NCBI GenBank assembly: GCA_030431255.1
Contig: JAUIJL010000004.1
Location: forward strand, 372,001-436,000
DNA length: 64,000 nt
Source: Thermoanaerobaculia bacterium
GTDB taxonomy: Bacteria > Acidobacteriota > Thermoanaerobaculia > Multivoradales > J023
Reading direction: 5' to 3'
Numbering within the stretch: the first letter of the stretch is position 1; each line of letters opens with the position of its first letter. Below, piece after piece: positions 1-64,000 of the stretch. The position numbers and the translations under genes were made by a program. Below the pieces are notes generated by a model. That model was not told the DNA's origin. It was given only the letters and a program-made list of their open reading frames with translations, and did no database searches.

Positions 1-1050
1 CCGATACTCCTTGACGAAGCCGTAACCGCCGTGAATCTGAACGCCGAGATCACCGCACCAGACGGCGAGATCACCGGTCATGAGCTTGGCTTCCGAAGCC
101 AGTTGGGAAGCGTTGGGACCCTTGCGATCCATCTCGAGGGCCGCGGCGAGGGTCAGGATCTCGGCGGCAGCGATCTTGGTCGCCATCTCCGCCAGATGAA
201 ATTGCACGGCTTGGAACTTGGCGATCGGCTTGCCGAATTGCTCTCGCTCTTTGGAGTAGGCCAAAGCGGTTTCGTAAGCGCCCATGGCCGTGCCCAGGCC
301 CAGCGCGGCGATGGAGATGCGGCCGCCGTCGAGCACTTGCAGGGCTTGTACGAAACCTTCGCCGGGCTCACCCAGCATATTCTCGTCGGGCACGAAGCAA
401 TTTTCGAGGATGACCTCGGCGGTGTCGGACGCCCGGATGCCCAGCTTGTTTTCTTTCTTGCCCGGGCGGAAGCCTTCCATGCCCTTCTCGACCACGAAAG
501 CCGAAATGTTGTGGGCCCGGGCGCCGTTGGGGTCCGTGACCGCCATCACCACACAAAGATCGCCGACCGAGCCGTGGGTGATGAATTGTTTGGTGCCGTT
601 CAAGACCCAACCGCCGTCGACTCGCTCGGCCTTGGTCTGGGTGGCGGCGGCGTCGGAGCCGGCGTTCGGCTCCGTCAGGCCCCACGCTCCGATTTTCTCT
701 CCGGAGGCCAGGGGCGTGACCCAGCGACGACGCTGCTCATCGTTGCCGAATTTATAGATGTGGTTGGTGCACAGGCTGTTGTGGGCGGCGACGCTGATGC
801 CGACCGACGGGTCGATCTTCGAAAGCTCGCTCACCACCAAGACGTATTCCACGTACCCCATGCCGGCCCCACCCAGCTCCTCGGGAAAGATGATGCCCAG
901 AAAGCCGAGCTCACCCGCCTTCTTCATCACTTCCATCGGGAAACGCTGCTGCTCATCGATCTCGTCGACGATCGGGTCCACCTCGCCGAGGGCAAAATCT
1001 CGGGCGGCCTCTTGCACCGCACGCTGTTCTTCAGTCAGGGAGAAATCCAC
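1..1050 (-). CDS. Acyl-CoA dehydrogenase (C-terminus beyond window)
   Basis: FAD-dependent acyl-CoA dehydrogenase that introduces the alpha,beta double bond in acyl-CoA; cytoplasmic, fatty or branched-chain acid degradation. The reverse strand reads through 350 codons without a stop to the window edge. It begins [19 protein letters not shown], the usual N-terminal alpha domain. Near the edge it carries [16 protein letters not shown] and [13 protein letters not shown], the conserved C-terminal helical domain. The family is about 380 residues, so roughly 30 are missing; the catalytic Glu of short- and medium-chain enzymes would lie just outside. The GTG start at 1050 is chosen because AAAGGAG sits 7 nt upstream. 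Substrate chain length cannot be told. Confidence 0.93.
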
Positions 1051-1303
1051 GATCCGTCTCCTTTAGGAGTCACCTTCCCGGGGTGCTGCGCCACCTCCGC
1101 GGTGGGGAAAAGCCGGGTAGCTCGGCCTCGATTCGGGCCTGTATGGGGAAGCCGGCTCGCAGGAGGACGCGGCCGGACGAAAGGTCTTCCGTCATGCTAC
1201 CGACGGCAGAAGCCGATGACAATCAGGTTCACCCTGGCAGACCCGACGAGACGGTGGACGGAACGACACGTGGAGCGGCCATATGTGGCCGAGCACCCAT
1301 GCA

Positions 1304-1341
1304 AGTATAGCCAGAGACATATTCGAAATAAATTTTCGAAA
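1304..1341 (-). promoter_or_regulatory. Candidate promoter and overlapping TTCGAA dyad upstream of the acyl-CoA dehydrogenase
   Basis: On the minus strand TATACT (plus 1304-1309) is preceded 16 nt upstream by TTATTT (plus 1326-1331), a sigma70-like pair with a weak -35. Two copies of ATTTCGAA, each with a TTCGAA core, lie at 1321-1341 and overlap the -35, so a repressor site is plausible. The leader to the GTG start would be about 250 nt. Regulator unknown. Confidence 0.35.
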
Positions 1342-1369
1342 TAGATACCCGCTTTACATCATTTCTTGG

Positions 1370-1398
1370 TTGACACCGGGACGCGGGTCGTCTAATCT
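1370..1398 (+). promoter_or_regulatory. Candidate sigma70 promoter for a rightward transcript
   Basis: A perfect -35 TTGACA lies at 1370-1375. Possible -10 elements are TCTAAT at 1391-1396 (spacer 15) or TAATCT at 1393-1398 (spacer 17). A start near 1405 and the terminator at 1719-1752 would define an RNA of about 350 nt. No annotated gene is driven directly. Confidence 0.4.
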
Positions 1399-1516
1399 CC
1401 CGTCCCGACAACCGGTCTGTTCAGGCCTCGCGCCTCACGATCGGTGATTGAAAAATGATCTAAAGCCCATCGCCTCGGGAAGCTCCGGCACCACCGGACG
1501 CTCACTCAGAAACCGT

Positions 1517-1560
1517 CGCTCAAATACTTTGAGCGGAAAGAGCTCAAAGATACTTTGAGC
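1517..1560. repeat. Two tandem near-identical palindromes
   Basis: CGCTCAAA-TAC-TTTGAGCG at 1517-1535 and GCTCAAAG-ATA-CTTTGAGC at 1542-1560 are both perfect 8-bp-arm inverted repeats. Their centres are 25 bp apart, and the 14-mer starting ATACTTTGAG is repeated directly at 1524 and 1550. They could be a double operator in DNA or two hairpins in the RNA predicted to start near 1405. Confidence 0.75.
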
Positions 1561-1581
1561 GGATTGCCGGAAAACGAGACC

Positions 1582-1689
1582 ATGAACGATTGGACCCTAC
1601 ACCCAGCCAGCTCGGTCGCCTGCAAGCGCCGTGTGCTACGTGTGTTTTCCGCAATCAACCAGGGGGCAAAGGGGTGTGCAGAGACGTGA
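1582..1689 (+). CDS. Possible 35-residue small protein
   Basis: ATG at 1582 opens a 35-codon frame, beginning MNDWTLHPAS and ending NQGAKGCAET, closed by TGA 30 bp before an intrinsic terminator. The upstream GGAAAACGAG is only a weak ribosome-binding site. It has two cysteines and a basic centre (CKRRVLRVF) and no recognisable domain. The position between the tandem palindromes and the terminator is the main argument; it may equally be part of a noncoding RNA. Confidence 0.25.
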   Translation: MNDWTLHPASSVACKRRVLRVFSAINQGAKGCAET

Positions 1690-1718
1690 TCAGTCGATCT
1701 GATCATGCCTTGAAGCGC

Positions 1719-1752
1719 ACCCACCTCACGGTTTCACCGAGGTGGGTTTTTT
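1719..1752 (+). terminator. Rho-independent terminator
   Basis: CCCACCTC (1720-1727) pairs with GAGGTGGG (1739-1746), extended by an A-T pair, and is followed by six T (1747-1752). The T tract is only on the plus strand, so it ends a rightward transcript, although no long gene precedes it. Confidence 0.85.
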
Positions 1753-2125
1753 AGTACCTGCGAAACCGGAGGCATCGGTTTTGAAAGGATCAGGTGAGGT
1801 ATGTGTAAAGAATTAAGCTGAGCCCCTGAAATGTTCGGAAAGCACGGTTTCGCGACCACCGACGGACCTGAGCGTCCGATCGACTTACGCGAGCCGGCTC
1901 GAGGGTAAAAGGTGACCTCGCGACCCCAGACCGCAAGCCGATCTCACCTGGAGAACGGCTCATCCGAGATGGCGATCCCACAGATCGATTTCTCAGACTA
2001 GCAACTTGCGGTGACTCTGCACACTTTCGCGAGTCCCTTCTACATCGTCGACTTTCCGGATCCCGGCCCGATACCCAACCATCGCCCAAAGCAATGAACC
2101 AACCTACTCAGAGGAGAGAGTGAAC

Positions 2126-3268
2126 ATGACTCCAAAGCGTGAGACATCACAGCAAACCATCGCTCGCCTCGAGGTGATGGACAAGCTCCTTTCGCCGTTT
2201 CATCTCCAGACGGGGCCCCTGGTGGAGCTTCATCGACAGATGATGGCGAAAGACCCAACCTTTTACGGCCGGTTGGCGGTTTGGAACCATACTCGGGGCG
2301 AGGCCCGCTCCGAGGCCTTCGTGGCGACGTTATTGACCAGCCCTTCCACAGAGCATCGCAACGCCGGATTCGTCTTATTTCAGGACTTCTCTCCGGCCCA
2401 GGCTTCGCGGACGGTCAAGATCCTCAAGCGGCATTTGGGCAAGACCCCTCGGTCTGCCCGGGCCGCGGTGATCAGCTTCCTGCGATCCCTAGAGCAAGAT
2501 GTTTCGAAATTCGATCGCGCGGCTCACGAGAACCGCCGATCGCTGAAATACCTGTATGCCGGTCTGCACGTTCGCCCGAGCGAGCGTGCTGATCGGATCC
2601 TTTTCAAAGGTGATCCCCTACCGGAGATCTCCTTGGCCGCCGTAGACACCGGCGACCATGCCACCGCCGGCCCGGAGGCTCGCGGCGGTTTCGAGCCGAG
2701 CGAGCCGACGATCCGTCGACCGACGGCCCTGCTGGTGGATAAATCCGCCGGCATGGAGCGGTGTCTCGAGCTGGGCAAACAGCTGGCGAGCCTGATCTCA
2801 GACCACGCCGAGGCGGATCTCCATGTTTACGCCTTCGACTTGCTGCCCTATTTGATCCTGCCGCAAGGCAACGATGCCGATGCTTGGGATCGGGCTTTCC
2901 GTCACATTCAAGCGGCCGGCGCCATGTCGGCCGGCAATGTGTTGGAAGCCATGCGTCGGAAGCGGCAGCAGGTGGAGCAAATCGTGTTGGTGACCGGCAA
3001 GGATGAGAGCTCCAAGCCTCGATTCGAGGAGGTGTTCGCGGACTACGCCGCCCAGGTGCACACCCGCCCGGAGGTCGTCGTGGTCCAAGTCGGCGCCGGC
3101 TCGGAGCCGTTCATCGATCGGCTCGCGGGCGCGGGTATTCCCGTCCAAGCGGTGGAGGTCGAGCCCGACACCCTGCTCGATCTCCTACCGCGCCTTTCGC
3201 GGCCCTCACGTCGGGAGCTTCTCGACCAGATCCTCGCCGTGCCACTGCCGACCCGGCAAGCCGCTTGA
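2126..3268 (+). CDS. TROVE/VWA domain protein (Ro60-related), shortened
   Basis: This resembles bacterial TROVE-VWA proteins of the Ro60 ring family, which bind misfolded or Y RNAs. The N-terminal helical part (about 1-160) includes DPTFYGRLAVWNHTRG and LKYLYAGLHVRPSERADRIL. The C-terminal VWA domain (about 195-375) ends LLPRLSRPSRRELLDQIL. At 380 residues it lacks roughly 100 residues that I recall between these parts in family members. The MIDAS motif is D205-K-S-A-G rather than DxSxS, so metal binding is doubtful. ATG 2126 is preferred over GTG 2120 because AGGAG lies 9 nt upstream of it. RNA binding is inferred from family only. Confidence 0.6.
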   Translation: MTPKRETSQQTIARLEVMDKLLSPFHLQTGPLVELHRQMMAKDPTFYGRLAVWNHTRGEARSEAFVATLLTSPSTEHRNAGFVLFQDFSPAQASRTVKILKRHLGKTPRSARAAVISFLRSLEQDVSKFDRAAHENRRSLKYLYAGLHVRPSERADRILFKGDPLPEISLAAVDTGDHATAGPEARGGFEPSEPTIRRPTALLVDKSAGMERCLELGKQLASLISDHAEADLHVYAFDLLPYLILPQGNDADAWDRAFRHIQAAGAMSAGNVLEAMRRKRQQVEQIVLVTGKDESSKPRFEEVFADYAAQVHTRPEVVVVQVGAGSEPFIDRLAGAGIPVQAVEVEPDTLLDLLPRLSRPSRRELLDQILAVPLPTRQAA

Positions 3269-3342
3269 CCCATTCGTCGGATCCCCCGACTCACCGGAGC
3301 TCAGGGGGTCCGGCGCCCTTTCCTAGACCCGTCCATTGCAGC

Positions 3343-4569
3343 TCAGTGTTCTTTGAGGTGCTCGCGGACCATGAGGGCGACCGTCGCCCCTTCGCCGGCC
3401 GCGCTGGCCGCCTGGTGAGTGCTTCCGGCCCGTACGTCGCCGGCGGCGAAGACTCCGGGCACCGATGACATCAGGGTTTTGTCGGTGGTGATGAAACCCC
3501 ATTCATCACGCTCTACGACCTCCGGCACCCAATCGCTGTTGGGCGATAGGCCGATGAACACGAAGAGCGCCGCCGGATTCAAGATCTCACTCCCGCCATC
3601 GGCATCCTCGACCTCCAGTTTCTCCAGCCGGCTTTTGCCGGTCAGTCCCGCAATCGAGGTGTTGTAACGCACCTCAATCTTCGGATGGCTCTCCACTTTT
3701 TCTCGCACCATGGGAGAGGTCTTCAGCTGATCACCTCGGACGAGAAGGGTGATCTCAGAGGCGAAACGGGTCAGGAAGAGGCTCTCCTCCGCGGCGCTAT
3801 TGCCGCCACCGACCACGGCCACCGGCTGGTCGCGGTAGAAGGGTCCGTCACAGGTGGCACAGAAGTGCACACCCGCGCCGATCAAAGCCTCCTCGCCTTC
3901 CACCTCCAAGCGACGGTAGGTGGAGCCGGTCGCCAACACGACGGCACGGGCGCCGTAGACCTGACCACCGACGGTCTCCACCACTTGAGAGGGACCCTCC
4001 GCTCGAATGTCGGCCACTTCTTGGGCTTCCAGGATCTCAACACCGAACCGTTTGGCCTGGTGCACCAGACGACGGGCGAATTCGTCACCGGTGATGCCGT
4101 CCGGAAATCCGGGGAAATTATCGAGCCGGTCGGTGATCCCGGTTTGGCCACCTAGACCGCTCTTTTCCACCACCAACACCTCCAAGCCGTCACGGGCCAA
4201 ATAAAGGGCCGCTGTCAATCCCGCCGGACCACTGCCGACGATGATCACGTCGTAGAAATCGAGCTTCGCCGAGGTGTTTAGACCCAACGCGCGGGCCAGC
4301 TCCGCGTTGTCGGGGTTGGACAACACCTGGCCATCGGCCAAGGCCAGCGTCGGAATCCGCCGCTTGCCGTCGTTGACTTTCTCGACAAAGGCGATCGCCT
4401 CGTCGTTGTCGGTGATGTCGATCCACTCGTAGGGGATCCGCTGCTCGCCGAGAAATTTCTTCGCCCGGCGGCAGTCTCCGCACCAATTGGCTCCATATAG
4501 CGTCAACATGTCACTTTCAGTCGGCCTACGTTCAACCGTCCCACTTTCGGACGTCATGGTTTCAGTCAT
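3343..4569 (-). CDS. Glutaredoxin-like domain fused to thioredoxin reductase
   Basis: FAD/NADPH disulfide reductase of 408 residues. An N-terminal glutaredoxin-like domain of about 100 residues has YGANWCGDC (C30, C33). The thioredoxin-reductase body follows: FAD motif GSGPAGLTAALYLA, redox pair CATCDG, NADPH motif GGGNSAAEESLFL, and a C-terminal FAD motif containing GVFAAGDVRAG. The fusion suggests that the enzyme passes electrons to its own CxxC domain. ATG 4569 is chosen because AAAGGAG sits 6 nt upstream; the open frame continues further upstream, but that part is antisense overlap with the next gene. It is last in a leftward cluster behind the HExxH protein, separated by 107 bp that hold tandem repeats. 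Confidence 0.92.
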   Translation of the reverse strand: MTETMTSESGTVERRPTESDMLTLYGANWCGDCRRAKKFLGEQRIPYEWIDITDNDEAIAFVEKVNDGKRRIPTLALADGQVLSNPDNAELARALGLNTSAKLDFYDVIIVGSGPAGLTAALYLARDGLEVLVVEKSGLGGQTGITDRLDNFPGFPDGITGDEFARRLVHQAKRFGVEILEAQEVADIRAEGPSQVVETVGGQVYGARAVVLATGSTYRRLEVEGEEALIGAGVHFCATCDGPFYRDQPVAVVGGGNSAAEESLFLTRFASEITLLVRGDQLKTSPMVREKVESHPKIEVRYNTSIAGLTGKSRLEKLEVEDADGGSEILNPAALFVFIGLSPNSDWVPEVVERDEWGFITTDKTLMSSVPGVFAAGDVRAGSTHQAASAAGEGATVALMVREHLKEH

Positions 4570-4634
4570 CACGGGCTCCTTTCCCGTCAAGTCCATATCG
4601 ATCAGAAGATGAGATGCGCCCAGAGGTCCGAGGG

Positions 4635-4679
4635 ATACAGCGGAGATCAATACAGCGGAGATAAATACAGCGGGGATTA
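4635..4679. repeat. Three tandem 15-bp repeats
   Basis: Three head-to-tail copies of ATACAGCGGAGATNA, the last with GGGGATTA, start at 4635, 4650 and 4665. They begin at the stop codon of the upstream HExxH gene and run into the spacer before the thioredoxin reductase gene. Confidence 0.9.
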
Positions 4680-5222
4680 ATCGGGCCGCGACCAGCAGGT
4701 GGCGGCACGGAAGATCTCGCCCGCACGGAAACGATCTTCGAGGGCGTAGGCCTCCACTTCCAAGGGAATGCGTAGGTACTCCCGACCATGGCTCAGCCAA
4801 CCGTCGACATATTTCAGGGCGAAACCACCGATGCCCAGGGCGCGATATTGCAAGACGTGGATGAGCTCGTGAAAGAGCAGGGCCGCCGGCAAGGTACGAC
4901 CCCGACCGAGCTCTGACACCAACACCAAATCCCCGAAGGTGATGCCCGCCGCGCTCCGAAAGTCCATGTCCAGCTTCAAGCCGAAGAGGGCAAGGGGACG
5001 TATGAACCAAGGCCTGGAGACGCTGCGCACCTCGCGGATCCGCACGTCCGACAGCAGCTCCTCGTCGAAATAGGCCTCGAGATGCACCCGTTCTCCGGGT
5101 CGCAGGGGCCGAGACGCTCTCCAATGTCGACGGATTTGGGCGCGAATCCATAGATTGCCGACCAGCGCCAACAGGCGAGTCACTATCCTCAGCAGGATCC
5201 TCGATGGTGAGATGCGGGCCAA
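4677..5222 (-). CDS. Small membrane-associated HExxH protein, putative metallopeptidase
   Basis: Protein of 181 residues not assigned to a named family. An N-terminal hydrophobic stretch (ILLRIVTRLLALVGNLWI) may anchor it. The core has FHELIHVLQYRALG, an HExxH zinc motif, with a downstream LEVEAYALEDRF that could give the third ligand as in gluzincins. Similar small HExxH...Q proteins (DUF4157-like) are usually called putative peptidases, but activity is unproven. A TTG start at 5222 with GGGAAAG just upstream is used. The gene follows the histidine kinase by 27 bp, so the two are probably cotranscribed. Confidence 0.6.
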   Translation of the reverse strand: MARISPSRILLRIVTRLLALVGNLWIRAQIRRHWRASRPLRPGERVHLEAYFDEELLSDVRIREVRSVSRPWFIRPLALFGLKLDMDFRSAAGITFGDLVLVSELGRGRTLPAALLFHELIHVLQYRALGIGGFALKYVDGWLSHGREYLRIPLEVEAYALEDRFRAGEIFRAATCWSRPD

Positions 5223-5249
5223 GCTTTCCCAGCTCCGAGTCGGCGAACG

Positions 5250-6596
5250 TCAGGAATGCCGTTTGAAACGAATGCGGACGGTGGTTCCGTCGCCGGGCAC
5301 GCTGTCGACCTCGATCCTCGCGCCATGCGCTTCGGCGATCCGCTGGACGATGGCCAGGCCCAAACCCGTGCCTCCCTTGCGGTTGGAATAGAAGAGGTCG
5401 AACATCTTGATGCGGACTTTGTCCGGAATCCCTTGGCCGTTGTCGATCACCTCGAGCACCGGATCCGGTCCGTCGAGGCGCGCCACCAAGCGCAACAGAC
5501 CGGGGCGTCTGACCTCAGAATGTTTAGACTCGGAGCTTTGAGCCCCCGATATGGCGGCCAAGGCGTTCTGCATGAGATTTAGCAACAATTGGTTGATCTG
5601 GCTCGGATCCACCTTCACCCGCTCGCCGCCGGTGCGGTCCTCGAGCTCACATTCCACGCCGCGGTCGCGGATCTCCCCCGCCAACACCTCATGGGCTCGA
5701 CGCAGCAGACCCACCAGGGCGACTTCCTTGAGCTCTAAATTTTGCGGCTTGGCATAGGCCAAGAAATCCGTGGCCAGAACCTCCAATCGTCGTAGCTCGC
5801 TGCGGGTGATCGAAAGCAAACGCTTTTGAGAGCTGGACTCACCGACCTCTTGGGCTTCCTCCTCCAACATCTGCATATTCAGGCTGAGGGAGTTCAATGG
5901 GCTGCGAATCTCGTGGGCCAGACCGGACGCCAAGGTCCCCACGTAGGCCAAACGCTCGGCTTCCTGGGCCTGCTCCTCCAACTTGCGCGTGCTGCGCAGC
6001 AGCTTCAGAAAGGCCACCAGCGCGGCCACTAAGAGGGCGACGGTAAAGCCGCCGATAAGCACGGTTTGGCGGACCAGCTCCTGACGCAGCACCGCGATGC
6101 GCTCCTGCACCGCCTGCTCACTGACCCCGATCACCAAGGTCCCGAGATTGGCGCCGATGGGAATCTCTGTTTCGATGAGGGTCGGCTCGGGGCTGCCGTC
6201 GTTGATGATCCTCGGCCCGTCGTCCCCCTCCAGGGGCAGCTCGGTTTCCTCGCTTTTCGTGTACACCACCTGGCCGTCGGCGTCGCGGATTTCAATCGTG
6301 CGCACCAGATTGCGTCGACTGAGCACGGATTCGATATAAGTCTGGGTCTCCTCGGCCGTGCTGACCAATAGGAAGAGGTCCTCTTGATTCTCCAATTGGG
6401 ATCTCAACGCCAGCTCCTCGGCGATCGGCTCGGCTTGCTCGCGGGTCTCCAAAAGGGTCTCCTCGAGCTCCCGCTGGGAAAGGGAATCGAGGATCAACCA
6501 GGCGAAGAGACCGATATCGAAAACGACGAAAAGACCGAAGATCGTCGAGGCCAAAACCATCCGTCGGGATCCCAAGAAACGGGTGCTGCGTGCCAT
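5250..6596 (-). CDS. Sensor histidine kinase
   Basis: Two-component membrane kinase of about 448 residues. A first membrane segment lies near residues 14-36, followed by an extracytoplasmic sensor of about 140 residues and a second membrane segment (LIGGFTVALLVAALVAFL). The cytoplasmic part has H-box GLAHEIRSPLNSL, N-box NLMQNALAAI, G1 DNGQGIP and G2 GTGLGLAIV. All catalytic boxes are intact. No response regulator is adjacent in this window, so its partner is unknown. ATG 6596 (MARSTRFLGS) is preferred over a longer frame because the first membrane segment follows directly; no strong ribosome-binding site is visible. Confidence 0.9.
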   Translation of the reverse strand: MARSTRFLGSRRMVLASTIFGLFVVFDIGLFAWLILDSLSQRELEETLLETREQAEPIAEELALRSQLENQEDLFLLVSTAEETQTYIESVLSRRNLVRTIEIRDADGQVVYTKSEETELPLEGDDGPRIINDGSPEPTLIETEIPIGANLGTLVIGVSEQAVQERIAVLRQELVRQTVLIGGFTVALLVAALVAFLKLLRSTRKLEEQAQEAERLAYVGTLASGLAHEIRSPLNSLSLNMQMLEEEAQEVGESSSQKRLLSITRSELRRLEVLATDFLAYAKPQNLELKEVALVGLLRRAHEVLAGEIRDRGVECELEDRTGGERVKVDPSQINQLLLNLMQNALAAISGAQSSESKHSEVRRPGLLRLVARLDGPDPVLEVIDNGQGIPDKVRIKMFDLFYSNRKGGTGLGLAIVQRIAEAHGARIEVDSVPGDGTTVRIRFKRHS

Positions 6597-6826
6597 GCTC
6601 GGAGCATAGCAGCACGGGGCTAGAGTCGGTCGAACGAGCCCGCGCTGCCCGCCTCTCCACCCCGCCGATCCAACCCTGGAACCTCTCCCGGCTCGGCCTA
6701 TTCCCGGCGTTGACCGTTTCCCTGGGGACACGGTAGGGTGATGTCACTATCCCATGTGAACCACCACAAATACTCTTACCTCAATGTTCCCAGCGCGCGC
6801 TCCCCACGACTTTTTGGAGATTCTCG
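6597..6826. other. Divergent intergenic region
   Basis: About 230 bp between the leftward histidine kinase gene and the rightward ABC importer operon. It must hold promoters for both, but I see no convincing -35/-10 pair or palindrome. Confidence 0.4.
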
Positions 6827-8515
6827 ATGACCTTCGGTTCCAAGCCTTCCCGTCGCCCCCGTACCGCACCGCCGGCCCCTCCGATTGCGACCCTCGGGGC
6901 AGCAGTCGCCCTCACAGTCGGCGCGCACCTGGTGGCCTGTGGACCCGGCAGCACCGACGGACCCGACGACGGCGCTCAAAAGGAGGTGGCGAAAACCGCG
7001 ATCGCCATCTCGGGGGTGCCGTTCGACTGTGTCAACGAGATCACCCAACCCCTGACCCCGATTCACACCGCTATCACTTACTTCGGCCTCTACACCCCCT
7101 TGGTGGAAGAAAAGGCCGACTACCAGGAGGGACGACCCAGCTTCGGTCCCCGATTGGCGGAACGGTGGGAGGCTTCGGAAGATGGAATGAGCCTGACGTT
7201 CCACCTGCGCACCGACGCCGTGTGGAGCGACGGCCGGCCGCTGACCGCCGAGGATGTTCGTTTCACTTGGCAGGCCCAGACAAATCCTGATGTGGGTTGG
7301 GCATATCTCGACCTCAAGAAACGGATTCGTGACGTCGAGGTGGTCGATCCCCACACGGTTCGTTTCCACTACACCGAGGTCTATCCCCTGCAGCTCTACG
7401 ACGCCGCCCAAGGGGTGATCATGCCCGCCCATGTGTGGGGAGAGCGACCCTTCGACCAATGGCGCGAGGGCTGCGATTGGTTCAACGAGCGGGCGGTGAG
7501 CAGCGGACCCTTCTTGTTGGAGTCCCTCCAGATCGGTCAGCGGGCGACCTTCACCCGCAACCCCAAGTACTTTGAGGAAGGCCTGCCGAAGCTCGACCGC
7601 TTGGTGGTCGAAATCATGCCCGAGCGGTCCAATCAAACCGCCAGCCTGCGAGCCGGTGACAGCCATTTCATCGAGTTTGTCGACTACAGTGACGCCGCTC
7701 AGCTCGAGGCGGATCCGGCCATCACCCTCGACAGCTACATCCCCCGCATCTACTACTTTGTGGCCTGGAACAATCAGCGGGCGCCGTTCGACTCCCCCGA
7801 GGTCCGCAATGCCTTGACCTTGGGCATCGACCGTCAAACGATCATCGACACGCTCTTCTACGGCTACGGACGGGTCTCCCACTCCCCGTTGGCCTCGGAC
7901 GTGTGGGCCTACAACGATCAGCTGCAACCGCTTCCCTACGATCCCGGCAAAGCCAAGAAGATTCTCGCCGAGCAGGGCTTTGCCGATTCCGATGGTGACG
8001 GCATCCTCGAGCGCAATGGAGAGCCTTTCCGCTTCGAGCTGCTCACCAACTCGGAGAACAGCTTGCGCAAGCAGATCATGGTCATGATCCAGAGCCATCT
8101 CAAGCGGATCGGAGTCGATGTGGTCACCCGAACCATGGACTTCCGCAGCTTGGTGGATCCGATCTCTAGCCAGGATTTCGACGCCGTGATCGCCGGGCTT
8201 TCCATCGGCACGGATCTGGATCTGTCCTACAACTTCCACACCAAAGGCATCGGCGCGGAAGGATTGAATTGGCCCGCGTTCTCGGATCCCGAAACCGACC
8301 GCTTGATCGAGGCGGTCAACACCGAAGAGGATTATCCGACCCGCAAGCAGCTCTACGACGAGATCCAAAAGCGCATCCAGGATCTACAGCCCGTGACCTT
8401 CCTCTACGAGGGTCGACGCCTCTACGCGGTGCGTGCCCCGCTGACCAACGTCAAACCGACCATCATTTCGCCTTTCGCCAACGTCCGGGAATGGCGAATC
8501 GCCGAAAAGAAATAA
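6827..8515 (+). CDS. Peptide/dipeptide ABC transporter substrate-binding lipoprotein
   Basis: Family 5 extracellular solute-binding protein (DppA/OppA type), 562 residues, that captures peptides or similar solutes for the two permeases that follow. The signal region has lipobox LVAC with C38 as the lipidated residue. Family features include LTFHLRTDAVWSDGRPLTAEDV and the long two-lobed fold expected at this length. ATG 6827 has GGAG 7 nt upstream. First gene of a plus-strand operon; no ATPase subunit is encoded here. Substrate unknown. Confidence 0.9.
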   Translation: MTFGSKPSRRPRTAPPAPPIATLGAAVALTVGAHLVACGPGSTDGPDDGAQKEVAKTAIAISGVPFDCVNEITQPLTPIHTAITYFGLYTPLVEEKADYQEGRPSFGPRLAERWEASEDGMSLTFHLRTDAVWSDGRPLTAEDVRFTWQAQTNPDVGWAYLDLKKRIRDVEVVDPHTVRFHYTEVYPLQLYDAAQGVIMPAHVWGERPFDQWREGCDWFNERAVSSGPFLLESLQIGQRATFTRNPKYFEEGLPKLDRLVVEIMPERSNQTASLRAGDSHFIEFVDYSDAAQLEADPAITLDSYIPRIYYFVAWNNQRAPFDSPEVRNALTLGIDRQTIIDTLFYGYGRVSHSPLASDVWAYNDQLQPLPYDPGKAKKILAEQGFADSDGDGILERNGEPFRFELLTNSENSLRKQIMVMIQSHLKRIGVDVVTRTMDFRSLVDPISSQDFDAVIAGLSIGTDLDLSYNFHTKGIGAEGLNWPAFSDPETDRLIEAVNTEEDYPTRKQLYDEIQKRIQDLQPVTFLYEGRRLYAVRAPLTNVKPTIISPFANVREWRIAEKK

Positions 8516-8537
8516 TCGAGCAGCCCCGCAGGCTTCA

Positions 8538-9509
8538 GTGCTCGCCTACGCGCTCCAGCGCCTCGCCGCGTCGATCGTCCTGATCTTCTTGGTCCTGACG
8601 TCGACGTTTTTCCTTTTGCATTTGGCGCCCGGAGATCCGGTTCACATGTTGGATCTGGTGCGGGTTTCCGCGGAAACCCGCACCCATATGCTCGAGCTCT
8701 ACGGCCTCGACAAACCCATCCACGAGCAGTACGTGCGCTGGCTCAAGGCTGCCGTCACCGGCGATTGGGGCATTTCGTTCACCAACAACCAATCGGCCTG
8801 GGATCTGCTCATGGGTCGAGCTCCGGCGACCTTCTTGTTGGTGATCTCCGCGGTGGTGATCGAGCACATTCTGGGCTTGTGGATCGGCTTGACCGCCGCC
8901 CTGCACCGCGACAGCGCGTTCGACGTGCACTCCCGTTGGATCTCCCTGCTCTTGCATTCCCTACCGTCCTTTGTGCTGGCGATCTTCGCGATCGAAATCT
9001 TCGCCGCTCGTCTGGGCCTCTTTCCTTCCCAGCACATGACCTCCGACGGCTTTCATGCCATGACCCGATGGCAACAGACCCTCGATCTGCTCCATCACCT
9101 CGCCTTGCCCGCCTTGACCCTGGGGGTGGTCCGCTGTGGCGCGGTCGCCCGCTTCGTGCGCAACGGCATGCTCGACATCTTGAGCCAAGACTACGTTCGA
9201 ACCGCCCGAGCCCTCGGGGTCTCCGAGCGCCGGATCCTGTGGCTCCACGCCCTGCCCAATTGCCTCGGCCCTCTTGTCCAACGCCTCGGCTCGAGCCTGC
9301 CGATCCTGCTTTCCGGGGTCGTCATCCTGGAGATCATCTTCGCCTGGCCCGGGCTCGGCATCACCGTTTACGACGCCCTGCTGGAACGGGATTATCCGGT
9401 GGTGTTGGTGTCCACCGCGTTCTCCGCCTTTCTGGTGGTCGCGGGCAATTTGATGGCCGACCTGCTGCACGGCTGGATCGATCCCCGGGTGCGCGAAGCC
9501 CATGAGTGA
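8538..9509 (+). CDS. Peptide ABC transporter permease (DppB-like)
   Basis: Inner-membrane permease of 323 residues with about six membrane segments. It shows the DppB/OppB N-terminus (YALQRLAASIVLIFLVLT), APGDPV after the first segment, and the EAA loop around VRTARALGVSERRILWLHALPN that contacts the ATPase. GTG start at 8538, 22 bp after the binding-protein gene. Its last 8 nt overlap the next permease gene. Confidence 0.9.
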   Translation: MLAYALQRLAASIVLIFLVLTSTFFLLHLAPGDPVHMLDLVRVSAETRTHMLELYGLDKPIHEQYVRWLKAAVTGDWGISFTNNQSAWDLLMGRAPATFLLVISAVVIEHILGLWIGLTAALHRDSAFDVHSRWISLLLHSLPSFVLAIFAIEIFAARLGLFPSQHMTSDGFHAMTRWQQTLDLLHHLALPALTLGVVRCGAVARFVRNGMLDILSQDYVRTARALGVSERRILWLHALPNCLGPLVQRLGSSLPILLSGVVILEIIFAWPGLGITVYDALLERDYPVVLVSTAFSAFLVVAGNLMADLLHGWIDPRVREAHE

Positions 9510-10572
9510 GCAGCCCGACATAGGCCTCGTCTCGGGGCTCAGCAGAGTGCCGACGGCGGTGAAAGTCGCGGGCGCCTTGTTGATCGTCATTACCGTCCTG
9601 GGCCTCAGCGCCCCTTGGGTCGCTCCCTACGATCCCGACGAGCAGGCGGATCCTGCCGCCGGTCGGTTGCGCCCACCCCTGACCGGCATGTGGGCCCTGC
9701 GCCTGGACCACGGCCGCTGGATGCTCGCCGATCGGGTGGAGCGTCAAGGGGATCAGCTGATTCTGCTCACCGCCGACAGCCGACGCACCGTGCGGGCCGA
9801 CGAGGTGCTGAATTTGAATTCCGAGGGTCGGGTCACGGACCGTCGATGCTTCTTGCTCGGCAGCGACGAGCTGGGACGAGACATCCTTTCGCGCTGGCTT
9901 TTCGGCGCACGCATCTCACTCCTGATCGCCCTTTTTTCCGCCGCTCTGGCGGCCGGCCTCGGCATTGCCGTCGGCGCCCTCGCCGCCCTCGGCGGTCGAT
10001 GGCTGGACATGGTCCTCATGCGGGTGGTCGATGGGTTGTTGGCATTCCCATGGATCTTCTTGCTGATTGCACTGACCGCTTTCATTCCCTCCGGAATCAC
10101 GCCGCTGATCTTGATTCTGGGCTGCACCGGCTGGATGAGCATCAGCCGGCTTGCACGGGGGGAAATCCGCGCCTTGAGGCATCGGGAATTCGTGCTCGCG
10201 GCACGGGGCTTGGGCATGACGGAGCCGGCGATCTTCATACGCCACGTGCTGCCCAACATATGGACTCCCTTGGCCATCGCCACCACCTTGAGGGTGGGGT
10301 ATTTGATTTTGGTCGAGGCTTCACTATCCTTCCTCGGTCTCGGGGTCCAACCGCCCCAAGCCAGCTGGGGAAATATGATCGCGGCCGGGCGAAGCTTCAT
10401 GGCGACCGCCTGGTGGATCCTCACCTTTCCTGCCCTCGGCCTGGTGATTACCGTGGTGGCCCTCCATTGGGTCGGCGACCAAATACGAGACGCGCTCGAC
10501 CCCCGTTTTCGCACCTCGTCCATCGATGAGACCTCGCCCCAAGGACCTCTACCCGATCGAGCCGTGAGCTGA
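9502..10572 (+). CDS. Peptide ABC transporter permease (DppC-like) with an enlarged periplasmic loop
   Basis: Second permease of the importer, 356 residues. It has the DppC signature GSDELGRDILSRWLFGARIS and the EAA loop (FVLAARGLGMTEPAIFIRHV). Between the first membrane segment and that signature there are about 60 extra, mostly polar residues (roughly 50-110). This is longer than in typical DppC proteins and may form a small periplasmic domain that contacts the binding protein. It overlaps the previous gene by 8 nt and queA by 1 nt (TGATG). Confidence 0.88.
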   Translation: MSEQPDIGLVSGLSRVPTAVKVAGALLIVITVLGLSAPWVAPYDPDEQADPAAGRLRPPLTGMWALRLDHGRWMLADRVERQGDQLILLTADSRRTVRADEVLNLNSEGRVTDRRCFLLGSDELGRDILSRWLFGARISLLIALFSAALAAGLGIAVGALAALGGRWLDMVLMRVVDGLLAFPWIFLLIALTAFIPSGITPLILILGCTGWMSISRLARGEIRALRHREFVLAARGLGMTEPAIFIRHVLPNIWTPLAIATTLRVGYLILVEASLSFLGLGVQPPQASWGNMIAAGRSFMATAWWILTFPALGLVITVVALHWVGDQIRDALDPRFRTSSIDETSPQGPLPDRAVS

Positions 10573-11633
10573 TGCTGACTTCTGATTTCGATTTCGAGCT
10601 GCCGGAATCCGCCATCGCCCAAGAGCCCTTGCCCCGGGGCCAAAGCCGCCTTCTGGTGCTCGACGAGAAGGGCTCCGGGCGGCATCGGTCCATCGCCGAT
10701 CTCACGGACATCCTGCGACCGAAAGACCTGCTGGTGGTCAACGATACCCGCGTGATCCCGGCCCGATTATTCGGCGTTCGCCCACCCCACGGCGGCAAAG
10801 TCGAGCTGCTGCTGATCGAAAAAACCGGTCCGAAAACTTGGCGCGCCTTGGGTCGCCCGGGCAAACGTCTCAAACCGGGGGCGCGCATCGACTTTCCCGG
10901 ATCCATCGACCTTCCCGGAACCGCGGTGTGGGCGGAAAGCCTATCCCGCCTCGAAGACGGGCAGATCTCCATCCGATTCAGCGAGGAGATCGAGCCCCAT
11001 TTGGAAGCGCTCGGCCATGTCCCATTGCCGCCTTATATTCGGCGACCGGATCAGGAACAGGATCACACCACGTACCAGACCGTCTATGCCCGCCACGACG
11101 GCGCCGTGGCCGCTCCCACCGCGGGGTTGCATTTTTCCGAGTCGTTGCTGGCCGAGCTCGAAAGCCGCGGCGTGGAGCGCGCGGCAGTCACCCTACACGT
11201 GGGCATCGGTACGTTTCGTCCGGTCACCGCCGACCGGGTGACGGAGCACGTGATGGACGAAGAGCGCTATACCGTGCCCCAAGCCACCGTCGACGCCATT
11301 CAACGGACCAGAAACCGAGGCGGCAGGGTGGTGGCGGTGGGCACCACGGTGGTGCGCACCCTCGAAAGCTCGAGCGACGATCAGGGACGACCCGCCGCCG
11401 GCAGTGGGCGCTCCCGGCTCTTCATCACCCCGGGATTCGACTTCAAAGTGGTCGACGCCCTGCTGACCAACTTCCACCTCCCGCGATCCACCCTGCTGAT
11501 GCTGGTCAGCGCTCTGGCCGGCCGGACCCTGGACCAAGGCCGTGACCGGGTGCTCGCCGCCTACCGCGAGGCCGTCGACAGCGGCTATCGCTTCTACTCC
11601 TACGGCGATGCCATGTTTGTAGAACGGCGTTGA
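10572..11633 (+). CDS. queA: S-adenosylmethionine:tRNA ribosyltransferase-isomerase
   Basis: QueA transfers the ribosyl part of SAM to preQ1 in tRNA to make epoxyqueuosine. The 353-residue protein is full length and starts MLTSDFDFELPESAIAQEPL, with LLVVNDTRVIPARLFG and AAPTAGLHF, hallmarks of the family. Translation is probably coupled to the permease gene through the TGATG overlap. It ends before a strong terminator, closing the operon. The link to peptide import is positional only. Confidence 0.97.
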   Translation: MLTSDFDFELPESAIAQEPLPRGQSRLLVLDEKGSGRHRSIADLTDILRPKDLLVVNDTRVIPARLFGVRPPHGGKVELLLIEKTGPKTWRALGRPGKRLKPGARIDFPGSIDLPGTAVWAESLSRLEDGQISIRFSEEIEPHLEALGHVPLPPYIRRPDQEQDHTTYQTVYARHDGAVAAPTAGLHFSESLLAELESRGVERAAVTLHVGIGTFRPVTADRVTEHVMDEERYTVPQATVDAIQRTRNRGGRVVAVGTTVVRTLESSSDDQGRPAAGSGRSRLFITPGFDFKVVDALLTNFHLPRSTLLMLVSALAGRTLDQGRDRVLAAYREAVDSGYRFYSYGDAMFVERR

Positions 11634-11667
11634 CGTCCGGCAGGCAATCCGACGGTCTCACGCGTAG

Positions 11668-11693
11668 GGGCGAATCTTGAATTCGCCCTTTTT
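11668..11693 (+). terminator. Rho-independent terminator after queA
   Basis: GGGCGAAT (11668-11675) pairs with ATTCGCCC (11681-11688) across a 5-nt loop, followed by five T. It lies 35 bp after the queA stop and suits termination of the rightward operon. Confidence 0.85.
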
Positions 11694-11698
11694 GAAGC

Positions 11699-11723
11699 AG
11701 GGGCGATCACAAGGATCGCCCCT
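11699..11723. repeat. REP-like inverted repeat
   Basis: AGGGGCGATC (11699-11708) and GATCGCCCCT (11714-11723) form a perfect 10-bp stem with a 5-nt loop, directly after the queA terminator, whose stem shares the GGGGCGA core. No T tract follows on either strand, so it looks like a dispersed palindromic element rather than a terminator. It lies between convergent genes. Confidence 0.6.
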
Positions 11724-11747
11724 ACCTTTGGATTTCGCCGGCAGACC

Positions 11748-13547
11748 CTAACCCGGGTAGTCGGCTTCGCCCGGCAACGGCAGACGACGACGTTGGACCC
11801 GCGCTTTGACGAAGGCCTCCAAGAATTTTTCGTCCTGGTCGGTCCAGGACTCAGGGGATTGGCGACGCAAGTCGCCGAGGGTCGAGACCGCTAAAGCGTA
11901 GTTGCTTTCCTCATAGGCCATCCAGGCAATCACCCGCTGGAGGTCCGAGCGATCGGTGAGGTGTTGATCGAGCTCGACGGCCCGGGTGACCAGCTCGCGG
12001 GCCTGAAATGGATAACCCTGGCGCAGCTGCAACCACGCGAGTTGCACGGTCGCCTCCGCTTCCAATCGAAGATTTTTTTGATCCTTGGCCAGCTGGAGCT
12101 GATCGTAGTAGCGCTTTTCCGCGGCGGCATAGTCGCCGTTTTGCATCAGGGCGCGGGCCAGGTTGCGGGACAACAAAAGAATCCGTTGGGTATCGCCCTG
12201 CTGTTGATAGAAGCTCAGGGCGCGTCCCCAATGCTCCGTCGCCTCGGCCCATTCCCCCTGCCGCCAAGCCACCTCGCCGAGGCTCGCGGCCACCCGATTC
12301 TCGCTCCAGACATCCCGCAATTGATCGGCGGAAGCCGCGGCATCAGCAAAAATTCGAGCGGCATCATCGGGCTGCCCGGCGGTCAACAACAAGCTGCCGA
12401 TGCGCACCAACACATCGATCTCCCCCAAGCGATCCCCCGCTTCCCGGCGCAGCTCCAAAACCTTGACGAACAGCCCCTCGGCTTCCAACGTCTCGCCCTG
12501 CGCCAAAGCCAATCGGGCCTGCTCGTAGAGGGATTCCGCTCGAGCCCGCGGATCCCCCCGCTGCTTGTCGATGCGATGGGCCAGCTTGTATTGCTCCGCG
12601 GCCGCGACCGTGTCGCCGTTCAGGGCGTGCAGAAGGCCCAAAGCTCGAAATGCCCGGGCTTGGAGCGAGCGGATCCCTCGGCTTTGGGCTTGACGCAGAA
12701 GCTCCTCGCTGAGCGCCCGCGCCTGCTCGAGCTCACCGCGACGGCGCAAGCAGTCGATCAGCTTGAGCTGCGCTTGCACGAAGTCCGGGCGGTTGCGCAA
12801 GGCGATTTCGAAATAGGGCTGGGCGATCTCCGGCGTGCTGCGCAGCAATCGATCGAGACCCTCGGCGTAGAGACGGTCGACAAAAGGATCCGATGAAAGG
12901 GCCCGGGTCAACGTCACCGGTGCCAATCCTCGACCCAGAGCGTCCGCGAGCGCCAACACCAGCTGACCGCCGACCGTGAGCAGGTCGTCGCCTTCGGATT
13001 CGAAGGTGGCGAGGGTGGCGCCTTGGGGATCCGTCAGGACCGCGCTCAACGTAACGTCCCGGCTGCTGCGTTGGAGGGTGACGTCGACGATGACCCGGGC
13101 CCCGAGGGCGGCGGCCAGATCCTTGGATCGGTCCCGATCCTTTTGGACCGCGGGATCGAGCCGACGGCTGAGCAGCTCCCGATGCAGATGCTCGGGCACC
13201 ACCACGTGCACGCCTTCGGTGGCCTCGAGCCCTTCGCTCATCACCGCCGAGAGCCCCCAGATCGCCCAATCGTCGAACCTCGGGCCTTCATTGCGGATGG
13301 GAAGGATCGCGACCCTGCCTTCGGCTTCCAGGACCAGCTCGGGATCCGGCGGCGCGATCAGCCGGGTCGAGAGGGTGAGCCCGATACCTGCCACTGCCGC
13401 AAGCCCCAACAGCCAGGGCAACAACCGACGCAAAGGGCTTTCACGATTGAGGTTGCGTCGGGATCTCAAGCTGCCCGCGCGCAGTGGCTCCGAGCCTGAA
13501 GGTTGGGGCGGTTGCGGAAGCTCGGAGTCACCGGATGCTGGGTCCAT
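11748..13547 (-). CDS. Membrane-anchored TolB-like/TPR protein
   Basis: Protein of about 599 residues. A proline-rich cytoplasmic N-terminus is followed by one membrane segment (LLPWLLGLAAVAGIGL), a TolB-N-like domain (VAILPIRNEGPRFDDWAIWG...), and then about ten tetratricopeptide-like repeats to the C-terminus. This layout is common in proteins coupled to bacterial Ser/Thr kinases or cyclases, where the TPR region is a binding scaffold. It is divergent from a Ser/Thr kinase that also carries TPR-like repeats, so the two may act together. ATG 13547 has GAAAGG 6 nt upstream and is preferred over GTG 13562. No catalytic motif seen. Confidence 0.75.
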   Translation of the reverse strand: MDPASGDSELPQPPQPSGSEPLRAGSLRSRRNLNRESPLRRLLPWLLGLAAVAGIGLTLSTRLIAPPDPELVLEAEGRVAILPIRNEGPRFDDWAIWGLSAVMSEGLEATEGVHVVVPEHLHRELLSRRLDPAVQKDRDRSKDLAAALGARVIVDVTLQRSSRDVTLSAVLTDPQGATLATFESEGDDLLTVGGQLVLALADALGRGLAPVTLTRALSSDPFVDRLYAEGLDRLLRSTPEIAQPYFEIALRNRPDFVQAQLKLIDCLRRRGELEQARALSEELLRQAQSRGIRSLQARAFRALGLLHALNGDTVAAAEQYKLAHRIDKQRGDPRARAESLYEQARLALAQGETLEAEGLFVKVLELRREAGDRLGEIDVLVRIGSLLLTAGQPDDAARIFADAAASADQLRDVWSENRVAASLGEVAWRQGEWAEATEHWGRALSFYQQQGDTQRILLLSRNLARALMQNGDYAAAEKRYYDQLQLAKDQKNLRLEAEATVQLAWLQLRQGYPFQARELVTRAVELDQHLTDRSDLQRVIAWMAYEESNYALAVSTLGDLRRQSPESWTDQDEKFLEAFVKARVQRRRLPLPGEADYPG

Positions 13548-13638
13548 GGAGAGCCTTTCCACGGGAGCCGACCGGGCTCCCGCAACTTTCGCCCGGGCCG
13601 AGGCGAGTCTAAACGTGAACCGATGGAAGACGATCGGC

Positions 13639-13644
13639 TACAAT
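13639..13644 (+). promoter_or_regulatory. Possible -10 element upstream of the kinase gene
   Basis: TACAAT at 13639-13644 is a good -10 match 43 bp before the kinase start, inside the 139-bp divergent spacer. The -35 region (TGAACC or GTGAAC at 17-18 nt) is poor, so this is tentative. Confidence 0.3.
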
Positions 13645-13686
13645 CAACCCGCCGATCCTATATCTTCCGCGGAGCACCAGATACCC

Positions 13687-16248
13687 ATGGGCTTGGCCGT
13701 TGCCGACCTAGAAGGCAAATACGAAATCGTCGCCAAGCTCAAAGAGGGCGGCATGGGGGCGATCTACAAGGTTCGTCACCGCCTCCTCGAAGAGCTTCGG
13801 GTGGTGAAAGTCTTACGCTCCCAGCACGAGGGAGACGAAGAGCTGCGCCTGCGACTGGCTCGGGAAGCCCGTGCCGCCATTCAGCTGCGCCACCCCAACG
13901 TCGTTCAAATCTTCGATTTTTCCCTCGATGCCACCGGCGCCGGTCTGATCATCATGGAATATATCCATGGCTCGGACCTCACCTACCTGCTCAAGGAAGA
14001 TCGCCGGCCGTCCCTGGCCCTATCCCTCGAGATCGCCCGCCAAAGCCTGCGCGCCCTCGGGTTTTTACATCGCCAAGGTTTCGTGCACCGCGACGTCTCA
14101 CCGGACAATTTGATGTTGACGGTGGACGTCGAAGGTGAGCCTCTGATGAAGCTCATCGACTTGGGCATCGCCAAGAATCACGACGCCGAGCAAGATCTGA
14201 CCGTCTCCGGCTCGTTCCTGGGCAAGTTCCGCTACGCCTCCCCCGAGCATTTCGGCGCCAAGGGACCCGACGGCACCGAGGCCCGCAGCGACCTCTACAC
14301 CTTTGGTCTCGTATTCTACGAGCTGTTGACCGGCTGCTATCCCATGGCCGGAGACTCCACCTCCCAGCTGATCGCCGCCCACCTTTTCCAACCGCCCCTC
14401 GACTTCGAACAAACCGATCCCGAGGGCAAGGTTCCCGAGGCGGTTCGCCAGATGGTCCTACGATCCCTGGAGAAGAACGCCGAGGATCGATTTGAGGACG
14501 CCAAAACCTGGGTGGAGCAAATCGAGGAGCTGCAAAAGGACTATCCCCTAACGCCAACGGAGCTCGAGGAAGCCGTGCGTTTGGGCTGTCCCCCCGAAGG
14601 TTGGGCCCGGCCGGTTTCCGGCGATACTCAATGGCGCTTCAGCAAGCTCTTCGGCGACCCGACCTCCCAGGACGACGAGCAGTCCCGGTCGGGCCAGGGG
14701 GCCTCCCCGGGATCAGGATCCGGAATGTCCTCCGCCGACGGTGGCAACGCGCTCGACGTGTTGCTCGCCGGCGCACAGGCCCTGATGGAGCTGGGGGAGC
14801 CCGAACAAGCCCGACGCCAAGCCCGGATGATCCTGGACCTCGACCACGAGCATCCCGGTGCCTTAAAGCTGATCGAGCTGCTGGAGAGCCCTTTACCGGC
14901 CGAGGACGAGCCTCCGCCGACCCAGCCTCTGCCGACTCAGCCCCCTGAGGCTTCAACGCCCTCAGGCCAAGGGGATTCGGATCAGCCCTTGGTCCCTCCT
15001 CCAGTCTTCTCGTCAACGGGTTCATCCCAGCCCTCGGAGCCTCTGCCGTCGGGGGCGGTGGTCCGTTTCGACGAGCTGTTGAAGAGCGATCGATTGGTGG
15101 AAGCGGATCAGCTGATGGCCGAGCTGATCGCCACCCACGGACAGGTGCCTCCGCTACCGGATATGCGCCGCCGTTTGGACGAACGCTTTCAAGATCAGCT
15201 GGCGACAAAAATTCAAGAGCTGCTGGACGAAGCGGAGCAGCAAGTGGAGCAGGGCGAATACAACCAGGCCCTGGATCGACTCCGGGAAGCTCAAACACTG
15301 ACTCCCGCCAAAGGCCCGCTACACGACAAGCTGACCCAGGGCGTTTTGCACCTCCAGCGAAAGATCGAGGCCCGGGAGCGGCGGAAGAAGATCGACCGGG
15401 TCGAGCAGAAGGTGCTCAAGCTGCTGCGCGTCGGCAACCTGGACGAAGCCCGCGAGCATCTTGCGCTGGCAAAACACAAATACGGTGACGACGACGTCTT
15501 CCACTCCCTGGGCCAAATCCTCGAGCGAGCGATCCAAGATCGCCAAAACGAGCTCGGCAGCGAAGCGGGCCGAGCCTTGGAGCTGGGTCGCTACAACACA
15601 GCCATCCGCTGCTTGGATGAAATGCTCGGGCTCGACCCCAACAACACTTGGATCCGCAGCCAGCTCGATCGAGCCCACCGGCTTCGCCAAGAATCGGAGC
15701 AAGAGGAGGAGCTGCGCCGACGGGAGGACGACGAGCGTCGGACGGACTTCGAGCATCTTGCCGCCATGATGACCCAGGGAGAGCTCGGAGAAGCTCACAA
15801 GATGCTGGAGATCTTGGCCCAACGCTGGGGCGACGCCATCGCAAAGCCGTGGCGAAAACGTCTCGATGAAAAGCGTCGAGTGGGGGCCCAAGAGCTGCTC
15901 AGCGAAGCCGAGCAATCCAGGGTCCACGGCGATCTGTTCAAAGCCCGATTGCTGGTGGCGGAAGCGAGCCGGATGGACCCGGACGACTCCGCCATTTCCC
16001 TCTTCGCCCGCATGCTGGACTCCGCGGCCCAGGAGAAGATCGCCGATGACCCGATCCCCCTCGATAGCGAGTCGGGGGTCCTACACACGATCGCCGAAAT
16101 CGAGCGGTTGCGGGTCGAAGGCGAGCCCCTCAAGGCCTGGAAGGCGTTGCAACAGGCGATCGAGCACTTCGGCGAGCGCTCGGAGCTGGCAAACTTGCGC
16201 AAAGAGCTGGCCGAGCAGATCCTGGAAGAATCCGGCGGCGCGGTATAA
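13687..16248 (+). CDS. Ser/Thr protein kinase with C-terminal TPR-like repeats
   Basis: Hanks-type kinase of 853 residues. The catalytic domain spans about residues 8-290: glycine loop KEGGMGAIYKV, VVK lysine, catalytic HRDVSPDN near residue 134, and metal-binding DLG (in place of DFG) near 157, followed by a YASPE activation segment. A Pro/Ser-rich linker then leads to roughly 450 residues of helical, TPR-like repeats rich in Glu and Leu. No membrane segment is evident, so it is probably cytoplasmic. ATG 13687 fits the conserved kinase start; the longer open frame upstream is antisense to the divergent TPR gene. Substrates unknown. Confidence 0.9.
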   Translation: MGLAVADLEGKYEIVAKLKEGGMGAIYKVRHRLLEELRVVKVLRSQHEGDEELRLRLAREARAAIQLRHPNVVQIFDFSLDATGAGLIIMEYIHGSDLTYLLKEDRRPSLALSLEIARQSLRALGFLHRQGFVHRDVSPDNLMLTVDVEGEPLMKLIDLGIAKNHDAEQDLTVSGSFLGKFRYASPEHFGAKGPDGTEARSDLYTFGLVFYELLTGCYPMAGDSTSQLIAAHLFQPPLDFEQTDPEGKVPEAVRQMVLRSLEKNAEDRFEDAKTWVEQIEELQKDYPLTPTELEEAVRLGCPPEGWARPVSGDTQWRFSKLFGDPTSQDDEQSRSGQGASPGSGSGMSSADGGNALDVLLAGAQALMELGEPEQARRQARMILDLDHEHPGALKLIELLESPLPAEDEPPPTQPLPTQPPEASTPSGQGDSDQPLVPPPVFSSTGSSQPSEPLPSGAVVRFDELLKSDRLVEADQLMAELIATHGQVPPLPDMRRRLDERFQDQLATKIQELLDEAEQQVEQGEYNQALDRLREAQTLTPAKGPLHDKLTQGVLHLQRKIEARERRKKIDRVEQKVLKLLRVGNLDEAREHLALAKHKYGDDDVFHSLGQILERAIQDRQNELGSEAGRALELGRYNTAIRCLDEMLGLDPNNTWIRSQLDRAHRLRQESEQEEELRRREDDERRTDFEHLAAMMTQGELGEAHKMLEILAQRWGDAIAKPWRKRLDEKRRVGAQELLSEAEQSRVHGDLFKARLLVAEASRMDPDDSAISLFARMLDSAAQEKIADDPIPLDSESGVLHTIAEIERLRVEGEPLKAWKALQQAIEHFGERSELANLRKELAEQILEESGGAV

Positions 16249-16262
16249 GCAGGTCTCCCGGC

Positions 16263-16414
16263 AAGCACAGTCTGCCGACGGGCACAGTCTGCCGACGGGC
16301 CGGTCTGCCGACGGGCACGGTCTGCCGGCGGGCACGGTCTGCCGGCGGGCACGGTCTGCCGGCGGGCACAGTCTGCCGACGGGCACGGTCTGCCGGCGGG
16401 CACGGTCTGCCGAT
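16263..16414. repeat. Nine-copy 17-bp minisatellite
   Basis: Nine head-to-tail copies of GGGCACGGTCTGCCGGC, with G/A variants at two positions and one copy short by 1 bp, fill the gap after the kinase stop. Each unit contains GGCA...TGCC, able to form a small hairpin. Copies are contiguous, so this is not a CRISPR array. No gene lies inside 16249-16539. Confidence 0.95.
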
Positions 16415-16539
16415 GGTCATGGTAAATTCGCTCCAGCCCACATCCCGGGCTCCGCGCGGCTCCCGGCAATCGACGGCCCGACCCAGCCCTAAGGCTGAGC
16501 ATCTCCGCAAATCTTTCAAGACTTTCTGAAAGCAGCCCC

Positions 16540-17088
16540 ATGATTCGAATCTTCTCAGCCAGCCTGATCGCAGCCATCGCCCTATTCTTCTGGGGCTTCT
16601 TATTTTGGACCGTGATCGAGCCGGTTGTGGGCGTGATTCAAACCGCCCCCGACGAAGCGACCCTCGCCGCGGACATCGCCCGTGGGCTGGAGCACGAAGG
16701 AACTTACTTCCTGCCCACGGACACCACGGACATGGACACGTGGCAACGGCGTCACGAGGCCGGCCCGTTGGTGACGGTGATGTTCAAACCCGGGGGTGCC
16801 AAAGCCATGGATCCGGCGGTCATGCTGCACGGATTCGTCCACATGCTGGTGAGCATTCTGTTGGCCGCCTTTCTGTTGCGGTGGATCGCCCGCTACCTCG
16901 GCTCCTACTCACAGCGCTGGGGATTCATGGTTTGGCTCGGCTTGATCGAAGCGGTTTTCTCTAATCTCGGTCGACCCATTTGGTACTTCCAACCTTGGGA
17001 CTACCACGTGCTTCAAGCCGCCTACACCTTGACCTCATGGACCTTGGTCGGCGCGATCCTCGCCTGGTTCCTGCACGGCGACACTTGA
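16540..17088 (+). CDS. Conserved-type membrane protein of unknown function
   Basis: Protein of 182 residues with about four hydrophobic segments. One is N-terminal (residues 4-30), then comes an outside-type soluble stretch of about 70 residues with TYFLPTDTTDMDTWQRRH, then three segments toward the C-terminus (LVSILLAAFLLRWIA, GFMVWLGLIEAVF, LVGAILAWFL). No motif links it to a known enzyme or transporter. It precedes the Fur-family gene by 44 bp and may share its transcript. Confidence 0.7.
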   Translation: MIRIFSASLIAAIALFFWGFLFWTVIEPVVGVIQTAPDEATLAADIARGLEHEGTYFLPTDTTDMDTWQRRHEAGPLVTVMFKPGGAKAMDPAVMLHGFVHMLVSILLAAFLLRWIARYLGSYSQRWGFMVWLGLIEAVFSNLGRPIWYFQPWDYHVLQAAYTLTSWTLVGAILAWFLHGDT

Positions 17089-17132
17089 TCCCACGCACGC
17101 GATACGACACACGCTCAGGGCCCACCTTCATC

Positions 17133-17510
17133 ATGCAACGAAAAACTCGACAACGTGCCGCCATGCAGGAGGCGATCCGCAATGCCGGTCGTCCACTGAG
17201 CCCGCAGGAGATCCTCGAAGAGACCCAAGAGGAGATTCCGGGCCTGGGATTGGCGACGGTATATCGCAACGTCAAAGCCATGGTGGACAGCCGGTGGCTC
17301 AAACCCGTCGAGCTTCCGGGATCGCCAGATCGATACGAGCTGGCGGGTCAGGATCACCACCACCACTTCCACTGCCGCCATTGCGACAAGGTCTACGACG
17401 TCGAAGGGTGCCCGGGCAACTTGTCGTCGATTACGCCCGAAGGTTTCGTCCTGGAATCCCACGAAATCGTGCTCTACGGCAGCTGCCCGGATTGCAACAC
17501 CTCCGAGTGA
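17133..17510 (+). CDS. Fur/PerR-family metalloregulator
   Basis: DNA-binding repressor of 125 residues. The winged-helix part includes GLGLATVYRNVKAMVDSRW. The metal-binding dimer region has QDHHHHFHCRHCDKVYDV and a second CPDC pair near the end, consistent with a structural Zn site and His-rich regulatory site. It is slightly short for the family (usually 135-150), missing part of the N-terminal helix. The His-rich centre does not decide between Fe, Zn or peroxide sensing. ATG 17133 is used; no strong ribosome-binding site is visible. Confidence 0.9.
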   Translation: MQRKTRQRAAMQEAIRNAGRPLSPQEILEETQEEIPGLGLATVYRNVKAMVDSRWLKPVELPGSPDRYELAGQDHHHHFHCRHCDKVYDVEGCPGNLSSITPEGFVLESHEIVLYGSCPDCNTSE

Positions 17511-17540
17511 CGGAGCGGAGCCCGACCCCAGGCCCAAGAC

Positions 17541-18488
17541 ATGCAGATTTCCGTCGTCGATATCGGCAAGGTGCTCACCCGCACCTCCGGTTATCTACAA
17601 ACCGTCGCCTCCCACTCGCTGCAACCGTATCGGGGCTGCGCTTTGGGCCATTCCCTTTGTGGGGTGAGCTGTTACGTCCAACATTCCCGTCACATCACCC
17701 GTGGACGGACGTGGGGTGACTTTCTCGAAGCCCGGCAAAACGCCGCGAGCTCCTATCTCCGCCACGTGCAGGCGGAACGCCGATGGGCGCGTCGGCATCG
17801 CAACGAATTCGCGATCTTCCTTTCCAGCGCCACCGAGCCTTTTCCACCTCAGGAGCGCCGCTTCGGCATCACCCGATCGGTGCTCGAAGCCATGGTCGAG
17901 CACCCTCCGGATCGCTTGATCCTGCAAACCCACAGCCACCAAATCGAGGGCGCGATCCCCCTGCTGAAGCGGCTGGCGGACGTTTGCGACCTGCGATGCC
18001 ATCTTTCGATCGAGACCGACCGCGAGAGAGTGGCCGGCTTGCCGCGCCACGGCAGCCCGGTGGAGCGACGATTTCAAGCGGCCCGCCGACTGCGAGACGC
18101 GGGTCTTTTCACCGTGATCACGGTTTCACCGCTGTTGCCGATCGCCGACCCCGAGTCTTTCTTCCGTCGGATCGCCACCTCCGCCGATGCGGTGGTTCTC
18201 GACCACTTCATCGGCGGCGACGGCTCCAAGCACGGCTCACGAACCCGCCGAACTCGACTGCCCGGCGTCATGGAGGCGGTGCAGCCCGGAAGCTCCGAGC
18301 TGGACTATCGGGATCTCATGGCCGAGATTGCAGAGCGTCGGATGCCCGAACGAGTCGGGATATCGATCGACGGTTTTGCCGGGCGAAACATACGCGGGAA
18401 CCCGTTTCCACGGCGTTTCCGCGGTCGGACGAAAGCTGAGCGCGCTGAAGGGTCGGGCAAGATAGGCGGCAGGCCTATCGGCGATTGA
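17541..18488 (+). CDS. Radical SAM protein with atypical cysteine spacing
   Basis: SplB-like radical SAM protein of 315 residues. The cluster motif reads PYRGCALGHSLCGVSCYV, i.e. C33-x6-C40-x3-C44 rather than CxxxCxxC. The following text (FLSSATEPFPPQERRFGITR, LILQTHSH) fits a radical SAM TIM barrel of the group often annotated as DNA repair photolyase-like. Substrate unknown. It starts 30 bp after the Fur-family gene and may be co-regulated with it. Its 3' end overlaps the convergent small gene by 14 bp. Confidence 0.8.
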   Translation: MQISVVDIGKVLTRTSGYLQTVASHSLQPYRGCALGHSLCGVSCYVQHSRHITRGRTWGDFLEARQNAASSYLRHVQAERRWARRHRNEFAIFLSSATEPFPPQERRFGITRSVLEAMVEHPPDRLILQTHSHQIEGAIPLLKRLADVCDLRCHLSIETDRERVAGLPRHGSPVERRFQAARRLRDAGLFTVITVSPLLPIADPESFFRRIATSADAVVLDHFIGGDGSKHGSRTRRTRLPGVMEAVQPGSSELDYRDLMAEIAERRMPERVGISIDGFAGRNIRGNPFPRRFRGRTKAERAEGSGKIGGRPIGD

Positions 18489-18831
18489 ATCGCTCACGAT
18501 AGGTCACGAGACCATCCTCCACCGCCCGCCGGATGTCATCATGCTTCTCTTCGGGAAATGCTTGAAGCATTCGGTCGAGAACCAGCTGAGCCACCTCCTC
18601 GGCACCTTTCAGCCGTTCTTCCGGTGACGAAGAATTGAGAGTTGCGAGAGCGGCTTGGTTGCGCTGCTGCCATTCACGAGCTGCTTTCCACAGGAAGCCG
18701 CGCAAAGGAACCGGCGAGATGCCCAATCTTTCGGATGCAAGCTCACCGAATACCTCCACCAGCTCCCGTTGGTCGTCGCTGAGGACCAGCTCGGAGAAAG
18801 AAGGCTCTTCGGGTAAATCCCTGTCTTCCAT
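18475..18831 (-). CDS. Small soluble protein of unknown function
   Basis: Protein of 118 residues, acidic, predicted mostly helical (DDQRELVEVFGELASERLG, EEVAQLVLDRMLQAFPEEK). It has no signal peptide, membrane segment, cysteines or recognisable motif. Its frame has codon use like its neighbours and is convergent with the radical SAM gene. I do not recognise the family. Confidence 0.6.
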   Translation of the reverse strand: MEDRDLPEEPSFSELVLSDDQRELVEVFGELASERLGISPVPLRGFLWKAAREWQQRNQAALATLNSSSPEERLKGAEEVAQLVLDRMLQAFPEEKHDDIRRAVEDGLVTYRERFNRR

Positions 18832-19061
18832 AGATAAGCCGGGGGCGAGTGTTGTGTGCTCGGAAAGCCGTTCCAGGCTTCAAAGTGTTGGGGACTCCAG
18901 AGCTGAGGATCTCTGAGCTCGGAATCTCGAAAAATTATCGAAGAAGGCCGCCACCGACCCCCTCATCATACCTTAGGCTACACACCCCAACCACGACCCG
19001 ACCTGGGTTCCGTCAGGAAACGGATTTTCGGTGGGTCGGCGCGGCGACCCGCACGCACGGG
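18832..19061. other. Intergenic gap
   Basis: About 230 bp between two leftward genes. It contains no clear terminator or promoter; the last 100 bp are rich in GACCC/CCGAC stretches. Nothing else is supported. Confidence 0.4.
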
Positions 19062-22000
19062 TCATAGGCGCAAGACCTCGACGACGATCGCCGCCACTTC
19101 CAGCTCTAGGGCCTCATCTTGCTCCAGGACCAACGAAACTCGGCCGTCGCCCTCGAGAAGCTTCAAGCGGTAGGTGTCGAACCGGGCGTCGTGCTCCGGG
19201 GCCCACTCTCGAATCGCCGCCGCCTCGCCGAGCTCCGCGGACAGCTGGGGATGACGGACCAGCACCAACTCACCGGCGCGGGGTGCTCGACGCTCGATGC
19301 TCAGCACCAAGTCCGCTCCGACGGGCACTCGCGGCTCAAGGCAGGAATCCGAAGACCGACAGACCAGCAAACCCGGACCGGGGCCGAAGCGCCCTTCCGG
19401 AGCCACCCAAATCGAATGATCGGAATCCGCGCCTGGATCGAGCCCCAAACCCTCTTGGGACGCTTCCGACAACCATTGGGCCGCCTCGGAGACTCGGTCG
19501 AAGAAGGGCACGGCGTTGTCGAAGGGTTTCACCTCGTCCGCGGGCACCTCGGCCAAAGAGGGCCGGGTAATGCCCGAGTCTGCAAGGCTCTCTTCGAGCA
19601 CATAGAACCGACGTTCTAGGATGTCCCGGGGCCCCACACCGCGGTGCTCCTTGCGCGCCTCCGCCTCGGCGGAGTCCAACGCCTGCCATCGCTGCTCCAA
19701 TTGCTCGGCTTCGTCCCTCAGCTGAGTAGCGATCCGATCCAATGTACCGGCGGAGCAAGTCACCAGGTCCTGAAATCCGCCGTCGCTTTCCTCAGCCGAG
19801 GGCAGGTTGTCGGCCCAGCGCTTCACCCATCGGTCGAAGGGCGCGCCATGACGACCTTGGGCGCGCACCGCCTCCGCGCCGAAACCGAAACCCAAGGGTC
19901 GATCGAAGAGCCCGGGGTTCTTGGCTTTGGCCAGCTCCACCCAGGCCGAGCGCAACAACAAATCCGCCGCCCGCGACCGCAGCCCACGCCGCTCGGCCCA
20001 TCGACGCTCTGCCTCCACTTGCGCCTGACCCTTCAGCACTTGACGCCGAGCCTTGGAAAACAGAGACGAGGCCGCGCCTTCCGCGGCCCGAGGCCAAGGA
20101 CCCAACACAGCGTCCGAGCCGCGGTCCAAAATCTCCTGCAAACGCTCCAGGCGATCGATCACCTCTACCCCGCTGCCCCGCTCACGGACACCGATTTCAA
20201 GGCCACCTCCGCTCTTCGGGGCCGGCCCGATCCACACACTGACCGGCGCCGCCCCGGAAGTTCGGTAGAGACCCAGCCCTTGGGGATCGCTCTCCTGCCG
20301 CGGAGGTGGCACCGAAGCAACGACCGACTCGAAGACGGGATGGCCCCACGTCATCAGCTCCAGACTATAGGGATGCTCGGCGAAAAGAGACGGACGAAAG
20401 GTCACCCTTCGGCTTTCGCCGCCCCAAGCTAGCTGAAATACCCCGTCCGAGCCTGAATCCGGCTCGAAAAACGGGCCCACACATCGGGAGCCGACCACAA
20501 GGCGCTCCAAGACCTCCGGTGAAGCCGGATGCTCGAGATCGTGCTCTTCGAGCTCCGGCAGATCTGGATCCTCCGTAGGTTTCACCTCCAGCACATCCGG
20601 GGGTCGATGCTCGAAATCGTGCTCGATCTCCGCCATGCGATCTTTCATCCGCCGATCCCGTTGGTCCGCGGGAGAAAGGGCCAGCTCTTGTAAGGCCTCG
20701 CCGACCCGATGCAGGATCGGCTGTAGGCCTCCGACCACGGTTTGAAATCCGTCGATGCGGTCGGTCAGCCTTCGATAGATCTCCGCTTCCACGGTGTCGG
20801 AGTAGAAGTAGTTGAGGATCCACACGTCGGCATGTCGTTGCCCGATTCGATCGATTCGGCCGATCCGCTGCTCCACCTTCATCGGATTCCAGGGCATGTC
20901 GTAGTTGATCAGCACCCCACAGCTTTGCAAGTTCAAGCCCTCTCCCGCCGCCTCGGTGCAGATCAGGACCTGGATCTCGCCGGCACCGAATCGATGTTTG
21001 AGCTCCTCTTTGCCGACCCGGCGCCAGCTCAGGCCGCCTTGCCCGTCGGCGCTCTCACTGGGCAGCTCGCCCCCGCGCCCGGAATAGCAGGCCACCGAAT
21101 AGCGAGCCCCCAAGACCTGCCGAAGATAGTCGACGGTATCCAGGTATTGGCTGAAGATCAGAACGCGATCCCTTTGCTGGAGCAGCCGCTCCAAGTCCTT
21201 GGTCAATCGGCCGAGCTTGGAATCGTCCGGCAGATCTTCGAGCGCCGCGAGCAGATCCTCCAAATAGCCCACCTCATCCTTGGACAGGCGCGAGGTGGAC
21301 GGAAGCCTCGAATCCCGGGGCGAGGCCGTGTCGGAGACCTCACCGAAGAGGGAAATCTTGTCGAAGAGCTCGCCTTGGTGCCGGTCCGAGTCTTCGCCGA
21401 ATCCCAGGTCGGCGGCGAAACCCATCCACGGCCCCTCGAATTCATCCACTTCCAACGGCGGCCCGGACCCACCGGCGCTTTCCAAATCCAGCGCCTCGGA
21501 CCATTCCGGCAAGGGAGGGTCACTATGCCCTTGAATCAGGCGCAAGCGGCGCTCGAGACTTCTGCGCACAGCGAAAAAGGAGCTGGTCAGCCGACGACGA
21601 TAGATCGTCATCACAAAACCCAAGCCGCTCCGACGGGCCTCGTAGCGGTGGTAGAAACGGCTCAAATAATCTTCGATCCGATCGTAGAGCCGGCGCTCCG
21701 GCGGAGATAGATCGATCCAGACGTTGCGCGGTCGACGTTCCGGCACCGCCGTGTGGAGCAGGCCCGAACGGTGGTATCTGCGCAATAGAGATCGGGTATT
21801 GCGCCAGACCATGGTGCGGGTCGGGGCGATCCGGCGCAGCAGACGGTCCAGCTCACCCTGGGATTCGGCATCCAGCCGGTCCAACCGGGCTCGCGCCTCG
21901 GCCGTATTCCCTCGGCGAGCTCCCTCGATCACCCCGGATACAGGATCGGAAACCGGCCCGAGATCTGCGCTTTCCACCAAAAAAGGCAAGAGGAAGGACC

Positions 22001-22838
22001 AATCTCGCGTTTCGAAGCTCCCTCGGATCTGCTCGAAATATCGAACGAACGCCTCCTGGCCGGCACCCCAACGCCCACCCATGCCGAGCAGCATGAGCAG
22101 ATCCCAAACCTCCAAGGGATGGATTTGCATGGGGGTGGCGGTGAGCAGGTACAGGCAGCGGGTGCGGGCCACCAGTCCGCCGGGTCGATCGCGGCTGCCG
22201 GCCAGCAGCTCGAGCAAGCGATTGGGGCGTTGCTCTCCCCCCGCGTCCGACCGTCGCCGTCGTGCGTGGTGGGCCTCGTCGACAATCACCAGATCCCAGG
22301 GGTCGGCGCGCCAAAGCTCGCGGCTCCGCTGCCGGGTTCGGGCCAGCTGGGTAGATGCCAAGAAGAGATCGAATCGATTCCACGGATTGTCGTCGTTCCG
22401 GGGGCTCTCGAGCTCCGAGCCGTGGAGATCGAGGAAGCGCCCACCGGTGAAGATCGGCGCTGAAATCGCGACTTTCTCGTGCAGCTCCTCTTGCCATTGG
22501 CGCAACACGGCTTTCGGCACCAAAAGCAGCACTCGCCGGACCCGTCCGGAAAGCCACAGCTGACGCAAGCAAAGCGCGGCCTCAACGGTCTTGCCGAGGC
22601 CGACCTCGTCGCTGAAAAGGAAGCTCTGGGGATAGCGCTCCACCGTCCGCCGTACCACCCGGCGCTGATGGGGCCAGGGCGTGACCGGGCTGGACACAAG
22701 GGCGAGATCCGTGGCCGACGGCAGGTACGGCACCTGACGGATCAGCTCGAATAGAAGGCGCTCGGCCTGCTCGCTCGGTGTGGGTCTCGGAGAAGACGAC
22801 AAGTTGCTGCTGATGGCTTTCAAGGTCCGGAGGTCCAC
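19062..22838 (-). CDS. SNF2/RapA-type superfamily 2 helicase
   Basis: Large ATP-dependent DNA translocase, 1258 residues. RecA lobe 1 has FSDEVGLGKTVEAALCL (Walker A), VIVDEAHHARRR (DEAH) and LLTATPMQ (motif III). Lobe 2 has VLIFSQYLDTVDYL, EGLNLQSCGVLINYDMPWNP and EQRIGRIDRIGQ (motif VI). About 500 C-terminal residues are unassigned. The closest architectures are RapA-like and defence-linked SNF2 helicases such as DISARM DrmD. No methylase, DUF1998 or PLD gene lies nearby, so a defence role is not supported. The start is GTG 22838 with no clear ribosome-binding site. It is divergent from a kinase gene. Confidence 0.87.
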   Translation of the reverse strand: MDLRTLKAISSNLSSSPRPTPSEQAERLLFELIRQVPYLPSATDLALVSSPVTPWPHQRRVVRRTVERYPQSFLFSDEVGLGKTVEAALCLRQLWLSGRVRRVLLLVPKAVLRQWQEELHEKVAISAPIFTGGRFLDLHGSELESPRNDDNPWNRFDLFLASTQLARTRQRSRELWRADPWDLVIVDEAHHARRRRSDAGGEQRPNRLLELLAGSRDRPGGLVARTRCLYLLTATPMQIHPLEVWDLLMLLGMGGRWGAGQEAFVRYFEQIRGSFETRDWSFLLPFLVESADLGPVSDPVSGVIEGARRGNTAEARARLDRLDAESQGELDRLLRRIAPTRTMVWRNTRSLLRRYHRSGLLHTAVPERRPRNVWIDLSPPERRLYDRIEDYLSRFYHRYEARRSGLGFVMTIYRRRLTSSFFAVRRSLERRLRLIQGHSDPPLPEWSEALDLESAGGSGPPLEVDEFEGPWMGFAADLGFGEDSDRHQGELFDKISLFGEVSDTASPRDSRLPSTSRLSKDEVGYLEDLLAALEDLPDDSKLGRLTKDLERLLQQRDRVLIFSQYLDTVDYLRQVLGARYSVACYSGRGGELPSESADGQGGLSWRRVGKEELKHRFGAGEIQVLICTEAAGEGLNLQSCGVLINYDMPWNPMKVEQRIGRIDRIGQRHADVWILNYFYSDTVEAEIYRRLTDRIDGFQTVVGGLQPILHRVGEALQELALSPADQRDRRMKDRMAEIEHDFEHRPPDVLEVKPTEDPDLPELEEHDLEHPASPEVLERLVVGSRCVGPFFEPDSGSDGVFQLAWGGESRRVTFRPSLFAEHPYSLELMTWGHPVFESVVASVPPPRQESDPQGLGLYRTSGAAPVSVWIGPAPKSGGGLEIGVRERGSGVEVIDRLERLQEILDRGSDAVLGPWPRAAEGAASSLFSKARRQVLKGQAQVEAERRWAERRGLRSRAADLLLRSAWVELAKAKNPGLFDRPLGFGFGAEAVRAQGRHGAPFDRWVKRWADNLPSAEESDGGFQDLVTCSAGTLDRIATQLRDEAEQLEQRWQALDSAEAEARKEHRGVGPRDILERRFYVLEESLADSGITRPSLAEVPADEVKPFDNAVPFFDRVSEAAQWLSEASQEGLGLDPGADSDHSIWVAPEGRFGPGPGLLVCRSSDSCLEPRVPVGADLVLSIERRAPRAGELVLVRHPQLSAELGEAAAIREWAPEHDARFDTYRLKLLEGDGRVSLVLEQDEALELEVAAIVVEVLRL

Positions 22839-22989
22839 GCCGTGGGTGACGACAAATCGGTGTTCAGCTTATCGTGACCTTGCCACGGAATGACCTGACA
22901 GAAATGGCACAATCCGTTGAAAAAGAGCAGATTCACGGAGATGCGGAAGCCCGAGCTCACCGGTGCCGACGGCGGATCCGTAGATCGAC

Positions 22990-23018
22990 TTGAGACCGAC
23001 GCACGGGCAAGCCATAAT
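22990..23018 (+). promoter_or_regulatory. Sigma70-type promoter of the kinase-membrane gene
   Basis: TTGAGA at 22990-22995, a 17-nt spacer and CATAAT at 23013-23018 each match consensus at five of six positions. A start near 23025 would leave about 25 nt of leader before GTG 23050. Confidence 0.7.
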
Positions 23019-23049
23019 GCCACTAAACCGGTAAAGATCCCCCAATCCA

Positions 23050-25641
23050 GTGACCCACTCACCTTCTCACCCCACACCGCATCCTCCCGAAGACGCGGGA
23101 CGCCCGAAGGCCGACGATCCTATTTTCGAAATAGGCCAGGTCTTCGCCGGGCGCTACCAAATCGAGCGGGAGCTCGGACGGGGTGGCATGGGAAGGGTCT
23201 TTAAAGCCCATGACGTGGTGCTGGACGTGGACATCGCGCTCAAGGTGCTGCCCGATCGCGATCCGACCCTCTACGAGCAGTTGGTCAACGAGGTCCGTCT
23301 GGCGCTCCAGGTCACTAGCCCCTTCGTCTGTCGGGTCTTCGATTTCGGCCAATCCGACGGCGAGACCTACCTCACTATGGAGTATGTCGACGGTGAGGAC
23401 CTGCGATCCCTGTTGCGCAAGATCGGGCATTTTTCGAACGACAAAACCATCGAGCTCGCCCGTCAGGCTTGTAGCGGGCTGAGCGCCGCCCACGCCAAGG
23501 GCATTCTGCATCGGGATCTCAAACCCGCTAATTTGCTGATCAACGGCAAAGGTCTCTTGCAGATCACCGACTTCGGCATTTCGACCTTCGTCGACATGCC
23601 CCAATTCGTGCAAGGCGGCACTCCTGCATATATGGCTCCCGAGCTATTCAGGAGTGAGCCGGCCACGGTCCAAAGCGACATCTACTCCCTCGGGGTCACC
23701 CTCTTCGAGCTGGCCACGGGCAAACCCCTCTTTCGGGGCAGCTCTTTCCAAGACTTCGTCGGCCAGGAGCGCGATCCGAAGACCCTGGGCTTGGAAAAGG
23801 ACCTGGCCGGCCTGCACCCGGATCTCGCCGAAACGATTCTTCGCTGCCTCGAGCCGTCCCCCAAGGAAAGGCCTCGATCGGCGCGGGACGTGGCCGCGGG
23901 ACTACCCGGTGGGGATCTGGTTCGTCGAGCTTTGGACGCCGGCGAAACCCCGTCGCCCGAGGCGGTGGCCGGGGCCTTGACCGATCAACCGGGGACCGGA
24001 GGGGTGGTCAGCTTGTGGGTCGCCTTGTTGATCACCCTGGCTGCCCTCCCCCTGCTGACCGACTATGCGTATCCCAGCCGATCCCTTTGGACCCAAAAAT
24101 CGCCGGCGGTGCTGGCCAACCGAGCGGGTGAGATCTTGTCCAGCTTGGGGCATGAGCTGCCGGTTGCGGATCGAGCTTGGGGATTCCGACCGGACTTCGC
24201 CACGTCCGGTGTCGCCGATGCCAACCTCTTCTGGTACCGGCAGTCGCCGACTCCCATGGTGCCTTCGGACTACCGTCGGGTTTCCGAAGAAGACCGCATC
24301 ACCTACTACGACCCATCGCCGGTCAGCCTCGGCATGGTGCAAATGCTGGTCGACTCCATGGGTCGGCTGGTCACCCTCAAGGTGGTGACCTCGGCCATCG
24401 GCCTCGACTCGGGCAAAGATCCCGACGCGGATCCAGCTCCCGCCACGGATTGGAAGCCGGCGATGGCCGCCGCCGGCTTCTCGCCGGATCTCGCACAGAC
24501 CGTGGACCCGCTCATCACACCGCCGTATTTCGCCCAAGAGCAACGAGCTTGGGAAATTCCGGATCCCCGGGTTCCGAGCCGGCGGTTGCGCATGGAAGCC
24601 GCCGCGCTCGACGGCAAGGTGGTTTTCGTCGACGTCCGGCCCACCGAAACCACCCCGGTACCCGGTCTGGCCTTGATGGCGAGCTTTGAGAGCGTTTACC
24701 TCGTGCTTTTTTTCATGCTCTCGGTGGTGCTGCCGGTGGCCGGCGCGATCCTGGCGCGACGCAATCTGTTGAAACGGCGGGGCGATCTCAGCGGAGCCAA
24801 ACGCCTGGTGTTCTTTGTGGTGGCCGCCCAGCTCTGCCGTTGGCTCTTGGCAGCCGACCATGTGTCGATCCTCGACATCGAGGTCCAGAGGATCAATTTC
24901 CGCCTCGGCCGCATCCTGCTCGAAGCCCTCATGCTCTGGGTGGCCTACATTGCCTTCGAGCCGGCCATTCGACGCTTCTGGCACGAGCCGATCGTTTCGT
25001 GGAGCCGCCTGATCCAAGGTCGTTTCCGCGATCCGGTGGTCGGCCGCAGCGTGCTGGTCGGCACCTTGGTAGGCGCGATCTGGGCCCTGTTGAACGCCGC
25101 GGATCGAATCCTCGGCCGCAACCTCTCCCTGGATGTGGTGCCCGAGCTGTCCGTGGCTCTGCAGCTGGAAAACGTAATTTCTTTCCGCACCTTCTGGTCG
25201 ACCGTGCTGGAAATGGCCTTAGACGCCCTCTATTTCGGCATTTTCGACATCTGCTTTTTGGTGGTGCTGCGCATCTGGACCCGCAGGCCGACCACCGCCA
25301 TTCTCTCGTTCGTGCTCGTGCGCGGGGTCTGGGAAACCCTCAGCGGATCGAGCCCCGGCCTCTCTTGGTTGACCCTGGGCTTGGGCTTGGCCGGATTAGG
25401 TGCCTATTTGCTGGTGCGCTTTGGTCTGGTGGCCTACGTCGTCGCGTTCTTCAGCTACTTGCTGCTCAACCAAATTCCCCTCACCACCGCCAACAGCGCG
25501 TGGTTCGCGGGCCACGGCTTTATGGCCTTGGCTCTGGTGGGAGCGCTCGGCTCTTGGGGTTTCCACAGCGCCCTGGCCGGCAGACCCCTAGCCGGCAGCT
25601 GGCTCGATCTGCCGGAGCCCCAACCCGGCAGCCTCAACTAG
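23050..25641 (+). CDS. Ser/Thr protein kinase fused to a polytopic membrane domain
   Basis: Hanks-type kinase of 863 residues. The catalytic domain (about 35-290) has GRGGMGRVFKAHD, the ALK lysine, HRDLKPANLL and DFGIS, then GGTPAYMAPE, so it should be active. A first membrane segment follows near residue 320 (VSLWVALLITLAALPLL), then about 200 residues probably outside, then seven or more further membrane segments to the end. The external segment may sense a signal. GTG 23050 lies 25 bp downstream of a good promoter. No neighbour is an obvious substrate. Confidence 0.88.
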   Translation: MTHSPSHPTPHPPEDAGRPKADDPIFEIGQVFAGRYQIERELGRGGMGRVFKAHDVVLDVDIALKVLPDRDPTLYEQLVNEVRLALQVTSPFVCRVFDFGQSDGETYLTMEYVDGEDLRSLLRKIGHFSNDKTIELARQACSGLSAAHAKGILHRDLKPANLLINGKGLLQITDFGISTFVDMPQFVQGGTPAYMAPELFRSEPATVQSDIYSLGVTLFELATGKPLFRGSSFQDFVGQERDPKTLGLEKDLAGLHPDLAETILRCLEPSPKERPRSARDVAAGLPGGDLVRRALDAGETPSPEAVAGALTDQPGTGGVVSLWVALLITLAALPLLTDYAYPSRSLWTQKSPAVLANRAGEILSSLGHELPVADRAWGFRPDFATSGVADANLFWYRQSPTPMVPSDYRRVSEEDRITYYDPSPVSLGMVQMLVDSMGRLVTLKVVTSAIGLDSGKDPDADPAPATDWKPAMAAAGFSPDLAQTVDPLITPPYFAQEQRAWEIPDPRVPSRRLRMEAAALDGKVVFVDVRPTETTPVPGLALMASFESVYLVLFFMLSVVLPVAGAILARRNLLKRRGDLSGAKRLVFFVVAAQLCRWLLAADHVSILDIEVQRINFRLGRILLEALMLWVAYIAFEPAIRRFWHEPIVSWSRLIQGRFRDPVVGRSVLVGTLVGAIWALLNAADRILGRNLSLDVVPELSVALQLENVISFRTFWSTVLEMALDALYFGIFDICFLVVLRIWTRRPTTAILSFVLVRGVWETLSGSSPGLSWLTLGLGLAGLGAYLLVRFGLVAYVVAFFSYLLLNQIPLTTANSAWFAGHGFMALALVGALGSWGFHSALAGRPLAGSWLDLPEPQPGSLN

Positions 25642-25671
25642 CCCGGGCCAACCCCTATTCCAGCCGATCGT

Positions 25672-26553
25672 CTACTCCAGCTGATCGTCGACTCGGCGAT
25701 AGTCTTCCTCGATCATCGCCTCGTATTCCTTGGCTCTCCGGCGGGTCCGCACCAGGAGCAGCACCACGACCACGATCAATACGGTGTAGATCACGGCCAG
25801 GAGCTCCAAGGACAGGCGTAGTACCCATCCACGAAATGCCTCCAACACGCTCACCCAGAGATTCGCACTGAGCAGCACCCCCAAACCCGCCGCCGCCAGC
25901 GGCGGGCCGAAGGGTGAGTGGGGTTGGCCGGAGATTCGATAGCAAACCAAGCCGTGAATCACGCCGAGCAGAAATCCCAAGGCTAGGGTGCCGAGCACAC
26001 CCACGGGGCCGAGAAAGGCCCCGATCATCATCAAAAGCTTGCTGTCGCCCATGCCCATGACCTGCATCCCGACCATCAATCCGAAGGTCCAGCGGATCGT
26101 TTCGAGCACCAAGAACCCCAACAGAGCCCCGGCAAGGCTCAACAACAACCCTGAGGGAAGCTGCCCCACAGTCGAGCTCCACCAGGCGATCAGCAGACGA
26201 TGCCATGGGGAAAAACCGATCAAGAAGTCGGGCTCGACACTATGCCAACCGATCGCCAACACCGTGCCGGAGAAGGTCAATCGATCCGGGATCAGCTTCA
26301 CCAAATAGTCGGTGGCGGAAATCGCCAACAACAGGACGGCGAAGATCCACCAGAGCGGAAAGCTTCCGGGTCCTCCGAGCTGCAAAGTGAGCAGGGTGAA
26401 GACCAATGCCCCGAGGATCTCCAGCCAGGGTAAGGCAAAAGGCATGGACGCCCTATCCTTGAGACTCAGGATCGACGGCACCGCGAGCCGGATGGCGCGA
26501 CCGATCAACGCACCTGCTCCGAGGGCGAGCACGACCGTCGAGACCATCGACAT
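25672..26553 (-). CDS. Prepilin-peptidase-like (A24) aspartic membrane protease
   Basis: Integral membrane protein of about 293 residues with eight or so hydrophobic segments. The two catalytic aspartates of A24 peptidases are present: ATDYLVKLIPD and the GMGDSKLLMMIGA (GxGD) motif. The N-terminal Cys-rich methyltransferase domain of PilD/GspO is absent, as in stand-alone archaeal-type and TadV-like enzymes, and there is a C-terminal extension with one more membrane segment and a charged tail. No pilin or secretion gene is in the window. ATG 26553 is used; TTG 26577 is an alternative. Confidence 0.8.
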   Translation of the reverse strand: MSMVSTVVLALGAGALIGRAIRLAVPSILSLKDRASMPFALPWLEILGALVFTLLTLQLGGPGSFPLWWIFAVLLLAISATDYLVKLIPDRLTFSGTVLAIGWHSVEPDFLIGFSPWHRLLIAWWSSTVGQLPSGLLLSLAGALLGFLVLETIRWTFGLMVGMQVMGMGDSKLLMMIGAFLGPVGVLGTLALGFLLGVIHGLVCYRISGQPHSPFGPPLAAAGLGVLLSANLWVSVLEAFRGWVLRLSLELLAVIYTVLIVVVVLLLVRTRRRAKEYEAMIEEDYRRVDDQLE

Positions 26554-26621
26554 CACGAGGTCCGCTCGAAGCCGCAACGGCCGGGGCCGACGATGGGCCG
26601 GGTAGCGAAGAGGAAGGATCT

Positions 26622-26726
26622 ATGAATCATGATTTTGACCGCGATTCCCACCGCGATTTCGGCAGTGATGCCTGCCGTGATTCCAAGGCCGCAGTCAACT
26701 CAGGAATAATACCTGGTGAAAGATGA
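26622..26726 (+). CDS. Possible 34-residue Asp/Arg-rich small protein
   Basis: ATG 26622 follows AGGAAGGA at ideal spacing and opens 34 codons to TGA. The peptide has Asp at regular intervals (HDFDRDSHRDFGSDACRDS), coded by degenerate 12-bp repeats around CCGCGATT. It lies between the divergent protease gene and the pseudo-SGNH gene. No family is recognised; the strong ribosome-binding site is the main support. Confidence 0.35.
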   Translation: MNHDFDRDSHRDFGSDACRDSKAAVNSGIIPGER

Positions 26727-26864
26727 TGTTTAGTGCAGGAGATCATACTGGCGGCCTAGACACCTAGACAACTGCTCGCCGGCAACTCGACCATAGGACC
26801 CAAACCACTGAGCCTCACCACAGCCACTGAGCCTCACCGCCCCCGACCTCACCGCGAAACCTTC

Positions 26865-29800
26865 GTGGTGGTCGGTGACGAGCTCGCAGCCGGCGCCGGG
26901 CCTTTCGGTCTTTCCCGCCACCGCCAAATGTGGAGCTTCCCCGCCCAGGCGGCCTCGCGGTTGGGGTGGCCTATTCGTCCGCCGGAGCTACCGAGTGTGG
27001 GCATCGGTGCTCCGGTCGGCTCCGTGCCCGGCGGACCCAACCTGGGACTATCGCTTTCCGCGCCGCCCACGCACCCGATGGCCGACCCCTCACCCGCGGC
27101 TCTCGTCGCCCTGCCGGGCATCGGTTTTCATGAAGCGATCCATCGTCGGATCACCCGGCCCTTGGTCGGAAACGATCCGAACCAAGATCTTTTCAACTTG
27201 GCGCTGGGCCTTCCCGCACTGCTCGACGGTCGACGCGCCCTCACGCCGGTCGAGATGGCCGCTTCCCTACAGCCCCAAACCACCTTGATCTGCTTGGGCT
27301 ATCACGAGACCTGCCGAGCCGCGACCGCCCTCGATCCCGCTTTGTTGCCACCCACTTCCTTGGTTCGGGAATCCCTGGAGCAGGCCTGTGCCACCCTCGG
27401 CCCAAGCCGACGCATCTTGTCGACGGTTCCCGATCCCCTGCTCAGCACCTTCTTTCTCAGCCGAGACATCGTGGGCCGCTGGTGGAAGGTCGAGCCGGAG
27501 GAGCTCGGCCGCCGATTCGAGTGGCAGCCGGAGCACCTGCTGCCGGCTTCCGCCCTGGGATCCGTCGGAGCCCGTCTCCGTCGGGACGGCTCGCCTCTCA
27601 GCTCCGAGCCCCCGTTCGCCTTGCTCACCCCATCCCTCGCCGCTGAGCTGCGGGAGGGCTTGGCAGCCATCAACCGCATCATTCGACAAACCGCCGATCG
27701 AGACGGAGCGCGGCTGCTCGATCTGGAATCGCTATTTCGAGAGCTCGCCGACCACGGGCTGAAGGTCGGGGACCGAAGCATCAACGCCGAGCCCGGCGGT
27801 GGATTCTTTTCCCTGACCAGCTTCCTTCCCGGTCCAGTCGGCCATGGAGTCATCGCCGAGGAGTTGGTCGAGCTGCTGCAAACCGAGCCCGGCATGGACC
27901 GAGATCCCTCGGATCGTCCGCGGCAAGAGCTCGCCTGGGAGATCCTTTTCGAGGCCGACGACCATCTGAAATTGGGAATGACCCCACCGCTTTCCCTCGG
28001 CGGCGGGCTTTCCCGCCCAAACACGAGCTCGGTCCAACTCACCGAAATCTTCACCAGGACCACCACCGAAGCTCCTTCTTGCTCGACAACGACCGACCTG
28101 AGCGATTTGCCGGCGGACCAGGAGCACCTCTTCGAGCTCGGTCCCGATGACGGCTGTTTGGACCGAATCCTCAGAGCCGAGGATCCGGATCTGATGTTCG
28201 GAGGTCCCGCGATCGGTCGTTCAGCGGCCCGGGGCAAGCTGCGACTTCGTTTTCTGCCGGGCGCGGAAAACACCACCGAATCAGACGTGGATCCGTGGGC
28301 TCGCTTTGAGCTGACTTTTGATCCGGAGCTCGACGTGGCCGCCGCCCCCCTCTCCGCGCCACAGATGTGGAGGCATGACCTACCCCCTAGCCGATTGCGC
28401 GGAACCTGGACCGGTCTCCTCCATCGGCAATCCGGCCGGATCCGCGAGCTGACCCTCGATTTCGGGCAAGACTGCCCGTTCCGAAACCGACTTTCCAACC
28501 TCAGCACTCAGCCGCCCGAGGATCGGCTCGACACCCGGCTCGACATTTCACGCAGCTCCGAGGGTGTGCTCCAGCTGAGCCTGGAGGTCACCTGGATCTC
28601 AAGCTGGGGTGGGCCGGAATCGGGCTCCGGCGCGAGACTTCCATGGCTCGCGGATGCGGCGGCCCCGAGCCCTGACGCCATGCCGACGGCTTACCTCAGC
28701 TGCCGACGGGTGACGTGGTCCCAACGGCTGCACCTCAGGGCCTCGGCCTCGTCGGCGTCTTCCGAAGGGGTCCAAGCCATGGCCTCCAGGGAGGTCCGTT
28801 CCACGGCCGGGGACCGCAGCACGGACCCCTCTCCTCTGCCCGCTCGCTCGTTCCTTGAGCTGACGTCCTTCTGCCACGACTCGAGGCTCAGCGCCTTCGC
28901 TCGGGTCGACGCTCCTCCAGCACGCGCCAACGTCGGATGGGCCCATCCCTTATTGGGTCGATGGGTCTTGCAGAGCGGCGAGCCGAGCGAGGGTCGGCTA
29001 CCGATCTTGGTCCACCTCTTGCCGTTCGAGGCCTGCCACGGTCCTCCGGGCTGGCTGGGTTTCGACTCCGAGGTCCGGCTCGGTCGGCAGATGTATCCCC
29101 AACCGCCCCTTCGCCTCTCACCGCCTTGCCACTCGGTCAACATGTGCTCCTTGGATCGGCTCAGCGATGCAAGCGTCGGCCCCTTCGAGCTGACGCTGCA
29201 AGACGACCGGCGCCTGCTGACGGATCTCCTCAAGCTTCAGGAACCCTCGGGCGCGGCCAGCTTGACCTACCGGGGACGCGCCCGGCTCGAGGCGAAATCC
29301 GGGGGTGACCTCTACTTCTTGCTCGACCCGTCTTTTCATGGGTTCAACGAATTTTTCAGCGGGGATGCCGGCCCCCTGGAGACCTCCGAGGGGCAAGGAC
29401 AACATCCCAGCCTGCACCTCGAGCCCGGCGGGATCTTCCCCGCCCCCCACGGCACCTCCGGTTACCCCGTACGGAACGAATCACGCCTCGACTTCGGCCT
29501 TCGGCTGACGGCGGGCCGCGGATTGCGAGCCCCATCGGGCAAGTTGAGCGGCGAGGAACGGCTGCTGTCCTCGACCCGACGTCTCTTCTCCTATCGCTAC
29601 ATGCTCTCGACCCGCGCGTCGGACCCGGCGATCTTTGAGCTCACCGACCACTCCCTCGGCGGAACCTTCGTGCTGAAGCATCTGGCTCACATCGTCTTCG
29701 GCAGCAGCCCGAGCTCCCGGGCCCGACGCACCCCAGACACCGTGACCTTCACCGGCTTCGGCACCTGGAGCTTGGATCCGGAAAGCGGACCGACCCATCG

Positions 29801-29900
29801 TATTTCGGCCCATCTCTGCCGGTCTCGCCACTCCCCGTTCATCGCCATCGCCATCGACGAAGGCCAGACGTCGTCCATCTGCACCGCATTCTGCGATTAA
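26865..29900 (+). CDS. 1011-residue protein with an SGNH/GDSL-like domain lacking catalytic residues
   Basis: Residues 1-330 follow the SGNH/GDSL hydrolase plan: MVVGDELAAGAG at the block I strand, LGYHE at block III, and GGGFFSLTSFLPGPVGHGVIAEEL at block V. Each catalytic position is changed: Ser of GDS is Glu6, Asn of GxND is His147, and the Asp and His of DGxHP read T318 and L321. Esterase activity is therefore unlikely. Residues 330-1011 match no domain I can name; they are beta-rich, with LTYRGRARLEAKSGGDLYFL and VTFTGFGTWSLDPESG. There is no signal peptide. GTG 26865 is the only start before an upstream stop apart from GTG 26868, and leaves an unusually short N-terminus. Confidence 0.6.
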   Translation: MVVGDELAAGAGPFGLSRHRQMWSFPAQAASRLGWPIRPPELPSVGIGAPVGSVPGGPNLGLSLSAPPTHPMADPSPAALVALPGIGFHEAIHRRITRPLVGNDPNQDLFNLALGLPALLDGRRALTPVEMAASLQPQTTLICLGYHETCRAATALDPALLPPTSLVRESLEQACATLGPSRRILSTVPDPLLSTFFLSRDIVGRWWKVEPEELGRRFEWQPEHLLPASALGSVGARLRRDGSPLSSEPPFALLTPSLAAELREGLAAINRIIRQTADRDGARLLDLESLFRELADHGLKVGDRSINAEPGGGFFSLTSFLPGPVGHGVIAEELVELLQTEPGMDRDPSDRPRQELAWEILFEADDHLKLGMTPPLSLGGGLSRPNTSSVQLTEIFTRTTTEAPSCSTTTDLSDLPADQEHLFELGPDDGCLDRILRAEDPDLMFGGPAIGRSAARGKLRLRFLPGAENTTESDVDPWARFELTFDPELDVAAAPLSAPQMWRHDLPPSRLRGTWTGLLHRQSGRIRELTLDFGQDCPFRNRLSNLSTQPPEDRLDTRLDISRSSEGVLQLSLEVTWISSWGGPESGSGARLPWLADAAAPSPDAMPTAYLSCRRVTWSQRLHLRASASSASSEGVQAMASREVRSTAGDRSTDPSPLPARSFLELTSFCHDSRLSAFARVDAPPARANVGWAHPLLGRWVLQSGEPSEGRLPILVHLLPFEACHGPPGWLGFDSEVRLGRQMYPQPPLRLSPPCHSVNMCSLDRLSDASVGPFELTLQDDRRLLTDLLKLQEPSGAASLTYRGRARLEAKSGGDLYFLLDPSFHGFNEFFSGDAGPLETSEGQGQHPSLHLEPGGIFPAPHGTSGYPVRNESRLDFGLRLTAGRGLRAPSGKLSGEERLLSSTRRLFSYRYMLSTRASDPAIFELTDHSLGGTFVLKHLAHIVFGSSPSSRARRTPDTVTFTGFGTWSLDPESGPTHRISAHLCRSRHSPFIAIAIDEGQTSSICTAFCD

Positions 29901-29904
29901 GCAG

Positions 29905-29935
29905 AAAAGGACGGTGCCCAAATCAGGCACCGTCC
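29905..29935 (-). terminator. Rho-independent terminator (leftward)
   Basis: GGACGGTGCC and GGCACCGTCC (29909-29918, 29926-29935) make a perfect 10-bp stem. On the minus strand it is followed by four T. It ends the two-gene leftward operon and may also stop read-through from the pseudo-SGNH gene, whose stop is 5-8 bp away. Confidence 0.8.
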
Positions 29936-29973
29936 TCGGCAAGCTTCTCGGTTTTTGTCTTGGGATCGGCCGA

Positions 29974-30462
29974 TCAGCCCATCAGATCCAACCCTCGGCT
30001 CAACAATCGAGCCGGAATGCTCACCCTGACGTCGGCATCGTCGCTGTGAACCACGATGTCGAAAGAGCGCCAATCCTTGGTGATCTTGACCTGCTCCCGG
30101 GCGCTTTCGACCTCCACCAACACCGATCCGGCCGGAATGCTCTCGAGCTCGGAAGCCAAGGCTTCAAGGGTGTCGTGGTACGGCGCGAGCTCCCTCCGAA
30201 CCTCGGCCAGCTCGTCCTCCGGCATCAACCTCGGGGCGGCGAAGATCGCCAGGTCGAAGAGCAACGCCGGAACCGGGATCCAGAGGTCGACTCCTCCCTT
30301 CTCCTGCACGCTGACGGTGACCGTGCCGGTCGCGGCGACCGTCGCGCCGAAGACGAAGATCGGCATGAAGAGCACGAGAAGAGCGATGGCAATGAAGCGG
30401 GCCGGCCGACTTCGCTTCGGGCGATTCTGATTCGGACGTTCAGCTGGGTTCTGAGGGCTCAT
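29974..30462 (-). CDS. Membrane-anchored protein with an RVxVxxP-type C-terminal domain
   Basis: Protein of 162 residues. A basic Asn/Pro-rich cytoplasmic N-terminus precedes one membrane segment (FIAIALLVLFMPIFVFG), then an external part ending DDADVRVSIPARLLSRGLDLM. That ending resembles the start of the mature upstream protein (GDGDERVTVNLPLSLMEAAL), so the two seem to share a small domain. ATG 30462 has CAGGAG 6 nt upstream. It follows its partner by 29 bp, which implies cotranscription. Function unknown. Confidence 0.65.
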   Translation of the reverse strand: MSPQNPAERPNQNRPKRSRPARFIAIALLVLFMPIFVFGATVAATGTVTVSVQEKGGVDLWIPVPALLFDLAIFAAPRLMPEDELAEVRRELAPYHDTLEALASELESIPAGSVLVEVESAREQVKITKDWRSFDIVVHSDDADVRVSIPARLLSRGLDLMG

Positions 30463-30491
30463 GACTTGCTCCTGCTTCTGCGCTTGATGCT

Positions 30492-31058
30492 TCAGTCGGC
30501 TTCGTTTTGGTCGTCGATCCAAATTCTCACGTTCTCGTTACCGTCGCGGATGGACACCAGATGTCCGCCGCCATGGTCCGCCAGGGCTTGGATCGCGGCC
30601 GAAAAATTCAAGGTGCCTTCGGGACCGGAGAAGAGACCGTCGACCACCGCCATGGGCAACTGAACATCGATCTCGGAGCCACCGTTTCTCACCTCGGTGG
30701 TTTTCACCAGCAGGTACTCACCCTCTTTCTTCACCGCCACTTTCTCGTCCCGGGTTTCAACCGTCGCGAAGGTCGCCTCGGGAGAATCTTTCAATGACTG
30801 CCAGAAAGCCCTGAGGTCTTGCCAGCTCATGTCGACATCGTCGATCGCCACTTGGATCTCGTTGTTGACCTCGGCGTTGACGTCCTCGGGGATCATGTTC
30901 AGAGCGGCTTCCATGAGCGAGAGGGGCAGGTTGACGGTCACTCGCTCGTCACCGTCGCCTTCGATCTTGACGTGCAGCCACTGGTCAGAGGCGAAGGCGG
31001 ATGCGGATACCATCCAGGAAATCAAAACGGCGGATACGATGGATAACTTATGTTTCAT
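30492..31058 (-). CDS. Exported protein with an RVxVxxP-type domain
   Basis: Protein of 188 residues with a clear Sec signal (KHKLSIVSAVLISWMVSASAFA, split after AFA). The mature part starts SDQWLHVKIEGDGDERVTVNLP and is acidic throughout. It shares the short hydrophobic-Val/RVxV-P-Leu pattern with the membrane-anchored downstream protein. ATG 31058 is chosen over ATG 31064 because GGAG lies 6 nt before it. Probably periplasmic. No enzyme motif is seen; a binding or regulatory role is only a guess. Confidence 0.65.
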   Translation of the reverse strand: MKHKLSIVSAVLISWMVSASAFASDQWLHVKIEGDGDERVTVNLPLSLMEAALNMIPEDVNAEVNNEIQVAIDDVDMSWQDLRAFWQSLKDSPEATFATVETRDEKVAVKKEGEYLLVKTTEVRNGGSEIDVQLPMAVVDGLFSGPEGTLNFSAAIQALADHGGGHLVSIRDGNENVRIWIDDQNEAD

Positions 31059-31147
31059 GGTCATCTCCGAGCTTTCGAGCAGTATGGGGGCCTTGCGCGC
31101 TTGGGCCGGTTGTTTTCCCTAGGGTCAACGTTGTCTTCGTATGCAAC

Positions 31148-31173
31148 AACGGACGCCGTCCTAGTTTTGTTAC
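31148..31173 (-). promoter_or_regulatory. Possible ECF-type promoter for the exported-protein pair
   Basis: On the minus strand GTAAC (plus 31169-31173) and CGTT (plus 31148-31151) are 17 nt apart, the pattern of many extracytoplasmic-function sigma factor promoters. It lies about 90 bp before the exported-protein start. No ECF sigma gene is in the window. Confidence 0.25.
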
Positions 31174-31225
31174 ACACGGCTCGAAATTTTTCTTCGCCCG
31201 AGCCCGTCTTTTAGGCCCAAGCTAT

Positions 31226-31254
31226 TTGTCGAACGCCGGCGGTTCGGGTATACT
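31226..31254 (+). promoter_or_regulatory. Sigma70-type promoter of the S1-domain gene
   Basis: TTGTCG (31226-31231), a 17-nt spacer and TATACT (31249-31254) form a good pair. The start would be near 31261, giving a leader of about 215 nt before ATG 31476. The leader shows no recognised riboswitch. Confidence 0.65.
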
Positions 31255-31475
31255 CGGAAGTTCCTAGGCGGCTTCGCGTCCCTGGCCACATCCCGCAAAG
31301 CCGTGCCGCACAAGGCTTCCAGCCCCATGCTCAACACCGCCCACCCGTCGGTCGGTCCAAGATAGGAAAACTTTCCCTTTAGCTCCCGGACTGCTGGCTC
31401 CGGATGGTTTCTTTCGGATCATCATCTCTCCAGCTCCAAGAACCTAAAATTTCAAGACGTTTCCGGAGGACGGTC

Positions 31476-33218
31476 ATGTCCGATCCCACCGCGACACCTT
31501 CGCAAGCCCCCGACACTACCGACGGCGAGGCAAAAACCGAAGCTAGTGAAAGCCCGATTGAGGCTAAGGCTGAGCCCAGTGAGAACGCCGTAGAGGCCGC
31601 TCCCGAGGCAGAAGCCGAAGCCACCACCGAGCAAGAACAAACCGAGCCCGCGGCAGAAGCCAAAGCCGAGGAAGCCGAACCCGCGGCTGAGGCCAAAGCT
31701 GAAGAAGCCGAGCCTGCTGCTGAAGCCAAAGCTGAAGAGGTCGAGCCTGCTGCCGAAGCCGAAGCTGAGGAAGCCGAGCCCGCGGCAGAAGCCAAAGCCG
31801 AGGAAGCCGAACCCGCGGCTGAGGCCAAAGCTGAGGAAGCCGAGCCTGCTGCTGAAGCCAAAGCTGAAGAGGCCGAGCCCGCGGCAGAAGCCAAAGCTGA
31901 GGAAGCCGAGCCTGCTGCCGAAGCCAAGGCTGAAGAGGCTGAGAAAGCATCGGAAAAACCCGCCGAGGCTGCCGCCGCAAAAACCGACGAAGCAGCTGAA
32001 AAAGATTCCAAGGACGGCCCCTCGGGCCCGGCGCTCCAAAGCGAGGAGCTGGCTCAGCTCAACGCGGCCAAGGAGTCGAAGACCCCGGTCGTCGGCAGGG
32101 TCATCGGTTGGAATAAGGGCGGTTACCACGTCGCGGTCGACAAAGTCGCGGCTTTCTGCCCCGTTTCACAGATCGAGATCGGCAACCCCCGCAGCCCGAA
32201 GAAATATCTCGACAAAGAATTTCCCTTCCACGTCATCGAGGTGCAAAAGGACGGCCGCCGCGTCGTGCTCTCCAGGGCCTCGGCGTTGAAAGCGGAGCGT
32301 CAAGCCCAAGCCGCCAAGGTGCGCGAGAAGCTGAAACCCAATGCCGAAATGGAAGGGCGGGTCAGCTCGATCACCGATTTCGGCGCCTTCGTCGATCTCG
32401 GCGGTGGCATCGAGGGATTGGTGCACATTTCTGAAGTGAGCCGCCGCCGCGTGGAGCACGCCAAAGAGGTGCTCAAAGTCGGCCAACAGGTCAAGGTGGC
32501 GGTGCTCAAAGTCGAGAAGAACGGCAAACGCATCTCCCTTTCCATGAAACGGCTGGAGCCGGATCCCTGGAACGGCGTGCAGGAACGCTTCGCCGTGGGC
32601 GGGGAGTTCAAAGGCAAAGTCGTCCGGAAGACCGACTTCGGCCTGTTCGTCGAAGTCGAGCCGGGTCTCGAAGGCCTGGTCCACCAGAGCCGTCTGCCCC
32701 TGGGCACCACGCTTTCCGATGAGTCCCTCGAGCCGGGGGCCGAGATCAGCGGTTGGGTGCACGAGGTCGAGCGCAAACGCCGTCGCCTCTCCCTGTCCAT
32801 GCGCCCGGTCGCCGAAGGCAACCCCTGGAAAGACGTTTCCGACCGCTATCCGGAAGGCGAGCTGGTCACCGGCAAAGTCGAACGTCTGGCCGACTTCGGT
32901 GCCTTCATCGAGCTCGAGCCCGGGCTGACCGGCCTGTTGCCCTTCTCGGTGGTGGGCGGTGTGGGCAACCCGAAGCGTCAATTCCAAGTGGGCAAAGAAG
33001 TGAAGGTCAAAGTTCTGGCCATTGACCGCGACAAGAAGCGGATCTCTTTGGGCACCGAGGCCTCGAAAGCCGAGGGCAGCATCCAGGACTACAAGGAGTA
33101 CATGAAGAGTCAGGGCCGGGGCTCTTCCGAGAGCAAGGGTGGCGGTAGCGGCCTCAACGCCATGGCCGCCGCTTTGGCCAAGCTCAAGGACCAAATGGCC
33201 AGCCCGACCAATCAATAA
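31476..33218 (+). CDS. S1 RNA-binding protein with four S1 domains and a long Ala/Glu/Lys repeat
   Basis: Protein of 580 residues. An acidic low-complexity N-terminus includes nine tandem 11-residue units EPAAEAKAEEA (about residues 57-155). Four S1 OB-fold domains follow; the second to fourth have the hallmark DFGAFVDL, DFGLFVEV and DFGAFIEL, each closing with a KRISLS-type strand. The C-terminus is Gly/Ser-rich. The layout resembles ribosomal protein S1 homologues in phyla where rpsA is divergent, so a translation or RNA-decay role is likely, but I cannot say it is rpsA itself. ATG 31476 has GGAGG 7 nt upstream; the frame extends further 5' without support. Confidence 0.85.
   Translation: MSDPTATPSQAPDTTDGEAKTEASESPIEAKAEPSENAVEAAPEAEAEATTEQEQTEPAAEAKAEEAEPAAEAKAEEAEPAAEAKAEEVEPAAEAEAEEAEPAAEAKAEEAEPAAEAKAEEAEPAAEAKAEEAEPAAEAKAEEAEPAAEAKAEEAEKASEKPAEAAAAKTDEAAEKDSKDGPSGPALQSEELAQLNAAKESKTPVVGRVIGWNKGGYHVAVDKVAAFCPVSQIEIGNPRSPKKYLDKEFPFHVIEVQKDGRRVVLSRASALKAERQAQAAKVREKLKPNAEMEGRVSSITDFGAFVDLGGGIEGLVHISEVSRRRVEHAKEVLKVGQQVKVAVLKVEKNGKRISLSMKRLEPDPWNGVQERFAVGGEFKGKVVRKTDFGLFVEVEPGLEGLVHQSRLPLGTTLSDESLEPGAEISGWVHEVERKRRRLSLSMRPVAEGNPWKDVSDRYPEGELVTGKVERLADFGAFIELEPGLTGLLPFSVVGGVGNPKRQFQVGKEVKVKVLAIDRDKKRISLGTEASKAEGSIQDYKEYMKSQGRGSSESKGGGSGLNAMAAALAKLKDQMASPTNQ
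31644..31940 (+). repeat. Nine in-frame 33-bp repeats inside the S1 gene
   Basis: Nine units of 33 bp encode EPAAEAKAEEA with V and E variants in units 3 and 4. Several units are identical at DNA level (for example GAGCCCGCGGCAGAAGCC), which suggests recent slippage or unequal crossing-over. Confidence 0.9.
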
Positions 33219-33245
33219 GCTCGGCTCCCACAGCAGAGGCATCAG

Positions 33246-33271
33246 AAAAGGCGGGCTTCGGCCCGCCTTTT
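33246..33271. terminator. Bidirectional intrinsic terminator
   Basis: AAAAGGCGGGC and GCCCGCCTTTT flank a TTCG loop. T tracts exist on both strands, so it can end both the S1 gene and the leftward CYTH gene. Confidence 0.9.
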
Positions 33272-33322
33272 CTATTCTCAACCCTTCTGTATCGATCTTC
33301 CTGCCTCGAGGAGGATTGCCGA

Positions 33323-33790
33323 TTACCAGTCTTTGAAAGGTCGGCTGACTAAATTAGCGTTCAAATATTTGGCATCGTGGGACACTTCCTCACCCACCCA
33401 TTCGGGAAGATTGACCTCCTGCTGCTCGCTCTCCAGCTCCACCTCGGCGACGATCAACCCCTGGTTGACCCCGGCGAACTCGTCGATTTCCCAAAGCAGG
33501 CCGTCGTAGGTCACCAGGTGTCGGGTTTTCTCGATCACCCACGGCAGGCACAGATTCGAGAGCACCTCTTCGGCATCTTCTTTGGGAATGTCGACTTCAA
33601 ATTCCAATCGACGGAGCCCCTCGCTCCGGCCCTTGATGGTCAAAACCGCCTTTTCACCCTTGGTCCGGACCCGCACGTTTCGCTCAGGATCGGTGCACAA
33701 ATAGCCTTGGCGCATCTGTGTGCTTTTGTGCACGGCATCGCGCCATCGGTCGTTGCGGACCAAAAACTTCCTCTCGATTTCCTCCGCCAT
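33323..33790 (-). CDS. CYTH-domain protein (triphosphate tunnel phosphatase family)
   Basis: Protein of 155 residues, the usual size of a stand-alone CYTH/TTM domain. It opens MAEEIERKFLV, the ExExK signature, and alternates basic and acidic strands (RVRTKGEKAVLTIKGR, LEFEVDIPKEDAEE, EIDEF, VAEVELESEQQEV) as in the tunnel fold. Family members hydrolyse tripolyphosphate or thiamine triphosphate, or act as class IV adenylate cyclases; the sequence does not decide, although small stand-alone forms are usually triphosphatases. ATG 33790 has GGGGGAG 7 nt upstream and starts 2 bp after the ParA-like gene, so the two are tightly coupled. Confidence 0.88.
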   Translation of the reverse strand: MAEEIERKFLVRNDRWRDAVHKSTQMRQGYLCTDPERNVRVRTKGEKAVLTIKGRSEGLRRLEFEVDIPKEDAEEVLSNLCLPWVIEKTRHLVTYDGLLWEIDEFAGVNQGLIVAEVELESEQQEVNLPEWVGEEVSHDAKYLNANLVSRPFKDW

Positions 33791-33792
33791 GC

Positions 33793-34557
33793 TCAAGCTC
33801 CCCCCGGAGAGATGCCCAAGCGGGCTTGAATCTCTCCCCACAGATTCAGATACGACTTCGCGGCCACGGTCCCGCCGGCAAAAACGGCCACCGGAGACCG
33901 CTCCACGCCCATCTGCTCGACCGCACTGGCACTCGGAATGAAGGTGTCGAAATAGGCATCCTGCGACTCCACCTGGGCCATGAGCTCTCGGTGCATTTTT
34001 TTGCGCCGGTCGACGATGGAGAAGAAGGGCCAAATCGGCAGATCTCCAAGCCCATTCGTGTCCAGATGCGATGTGAGCTGCTCCAAAGTGCGCACCGAAA
34101 GGGTGGTGGGGATCATCGGCACCAAAAGCGCGTCAACGGTATGAAATACCGCTTCAGAGGTGGTGGAGATCGACGGTGGGCAGTCCAGAAAGATCACATC
34201 GTACTCGTCGGCGACGGATTTCAGCATGCGCGAAAGCCAGCGCTCGCTTTTCTTGATCTCGTCCAAAGCCGAGTCCATCTTGCGGTAGGAGAAGTCGGCC
34301 GGCATCAGATCCAGAAGCTCGAAGTCGGTGCCCCGAATATGATCGTCGAGGGGATGGCCACCCTTGCCCTTCATCAACTTCTTGCGCCCTCCCGACACCT
34401 TGGGTTTGATTCGGAAGTAGAAGGTGGAGGCACCCTGGGGATCCAGGTCCCAAATCAGGGTTCTAAAACCCGCCAATGCCGATAGATAGCCCAAATTGAC
34501 CGTCCCGGCCGTTTTCCCGACGCCACCTTTTAGGTTGTAAAGCGCGATCACTTTCAC
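33793..34557 (-). CDS. ParA/Soj-family ATPase
   Basis: Protein of 254 residues with the deviant Walker A LKGGVGKTAGTVN, Walker A' DLDPQGAST, and Walker B DVIFLDCPPS. It is a complete ParA-type ATPase. No ParB gene or parS-like site is adjacent; instead it is coupled to the CYTH gene, so chromosome partition is not the obvious role. A short basic insert (SGGRKKLMKGKGGHP) follows the first lobe. ATG 34557; 175 bp separate it from the divergent coaA gene. Confidence 0.85.
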   Translation of the reverse strand: MKVIALYNLKGGVGKTAGTVNLGYLSALAGFRTLIWDLDPQGASTFYFRIKPKVSGGRKKLMKGKGGHPLDDHIRGTDFELLDLMPADFSYRKMDSALDEIKKSERWLSRMLKSVADEYDVIFLDCPPSISTTSEAVFHTVDALLVPMIPTTLSVRTLEQLTSHLDTNGLGDLPIWPFFSIVDRRKKMHRELMAQVESQDAYFDTFIPSASAVEQMGVERSPVAVFAGGTVAAKSYLNLWGEIQARLGISPGGA

Positions 34558-34732
34558 GAGCCATATCCTCGTTTTTGGGCACCCCCGACTCGCGGAAGGG
34601 CGCCGGTGCGTCTCATCTTCATGGGTTCTTTACTATCATGCCCATATGAAGAGATGATGTCGAAGGACGACCTGCGGCCACCTCGGTCGAACGGCGGCCG
34701 AAGCTGATTCGACCCGGCAATGGATCTCAGAC

Positions 34733-35674
34733 ATGACCGATCTCACCCCTTATCTCCGATTCGACCCCAAGTCTTGGGGGCATTTGCGCGCGTCCACGCC
34801 GATGACGCTCAAAGAATCCGATTTGGAGCAGCTGCGCGGCATCCATGAGAACGTCTCCTTGGAGGAGGTGGAGGCGATCTACCTGCCGCTTTCCCGCCTG
34901 CTCAATCTTTACGTGGCCGCCTCTCACAATCTTTTTCGCGCCACCGATGCCTTTCTCGGTCATCGCCAGCCGAAAGTGCCCTACATCATCGGGCTGGCGG
35001 GCAGCGTCGCGGTCGGCAAGAGCACCACCGCTCGCATTCTTCAAGCTCTGCTCGCTCGATGGCCGAGCCACCCCAAGGTCGACCTGGTCACCACCGACGG
35101 CTTTCTCTATCCGAACCGCGAGCTCGAGGCTCGCAACCTGATGCACCGCAAAGGATTCCCCGAAAGCTACGATGTCTCCGCCCTGCTGCGATTCTTGGTC
35201 GACCTCAAGTCCGGGCAAGAAGAAGCTCGAGCTCCGGTCTACAGCCATCAAGCCTACGATATTCTGAAAGACCACGATTTGGTGGTCCGCCGACCGGACA
35301 TCGTGATCGTCGAAGGGTTGAACGTGCTGCAAACCAACGCCACCCACAATCTCGGTCGCTCCGCCCGGCTCTTCGTCTCGGATTTTTTCGATTTTTCTAT
35401 CTTCGTCGACGCCGAGCCCGCGGTCATTCGGCAGTGGTACGTGCAACGATTCCTTCGGCTGCGCGAAACCGTCTTCACAGATCCGTCCTCCTATTTCCAT
35501 CGCTACGCCGAGCTCGACGAGGCCCAAGCGACGGCCACGGCGGAACGCATCTGGGATGAAATCAACGGCCCGAATCTGGAAGAGAATATCGCTCCGACCC
35601 GCGAGCGGGCCGATCTGATCCTCGGCAAAGGGCCGAGCCACAGTATTCGGGAAGTCTTCCTACGCCGACTCTGA
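34733..35674 (+). CDS. coaA: Type I pantothenate kinase
   Basis: Phosphorylates pantothenate, the first step of coenzyme A synthesis. The 313-residue protein is full length and collinear with bacterial Coa[14 protein letters not shown] near the N-terminus, P-loop [31 protein letters not shown] and [12 protein letters not shown] 34733 is used; the ribosome-binding site is weak. It is followed after 14 bp by the MerR-type fusion gene, suggesting shared transcription. Confidence 0.96.
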
Positions 35675-35688
35675 GCCATGCCGAGCTT

Positions 35689-38600
35689 GTGACCTCTTCG
35701 AAATCATCTCCCGTCTTTCCCCAGCATCCGATTCGTGTGGTCTCCCAGCGGACCGGGCTCAAGCCCGATTTGATCCGGGCTTGGGAGCGGCGATACGGTG
35801 CGATCAAACCCCGGCGCACCGCCGGTCGCCACCGCTTCTACTCCGACAAGGACATCGAGCGGCTGTTGCTCCTGCGCCGGGCGACATCCTCGGAGAGGTC
35901 CATTGGTCAGCTGGCCCAGCTGAGCGACGAGCAGCTGCGAGCCTTGATCGAAAATGATCGATCCCCCGAGCCGGCCCATCTGCCGGCACTTCCGGAGCAG
36001 AAGCCGGCCAACGTCTTTGACGAGGCCCTCAACGCCATCGCCGAGCTGAGCTCCGAAGCCCTTGCCGCCCGATTGGACCAAGCTGCTCTGAGGCTGGGTT
36101 ACGCCCGGGCCCTCAGCGATTGGGTCGAGCCGCTGCTTGCCGAAGCCCGCGAGCGGCACCGGCTCGGCCGACTGAGGGAAGCCCATCTGCGTTTCGCGGA
36201 ATGCGAGCTTCGCGCCTTCGTCCAGGGCTTGATGCGCCGCGCACCCCTGGACGCCGCGGCGCCACGGGTAGTGGTCGCCACCTTGATCGGCGACCGATGG
36301 GAGCTCGGCGCTCTTCTGATGGCTGCCCATGCGATCGGTGAGGGCTGGCGCGCCGTCTATCTCGGGACCGAGGTGCCGGCGGAGGAAATAGCCGCAGCTC
36401 GCAAGACGACCGAAGCGGTGGCGGTCATGCTCGACCTGCCCGCTCCGCCACGGTACCCAGAGACACGGTACCCAGAGACACGGTGCCCAGAGACACAGCA
36501 CCCTGAGACGCAGCGCCCCGAACAACAAAACCCCGAGCCGAAAAGCCACACTCAAGGTGCCCAGCTGCGCGACCTACGTCGACGGCTCGGCTCCGACGTG
36601 CCGCTGTTGGTCGGAGGGCCGGCCCTTAGCGACCATGCTTCTTCATGGCGCTCCCCCGTCCTCGATGGTGAGGCTTTCGCACCCGCCCTGTCGGTGCAAA
36701 ATCACGGCGAGCTGCGAACACTGCTCGTGCAGCTGCGGGCTCGACATCGAAGCCGCCGGTCTGCCAAGGATAGAGTGGACGCTGCCCAAAGCCCCCTGAG
36801 AGGCCCAGCCGGCGAAGATGTACCCATCGGCCACCGGGAGCTCCCGCTTTCCGCCGATGCTCGACACCACCGACACCTCGAGCCGTCCCTTTTGACCGAG
36901 GGTGGCGGCCTGAGGATCGGCTCTCTGCAATCGGTCCGACGGCTCGTCCACCGCCTCAACGAGCACCCTGACGTCCAGGACGGCCGAGAGCCCCTGTTTT
37001 TCGCCGGTCAGATCAAGGCGGCGGCCTTAATCCACGAGGTCCTGCACCATTGCATGCAAGCTTTCGATAGCGACCCATCCCATCCGTGGTCCACCTTGGC
37101 CGAGCATCGGCTGAGCCAACCGAGCACCGAGGCCTTGGTGGAGCGATTCGCCCGCCTTTTCCCTCCCCTCTCCAGCCACAACCAGCTCGCCGACCAAAGC
37201 TCCAAAGAGCTCGAAACGTCCCGTTGGGGCCGACTGCTGCGCCGACTCTTGGTGTTACGCCGGCTCAACGACAATCCAGCGCTCCAGGGAGCCCGGCGCC
37301 TCTTCGATGACCGGGACCTCAGAGACGATCCGGCCTATGACCAGGTCTGCCGGGATCTCGAGCAGGCGCTGGACGCCTTGTCCAGCCCAGAAGAAGGCTC
37401 CACGCTGCTCGACGAGCTGCTCGGGGCCCAACGGGCCGCCCCGGACGACCTGCCCCGACAGCTCCAACTTTGGCTCGAGACCTGCCCGAGGCTGACCGAC
37501 GAGCTCGCGGATCGGCTGTGGCTGTGCCTCGATGTGCTGCATGAGGAGCGGGCTCCTAGGTGGGATGACATCCACCGACGACCGCTCGATTCCGAGCCTC
37601 GTCTTTCCGAGCCCGATACGGTAGACGCCCCGGCGAGCCTGGTTCCCACAGAGCGGCCTAGTCTTCCTTGGATGCGCGAGCTCGTGCTGATCACCAAGGA
37701 TGTGCTCCTATGGCTCGACCAGCTGTCGTCCGCCCACGGCAAGGCGATCACTACCCTGGACCAGATTCCCGACCAGGAGCTCGAACGGCTGGCAGCCCTC
37801 GGCGTCACGGGAATTTGGTTGGTGGGCATCTGGAAGCGAAGCCCCGCATCACGCCGGATCCGTCGCAGGATGGGTGATGCTGAAGCCGTCGCGTCGCCCT
37901 ACGCCATCGAGGACTACGAGGTGGCTCCGGAGCTCGGGGGTCGGCCGGCAAAAAAGGATCTCGAGCAACGGGCCCGGTCCCGCGGAATTCGGCTGGCTTG
38001 CGATCTGATGCCCAACCATACTGCCATCGACGGTCGTTGGTTGCTCGAGCATCCCGAACGCTTCATGCAAACCGCCGAGCGACCGTTCCCCAGCTACACA
38101 TTCGACGGCGAAGATCTGTCGTCGGACCCGAGGGTCGCGATCTTCCTGGAAGATCACTATTCCGACCAAAGCGATGCTGCCGTGGTCTTCCAACGGGTGG
38201 ATCGATCCACGGGAGAAACCCGTTTCATCTACCATGGCAACGATGGGAACAGCTTGCCTTGGAACGACACCGCCCAGCTCGATTTCAGCCGTGAGGACGT
38301 GCGACGAGCCCTGATCGAGCAGATCGTCGATTTGGCCCAGGAGTTTCCGATCCTGCGTCTGGGTGCTGCCATGACCTTGATTCAAAGGCACTATCAACGG
38401 CTGTGGTTTCCGGAGCCGGGCAAGGGCGGCGCCGTGCCGTCGCGGGCGGAGCACCAGATGACCCGGGAGCAATTTTCACGCTTTATGCCCCGTGAGCTGT
38501 GGCAGGAAGTCTTGGCGGAGGTCGCCGCACGGGCCCCTGGGACCCTGATCCTCGCTGAGGCGCTTTGGAATACCGAGACCTATTTCGCCCACGAGCTCGG

Positions 38601-39324
38601 CATGCATCGGGTCGACAGCTCGGCTTTCTTGGAGCTGCTCACCCAGGGACGTAACGACCAGCTGATCGAAAGCTTGAGGAGCGCCCTGGCCGCCGATCCG
38701 AGCCGCCTCGAAGGTTGGGCTCATTACCTGACTTACCCGGGTCAAATCCACGGGCAGCCCGCCGGGGACGACCGCTACTTCGCCCACTGCACCCTCTTGG
38801 CCACCCTGCCGGGGTGTCCGATCTTCAGTCACCGACAATTCGGGGATCCGACACCGGAGCCTGGGCGGAGCTCGGAGGCAATCCGAGCCGAGGATCCGCT
38901 CTCAACCTGCGCTGCTCACCAGCGCAAAATCGTACCTCTGCTCCGGGACCGCCGACTCTTCGCCCGCGCCGCCGGCCTGACCCTCTTTCCCGTGCACGGG
39001 GCGGAGGATGTGATCGCTTTCGTCAATGGCATGAAGCGGGAGATGCGATGGGTGGTGGTCAACAACAGCCCGGATCCCAAACGCGGCGTCGTTCACTGCT
39101 GCTTCAACCCTGAAAGTCCCGCTTCCGGCTCGACGGATCCGGCTCGCGCGGCCACCTTGGCGGAAGTGCTGCACATCCCCACCACGGGCCCATCCACCCT
39201 TGAGGATCTCCAGAGTGACCGTTCCTTTCAGGTCCACGGTGAGTCGGCGGCGGCCCATGGACTAAGCCTTGAGCTCGAGCCATGGGAAACCCGGGTCTTG
39301 AAGGTAGCTGAACAAGCGGATTAG
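35689..39324 (+). CDS. MerR-type regulator with degenerate B12 domain fused to an inactive GH13-like domain
   Basis: One 1211-residue frame. Residues 12-85 form a MerR helix-turn-helix (LIRAWERRYGAIKPRRT...GRHRFYSD). Residues about 110-350 follow the CarH/LitR-type helical and B12-binding plan, but the expected His before ELG is Trp204 (GDRWELG). An insert of six 5-residue repeats interrupts it. After a linker (365-405), residues 405-1211 resemble a large alpha-amylase-type protein: DLMPNHT at 772-778 and acid E957 (AEALW) are kept, while the nucleophile Asp is Gly892 (RLGAAMT) and the region IV Asp is Gly1018 (TYPGQIHG). It is likely non-catalytic and perhaps sugar-binding. GTG 35689, 14 bp after coaA. 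A sequencing error joining two genes cannot be excluded. Confidence 0.7.
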   Translation: MTSSKSSPVFPQHPIRVVSQRTGLKPDLIRAWERRYGAIKPRRTAGRHRFYSDKDIERLLLLRRATSSERSIGQLAQLSDEQLRALIENDRSPEPAHLPALPEQKPANVFDEALNAIAELSSEALAARLDQAALRLGYARALSDWVEPLLAEARERHRLGRLREAHLRFAECELRAFVQGLMRRAPLDAAAPRVVVATLIGDRWELGALLMAAHAIGEGWRAVYLGTEVPAEEIAAARKTTEAVAVMLDLPAPPRYPETRYPETRCPETQHPETQRPEQQNPEPKSHTQGAQLRDLRRRLGSDVPLLVGGPALSDHASSWRSPVLDGEAFAPALSVQNHGELRTLLVQLRARHRSRRSAKDRVDAAQSPLRGPAGEDVPIGHRELPLSADARHHRHLEPSLLTEGGGLRIGSLQSVRRLVHRLNEHPDVQDGREPLFFAGQIKAAALIHEVLHHCMQAFDSDPSHPWSTLAEHRLSQPSTEALVERFARLFPPLSSHNQLADQSSKELETSRWGRLLRRLLVLRRLNDNPALQGARRLFDDRDLRDDPAYDQVCRDLEQALDALSSPEEGSTLLDELLGAQRAAPDDLPRQLQLWLETCPRLTDELADRLWLCLDVLHEERAPRWDDIHRRPLDSEPRLSEPDTVDAPASLVPTERPSLPWMRELVLITKDVLLWLDQLSSAHGKAITTLDQIPDQELERLAALGVTGIWLVGIWKRSPASRRIRRRMGDAEAVASPYAIEDYEVAPELGGRPAKKDLEQRARSRGIRLACDLMPNHTAIDGRWLLEHPERFMQTAERPFPSYTFDGEDLSSDPRVAIFLEDHYSDQSDAAVVFQRVDRSTGETRFIYHGNDGNSLPWNDTAQLDFSREDVRRALIEQIVDLAQEFPILRLGAAMTLIQRHYQRLWFPEPGKGGAVPSRAEHQMTREQFSRFMPRELWQEVLAEVAARAPGTLILAEALWNTETYFAHELGMHRVDSSAFLELLTQGRNDQLIESLRSALAADPSRLEGWAHYLTYPGQIHGQPAGDDRYFAHCTLLATLPGCPIFSHRQFGDPTPEPGRSSEAIRAEDPLSTCAAHQRKIVPLLRDRRLFARAAGLTLFPVHGAEDVIAFVNGMKREMRWVVVNNSPDPKRGVVHCCFNPESPASGSTDPARAATLAEVLHIPTTGPSTLEDLQSDRSFQVHGESAAAHGLSLELEPWETRVLKVAEQAD
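36451..36540 (+). repeat. Six in-frame 15-bp repeats in the B12-like domain
   Basis: Six tandem 15-bp units starting CGGTACCCAGAGACA encode RYPET-like pentapeptides. The first two are identical and the last three have diverged. They form a hydrophilic loop inside the B12-binding-like domain. Confidence 0.9.
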
Positions 39325-40589
39325 GAAATCGCCGACACGGGCTCCGTCACAGGCGACAAGGTTTGGAGCCCTCCAGCAGCGGGACCTTGGTCTTTTTCGA
39401 TACCTTGGTCCCTATCGATACCTTGGTCTTTCTCGACACCCTGGTCTTGGCCGACGCCTTGGTCTCGTTTTTCCGCCGGCTCGAGATCCACGACCTCCAG
39501 ACGATGAGCCTCTTGAGCTTCCGGAGCCTCCCAATGGTCGAGCAGAAGCTCGAGGTCGCCCTCGCGGGCCTTGTCGGCCTCCAAAGCCGATCGCACAGAT
39601 TCTGGGCTCGCTTCCAAATAGGTCAGCTGCACCGCGGCACCAAGCTCGGCAAAGAGACGGATCAAATGATCTCGAAGCTGACGACCGAGATTCATGTCCA
39701 GCCAGACAAAGGACTGGCCGCGCGACAGCATCTCGCGTGCTTGACCCCGCGCTTCGGAGATCACCGCACCTTGATTCTCTCGCCAAGTGATCCCGTGTTT
39801 TGCTCTGAGGGCGTCGATATCGAGGAGCGGCTCATCCGACAGATTGCGCTCCACCCAGCGCCGCTTGCCGGCACCCGGAAGGCCCGACATCAAGACGACT
39901 CGGGGCCCTTCGCCATCCACTAGGGCTCGGGGGTCGTCGGTCAGCTGGTGGAAGTATCGGAAGCGGGTGGCCGCCGAAGGAAAATCGAAGGCACGTTCGA
40001 AGCAGCCGAGCTCCGAGCAAATCTGCTCATAGGCTCGATGTCGATCGTCCAGATCTTGGGGATCGTCACAAATCCGTCCATCGGCATCGGCTCGTCCGAG
40101 GATGCCCAGCAGATCGCAACGCAGGGACTGGCTGATGGTCAGCACCTGCCGTTCCTGATGATCGCTGTCCCTCAGATAAAGCGGAACCATGTGATGCCGA
40201 ACCAAGGCGCATATCCGCTCTCTCCGGCTCGCGGACACGCCGTCCGACCACAGCAGTCTTCGAGCCAACAACGCGCCACGACGGGCATGCCCTCGGGAGG
40301 TGACCCGCCCACCCGCTTGAACTTTGGTGCATTCGGGTTTGGCGGCATCGTGCAATAGGGCGGAAGCGAAGAGATCCTGTCTCAGGGTCTCGTCCAGTCG
40401 ACCCCAGGAATCGAGCCCGACCATCGCCTCACAGACCATGCGCGTGTGAATCCAAACATCCCCCTCAGCATGGTAGCTGGGGTTCTGAGGACAGCCTTTC
40501 AGGTTGCGGATCCAAGCAAAGCGCGCATCGATTTCATCCCAAGGAACAGGACTTCCCGGTCCGGGACAAAGCTGAAAAATATCTACCAT
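39321..40589 (-). CDS. HD-domain phosphohydrolase fused to a P-loop kinase
   Basis: Protein of about 422 residues. The N-terminal half has the HD signature (HAEGDVWIHTRMV, LLHDAAKPECT, RHHMVPLYL). The C-terminal half is a polynucleotide-kinase-like P-loop domain with VVLMSGLPGAGKRRWVERN; the usual Ser/Thr after GK is Arg. Such HD-kinase pairs are linked to RNA or nucleotide repair, but the substrate is unknown. The tail carries six-residue repeats (DQGVEK type). ATG 40589 (MVDIFQLCPG) is preferred over ATG 40634 because the conserved start follows it. Its stop overlaps the stop of the convergent fusion gene (TTAG). Confidence 0.8.
   Translation of the reverse strand: MVDIFQLCPGPGSPVPWDEIDARFAWIRNLKGCPQNPSYHAEGDVWIHTRMVCEAMVGLDSWGRLDETLRQDLFASALLHDAAKPECTKVQAGGRVTSRGHARRGALLARRLLWSDGVSASRRERICALVRHHMVPLYLRDSDHQERQVLTISQSLRCDLLGILGRADADGRICDDPQDLDDRHRAYEQICSELGCFERAFDFPSAATRFRYFHQLTDDPRALVDGEGPRVVLMSGLPGAGKRRWVERNLSDEPLLDIDALRAKHGITWRENQGAVISEARGQAREMLSRGQSFVWLDMNLGRQLRDHLIRLFAELGAAVQLTYLEASPESVRSALEADKAREGDLELLLDHWEAPEAQEAHRLEVVDLEPAEKRDQGVGQDQGVEKDQGIDRDQGIEKDQGPAAGGLQTLSPVTEPVSAIS
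39385..39467 (-). repeat. In-frame 18-bp repeats in the HD-kinase C-terminal tail
   Basis: Four and a half units of 18 bp with core CCTTGGTC (plus strand) encode DQG[VI][EGD][KQR] hexapeptides at the very end of the protein. They look like a recently expanded low-complexity tail. Confidence 0.9.
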
Positions 40590-40756
40590 CTTCTCGAGTC
40601 GATCCTCCCCCGGAGGTGATTGCGTCCCAATCATCGACGGATCTTGTCGGCTTTTACAGTTGGTTTTTCAGAGCAGTGATCTCAGCTCTCGGAGCATCGC
40701 CCATCCTATTGTTCCGGCACTCAAATGTCCAACCGTTCAAGAAGCACGGAGCTGGG

Positions 40757-42283
40757 CTAGGCAAGACCATGTTTGCGCTTCAGGAAGTCGGCCAAACGCA
40801 AGGCGAGAGCTACGATCGTATAGGTTGGATTGACGAATCCACCGGTCGGAAATACCGAGCTGCTCGCCACGAAAAGGTTGTTCACACCATGGGCCTTGCA
40901 GTCGGCATCGACCACCCCCTTCTTGGGAGAAGGGTGCATGCGAGTCGTGCCCATGGGATGGGCGCCCAGGTAGCACGGTGCCGTGTAGAGCGGATCCGCG
41001 ACACTCAAGTGCATCCTGCCACGGGCCAACCGACCGAATTCCATCGCCAGCAGCTCCAACGTCCGTCCGACGCTCTCATCCATCTGCTCGTTGCTTCGCC
41101 ACTCCACCACCAGCCGCTGCTGCCCCAGGGGATCGCGCTCCGATCCCAAACGGACCCTGCTGTGATGCAGGGGCACATGCTCATTGTAGAGCTTGGCGCT
41201 GTAGATAGGCTTTGATCGACGGGCGGGACGGCTACCGCTGAGCACCGTTTGGTCGAGACCCCGGGCCAAACCGCCGACTTCTTGGGACAGCCCTCCGGCT
41301 TTGGCGGCTATCTCCTCCCGATCGAGCTCACTCAGTCGAACCCCGCAGTTGAGCATCTTCAAGCTCCGCTGGGCTTCGCGGTTAGGAGAAAACACATAGT
41401 AGGAGTAGTAGCGGACCGCATCTGCACCGGTGCCCTCCCAGGGGCGTCTTTTCTCCTGGGTCGGCACCAATTGCGCCGTCCGGGGCAAACGGGTGTGGTC
41501 CATGTAATAGCGCCCCAAGACATCGAAGTCGTTGGCGAGGCCAGCTTTCTGGACCTGATTCGAAGCTAAGAGAAGCCGGGCACAATCGAGGGCTCCGGCC
41601 GCGACGACAAATTCCTGGGCCTTGAATCTGAGCTCCCGGCCGGCGAAATTGCTTACCACCGCTTCCTCGATCCCAGCCCCGTCAGGGTAGGCCAGCAGCT
41701 CCAATACATTGGCATGGAGGTAGACCGTGACCCGCTCCGAGCTTTCCAGGTCATCACGGTAGAGCACACCGAATCGGGCTACCGGGTGGCTGCGGAATAG
41801 GGCCTTCGGAACGAAGCGAGTGAAGTCCGGGCCCGCGAGCCGGTTGTAGCCGACCAACGCCCCTTCGCGGCGGTAGGTCTTGAATGTTCGAATCTTCAAT
41901 AAGGGAGCGGCACGCTGGTAGTAGGGAATCAGCTCCTCGGGACCGAACGGCCACCCACTGTCCGGAACCCAATCCCTGGCCTCGTAGTCGATCTCGTCCA
42001 AGGGTCTGCAGGTACCGGTCCAGATATCGGAAGTCCCTCCAAAGACTCGGCTTCTCGACGTCTGCAGGTAGGACTTATTTCGGTGCGGACCATCGAAAGT
42101 CCCGTCGAGAAGGCCGCTCGCGTTTTCGTCGGTTTCGAGGCCGCCGCTTTCCAGAAGCGCCACCCGGAGCCCGCTGTCTTTCAGAGCCAGCGCCAAGGAG
42201 ACTCCTGCAAAGCCGGCCCCGATGACGCAAACGTCGGCACGCACCACGGTGCCGCTTTCCAACTGCCGACAATCCACGAGCAC
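40757..42283 (-). CDS. GMC-family FAD oxidoreductase
   Basis: Flavoenzyme of 508 residues that oxidises an alcohol, sugar or sterol-like substrate. It has the FAD motif VCVIGAGFAGVSLALAL, the mid-region SRVFGGTSDIWTG, and the GMC C-terminal block with HPMGTTRM, FVASSSVFPTGGFVNPTYTIVALA, containing the catalytic His/Asn pair. It has no signal of its own; its Tat-signal partner lies 12 bp upstream, so the pair probably leaves the cytoplasm together, as known for two-subunit GMC dehydrogenases. GTG 42283 or GTG 42277 may be the start. Confidence 0.9.
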   Translation of the reverse strand: MLVDCRQLESGTVVRADVCVIGAGFAGVSLALALKDSGLRVALLESGGLETDENASGLLDGTFDGPHRNKSYLQTSRSRVFGGTSDIWTGTCRPLDEIDYEARDWVPDSGWPFGPEELIPYYQRAAPLLKIRTFKTYRREGALVGYNRLAGPDFTRFVPKALFRSHPVARFGVLYRDDLESSERVTVYLHANVLELLAYPDGAGIEEAVVSNFAGRELRFKAQEFVVAAGALDCARLLLASNQVQKAGLANDFDVLGRYYMDHTRLPRTAQLVPTQEKRRPWEGTGADAVRYYSYYVFSPNREAQRSLKMLNCGVRLSELDREEIAAKAGGLSQEVGGLARGLDQTVLSGSRPARRSKPIYSAKLYNEHVPLHHSRVRLGSERDPLGQQRLVVEWRSNEQMDESVGRTLELLAMEFGRLARGRMHLSVADPLYTAPCYLGAHPMGTTRMHPSPKKGVVDADCKAHGVNNLFVASSSVFPTGGFVNPTYTIVALALRLADFLKRKHGLA

Positions 42284-42295
42284 CCGGCTACCTTC

Positions 42296-42712
42296 CTATC
42301 TCGGCCACTGTAACTCGCCGCGTTCCATCATCAGTGCCACTAGCCCAGAAAAGCGGCATTCCGTTCGAGATAGAACCCAACCGTCGACACGAAAAATATT
42401 GCCCGTGGAGTAGTCGAGCCGAATCGTCTTGTCGAGCTGCTTCCATGGGTTGCCGCGAAGGTTCCCGTCTTCGTCCGCAAACGTCAAGGGTATCAGCAGC
42501 TCGGGATCGGATTCCCCGGGTGCTTGCTCCAAATACCGACGACCGAGGGCAGAGATGTCTTTGACATGGGGCAACACCTCGTCCACCTCGACAACCCACT
42601 CCTCGTAGTCGCGCTCGTGGGTAAAATAGCGCAAAGTGAGCCCGGCGCCACCCACGGCGCTCACCAAGCCGAGGGACGCCAACATTTTGCGCCGAGTCCA
42701 GGTATTCGACAT
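42296..42712 (-). CDS. Tat-signal small subunit of the GMC oxidoreductase
   Basis: Protein of 138 residues beginning MSNTWTRRKMLASLGLVSAV, a twin-arginine signal with hydrophobic core. The mature part ends VDGWVLSRTECRFSGLVALM, a pattern common in small partners of GMC dehydrogenases. It likely carries the large subunit through the Tat system and may help electron transfer. First gene of the pair; the AT-rich region at 42915-42960 upstream probably holds its promoter. Confidence 0.75.
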   Translation of the reverse strand: MSNTWTRRKMLASLGLVSAVGGAGLTLRYFTHERDYEEWVVEVDEVLPHVKDISALGRRYLEQAPGESDPELLIPLTFADEDGNLRGNPWKQLDKTIRLDYSTGNIFRVDGWVLSRTECRFSGLVALMMERGELQWPR

Positions 42713-43077
42713 GATCCATCTCCACTCGCCTACGCGGGTCTACCGACCCGATTTGAGCGCGCATCTCCTGCTCTTGATGGGCAGGGGTCCGACCCCAAAG
42801 GCAAATTCTTGCAGATAGCCGAAGATAAATCGAACGGATTGGAACGGCAGCGTCCCGGATCTTTGGATCCCGGCCGTGGATCGTTTGTTTGCACGCAAAG
42901 CTGCAGTTGCATCCCGATTTTCTGTTGCACTTTAAATTATCTTATGCAAAACTATCTATATTCTGCTCGGGGTTCGGCGAACCCTCTCTCTCCTCCTCCT
43001 TCAGGGTTCGCCGAACCGAATCTTTCTCTCCGTCCCCGGCCCGGCCTGCTCCAAGAAGCGGTGGGTGATCGATAATC
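42713..43077. other. Divergent regulatory region with AT-rich core
   Basis: About 365 bp with no gene. The interval 42915-42960 is sharply AT-rich compared with its surroundings and is the likely promoter site for the leftward GMC pair and the rightward membrane gene. A long hairpin at 42971-43017 lies on the rightward side. Confidence 0.5.
42971..43017. repeat. 15-bp-arm inverted repeat
   Basis: GGTTCGGCGAACCCT (42971-42985) and AGGGTTCGCCGAACC (43003-43017) are perfect reverse complements around a 17-nt pyrimidine-rich loop. Each arm is itself near-palindromic (GGTTCG/CGAACC), so it may be a pair of operator sites or a strong RNA hairpin in the leader of the next gene. Confidence 0.85.
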
Positions 43078-43461
43078 ATGTCGGCCCATCGCGATCCGCT
43101 CCCACCACTGCCCCCGCTCACCCGCGTTTTGCTGCTGATCCTCGGTTGGATTTTGGTCCTAGTAGGCATCGCCGGCTTGGTGCTACCCGGGCTCCAAGGC
43201 ATCTTGACCATCTTGCTCGGCGGTGCCTTGCTCTCCCTGGTCAGTCGCTCAATCCTCTTGCTGATGCGTCGTTGCTTTGGCCGATGGCCCAGGGCTTGGC
43301 GCAAAATGCTCCGCCTGCGCCGACGCATTCATCGCTGGCTAACTGGCGGTCACCGCAATCAGAGCCAGACTGATCCATCCACTGACGACGACCCAAACGA
43401 CTCGCCGGCCGGCGCGCAGAACGGCGCACCAGAGCCGAATCCGTCAAAACTTCAAGGGTAG
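43078..43461 (+). CDS. Small membrane protein of the PGPGW/DUF454-like type
   Basis: Protein of 127 residues with two close membrane segments (residues 15-55: VLLLILGWILVLVGIAGLVLPG and ILTILLGGALLSLVS), a basic stretch (RRCFGRWPRAWRKMLRLRRR) and a polar Asp/Pro-rich tail. The GIAGLVLPG turn matches small inner-membrane proteins annotated as PGPGW or YbaN-like. Function unknown. Confidence 0.65.
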   Translation: MSAHRDPLPPLPPLTRVLLLILGWILVLVGIAGLVLPGLQGILTILLGGALLSLVSRSILLLMRRCFGRWPRAWRKMLRLRRRIHRWLTGGHRNQSQTDPSTDDDPNDSPAGAQNGAPEPNPSKLQG

Positions 43462-43509
43462 GTCAGTGAGAGCGTTGGATGGGCCGCTGAAGATCTGAAG
43501 GGAGTCGCT

Positions 43510-44577
43510 TCAACGACACGAAAAAGGGCTGCTTTCCTCACCGAGGAAGCTCGCGGCCGCCAGTCGACCGACCTCCCAGCTACAGCCCATGCCGTGGCCG
43601 CCTAAGCCCGCGACCCAAAAGAGGCCCTCGACGTTTGGATCCCATCCGATGGTGAATCGGTGGTCGGAAGCGTGGGTTCGCAAACATGCCCACACGCGCC
43701 TGATCTTCGCTTCGGAAAACGTCGGCAGAGTCTTTAGAATCTTCTCCGCTAGAGCCTCGGACGCGCCATCGCTCACGTTTTCCTCGAAATGGCTGACGGC
43801 CTCTTCATCGCACATCGAGAACAACAAACCGCCGGACTCCGGTCTGAAATAGAGCTCCTGGTCTAGGTTCCACACAAACGGTTGATCCTCAGCCATCCCG
43901 TGCACGCCGTCGAGCACGAAGAGATGCCGTTTCAGTGGACGGTGCATTTGGGAATCCGAGCCGGCCCAGCCCGCGATCCGCGACACCCAAGCTCCCCCCG
44001 CGTTGACTAAGCGGTGGGTCTCGAACGTTCCACGGGAGGTCTCGACCCGGAACGTGGACCCGGTTTCGAGGCTCACCACCTCGCAGTCGGTGATCAGCTC
44101 GACACCACGCGCCCGAGCCTCTTCCAAATAGAAGCTCAACAACGCCCAATTGTCGATCACTCCATCACTCGGGGTGAGCAGCGCGCCATCGAACCGATGC
44201 CCTCGAAGCAGGGGTACTTTTTCGACGGCTTGCTCCGGGCTCAGGAGCTCGCCGGCGAGAAGATTCGGCTCTCTGACCGCCTCCAACTGCTCTGCTCGGC
44301 CGAGCAACAAGGACCCCACCTCCTGAAAACCGATACGCTCTCGAAGATCTCCGTAGGCCGCGCGGCTGGCCACGGCGAGTTTCCGAATGCCGGGATCTTC
44401 CACGGATTGAAGCAACAGAGCGGCGTTACGACCGGAGGCGTGGGCCCCGGGGGTCTTCTCTTGCTCCACGATGCAAATCGAGCCGGAGAAGGATGGGCTC
44501 CGGCTCAGGTGGAACGCGGTGGCGGCACCGGCAAAGCCGCTGCCGATGATCAGCACGTCATAGCTTCTTGTGGGCAT
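43510..44577 (-). CDS. FAD-dependent oxidoreductase of the D-amino acid oxidase (DAO) family
   Basis: Flavoprotein of 355 residues with FAD motif DVLIIGSGFAGAATAFHL, a SGRNAALLLQSVEDP segment near the flavin, and the C-terminal GLFWVAGLGGHGMGCSWEVGR block. This is the DAO/glycine-oxidase fold acting on amines or amino acids; the substrate is not evident. ATG 44577 (MPTRSYDVLI) is preferred because the FAD motif follows directly. It lies just after the terminator of the respiratory operon and has its own, unidentified promoter. Confidence 0.87.
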   Translation of the reverse strand: MPTRSYDVLIIGSGFAGAATAFHLSRSPSFSGSICIVEQEKTPGAHASGRNAALLLQSVEDPGIRKLAVASRAAYGDLRERIGFQEVGSLLLGRAEQLEAVREPNLLAGELLSPEQAVEKVPLLRGHRFDGALLTPSDGVIDNWALLSFYLEEARARGVELITDCEVVSLETGSTFRVETSRGTFETHRLVNAGGAWVSRIAGWAGSDSQMHRPLKRHLFVLDGVHGMAEDQPFVWNLDQELYFRPESGGLLFSMCDEEAVSHFEENVSDGASEALAEKILKTLPTFSEAKIRRVWACLRTHASDHRFTIGWDPNVEGLFWVAGLGGHGMGCSWEVGRLAAASFLGEESSPFSCR

Positions 44578-44601
44578 ATCAGTGGCAGAAATCAGAGAAC
44601 A

Positions 44602-44629
44602 AAGAAGCCGGGCACGGGCCCGGCTTCTT
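44602..44629 (-). terminator. Terminator of the act-cox operon
   Basis: AAGAAGCCGGGC (44602-44613) and GCCCGGCTTCTT (44618-44629) form a perfect 12-bp stem with a 4-nt loop. On the minus strand a T-rich tail (TTTGTTCT) follows, 50 bp after the coxD stop. Confidence 0.8.
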
Positions 44630-44678
44630 CTCAGCACGACGAATCAGCCCGTCGGCATATGGAATATCAGTGAAAAGC

Positions 44679-45140
44679 TCAGTGACCACCGCCGTGGCCA
44701 TGGTCTTCGCCGTGACCGGCTCCGTGCCCTTCACCGTGTCCATGACCACCTTCGTGACCACCGCCGTGGCCATGGTGTATCGGCGCCTCGACGGCCTTTC
44801 GCACATCGGGCTGCCAACCCTCGTAAGTGGTCGTCCCAGGCCGGGTCAGAACGTCCCCCACCAAGTAGGCGAAGAAGAGGAAGATCCAGAAGAATCCACC
44901 GAAGGCACACACTTTGACCAGCCGAGTCGCTTCTTTCACGTGCATGAAAATCAGGATCACCAGGCTTGCTTTGGTGATGGCGATGCCCAAGGCGATCAGG
45001 TTATCCCAAGGCTCGCCGAATTTCAGGTACGCCGCGGAAAACCAGGTCAGGGTGGTGAGGCCGAATAGAGCCAGCAAATTGAAAATATGCGGCTTCAACG
45101 AGTGTTCGTGGTGCTCGTCGTCGTGATGGTTGTCGGACAT
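44679..45140 (-). CDS. coxD: Cytochrome c oxidase subunit IV (small subunit) with His-rich tail
   Basis: Protein of about 154 residues with three membrane segments (IFNLLALFGLTTLTWFSAAYL, IALGIAITKASLVILIFMHV, GGFFWIFLFFAYLVG), the pattern of CoxD/prokaryotic subunit IV. The last 32 residues contain 11 His among Gly, a likely copper- or other metal-binding tail not needed for the core fold. ATG 45140 has AAGGAG 10 nt upstream. Last gene of the operon. Confidence 0.85.
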   Translation of the reverse strand: MSDNHHDDEHHEHSLKPHIFNLLALFGLTTLTWFSAAYLKFGEPWDNLIALGIAITKASLVILIFMHVKEATRLVKVCAFGGFFWIFLFFAYLVGDVLTRPGTTTYEGWQPDVRKAVEAPIHHGHGGGHEGGHGHGEGHGAGHGEDHGHGGGH

Positions 45141-45162
45141 TTTCGGTCCACTCCTTCTGAGA

Positions 45163-45852
45163 TTAGAACGACGGCGGATGAGCGCCAAGCAGGTAGAGGA
45201 AGGGGAAGAGGAAAATCCAAACAATATCGACGAAGTGCCAATAGAGGCCGAAACCTTCGACGAAGTTGTGGTTCTTCCGATCCCAAATCGCCCAAGACTT
45301 GCCCGTGTGCAAGCCGAAGAGCATCACGGCCATGATTCCCATACCGACAATCATGTGCAGCGCATGCAGGCCCGTCATGCCGAAGTAGAGAGCAAAGAAA
45401 ATCTCGGTGCTCTCCGCGTGTGGAATGTCCTGCACCGGCGGGATGAAGTTGTACCCCGGGACCAAGTGATGGGCGAATTTCGCACCATATTCGAAATATT
45501 TCACGATCAGGAAGATGCCCCCGAAGAAGATTGTCCCATAGAGGCCGAGGGCAATCTTCTTCGGACCTTTGCTGTTCTGAGCCGCCCACACCGCGTAAAC
45601 CATGGTGAAGGAGCTGCACAGCAGCACCAGCGTATTGAGAAATCCGATCGTCGTGTCCAGCTGCTGGCTACCCGCAACAAAGGCTTCCGGGTAGAGAGTC
45701 CGATAATTCACGTATGCGGCAAAGGCGCCGCCGAAGAACATCACCTCCTGAGCCAGGAACAGCCACATACCTAGGAAGGAGGTTTCCTTCTGCTGTTCAT
45801 AGGTCTCGAAGTGATGATGCAGCTTCGATTCGCCGAGAGCTTGGGAAGACAA
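45163..45852 (-). CDS. coxC: Cytochrome c oxidase subunit III
   Basis: Protein of 229 residues with five or more membrane segments. Conserved text includes KETSFLGMWLFLAQEVMFFGG, FGMTGLHALHMIVG and YWHFVDIVWIFLFPFLYL, the standard subunit III signatures. The TTG start at 45852 is supported by AAGGAG 8 nt upstream. It is 17 bp after coxA. Confidence 0.93.
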   Translation of the reverse strand: MSSQALGESKLHHHFETYEQQKETSFLGMWLFLAQEVMFFGGAFAAYVNYRTLYPEAFVAGSQQLDTTIGFLNTLVLLCSSFTMVYAVWAAQNSKGPKKIALGLYGTIFFGGIFLIVKYFEYGAKFAHHLVPGYNFIPPVQDIPHAESTEIFFALYFGMTGLHALHMIVGMGIMAVMLFGLHTGKSWAIWDRKNHNFVEGFGLYWHFVDIVWIFLFPFLYLLGAHPPSF

Positions 45853-45869
45853 GGGTCCAGCTCCTTAGG

Positions 45870-47537
<1,668 letters not shown>

Positions 47538-47542
47538 TCGTG

Positions 47543-48583
47543 CTACTCCGCGCTCGCTTCCGTGGATTCCGTGCTTTCGGCGTCGGCGGCCTCGTCGTCA
47601 TGGGACTCACCATGATCCGAGCTGCCGTGGCCTGAATTCTCGTTTGCATCCGCTTCGCTACCCAGGGATTTGATGTAGGCCACCAAGTGGGAAAGCCCTT
47701 CCTCGGTGATCTGGCCCTGGTAGGTGGGCATGAGGTTCTGATAGCCCGCCACCATCTTCGAAGACGGCCGAACGATCGACTCTCGCAGGTAGTTCTCGTC
47801 GCGGTTGACGCTGGCACCGTCGGCGAGGGTCACAGCGTTTCCGGCGATGCCCTTCAACGAAGGTCCTCGCAGGGTGTCACCGCTGTTCTCATGGCAGGTG
47901 TTACAAGCGTACTGCTGGAAAAGCTCCTCACCGGAGGCGACCGGCGACGAGCCGACAATGCCGCCGGCGAGCCAATCCTGATACTCGTCCTTCTCCATCA
48001 CGGTCACCGTGCCGATCATTTGCGAATGCTCGGCACCGCAATACTCGGTGCAGAAGAGGTGATACTCACCGGTCTTGGTGGCTTCGAACCAAAGCTGGGT
48101 GTATCGCCCCGGCAAGACGTCCTGCTTCACCCGAAACGCCGGAATGAAGAAGCTGTGAATGACGTCCTCGGAGGTCATGGTGAGCTTGATCTTCTCTCCG
48201 ATCGGCACGTGAAGGGTGTTGATCTCTCGATGCCCTTCCGGATGTTGGATTTTCCACATCCATTGCTTGCCTGTGACCAGGTATTCGCGAGCATCTTCTG
48301 GAATCGACACGCCGACCCAGAATACTTGGGCACCCCAGAAGAAGAGCAGCATGACGATCAAGAAAGGGATCACCGACCAGATGATCTCGAGCAGGGTGGA
48401 ACCGTGAATCGGATCCCCCACCTGATTCTCTTCGGTACGGCGATACTTCACGAACATGAAGAGCACTGCGGCGAAAATCAGCAGCGTGAAAAACGCTGTC
48501 AACGCCAGAGTGAAGAAATACAGCGCATCGACCTTCGGCGCGAACGTCGATGCGCTTTCTGGAAATAGCGGGAAATCCAACAT
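47543..48583 (-). CDS. coxB: Cytochrome c oxidase subunit II with fused cytochrome c domain
   Basis: Protein of 346 residues. Two N-terminal membrane helices anchor a CuA cupredoxin domain with HSFFIP and [12 protein letters not shown] ligands. A class I cytochrome c domain follows with CNTCH and a distal Met near NLMPTY, making this a caa3-type enzyme. The C-terminal tail is acidic, with several His. ATG follows the SCO stop directly (TAGATG) and has AGGAG 8 nt upstream. Confidence 0.96.
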
Positions 48584-49462
48584 CTATGCGGCTCCTAACG
48601 TGTGCGACTGAGCGTCGTTCGCCGATCGATCTCTGCGGATGGCGATCCACACGAAGATGATCATTCCCAGCACGAAAACCGCGCCGGTGATTCGCAGAAT
48701 CCTCATGGTCAGAACAGTGTATTTGCCGACCTGCGGATCGTAGCGATAGCAATAGAGAAGAATCTGATCGACCAGACTCCCGATCTGGTTCGACGATGCT
48801 TCCACCAAAGCCAGTCGCACGTCTTTCGGGGGATACTCGATGCCGTAAAAGTACTGTGAAAGCTTGCCTTCGGGGGTCACGATCATGATGCCGCTCGCAT
48901 GGGCATATTCATCGGTGGCCGGTAGGTAGTCGTAACCGAATCCCGCGGCGTCGGCCACCTTCTGAATCTCCGCTTCGTCCCCGGTCAAGAAATGCCAACC
49001 CGAGCCCGTGTCCGGACGGCCGTAACGTTTGAGCGTCGCGGCCTTGGATTCGGTGGCCATGGCAGGGGTTTCGTCGGGGTCGATCGAAATAGCGACCACG
49101 TCGAAATCCTGCCCAGGGTTGAATTTCAGAATGTTGAAGCTCGTCGCCACCCCATTGAGGATCAGCGAGCAGAGCATGGGACATTCGAAGTAGACGAATG
49201 CGAGCACAACCGGCTTATCGCCGGTGAAGTAGTCTCCGAGCTTGACGGCGTTTCCGTCTTGATCCACGAACGGGACGTCCAGCGGCAGCTGATCGCCCAA
49301 ATGCTGATCGATGCGGACTTGCTTCAGTGGACCGGGCATATCTTCCGGTTTGACAATCGGCTCGTCCGCCGCCACGGGAAGGCCGATCGTCGCAACGATC
49401 AGCATCCCCAACAGCGGGGCACAGCACGCTCGCAGGCGCAGCATATGCGCGAAGGGGCTCAT
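48584..49462 (-). CDS. SCO1/SenC copper chaperone for CuA assembly
   Basis: Thioredoxin-fold copper-binding protein of 292 residues. It has a signal peptide (LLGMLIVATIGLPVAA), the metal motif FECPMLC, and the downstream EYAHASG His. A C-terminal membrane helix (ITGAVFVLGMIIFVWIAI) is an addition seen in ACIII-linked SCO proteins. It loads copper into the CuA site of CoxB, the next gene. Its start overlaps the previous stop by 1 nt. Confidence 0.92.
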   Translation of the reverse strand: MSPFAHMLRLRACCAPLLGMLIVATIGLPVAADEPIVKPEDMPGPLKQVRIDQHLGDQLPLDVPFVDQDGNAVKLGDYFTGDKPVVLAFVYFECPMLCSLILNGVATSFNILKFNPGQDFDVVAISIDPDETPAMATESKAATLKRYGRPDTGSGWHFLTGDEAEIQKVADAAGFGYDYLPATDEYAHASGIMIVTPEGKLSQYFYGIEYPPKDVRLALVEASSNQIGSLVDQILLYCYRYDPQVGKYTVLTMRILRITGAVFVLGMIIFVWIAIRRDRSANDAQSHTLGAA

Positions 49463-50013
49463 CAGCCTTGGGCCTCTCCTTGCCCAGCGTCACCGTGGTC
49501 GGCTTCAGGTCCGTGCTCGGTGCCTGACGACTCGTCCGAGGCGGGCTCGGCTTCGACGTCGACCGGATCTTCCTGGGCGGGCTCAACGTCGGACGGGCTC
49601 GACTCCAATGAAGCCGCGACCAAATCCATGGCACGATCCACCGGAATGCGAACGATGCCGTTGAGCTGATCGTTCCACCCGTAGGTGCTGTTGTGCTCGG
49701 CCATCTCTTCCAGAAGATCGTCCATCTCGATCTCCGGCTTAGGCTGTAGCCAAGGAGTCGGCGGTAGACGCCGCTCGTTGGCTTCCGCCAAAGGAGACAG
49801 CTGGGCTTTCATGCCCCAGAACGTCTCGGGAATGTAATTGAGCGGAGCGCCCATCAGGAACCAGCAGAGCCCGAACGCGAAGGCAACGGACGCGACGATG
49901 GCGGCAGAGCCCCAATAGATCGGCCCCATGCTGATTTCGTCGTCCCAATTCTCACCCATCTTGCCCTGGTAATCTTCGGGGATGTTCTTGCGCCAAAGCT
50001 GTTGATCACCCAT
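49462..50013 (-). CDS. Membrane protein of ACIII/oxidase operons, function unknown
   Basis: Protein of 183 residues with one membrane segment (GSAAIVASVAFAFGLCWFLMG). After it, PPTPWLQPKPEIEMDDLLEEM and STYGWNDQLNGIVRIPVDRAMDLV match a segment I associate with small proteins in alternative complex III clusters. The tail is acidic and low-complexity. It overlaps actF by 8 nt and the SCO gene by 1 nt, so it is translated with them. Perhaps an accessory subunit or assembly factor. Confidence 0.7.
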   Translation of the reverse strand: MGDQQLWRKNIPEDYQGKMGENWDDEISMGPIYWGSAAIVASVAFAFGLCWFLMGAPLNYIPETFWGMKAQLSPLAEANERRLPPTPWLQPKPEIEMDDLLEEMAEHNSTYGWNDQLNGIVRIPVDRAMDLVAASLESSPSDVEPAQEDPVDVEAEPASDESSGTEHGPEADHGDAGQGEAQG

Positions 50014-51280
50014 CGGCTAAGGCCTCCTTGATCACCGGCTCCTCGACAGGAACCAGCACCCGACCCGGGAGCTGCCCCAGGAAGTACCAGATCCACAAGC
50101 CGCCGATACCGACGAACGGGAAGATGTTGAAGGGGTGAAGCGTCAATCCACGGTCGCCGAAGAGGTTGGGGGCAACCTGCCAGTAGTAATCGAACCACCG
50201 GACGACGAGGATGAACAACGCGACGTTCATCAAGATTTTCGGTTTGAACTTCAGCCGTTGTTGGAGAAGGATCAGGAACGGCACGAAGAAGGAGAAGAAC
50301 ACCACCGCCACGGTGTATTGCTTCCAGCCCTCGGTGTTGCGGTAAGCGTACCAAATCACCTCCTCCGGCAAGTTACCGGACCAGATGATCAGGAACTGCG
50401 ACACCGTGAAATAACCCCAGACCATGGTCAGGGCCAGCATCAGCTTGCCGTAGTCGTGGAAGTGGGTCTTGCGGATCAGCTGATCCAACGGCTTGCGGTT
50501 GCTGAGGAAGATCATCAGCGGCACCGAGAAGCACAACGCGGTCAACCCCTGCCAGACCAACATCTGAGGACCGTAAAGACTGGAGAACCAATGCGGGTCC
50601 GTGGACATCAACCAATCGATGCCGGCGAAAGTGGCGACCATGACGAAGGTCAGAAAGCCACCGGCGCTCCACTTCTGCATCTTGTCCCGGACCATCAGGT
50701 CACCGGTTTCGTCGAATTTCTTGCTCAACGAGGTGATCTTGTGGGCGAAGAACAGCCACAGGGCAAAGTAGATGACGTAGCGAATGTAGAAACCGGGAAC
50801 GAAAGTCGCCATCCATTCCGGATTCGGCCCCTCGAAGTCCATCCAGAGCTTGAGGTATCCGGTCTTCTCCAAAATCAACAGGTCGTTCATGGCCTCGGGG
50901 CGAGTCCACGGGAACAACACCTGCATGCCGCCCACCAAGATCGGCAGACCCAAGAGGGCGAACACCCAAACACTGCGCCCGGCGGTCTGCTGCACCTTGT
51001 GCATTTGAATGCCCCAGCGGCCGCCGGAGAGGTTGGTCATCATGCAAATCATGAACAAGCCGAGCGCGATACCCAGCCAGTAGATCCAGCCGATCAGGTA
51101 GGCGATGAAATATTCCGTTTCACCCACCAACCCGTCCGGGCCTTTCATGAACCAGCCGGCAGCGGTCGCCAGCAAGCCGATGACGGCGGCGATCAGCGCC
51201 ATCTGCCGAGGCTTGGCCAGATCGTCTGCCGGCTGCAGCTGGGCGTTGTCGATGGTCAAGCTTGTTTGCTCATCACTCAT
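50006..51280 (-). CDS. actF: Alternative complex III subunit ActF (quinone-binding membrane subunit)
   Basis: Integral membrane protein of 424 residues with about ten segments. It is collinear with the ActF/quinol:cytochrome c oxidoreductase membrane subunit: YLIGWIYWLGIALGLFMICMM, MSTDPHWFSSLYGPQML and the HFHDYGKLMLALTMVWGYFT region. It forms part of the membrane arm with ActC. The start is ATG 51280; a longer upstream frame is spurious. Overlaps actE by 8 nt. Confidence 0.9.
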   Translation of the reverse strand: MSDEQTSLTIDNAQLQPADDLAKPRQMALIAAVIGLLATAAGWFMKGPDGLVGETEYFIAYLIGWIYWLGIALGLFMICMMTNLSGGRWGIQMHKVQQTAGRSVWVFALLGLPILVGGMQVLFPWTRPEAMNDLLILEKTGYLKLWMDFEGPNPEWMATFVPGFYIRYVIYFALWLFFAHKITSLSKKFDETGDLMVRDKMQKWSAGGFLTFVMVATFAGIDWLMSTDPHWFSSLYGPQMLVWQGLTALCFSVPLMIFLSNRKPLDQLIRKTHFHDYGKLMLALTMVWGYFTVSQFLIIWSGNLPEEVIWYAYRNTEGWKQYTVAVVFFSFFVPFLILLQQRLKFKPKILMNVALFILVVRWFDYYWQVAPNLFGDRGLTLHPFNIFPFVGIGGLWIWYFLGQLPGRVLVPVEEPVIKEALADG

Positions 51281-51923
51281 GACTGGAATCCCCGTGATCC
51301 GCAGCGAGGGCCTCGTGGAGCTCGTTCCGCACATCGGCAGGTAGCTCGTCGACGGTGCTGCCTTGGCTGAGCTGCAGGACCCGGATATACGCGGCAATCG
51401 CCCAGCGGTCGTCTTCCGGCACCTGCTTGCTGTAGGCGGGCATGATGCCGAAACCGTTGGTAGCAACGTCGTAGAAATACCCGAGGGGCATGTCCTTCAG
51501 CCGTTGCTCGTAGAGCGGTTGCGGTTGTTTAAAACCTCTGCGCACGATCATTCCGCGGCCGGAGCCGGAGGAGTCGTGGCAAACACTGCAGTAGATTTCG
51601 AATCGCTCCTGCCCGCGCTCCAACAGCTCACGCGAGCCTTGGATCTGGGCGGGCAGCGTCTCTACCCACTGGCCGGACTCATTGCGACCGAACCAGTAGT
51701 GGGTATCTTCCTTGAGCAGACCCCGGGCCACGGTGCCGGCCGGTAGCGGCTGGTTGGTGGTCCCGTTGTCGAACAGCTCACTGGCCTCGAAGGGCTCGTA
51801 GTAGGGCTGATCCTGCATATCTTGCCGACACCCGACGGTGCCCAGGGCAGCGACGGCGAGCATCAAGACGGCAAGTCGACGGACCCAGCCCCGTGGGGAG
51901 GTCCTGCGATCACCAATCGACAT
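51273..51923 (-). CDS. actE: Alternative complex III subunit ActE (monohaem cytochrome c lipoprotein)
   Basis: Protein of 216 residues. A signal ends in lipobox GTVGC, so it is a lipoprotein. The single haem motif is CSVCH with distal Met in GIMPAYSKQVPEDDRWAI. ActE passes electrons from ActA/ActB toward the oxidase. ATG 51923 has GGAGG upstream. Overlaps actD by 14 nt and actF by 8 nt. Confidence 0.92.
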   Translation of the reverse strand: MSIGDRRTSPRGWVRRLAVLMLAVAALGTVGCRQDMQDQPYYEPFEASELFDNGTTNQPLPAGTVARGLLKEDTHYWFGRNESGQWVETLPAQIQGSRELLERGQERFEIYCSVCHDSSGSGRGMIVRRGFKQPQPLYEQRLKDMPLGYFYDVATNGFGIMPAYSKQVPEDDRWAIAAYIRVLQLSQGSTVDELPADVRNELHEALAADHGDSSHE

Positions 51924-52506
51924 CCGTCACCTCCTGCGGGCTCAGGCCCTCGAGAAACGTCCGCGTGCCTTCTTGGTCGAATTTCGGATCCGCGGACTCG
52001 ATGACCATGAAGAAGCGGTCGTCGGCAGCCCGATCGAAGCTGTCGACGTTAAAGACCGGATGGTAGGGCTGGGGCAGACCGTTGACCACGAACATGCCGA
52101 TCACCGCGGAGAAAGCGCCGAAGAGCACCGTCAGCTCGAAGGTCACCGGAATGAACGCCGGCCAGCTGAAGTAGGGACGACCGCCGATGTTGAAACCGTA
52201 ACCGTGGTACCCGAAGAGGGTGTTGGTCAGGTTCTGCAACGGCTCGAAGTAACCCATAGCCCAGCTCTGGAAGAGGAAACCGAAAGCGGCGCCGGTGAGA
52301 CCACCGGCAAAGACGATTTTCGACACCACCGAGTGCTCGTGGTTGACCACCTCGTGGCTGATCTCTTCCACCGGATAGGGCATGAAAGCGTCGAGTTTGT
52401 CGTACCCTTCGGATTTGGCCGCTTTGACGGCATCGTAGAGCTCTTGAGGATTCAAGAACTCGGCCATGACGCCGTAGATGGGCGGTTTTTCTTGTTGGTT
52501 CGCCAT
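51910..52506 (-). CDS. actD: Alternative complex III subunit ActD (DUF3341)
   Basis: Protein of 198 residues. It opens IYGVMAEFLNPQELYDAVKAAKSEGY, the ActD signature, with two membrane segments (VFAGGLTGAAFGFLFQSWAM, LFGAFSAVIGMFVVN) and a soluble C-terminus. Structural subunit of the membrane arm. Ribosome-binding AGGAG is 9 nt before ATG 52506. Confidence 0.93.
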   Translation of the reverse strand: MANQQEKPPIYGVMAEFLNPQELYDAVKAAKSEGYDKLDAFMPYPVEEISHEVVNHEHSVVSKIVFAGGLTGAAFGFLFQSWAMGYFEPLQNLTNTLFGYHGYGFNIGGRPYFSWPAFIPVTFELTVLFGAFSAVIGMFVVNGLPQPYHPVFNVDSFDRAADDRFFMVIESADPKFDQEGTRTFLEGLSPQEVTDVDW

Positions 52507-52518
52507 CGTCAGGAGCTC

Positions 52519-53931
52519 CTAGTGATGGGATCCGCCCTTGACCTTCGCCTCCGGCAGGAGGATCTTGATCTCGGACATCGGAATCATCGGAACGAAGCGA
52601 ATGAAGAGGAACATGAGGCTGAAGAAGAAGCCGATGGTTCCAAGGTACAACGCCCAGTCCCAGAAAGTGCCGGCGTAGCGATCCCAGCTCGAAGGCAGGA
52701 AGTCGCGGTGCAAGGACATGACCACGATCACGAAGCGCTCGAGCCACATGCCTATGCTGATGATGAAGGAGATGATCCACAACGCAACCACGCTCTGGCG
52801 CACCTTCTTGAACCACAGGGGCTGGATCGCGAGGAAGTTACAGAACACCAGCGACAACCAGGCCCAGTTGTAAGGACCGAAGGGACGGTTCTCGCCGACC
52901 ACGAAGCGCTCGTAGGGATTGCCGCTGTAGTAGGCGTAGATGAACTCGCAGAGGTAGCCGTAACAGACGATCAAACCCGTCACCAAGGTCACCTTGGCCA
53001 TGTTTTGAAGATGGCGCGAGGTCAGCATGTCTTCCAAGCCGTAGAGCTTGCGCACCGGAATCGCCACCAACATCACCATGGCGAAACCGGCGAACACCGC
53101 GCCTGCCACAAAGTAGGGCGGGAAGATGGTGGTGTGCCAACCCGGTAGCTGGGAGACCGAGAAGTCGAAGCTGATGATGGAGTGCACCGACAGCACCAGG
53201 GGCGTGGAAAGACCCGCCAACAGCAGGTAAGCCATTTCGTAGTGATGCCAATGGCGTGCGGAGCCGCGCCAGCCCATGCACAGGACGCCGTAGAGGCGTT
53301 TGAGCCAGAGCTTCTTGGCGCGGTTGCGCATGGTGCCGAGATCGGGCACCAATCCCACGTACCAGAACAGCAACGAAACCGTTCCGTAGGTGCTGATGGC
53401 GAACACATCCCACATCAGCGGGCTGCGGAAGTTCGGCCACAACATCATGGTGTTGGGATAAGGCAGCAGCCAGTAGGCGGCGACCCACGGACGACCGGTG
53501 TGCAGCAACGGGAACATCACCGCACAAGCCACCGCGAAAAGGGTCATCGCCTCAGCGAAGCGGTTGATCGAGTTGCGCCAATCTTGATTGAGCAGCAGCA
53601 AAATCGCGGAAATCAGCGTACCCGCGTGCCCGATACCGATCCACCAAACCAGGTTGATGATGGCGAAGCCCCAGGCAACCGGGATGTTCAAACCCCAGAT
53701 ACCGGTGCCTTTGAACACCAAGTAGGTGATCGCCGTCAGCAGCAAACCGACCAACGAGAAGCTGACCGCGAAGACGCCGAACATCCAGATCGGAGTTCGA
53801 CCTTCGGGGATCATCGCGATCCGTTTGGTCACCGACGCCGCGTCGTGGCCCGGGGAGAGAATCTCTTTATCGCCCGGCGGCACGAGGATCGGATCCGCCG
53901 CCGCCGCGGAGCGTGTCTCCGGTGTCGACAT
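52519..53931 (-). CDS. actC: Alternative complex III subunit ActC (NrfD-like quinol-binding membrane subunit)
   Basis: Polytopic NrfD/PsrC-type subunit of 470 residues with about ten membrane segments. Conserved text includes GIGHAGTLISAILLLLNQDWR, LLHTGRPW and SVHSIISFDFSVSQLPGWHTT. It provides the main quinol-oxidising site of ACIII. ATG 53931 has AGGA upstream. Gap of 99 bp to actB and 12 bp to actD. Confidence 0.95.
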   Translation of the reverse strand: MSTPETRSAAAADPILVPPGDKEILSPGHDAASVTKRIAMIPEGRTPIWMFGVFAVSFSLVGLLLTAITYLVFKGTGIWGLNIPVAWGFAIINLVWWIGIGHAGTLISAILLLLNQDWRNSINRFAEAMTLFAVACAVMFPLLHTGRPWVAAYWLLPYPNTMMLWPNFRSPLMWDVFAISTYGTVSLLFWYVGLVPDLGTMRNRAKKLWLKRLYGVLCMGWRGSARHWHHYEMAYLLLAGLSTPLVLSVHSIISFDFSVSQLPGWHTTIFPPYFVAGAVFAGFAMVMLVAIPVRKLYGLEDMLTSRHLQNMAKVTLVTGLIVCYGYLCEFIYAYYSGNPYERFVVGENRPFGPYNWAWLSLVFCNFLAIQPLWFKKVRQSVVALWIISFIISIGMWLERFVIVVMSLHRDFLPSSWDRYAGTFWDWALYLGTIGFFFSLMFLFIRFVPMIPMSEIKILLPEAKVKGGSHH

Positions 53932-54030
53932 CCTAAGTCCTCTCTATGGTTCCAGTATTCGAGAGCGGGAATCGCTTCCCACCTCGCTCCCCCGCCAAGC
54001 GGAGGGCGCTCGAGTTTCTATGAATTGAAA

Positions 54031-57000
54031 TCAATGTTCCGCGGCTCCGTGGTCTTCGGTCCCACCGTGCCCGTGACCACCGTGTCCGTGACCACCGTGA
54101 CCATGGCCCTCGGCACTGTGGCCGGCACCGTGATCCGCGGCGTGACCACCATGGCCATGCCCAGCACCGTGGCCGGCTCCGTGACCATGGCCACCGCCGT
54201 GATCGCCACCGTGGTGACGCTCTTCGACCAACGGACGATTCGGGAAGAGACGCGCCCAAAGCTCGGGGTTCGGATTGCGTACACGACCGAGGTAGGTGGT
54301 GCGCGGACGAGTTCCCAGCTCTTCGAGCAGACCGTAATCGAGCCCCGAGGCCTTCGCCTTCGAGACCGCCGACTCTTTGTCCGACAAGTCGCCGAAAATG
54401 ATCGAGTCCGAAGGACAAGCCTGCTGGCACGCGGTGACCACGTCGCCTTCTTGGATCCGCTCACCGTCACGGTGACGCTCGATGCGCGCATGGTTGATGC
54501 GCTGCACGCAGTAGGTGCATTTCTCCATCACACCACGGCTGCGAACGGTGACGTCCGGGTTGCGGCCGAGCTTCAGCTGCGGCGTATCGAAGTCCTGGTA
54601 CAGCAGGAAGTTGAAACGGCGCACCTTATACGGGCAGTTGTTGGAGCAATAACGGGTTCCGACGCAGCGGTTGTACACCATGTCGTTGAGACCTTCGTCA
54701 CTGTGCACTGTCGCGGCCACCGGACAGACCACCTCGCAGGGAGCCTGCTCGCACTGCATGCAGGGCACCGGCTGGGAGAGGATCTCGTCGACATCGTTCG
54801 GATCGTCACCGGAGAAGTAACGGTCGACGCGGATCCAGTGTAGCTCGCGACCGCGTCGGACCTCTTCTTTGCCGATCGCCGGAATGTTGTTCTCCGACAC
54901 ACAGGCCATCAAACATGCGTTACAACCCGAGCACGACGTCAGGTCGATGGACATGCCCCAACGATAGGAGTCGTAGGGATAGTCATCGCCCGGCATCAAG
55001 GTCTTGTCGATGTCGAAATGGTGATGGATGTTGAGCGGCGCGTCGGGGTGCGCTTGGTAGGTCTGCACGTTGGTCGAGCGGATCGGCTCACGGCCTTCCA
55101 TCGAGTGATGGTCCTGGGTGCAGGCGATGAGGTATTTCTTACCAGTGGAGCTGACCTTGGGATCGGCCGCTTGCCACAGAGCGTTTGAGGCGCGCAGAGC
55201 ATTGGCATTGAAACCCGTGCCCGTAGCCACCGCGCCGGCGGTGCCGCGACCGTAACCGAGGTGCAAGCCGAAGGTGTCGTCGGCCATGCCCGGAACCACC
55301 CAAACCGCGACCTCCAGGGAGCGTCCACCGACCTCCAGGGTCACCAGTGGCGCTTTGTCCCGCTGCTCGTTGCCGGGCAGCAGGTTCTTGCCCAGCTTGG
55401 CCTCGGCGGTTGCCGGGCTCATCAGCAGGGCATTGTCCCAGGTGAGCTTGGTGATCGGCTTAGGGCATTCCTGCAGCCAAGCGTTGTTGGTGTAGCGACC
55501 GTCGAGCACGTTGGGATCCGGACGGAACATCAGCTCGACAGCGGCCGGGGTCTTCGACGCCACGGCCGAAGCCGCGGCGGAGGCATCGACCGACGCCACC
55601 TTGGCGACCGCCTCGGTGCCGATGACGAAACCGTCGTGCAAGGAGCGACGCCAGAACTTGGTGAAGCTCGAGGCGGCTCCGGCCGCCGCCCCTTGGCCAG
55701 AGTGCCATGTGGACCAGGTGTCGGACACCAATTGCTCAGCGGTTTTCTGATGGCCGAGCAGCGCCGCCAACACCTCGACGCCCGTGCGGGAGTCGTAGAG
55801 GGGATTGACGATCGGCTGCACCAAACAAGCGGATCCGTCGCCGCTGAGCAGGTCGCCCCAGCTCTCGAGACAATGGGATTCAGGAATGTGCCAATGGCAC
55901 AGCTCGCCGGTTTCATCGACGAACGGCCCATGGTGGATGCGGACCGTGGCTTTGCGCATGGCAGCGCCGAAGTCGACGTCAGCCGGGCTGTCGTAAACCG
56001 GGTTGACTCCACCGAGCATCATCAAGGTGGACACCTTGCCGCCTTCGAGATCGGCCACCAGCTCATCGCAGGCCAAGCCTTCGACGGCCAAGCTCTCGTG
56101 CAGCATGACGGTGGTACCGAGATTTCCGAGCTTGTCGTTGATCGCCAATCCCAGGGCGTGTAGATCGGCGTCCAGGTAGCTACCGACCACCACCGCCGAG
56201 CTGCCGGCGTGGGCCTGTAGATCCTTGGCCACCTCTTCCACCCAAGCGGTGAAGCGCTCGTCGCCGCCGGCCGGAGCCGAGGCACCCGCAACGCCCAGCT
56301 GGGCCGCCAGGGCGACCAGGAATTGCCCCATCTGGGTGGGCTTGACCGCCAAGCGATGATCCGCCACGGTGCTGATGCCGTGGGGCATCGATTCCACCGA
56401 GTAGAGGCGGCTCATATTTTCGGCGCCCGCTAGATCGTGGGCTTTGCGCCGGCTGGAGAAGTCTTTGGAGTAGCGGACCGAATTGGGCCCTTCGGCGGTG
56501 AAGTCGGCGTCTACCGCGACCACCACGTCGGCGGCCTTGAAGTCGTAGAAGAGCTCACCGCCGGAGCCCGTGGCCTGGCGGATGCCTTCGGCAGCGTTGC
56601 CGAGCAGCGGCTCGTGCACATAGTGCTTGGCTTGCGGCATGGCGGCCAACAGCTCGTCGAGCAAACGCTTGAAGGTCGGCGAGGTCATCGCCGGGGTGAC
56701 CAGCGCCAAGCCGTCGCCGGAGGTACCGGTCAACGCCGTGCGAAGGCCGTTGGCTTGGGTGCGGAAGGCTTCCCAAGTGCGGATCTGCCCGAGATGGGTA
56801 ATCGCTTGGGAGCGGTCCGGATCGTACAGGTTGAGGGTCTCGGCCTGGGTGATGGCGTCCGTTCCGCCCTGGCTCGCCGGATGCTCCGGATTGCCTTCGA
56901 GCTTGGTGGGACGCCCCATGTGGCTCTCCGCCAGCACCGGCATCGCGTAACCTGTTCGCGACACCGAGGTGGCGAAGAACAGGGGCTTGCCGGGAACAAT

Positions 57001-57336
57001 GTCCTCGGGCTGGCGGACGTAGGGAATCACCTTTTCCGGCGGCTGCTTGGTGCAAGCCGTCAGACCGGCGATGCCGAGGGAAGCTCCGGAAAGCTGTAGA
57101 AAGCGGCGCCGATCTACGGAGCTCAGCTCAGCAGCTTGGCGCGGCAGCTCACGGTGCAGCATCTCTTGGAACGACGGCGTCTCCGCCAATTGCTCGAGGC
57201 TGCGCCACATCTTCTGACCCTTCTTATCGGCCAAGTGGTCGCGCGCCTCTTGCAAGCTGTCCAGACGCTCGGGCGCCGGACTCGCGGACTCGTCCTCGGA
57301 CCGAATGGTATGGATCGTCGAATCGATATCCTTCAT
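54031..57336 (-). CDS. actB: Alternative complex III subunit ActB (molybdopterin-oxidoreductase-like plus Fe-S) with His-rich tail
   Basis: Periplasmic subunit of 1101 residues. A twin-arginine signal sits inside the chain (RRRFLQLSGASLGIAGLTAC near residue 76). The first 700 residues follow the molybdopterin-oxidoreductase fold without recognisable cofactor ligands, as known for ActB. The Fe-S part has four cysteine clusters (SCSGCNACLMAC, PCMQCEQAPCEVVC, CVGTRYCSNNC, CTYCVQRIN). The last 61 residues hold 19 His, a striking metal-binding tail. Electrons pass from quinol through these clusters to ActA. Confidence 0.93.
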   Translation of the reverse strand: MKDIDSTIHTIRSEDESASPAPERLDSLQEARDHLADKKGQKMWRSLEQLAETPSFQEMLHRELPRQAAELSSVDRRRFLQLSGASLGIAGLTACTKQPPEKVIPYVRQPEDIVPGKPLFFATSVSRTGYAMPVLAESHMGRPTKLEGNPEHPASQGGTDAITQAETLNLYDPDRSQAITHLGQIRTWEAFRTQANGLRTALTGTSGDGLALVTPAMTSPTFKRLLDELLAAMPQAKHYVHEPLLGNAAEGIRQATGSGGELFYDFKAADVVVAVDADFTAEGPNSVRYSKDFSSRRKAHDLAGAENMSRLYSVESMPHGISTVADHRLAVKPTQMGQFLVALAAQLGVAGASAPAGGDERFTAWVEEVAKDLQAHAGSSAVVVGSYLDADLHALGLAINDKLGNLGTTVMLHESLAVEGLACDELVADLEGGKVSTLMMLGGVNPVYDSPADVDFGAAMRKATVRIHHGPFVDETGELCHWHIPESHCLESWGDLLSGDGSACLVQPIVNPLYDSRTGVEVLAALLGHQKTAEQLVSDTWSTWHSGQGAAAGAASSFTKFWRRSLHDGFVIGTEAVAKVASVDASAAASAVASKTPAAVELMFRPDPNVLDGRYTNNAWLQECPKPITKLTWDNALLMSPATAEAKLGKNLLPGNEQRDKAPLVTLEVGGRSLEVAVWVVPGMADDTFGLHLGYGRGTAGAVATGTGFNANALRASNALWQAADPKVSSTGKKYLIACTQDHHSMEGREPIRSTNVQTYQAHPDAPLNIHHHFDIDKTLMPGDDYPYDSYRWGMSIDLTSCSGCNACLMACVSENNIPAIGKEEVRRGRELHWIRVDRYFSGDDPNDVDEILSQPVPCMQCEQAPCEVVCPVAATVHSDEGLNDMVYNRCVGTRYCSNNCPYKVRRFNFLLYQDFDTPQLKLGRNPDVTVRSRGVMEKCTYCVQRINHARIERHRDGERIQEGDVVTACQQACPSDSIIFGDLSDKESAVSKAKASGLDYGLLEELGTRPRTTYLGRVRNPNPELWARLFPNRPLVEERHHGGDHGGGHGHGAGHGAGHGHGGHAADHGAGHSAEGHGHGGHGHGGHGHGGTEDHGAAEH

Positions 57337-57391
57337 CGGTATCTTCTCTTGTCAGGGCCTGGCATGGGGACCATAGCGAAGCTCGGTCCCA

Positions 57392-58054
57392 TCAGCGATG
57401 GCAAGTGGAGCAGCTGAACAGCCGCTGACGGTCGGCAAGATTGGCCTCTGCGGCCAGGTGGGCGTAATACTCGTCGCCGGCATCTTCCGGCGGCTCCCAG
57501 CGGAAATTGGTCACCTCGGAGGGTGGGCGCAAATTCGGGGTCGGATCGCGGTGGCAATCCAAGCACCAAGACATTTGCAGCGATGCGCCGCGTTTGATCA
57601 GCGGCATTTCGTTCACATCCCCGTGGCAGGAGAAACAAGCTACGCCTTTGGCCACGTGAATCGAGTGGTCGAAATAGACGTAATCGGGAAGGTCATGGAC
57701 CCGATTCCACTCGATGGGCTCGTTGTTGCGGTAGCTCGCCCGAACCGGCTCCAGCATCGGGCTGTCGGCCCAGATCTGGCTGTGGCAGTTCATGCACAGC
57801 TCGGTAGGGGGAATGTTGGCGGACCGCGACCGTTCCACGGTGTAGTGGCAGTATCGGCAATCGATACCCATTGCCGCCGTGTGGTGGTCGTGGGAGAACT
57901 TGATCGGCTGAGTGTAGATCACGTTCTCATTGGTCTTGTAGGGAGAGCGTTCAAACGCCATCACGAGGGTAACCCCTCCTCCCGCCAAGAGAGCGGCGAG
58001 CACTATGCTCAGCTTCGAATAGATGTTGCTACTGGGACCGAAGATCTGTGCCAT
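57392..58054 (-). CDS. actA: Alternative complex III subunit ActA (pentahaem cytochrome c)
   Basis: Protein of 220 residues with one N-terminal membrane anchor (KLSIVLAALLAGGGVTLVMAF) and five haem-binding motifs: CRYCH, CMNCH, CFSCH, CLDCH, CSTCH. This fits ActA, the multihaem cytochrome of ACIII. ATG 58054 has AGGA close upstream and is used instead of a longer frame. First gene of the 13-kb act-cox operon; a CRP-type palindrome lies 186 bp upstream. Confidence 0.94.
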   Translation of the reverse strand: MAQIFGPSSNIYSKLSIVLAALLAGGGVTLVMAFERSPYKTNENVIYTQPIKFSHDHHTAAMGIDCRYCHYTVERSRSANIPPTELCMNCHSQIWADSPMLEPVRASYRNNEPIEWNRVHDLPDYVYFDHSIHVAKGVACFSCHGDVNEMPLIKRGASLQMSWCLDCHRDPTPNLRPPSEVTNFRWEPPEDAGDEYYAHLAAEANLADRQRLFSCSTCHR

Positions 58055-58239
58055 CGCAGTCCTGTTCTTACGTCTAGCTTCAAGGTGGCAGTCCGACCGA
58101 GTCGCGAAATTTCGCGGTAGGTGGTCCGACCGCAACGCGGGTCTCGCGGATGTTCTGGGGGGCGGTTGCCGCACCCACGCACGGGGCACGCACAACGCTT
58201 CTTGATGGGAGCATACCCCAATCAAGCGCCGTTTTGGAG

Positions 58240-58265
58240 GAGCTTGTGAAATTTTTCACAAGCTC
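58240..58265. promoter_or_regulatory. Perfect CRP/FNR-type palindrome upstream of actA
   Basis: GAGCTTGTGAAA and TTTCACAAGCTC are 12-bp arms around TT. The core TGTGA-N6-TCACA is the CRP consensus. It lies 186 bp before ActA and about 25 bp upstream of a -10-like TATGCT on the same strand. A CRP/FNR-family regulator is the natural candidate; a cyclic-nucleotide-binding-domain protein is encoded at the right end of the window, but it has no DNA-binding domain. Confidence 0.7.
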
Positions 58266-58432
58266 GGCTCTGTGGATGCCGGATCTTAACTCAGATGCGG
58301 GGCTTTTTGGGGGAATTTTCTCATCCGGGAGCCCCTCAGATGCGAAAACACCTTGAATTCAGGGCCTTAGAGAGAGATCGAGAGCGTGAGCTTGCCCCAC
58401 CTTAAACAGCACCGATTTAGTCCTAAATATTA

Positions 58433-58457
58433 ATAAGTACCCATTTGGTACTTATTC
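58433..58457. promoter_or_regulatory. 10-bp-arm palindrome upstream of the Uma2-family gene
   Basis: AATAAGTACC and GGTACTTATT flank CATTT in an AT-rich stretch about 110 bp before ATG 58565. Probably an operator or promoter-region hairpin for the Uma2-family gene; the regulator is unknown. Confidence 0.6.
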
Positions 58458-58564
58458 ATAAATAGCTCTAAACCCGTGATTGACCAAGGACCCATCTCAA
58501 GGGGTCGGTCGGCCTGCTCAAGCTCTTCCGTCGCACGCTAAAAGTCGCAAGTTAAAATCAAGTC

Positions 58565-59362
58565 ATGAGCGACCCATTTCCCGACACCCGCGGCCCTTTT
58601 ACCGCCGATCATATTCGGCCGGGTGATCCCTACGAGCTGTCCAACGGGCACACCATTCGTTGTATGGGAGCCGGGGGACGGGGATCCGGCGCCAGCGCGG
58701 TCGGCGCGGCGGTGCTGAAAAGCGACCCCGACGTTCAGGAAGCCGGCGTCGATACCGGCTATTCGCCGAAGCCTGGAACCTTGCGAGCCCCGGACATCGC
58801 CGTCGGCAACGTGCCCAAAGAGCCGGGGTGGGTGAAGGGTGTCCCGCCCCTGGCCGTGGAATACGCCGACACCGGCCAGGACGAAGCCGATCTGAAAACC
58901 AAGATCCACGAGCTTCTAGAAGCCGGGACCCGATGGATCTGGGTCGTGCGCCTTCACGGGCCGCGGCGGGTGGAGATCCACGAGCCCGGCAAATCCGAGC
59001 GCCTCGCCCACTCCGGCGACGATCTCGAAGCCCCGGGAGTGCTGCGCAATCCAGTGCCCGTCGACGCTCTCTACGATTGGGAAGTGGGCAGCCGCGTCAC
59101 CCTGCGAAACCTTCTACAACGCCAAGGTTACGACGACCTCGAGGCGGTTCGCGCGGAAGGGCAAGCCGAAGGCCATGCCCAAGGTCGCGCTGAAGGTGAG
59201 ATCCACACCCTGGGCAAGGCGATCCTCAGTGTGCTGAAGGCCCGAGGCCTCGAAGTCGATGCGGCAAAGGAAGCCGAGATTCGCGAATGTCGAGACCTCT
59301 CGACCTTGGAAGCTTGGCTGGCCAAGGCCGCTCTAGTGGAATCCACCGAGGACCTTCTCTGA
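58565..59362 (+). CDS. Uma2-family (PD-(D/E)XK-like) protein
   Basis: Protein of 265 residues of the Uma2/DUF820 family of putative restriction-endonuclease-like proteins. The core has LRAPDIAVGNV, PLAVEYADTGQDEADLKTKI and TRWIWVVRLHGPRRVEIHEPG, which fit the conserved PD...E...K arrangement. The C-terminal third is helical and Gln/Glu-rich (AEGQAEGHAQGRAEGE), followed by a short regulatory-looking tail. Biological role of the family is unclear. ATG 58565. Confidence 0.85.
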   Translation: MSDPFPDTRGPFTADHIRPGDPYELSNGHTIRCMGAGGRGSGASAVGAAVLKSDPDVQEAGVDTGYSPKPGTLRAPDIAVGNVPKEPGWVKGVPPLAVEYADTGQDEADLKTKIHELLEAGTRWIWVVRLHGPRRVEIHEPGKSERLAHSGDDLEAPGVLRNPVPVDALYDWEVGSRVTLRNLLQRQGYDDLEAVRAEGQAEGHAQGRAEGEIHTLGKAILSVLKARGLEVDAAKEAEIRECRDLSTLEAWLAKAALVESTEDLL

Positions 59363-59386
59363 GCCGGCTTCTCTAGTCCGACAGGC

Positions 59387-61816
59387 TCAGCCGGAAGCGC
59401 GCAGGGTCGAAGCTGGATCGATGCCCGAAGCTTCCAAAGCCGGTGCCAGGACCGCGTGCATGCCAAAAAGCCAGATCATCAGCACGGCTCCGGCGTAGAT
59501 CCAGGGATCGGTGGGCGACACCTGATAGAGCACGGACTCCACCCAGACCGTGATCGGCACGGCCGCCAACGCGCCGAGCCCCGCTCCGACCGTCAATCTC
59601 CACGCACCCAAGCCCATCACCTGCTTCAAGATATCTCCGCGGCCCGCACCCAAGGCCAGACGGATGCCCAGCTCCCGAGCCCGTTGTCTAGACGCAGCGG
59701 CGACCAAAGCATAGAGCCCAGCCAAGGTAAGCCCCAAGGAAACCAGGCCGAAGAGTCCGAAGAGGCCTGCGAAACCATCGTAGAGCCAGCGTCGCTGTTG
59801 CACGACGCTGCTCAGGGTCTTGATATCGAAGCTCCCAGCGGTGCGATCGACCGTGGAAACCGCCTCTCGGAGCCGATGGGGCGTCGGAGCCGCGTCGCGG
59901 CCCGCGACCACCATCACCATGGACGCCCGCGGTCTCTGACCCGAAGGCAGGTAGAGCGTGGCTTCGCTGCGTGGGTCGTCGACCGGACCCATCACCAAAT
60001 CCTCAACCACGCCCACCACTTCGAAAGCCGACGGGTCGTCATCAGCCCACTGGACCTTCTGCCCCTCCGCTGGACCGGGGGCCAAATGTTTCTCCGCAAA
60101 GCTACGGCTGACGATCGCAACGGGTGGGCCGTCGATGCTGTCGAGGTGATCGGCAAAGCCCCTGCCGCTCACCATGTCGACCCCCAGAGCCGCAAAGTAG
60201 TAGGGGCTGACCACACTCCACCGAGCGGCATAGCCGTCCTCCCTACCGACCGTCGACATCTGACGCCAGAAGCTACCGTCCGCGGGCCCAGTGCTCGCGA
60301 ATCCCACCGCCTCCACGTCGGGCTGCGCGAGTAACTGCTGGCGCACGCCATCGAAAAAACGTCGAGCGGAATCGCCGTCCGACGCTCGCAACAACGACAC
60401 CTTGGCCACCACGCGGTGGTCTGTCTCGAATCCCAAATTCACCGCCGAAAGGTTGCGGATGCTGCTCACCATGAGCCAAGAAATCACCAACAGCACGGTG
60501 GCCAACGCCACCTCCGCGACCACCAGCAAATCGGCGATCTTCACCCCCTGACCGCTGGTGTTGCCGCCGGAGCCCTGGCGCAGGGCGTCGGTCGGCTCCA
60601 CCCTGCCCGCCCACCAAGCGGGAAGGACCGCGGCGATGAGGGTCGATGCCACCGCCAGCACCAGCACTCCGGCCAACACCCACGGATCGAGCCTCGGCTC
60701 CGCCCAAAAACCCTGGAGCACCTGCCCACGGCCGAGAAAATCGACCGCTTCAGTGATCAGCGCCGAAGCGCCGGCCAAACCCAAAACCGTACCAAGGCCG
60801 GCCAATGCCGCCGCCTCGCCCAAGGCAAAGGTCGTCAGTCGACCGGGCAAGGCGCCGAGCGCCACGCGAATGGCGGTCTCCCGTCCCTTGCGGATCGTGC
60901 GGGTCAGCATCAAACCCGCCACATTGAGGCACGCGATCCCCAGCATGGCGAGCACCGCGATCACCATGGGTGTGACCGCCTTCTTGAGCTGTGGATCCGC
61001 TTGGGACGCGACGAACGGTTCCAGCAGCACCCTCCTGGCGGCACGGCCGTCGTCCCGGGTCGACGGCTCGACCAAACCCGCGCTCAACATCTCCAGCTCG
61101 GCCCGACCGATTCTCGGCCCATCCTTCGGAATCGCGAGAACGTTCAGATACCCGTCCCCGCCCGGATTCGAAGCATTCAAGCGCAGAGGTACCCAAAGCT
61201 GCTGACTATGAGGAAACTCAAACCCTTCCGGGGCCACGCCGATCACCGTGGCGACCCGACCATTGATCGAGATCCGCGCGCCCACCGCGCTGTCGACCTC
61301 CGCACCCGGTCCCTGCGGAACCCGTCCTTGGAGAAAGTGGCGCTGCCACAGCCGATGACCGATCACCGCCACATCCGGAGCACCGGGTTTCTCGTCCTCC
61401 GTTTCGATCCAACGACCCGCGAGGGGTCGCACGCCGGTCAAAGCGAGCAGCTCCGAGGTCACCTCCGCGGCGACATAAACCTCGGTTGGTCCGGTTTCGG
61501 CGGTGACGAACGACATATGCATGGAATAAGCCGTCAGGGTCTCGAAGGATGTCTGGCCCCGGCGCCAATGGAGCAGCTCCTCAGGAGAAACCGGCCCCCA
61601 GCCGGCTCCGCCGTCCACCCCACGGGAAGTCTTCACATGAACCCATCGTTCCGCCCCCTCGAACGGCGCAGGACGGACCAGCACGCCGTAGACCAGACTG
61701 AGCAGAGTCGTCGCCAACGCCATGCCCACGGCCATGATCAACACACAGGCAAGCCCGAGTGCCGGCTGCTTGAGCACCAACCTCAATCCGGATTTGAAAC
61801 CAGCTAGAAACGTCAT
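59387..61816 (-). CDS. FtsX/MacB-type ABC permease, ADOP family
   Basis: Membrane protein of 809 residues with two FtsX-like units. An N-terminal membrane segment (LGLACVLIMAVGMALATTLLSLVYG) is followed by a MacB-like periplasmic domain, three membrane segments, a second periplasmic domain and three C-terminal membrane segments. The double arrangement without a linked ATPase is the 'acidobacterial duplicated orphan permease' type, which supports the phylum guess. Substrate unknown. It starts 8 bp after the Bax1-like gene and is probably cotranscribed with it. Confidence 0.85.
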   Translation of the reverse strand: MTFLAGFKSGLRLVLKQPALGLACVLIMAVGMALATTLLSLVYGVLVRPAPFEGAERWVHVKTSRGVDGGAGWGPVSPEELLHWRRGQTSFETLTAYSMHMSFVTAETGPTEVYVAAEVTSELLALTGVRPLAGRWIETEDEKPGAPDVAVIGHRLWQRHFLQGRVPQGPGAEVDSAVGARISINGRVATVIGVAPEGFEFPHSQQLWVPLRLNASNPGGDGYLNVLAIPKDGPRIGRAELEMLSAGLVEPSTRDDGRAARRVLLEPFVASQADPQLKKAVTPMVIAVLAMLGIACLNVAGLMLTRTIRKGRETAIRVALGALPGRLTTFALGEAAALAGLGTVLGLAGASALITEAVDFLGRGQVLQGFWAEPRLDPWVLAGVLVLAVASTLIAAVLPAWWAGRVEPTDALRQGSGGNTSGQGVKIADLLVVAEVALATVLLVISWLMVSSIRNLSAVNLGFETDHRVVAKVSLLRASDGDSARRFFDGVRQQLLAQPDVEAVGFASTGPADGSFWRQMSTVGREDGYAARWSVVSPYYFAALGVDMVSGRGFADHLDSIDGPPVAIVSRSFAEKHLAPGPAEGQKVQWADDDPSAFEVVGVVEDLVMGPVDDPRSEATLYLPSGQRPRASMVMVVAGRDAAPTPHRLREAVSTVDRTAGSFDIKTLSSVVQQRRWLYDGFAGLFGLFGLVSLGLTLAGLYALVAAASRQRARELGIRLALGAGRGDILKQVMGLGAWRLTVGAGLGALAAVPITVWVESVLYQVSPTDPWIYAGAVLMIWLFGMHAVLAPALEASGIDPASTLRASG

Positions 61817-61824
61817 CCCATTCC

Positions 61825-63045
61825 TTAAGCAAAAGCCTCCAACACCTTCAGCACTTTGCGTGCGATGGGGTGGCTACGGAAGATGTAGACCTCTCCCTCG
61901 AGCTCGTCGAGGCCTTCGCGACCCGTGGCGAGGGACGACGAGAGGGCGAGGATCAAGTCCTTGGGGCCGTGGCGGCGCAGCAGCTTCAATCGCGATTCGA
62001 CGGCTCCTTTGCGCCAAAAGCCGAACACTTCCATGTATACGGTTCGGCCGGTCTCGGCGTGGACGAAGACGAAATCCGGCACCAACACTCCCTCACCTCC
62101 GAGGTCCACCAGCTCACCGTCGGTGGAGACGCTCCACGGGCTGTCGAGCTTCTCGAATTGCTCGGGAAACCACTCCAGCTCCTCGGGCTGCCATTGACCG
62201 CTGAGCTTGGTGTGGGAGCGCAGGCCTTTTTCGGCGCTGAGGCGGAATTTGCACGGGCGACGCTTGGGGCCCCATTGCAGCGATGCCTCCAACGACCAAT
62301 CGTCGAAGTGCAAGAGGGTGGGCAAGAACGACGCCATGCGCACGCCGTATTTGCCGCTCGCTTTGAACAGCGAGATCGGGCCGTCTAGCACGATCCGCCA
62401 ACCGCCCTCGGGGGTGCGGTTGACCCGATGCATGAGCTGGAAGAATTTGATCTTGCGGAAAAGCTCGCGATGTTTTTTCGGTTGCTCCGACCCGACCTCG
62501 ATCTCGAGCTCCGTGGCCCGCAAAAGCACCCCCTGGGCCAACGCGACGTTGTAGCGGCGCACCAACCACTCCGGGCCGCAGGGTCGCCACCGCGTCAGCA
62601 CCTGCTCGGACTTGAGGTCCGCGTAGAGGCCTGCCTCCAGCTCGTCGCCCTCCACCTCCAACTTGGCAGCGGCCTCGGAGAGCACCGACTTGCGATCGAA
62701 GGCGAAGGGACCCGCGTCTTCTTCGAGGGGTCGACGATAGGCCTCGGCGGCGGTGGCGAAGAGCACGTCGCGCAGCTCGTCCGCGGGTTTGACCGACGAT
62801 GCCTCGAAGTCACAGCGATCGAAAAGCAGCTTGGCCAGCGCCCGATGCAGCATGAAATCCGTGTCGGCCCCCAAGATCTCACCCAGCTCGTCTTCCAGCT
62901 CGTGACGGGCACGTCCTTCATAGGTCCTGAAGGCTTCGATCAAGCTTTCAGCCAAGGTCAGGATCTCGGGATCCCGATCACTGACGTACCAGGGCCGGAC
63001 CTCTTTTTTGATGATGCGGGCCCGCACCAAATCCGCGGTCAGCAC
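61825..63045 (-). CDS. DUF790/Bax1-like nuclease
   Basis: Protein of 406 residues opening MLTADLVRARIIKKEVRPWYV, the DUF790 signature. Archaeal Bax1 of this family is an endonuclease partner of the XPB helicase. The C-terminal part has VPDFVFVHAETGRTVYMEVFGFW, a PD...E-x-type nuclease core, and FLPTLLHFDDWSLEA in the middle. No XPB gene is inside the window; it could lie elsewhere. GTG 63045 is used. Followed by the permease gene after 8 bp and preceded by the cNMP-domain gene after 86 bp. Confidence 0.85.
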   Translation of the reverse strand: MLTADLVRARIIKKEVRPWYVSDRDPEILTLAESLIEAFRTYEGRARHELEDELGEILGADTDFMLHRALAKLLFDRCDFEASSVKPADELRDVLFATAAEAYRRPLEEDAGPFAFDRKSVLSEAAAKLEVEGDELEAGLYADLKSEQVLTRWRPCGPEWLVRRYNVALAQGVLLRATELEIEVGSEQPKKHRELFRKIKFFQLMHRVNRTPEGGWRIVLDGPISLFKASGKYGVRMASFLPTLLHFDDWSLEASLQWGPKRRPCKFRLSAEKGLRSHTKLSGQWQPEELEWFPEQFEKLDSPWSVSTDGELVDLGGEGVLVPDFVFVHAETGRTVYMEVFGFWRKGAVESRLKLLRRHGPKDLILALSSSLATGREGLDELEGEVYIFRSHPIARKVLKVLEAFA

Positions 63046-63131
63046 GGCGGCTCGCAGCTCTGAGGTTGGGGATGGCGGATCATGAGCAGAAGACTACCGC
63101 ACTGCCATCGATCTTCAGCGAATAGACGAGC

Positions 63132-63938
63132 CTAAGAGAGCGCGTCCATCTTCTGAGCCATACGTTCCACCTGCTCGCGGATTTGGGGATGCAGGGTGGC
63201 CAAGCGCTCGAAAAGGGCGGGATCCATTTCCAACAGCTCGCAGGGCTCCGCGGCGGTCACCGTAAAGCGGCGGGGACCCCGTCGAAGGACCGAATCGATG
63301 CCGAAGAAATCGCCGCCGTGAAGCATGCGGATTTGGTGACAGCGTCCCTGATCGTCGGCTTGGTAAACCCGAGCCGAGCCGTTGGCCAGAACGTATAACC
63401 CGCCACCACGCTCTCCGGCGGAGTAGATGATCGCCCCTGGATGTTTGACCAACAACCGAAGCTCACCGAAGACCGACTCCAGCTCTTGCTCGGAAAGCTC
63501 GCTGAGCAAGGGGGACCAGTGAAAATCGTCCCGGCTTTCCGCTTCTTCAACCCAATCGGTGAGCACGATCTCGGAAGTGGTGAAGGCTGCACCCGTATCG
63601 CGATCCGCGGAGGAAGCGTCACCGCCGGCTCCCTTGAGCACCGCCAGTTGGTCGTCAACCGGCGTTTGGGGCGCCATGCGTCGCACCTTCTTGAGCAACG
63701 CCAGGCTGCGGGCCACAAACCCACCTTCCGCCAGCTCGTCCACCAGCTCCAAGAGCAGCTCTACGGCACGATCCACTTGATCGTCGAGCTCCAGGACTTC
63801 CGCGAGGCGCTGACGCAGATAAACGCTGGTGGGCTCGTCGGCGAGACGTTTTTCCAGCTCTCGGATTGCTTTCGGATAGTGGCCCTGGGCCACGGCATCT
63901 TCGACGGCATCCCGTCGACCACTCAAAAAATTCAACAT
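63132..63938 (-). CDS. TPR protein with a C-terminal cyclic-nucleotide-binding-type domain
   Basis: Protein of 268 residues. The N-terminal 90 residues are TPR-like helices (AIRELEKRLADEPTSVYLRQRLAEVLE). After an acidic linker, residues 140-260 form a CAP_ED-type beta barrel with GAIIYSAGERGGGLYVLANGSARVY and GGDFFGIDSVLRRGPRRFTVTA. There is no helix-turn-helix, so it is a binding or scaffold protein rather than a transcription factor. The Arg/Glu pair of true cNMP sites is not clear. It begins 62 bp from the window edge; upstream context is missing. Confidence 0.85.
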   Translation of the reverse strand: MLNFLSGRRDAVEDAVAQGHYPKAIRELEKRLADEPTSVYLRQRLAEVLELDDQVDRAVELLLELVDELAEGGFVARSLALLKKVRRMAPQTPVDDQLAVLKGAGGDASSADRDTGAAFTTSEIVLTDWVEEAESRDDFHWSPLLSELSEQELESVFGELRLLVKHPGAIIYSAGERGGGLYVLANGSARVYQADDQGRCHQIRMLHGGDFFGIDSVLRRGPRRFTVTAAEPCELLEMDPALFERLATLHPQIREQVERMAQKMDALS

Positions 63939-64000
63939 CGACCATCTCCTGCACCGGGGGCGTGGGCAGAGATTAGCTCAATCGGAATCATCCTCGTAAC
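63939..64000. other. Right edge, no feature
   Basis: The last 62 bp lie upstream of the cNMP-domain gene and include a possible ribosome-binding stretch (GGAGAT on the minus strand). Nothing else can be supported. Confidence 0.3.

Follow-up and report, generated by a model that had tools for sequence, protein, structure and literature searches.

The 64-kb stretch of DNA analyzed here (the window) contains a single uninterrupted frame of 1211 codons at a locus that had been predicted to encode a MerR/B12-type regulator fused to a GH13-like domain (Table 1). The fusion was borne out by the open reading frame, by Pfam matches, and by predicted folds, and its MerR helix-turn-helix is intact, as had been proposed. 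In the product, referred to here as the window protein, Pfam also recognized an Alpha-amylase domain (residues 696 to 791; E value, 1.5e-8; 34.8 bits against a cutoff of 22), and a B12-binding match at residues 193 to 259 lay under its cutoff (E value, 7.5e-5). The gene (the window copy) begins 14 bases past the end of a coaA-like frame, exactly as described in the original prediction. This adjacency has no visible meaning. Among 163 loci, coaA was matched at the window's own locus only, and none of 11 further window proteins was matched within 19 kb around coaA in the one other genome of the genus. A coaA operon was therefore dropped as a functional clue, as the adjacency was found nowhere else examined. 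When each gene's first 70 residues were inspected by eye, no sugar locus was recognized in the window.

Table 1. Features of the fusion gene and its upstream neighbor (positions are those of the window).
Feature	Position	Strand	Basis or remark
Upstream coaA-like PRK-family kinase	34733..35674	+	PF00485, E 1e-11; coaA name by eye and from the original prediction
MerR - CarH-like cobalamin-domain fold - helical domain - GH13-like fusion, 1211 aa	35689..39324	+	GTG start, TAG at 39324
MerR winged helix-turn-helix, residues 15-79	35731..35925	+	Pfam MerR_1, E 2.8e-12
CarH cobalamin-domain fold (four-helix bundle and Rossmann domain), residues 104-345	35998..36723	+	Model m75e1f6de984d, 8c37_C
Trp204 codon TGG, replacing axial His	36298..36300	+	Alignment and codon reading
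15-bp tandem repeat (PETRYPETRCPETQHPETQ...), loop of cobalamin-domain fold	36449..36518	+	Not in two complete sister fusions
Helical N-terminal domain of the GH13-like family, residues 384-640	36838..37608	+	Relatives match from ~384; helices in model
GH13 (beta/alpha)8 barrel and C-terminal beta domain, residues 658-1207	37660..39309	+	Model mc2c8255e71bb, 3dhu_A
Gly892 (GGT), nucleophile position	38362..38364	+	Alignment and codon reading
Glu957 (GAG), acid/base position retained	38557..38559	+	Alignment and codon reading
Gly1018 (GGT)-Gln1019 (CAA), replacing region-IV Asp-Glu	38740..38745	+	Alignment and codon reading

A search for homologs sharing the fusion recovered three. One of these, C6, is encoded in the window's own genome and is 36% identical to the window protein over query residues 14 to 1204; two more genomes of the order carry one fusion each, complete in G018 and cut by a contig end in G031. 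The loci with this architecture are L034, L037, and L172, the last with a contig-cut end. The combination had been put forward as one not encountered before; the fusion is real, but the architecture is not unique, since three more exist. The window copy is a member of a rare group in which a CarH-type MerR/cobalamin regulator is fused N-terminally to a widespread GH13-like protein, a group that rests on four fusions, one of them truncated. Searches of 72 genomes from the order and of 396 sampled from the phylum matched no further full-length fusion; they scored the best candidates of each genome (up to 11, 9, 4, or 2), and a contig-split fusion could escape them. No MerR/B12-GH13 fusion was seen among the papers listed in literature searches, which does not in itself show absence from print, and section 12 of PMC11796333, on domains joined to light-responsive cobalamin domains, names no glycosidase.

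The original prediction had called for positions 36720 to 36900 to be reread for a frameshift. No sign of one was seen: the linker matches in frame (DAA.SP and RRELPL with the C6 copy and the GGGL.I region with both sister fusions), and GC2 is the lowest of the codon positions throughout. On the in-frame homology and the GC2 pattern, a two-gene or frameshift reading was rejected. All domains lie in one frame, and the window protein has no long C-terminal extension. Across 99 rows of the GH13-like family whose ends are uncut, the median length of this extension is 345 amino acids, compared with 0, 16, and 55 in the three complete fusions. Its absence is not an exclusive mark of fusion, since L179 and L082 also lack it, which together with the three complete fusions makes 5 of the 99 rows. 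The start of L082 (in G040) is cut by a contig end; another contig end, with 97.9% identity to it across a 191-bp overlap, starts like an unfused family member, and the two pieces were not joined. An apparent B12-GH13 fusion at L145 in the Anaerolineae (match to residues 193 to 1204) is not a fusion, because a stop codon separates two neighboring genes, and long frames in G232 and G404 proved by eye to be ordinary family members.

When the C-terminal half was modeled, as the original prediction had suggested, a GH13 fold was obtained (pLDDT, 85; 3dhu_A, Z score of 27.9, root mean square deviation of 3.3, 389 residues aligned). GlgE 4cn1 (Z score of 27.0) was tied with 3dhu, ties being within 1, and TreS held Foldseek rank 1; the VIA-align lists only rerank Foldseek hits. 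The claim that Gly892 and Gly1018 occupy the nucleophile and region-IV positions while E957 is kept was upheld by the DNA codons and by alignment with relatives, and the region-IV Glu, which had not been remarked upon, is changed as well. In 113 aligned relative rows, taken from the best-scoring loci and not a random sample, the nucleophile column and the region-IV Asp column each held D in 112 rows and a gap in 1. D, E, and D were present together in 111 rows, the remaining two being pieces of one interrupted gene (L027) that each cover one Asp. The alignment showed no displaced catalytic Asp, a possibility raised at the outset. Both complete sister fusions (C6 and G018) keep all GH13 catalytic residues; the window protein retains D772, N776, H777, and R890 in addition to the acid/base Glu. 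Losses are heavier at enzyme-type sites than elsewhere: the window protein keeps 108 of 141 near-invariant GH13 columns and differs at 33, whereas each of the two sisters keeps 124 of 141 (Fisher P = 0.019 for either comparison, uncorrected). The remaining GH13 columns agree with the consensus alike in the window protein and the two sisters (166/424, 169/424, and 177/423), which speaks against plain decay. Eight of 27 listed changed near-invariant residues fall within residues 1043 to 1061, which, from their inferred position, probably form a loop by the cleft; sugar binding may therefore have been lost as well.

The N-terminal half has the domain order of CarH/LitR regulators such as Thermus thermophilus CarH, with a MerR domain followed by a helical bundle and a cobalamin Rossmann fold (pLDDT, 84; 8c37_C, Z score of 20.8, root mean square deviation of 2.4, 193 residues aligned). 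Unlike those regulators, the window protein is about 850 residues longer and carries a GH13 barrel, and three sister fusions lie beside sugar genes. It also lacks the axial His; Trp204, proposed to stand in place of the expected His, was verified from its codon and from the CarH alignment, which has His there. All 13 standalone relatives that were read have the axial His (xHxxG), as do two of the four fusions: it is lost in both fusions of the window's genome (the window copy and C6) and kept in G018 and G031, a distribution that looks like stepwise rewiring. At the columns of Wx9EH, a motif of the CarH helical bundle, the window protein has H and LR, whereas G031 has W and EH and G018 has W and EQ. 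The window protein reached 76.5 bits against the cutoff of 400 for NCBIfam NF052513 (TransRegCarH), and the G018 fusion, with its His present, was also under the cutoff (104.9 bits).

The genes next to the sister fusions give an indirect indication of function. The C6 fusion is divergent from genes encoding a TonB receptor, an SSF symporter, a GH13 protein with an amylosucrase C-terminal domain, and a ROK protein (Pfam). The G018 fusion is divergent from genes for a GH13 amylase, a MalK-type ATPase (OB_MalK), a solute-binding protein, and one permease (Pfam), with a second permease recognized by eye, as in an ABC transporter of the maltose type, and the contig-cut G031 fusion is divergent from an amylase gene whose product is 69% identical to that of G018. 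The neighbors belong to families that suggest the use of alpha-glucan or sucrose. The C6 locus, with its amylosucrase-like gene, may serve sucrose, which makes the group's ligand uncertain. Unfused relatives lay near GH57, GlgC-like, or GH77 genes in two of six loci inspected, and one in G232 adjoins a GH77-like gene by eye. The window copy follows coaA and is not divergent from sugar-use genes. Upstream of the fusions, no pair of CarH-type tandem 11-bp TnnACA repeats was found at a spacing of 11 or 22 bp. Single TnnACA sites are somewhat frequent ahead of the C6 fusion, with 3 on either strand (as reached in 0.014 and 0.041 of shuffles, uncorrected). Upstream of the C6 fusion there is a candidate palindrome that occurs once in the genome, with no second copy at up to 2 mismatches, and so no shared operator ties the window and C6 copies together. 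A block, AGCTTGACAGATGTGA..GGATTGACAA, is common to the G018 and G031 amylase promoters.

Phylogenies of the MerR/cobalamin parts placed the four fusions in one clade (94/94). In a 54-row GH13 tree, two unfused proteins of its family formed a group with C6 (96), and the window copy and G018 belonged to a separate group of four (96). A single clade of the fusions' GH13 parts was not rejected (p-AU, 0.46), though the GH13-part trees do not join them. Since both complete sisters keep the catalytic residues, catalysis was most simply lost in the window copy, and the sequences suggest that the fusion group was probably not dead at the outset. A tentative history is that the fusions began as dual-input switches, responding to light or B12 and to alpha-glucan on one DNA-binding protein; G031 keeps the cobalamin residues tested, G018 nearly does so, and C6 has kept the catalytic sugar domain alone. 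The window copy, having lost both chemistries, may have become a pure ligand-binding switch.

We propose, with a probability of roughly 0.5, that the window gene encodes a one-component regulator with a GH13-derived sensor, from a rare group that regulates alpha-glucan (or sucrose) use, and that it is a pseudoenzyme paralog in which the B12 ligand was also lost. The original prediction, in which a one-component factor uses an inactive glycosidase to sense a glycan, is indirectly supported by the three relatives of the same architecture that are divergent from GH13 sugar-use genes; deadness, however, is not a property of the group, as the complete sisters keep their catalytic residues. Because those three relatives lie beside genes for sugar uptake or breakdown, the window protein probably senses sugar by binding. 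The window copy has kept the DNA-binding domain and, as predicted by the models, both folds, but the axial His, the nucleophile, and the region-IV Asp are gone. The GH13-like domain, the presumed sensor, may bind a malto-oligosaccharide or another alpha-glucan in its former active-site cleft, and a change in shape or oligomeric state could be relayed via the cobalamin-domain fold to the MerR domain, which would then release or activate a promoter. With catalysis lost, the ligand would be held unconsumed, and the window copy would work as a stable pseudoenzyme sensor; its targets need not include coaA. A precedent is GlgE, which with its nucleophile removed (D394A) has been crystallized with maltose in the donor site (PMC5076824).

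It is also conceivable, but unlikely, that the window copy is a decaying paralog on its way to becoming a pseudogene and that the losses in both sensory domains reflect relaxed selection. The window copy has the longest branch in the 54-row GH13 tree (1.62), ligand residues are gone from both domains, a tandem repeat lies inside one of them, and no match was obtained at an E value of 1e-10 in the one other genome of the genus. However, the frame is intact with GC2 lowest throughout, the GH13 domain is no more diverged than in the two sister fusions outside the near-invariant sites, and both folds are predicted with pLDDT values of 84 and 85, aided by alignments of relatives. A neutral simulation of codons 641 to 1211, stopped at 27 changed near-invariant columns, accumulated a mean of 4.2 stop codons, and 1.75% of 400 runs were stop free under this crude model, which ignores indels.

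Rather improbable is a scheme in which the GH13-like half is a scaffold for dimerization or protein contact that binds no sugar, the signal being a partner protein, as CarS is for CarA. It would be consistent with the several residues altered near the inferred position of the cleft and with CarA, a B12-independent CarH paralog derepressed by CarS (PMC9304148), but the two sister fusions have full catalytic sites beside sugar genes and the window copy still has several active-site residues. It appears very unlikely that each fusion works as a bifunctional trigger enzyme, with DNA binding set by the turnover state of a GH13 half that acts on the inducer, and that the window copy is a constitutive or locked version. 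The C6 and G018 fusions do have full catalytic residues. In the rows examined, members of the widespread unfused family have them too, and in some genomes they lie near glycogen genes; the window copy, however, cannot achieve turnover by the usual GH13 mechanism. We know of no measured activity for this GH13-like family. An assembly or sequencing artifact that joined two genes or corrupted the active site is scarcely credible, given the further fusions in the window's genome and two other genomes, the linker homology in frame, and near-invariant differences that number more than one or two.

Among known systems, CarA of Myxococcus xanthus is not known to have an enzyme domain. It is like the window protein in being a CarH relative whose regulation is described as B12 independent (PMC9304148) and unlike it in being under the antirepressor CarS. 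GH13 alpha-amylases, of which that of Lactobacillus plantarum (3dhu) is structurally nearest together with GlgE, share the barrel and C-terminal domain, but the window protein is only 20% (3dhu) and 17% (GlgE) identical to these, lacks the nucleophile and region-IV Asp, and is fused to a regulator. The plant BZR1-BAM proteins (BAM7 and BAM8) join a DNA-binding domain to an inactive amylase domain, in their case GH14. One catalytic Glu of this domain is described as poorly conserved and the other as kept (PMC6394054). The likeness is one of working only, without homology, as these proteins are eukaryotic and have a BZR1 domain, where the window protein has Alpha-amylase and MerR domains. In Clostridium thermocellum, RsgI6 carries a glycoside hydrolase domain. 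RsgI anti-sigma factors are described as substrate-sensing regulators of polysaccharide-degrading genes (PMC12203970). Unlike the window protein, they are membrane bound and act on sigma factors instead of binding DNA. Bacterial sugar regulators usually sense their ligands via periplasmic-binding-protein, ROK, or AraC folds.

If the reading proposed here is true, a GH13 barrel serves as a one-component sensor. Such a sensor, of which this genome has a catalytic-type and a noncatalytic copy, would be the bacterial equivalent of BZR1-BAM, and the cost or gain of catalysis to a sensor would be directly testable. It would also suggest that a CarH-type light regulator has been redirected to carbon metabolism. 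If the dual-input history is also true, this order of bacteria preserves the steps from an enzyme and a photoreceptor to a pseudoenzyme transcription factor.

The reading frame of the window fusion, in which MerR, a CarH-like cobalamin fold, a helical domain and a GH13-like domain follow one another, is open throughout, so that the single frame of the original prediction stands. It begins at a GTG start codon separated by the claimed 14 bases from the upstream coaA-like frame, and its stop overlaps that of the next, convergent gene. Pfam matches were obtained for MerR (E 2.8e-12) and Alpha-amylase (E 1.5e-8, better than the cut-off) and, below the threshold, for B12-binding. In a search of PDB sequences, residues 14-249 matched CarH/LitR of Thermus (E about 4e-17) and residues 697-809 the alpha-amylase 3dhu (E 5e-7). 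A model of residues 1-345, built using 16 relatives (pLDDT 84, pTM 0.63), matched CarH cobalamin domains with Z up to 20.8 (rmsd 2.4) and full-length CarH with a Foldseek E of 2e-15. The GH13-like half was modelled as residues 380-1211 using 99 relatives (pLDDT 85, pTM 0.84); the best VIA-align match of residues 658-1207 was the amylase 3dhu (Z 27.9, rmsd 3.3, 389 residues aligned), in a tie with GlgE (Z 27.0), and TreS ranked first by Foldseek. In this model, residues 891 and 957 are the last of their strands, so that positions 892 and 957 lie directly after or at a strand end, in keeping with the family geometry of beta-4 and beta-5 of a GH13 barrel.

Codons taken straight from the DNA gave W204, G892, E957 and G1018, as had been reported, together with Q1019. 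The catalytic columns were judged in an alignment of the window copy with 113 relative rows. The nucleophile column holds Asp in 112/113 relative rows, as does the region-IV column, and D, E and D occur jointly in 111/113; the other two rows are pieces of one interrupted gene, each with one Asp and an unreadable Glu column. The proposed loss of both aspartates was thus confirmed, with Gly at both positions in the window copy alone. Near-invariant columns (141, defined from 111 background rows with the three complete fusions set aside) were retained at 108 positions in the window copy and at 124 in each of the other two, the G018 and C6 fusions (p 0.019 for either comparison, uncorrected), whereas agreement with the consensus at the remaining columns was about equal across the three (166/424, 169/424 and 177/423). 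By these sequence comparisons, losses in the window copy are heavier at enzyme-type sites, and the remainder of its GH13-like domain is no more diverged. When the other two fusions were included in the background, the window copy had lost 27 of 131 near-invariant positions and the others 10 and 10. The second copies in the Leptolinea loci L097 and L108, two remote rows, have lost 39/98, yet D, E and D are all retained in them. The chief rival explanation is that the window copy is decaying; against this, a crude neutral simulation of codons 641-1211 left the sequence free of stops in 1.75% of 400 runs.

Homologues with the same fusion, the search for which had been proposed, were found as a second fusion in the window's own genome (the C6 fusion, on contig C6), one in genome G018 and a contig-cut one in G031. 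A three-fusion profile run against 72 genomes of the order (at most nine candidates scored per genome) matched 38 of them at E 1e-10, and full-length fusion matches in this search occurred only in the window's genome (two) and G018 (one). The fourth, in G031 (L172), is cut by the contig end after the linker, its terminal stretch being homologous to the linker of the G018 fusion (L037). No further full-length fusion was found among 148 genomes of the class (best four candidates per genome) or in a phylum sample of 396 genomes overlapping that set (best two candidates per genome). The GH13-like part alone is widespread, occurring in Chloroflexota, Spirochaetota, Meiothermus, Acidobacteriota, Aminicenantes and others among the best 80 of at least 570 confirmed matches. 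Across the 99 family rows whose C end is uncut, the C-terminal extension has a median length of 345 residues. The three complete fusions lack it, but so do L179 and L082 (G040), the latter probably an unfused member, and its absence is therefore not exclusive to the fusions. The N-terminus of L179 resembles a response-regulator receiver domain (best E 5e-5 in a PDB sequence search), with no Pfam match at 0.001, and L179 may represent a second fusion of regulatory type within this GH13-like family.

Coordinates of loci and sequence features discussed in the text
Feature	Position	Strand	Description
Window fusion	35689-39324	plus	1211-codon frame
Window repeat	39384-39465		18-bp tandem repeat near end of convergent AAA_33 gene, near fusion stop codon
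Window repeat array	31642-31933		33-bp tandem repeat, 8.8 copies, in S1-type protein (by eye); encodes EAEPAAEAKAEE-type N-terminus
L034 palindrome	7646-7669		Perfect, upstream of C6 fusion; 10-bp arms, AATCTAAACA-N4-TGTTTAGATT
L179 (G043:C108)	637-3648	minus	GH13-like member, intact catalytic residues, receiver-like N-terminal domain
L088 (JALWUZ010000270.1)	896 to contig end	plus	Anaerolineae frame, AAA_16 domain and TPR repeats apparently joined to GH13-like family; partner again signalling-type
L097 (Leptolinea)	3789-5387	minus	Second remote GH13-like copy, ~3 kb from main copy; catalytic residues kept
L108 (Leptolinea)	matching place		As L097

In the tree of the MerR/cobalamin parts, a single clade (support 94/94) unites all four fusions, and within it the window and C6 fusions are sisters (86/87), neither node being starred under the rule of the tree tool. 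Trees of the GH13 part did not group the fusions. With 54 rows, the C6 fusion was placed with two unfused members of its family (96) and the window and G018 fusions with L179 and one unfused row (96); with 26 rows, the placement of the window fusion was weak (36), and enforcing one clade for three fusions cost 2.39 log units (p-AU 0.46). A single fusion event is the simpler reading, although it is unproven and long branches are involved.

Of the standalone relatives read, 13/13 have the axial His, as do the fusions of G031 and G018; it is replaced by Leu in the C6 fusion and, as the original prediction had it, by Trp204 in the window fusion, opposite the His of CarH ERHEIG in the PDB sequence alignment. 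The positions of the CarH-type Wx9EH motif are occupied by W and EH in the G031 fusion, by W and EQ in that of G018, by V and AQ in that of C6, and by H and LR in the window fusion. The CarH paralogue CarA is described as B12 independent (PMC9304148), so a regulator that has lost B12 could still be functional. Literature searches listed no paper on a MerR/B12-GH13 fusion. CarH, CarA, RsgI factors and BZR1-BAM factors (PMC6394054) are known kinds that resemble it.

Divergent from the C6 fusion lie genes for a TonB-dependent receptor, an SSF symporter, a GH13 protein with an amylosucrase C-terminal domain and a ROK protein; because amylosucrase acts on sucrose, this locus may serve sucrose use. 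The core of the palindrome upstream of this fusion occurs once in the 10.2-Mb genome, allowing up to two mismatches. Divergent from the G018 fusion are a GH13 amylase, a MalK-type ATPase, a solute-binding protein, a permease and, by eye, a second permease, and divergent from the G031 fusion is an amylase with 69% identity to that of G018, soon followed by the contig end. A block common to the promoters of G018 and G031 contains two TTGACA elements and a TATCAT. The neighbors of the window copy include no recognized sugar gene. Among six unfused family loci inspected, L085 has GH57, GlgC-like and GH77 genes nearby and L097 adjoins GH57, with no such neighbor recognized by eye at the other four. 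Unfused MerR/cobalamin regulators of the order have, by eye, photolyase- or epimerase-like genes nearby in some genomes, which would fit a light-regulator role.

It is mainly because all three other fusions are divergent from GH13 sugar-use genes that we propose that the group would act as regulators of alpha-glucan or sucrose use; given this placement, the GH13 half would be the obvious candidate for the sensor. A barrel without its nucleophile can still hold glucans: crystals of GlgE D394A, in which the nucleophile was removed, carried maltose at the donor site and, at another site, maltopentaose (PMC5076824). In the window copy such binding may be weaker, as the second Asp and other residues have been lost as well.
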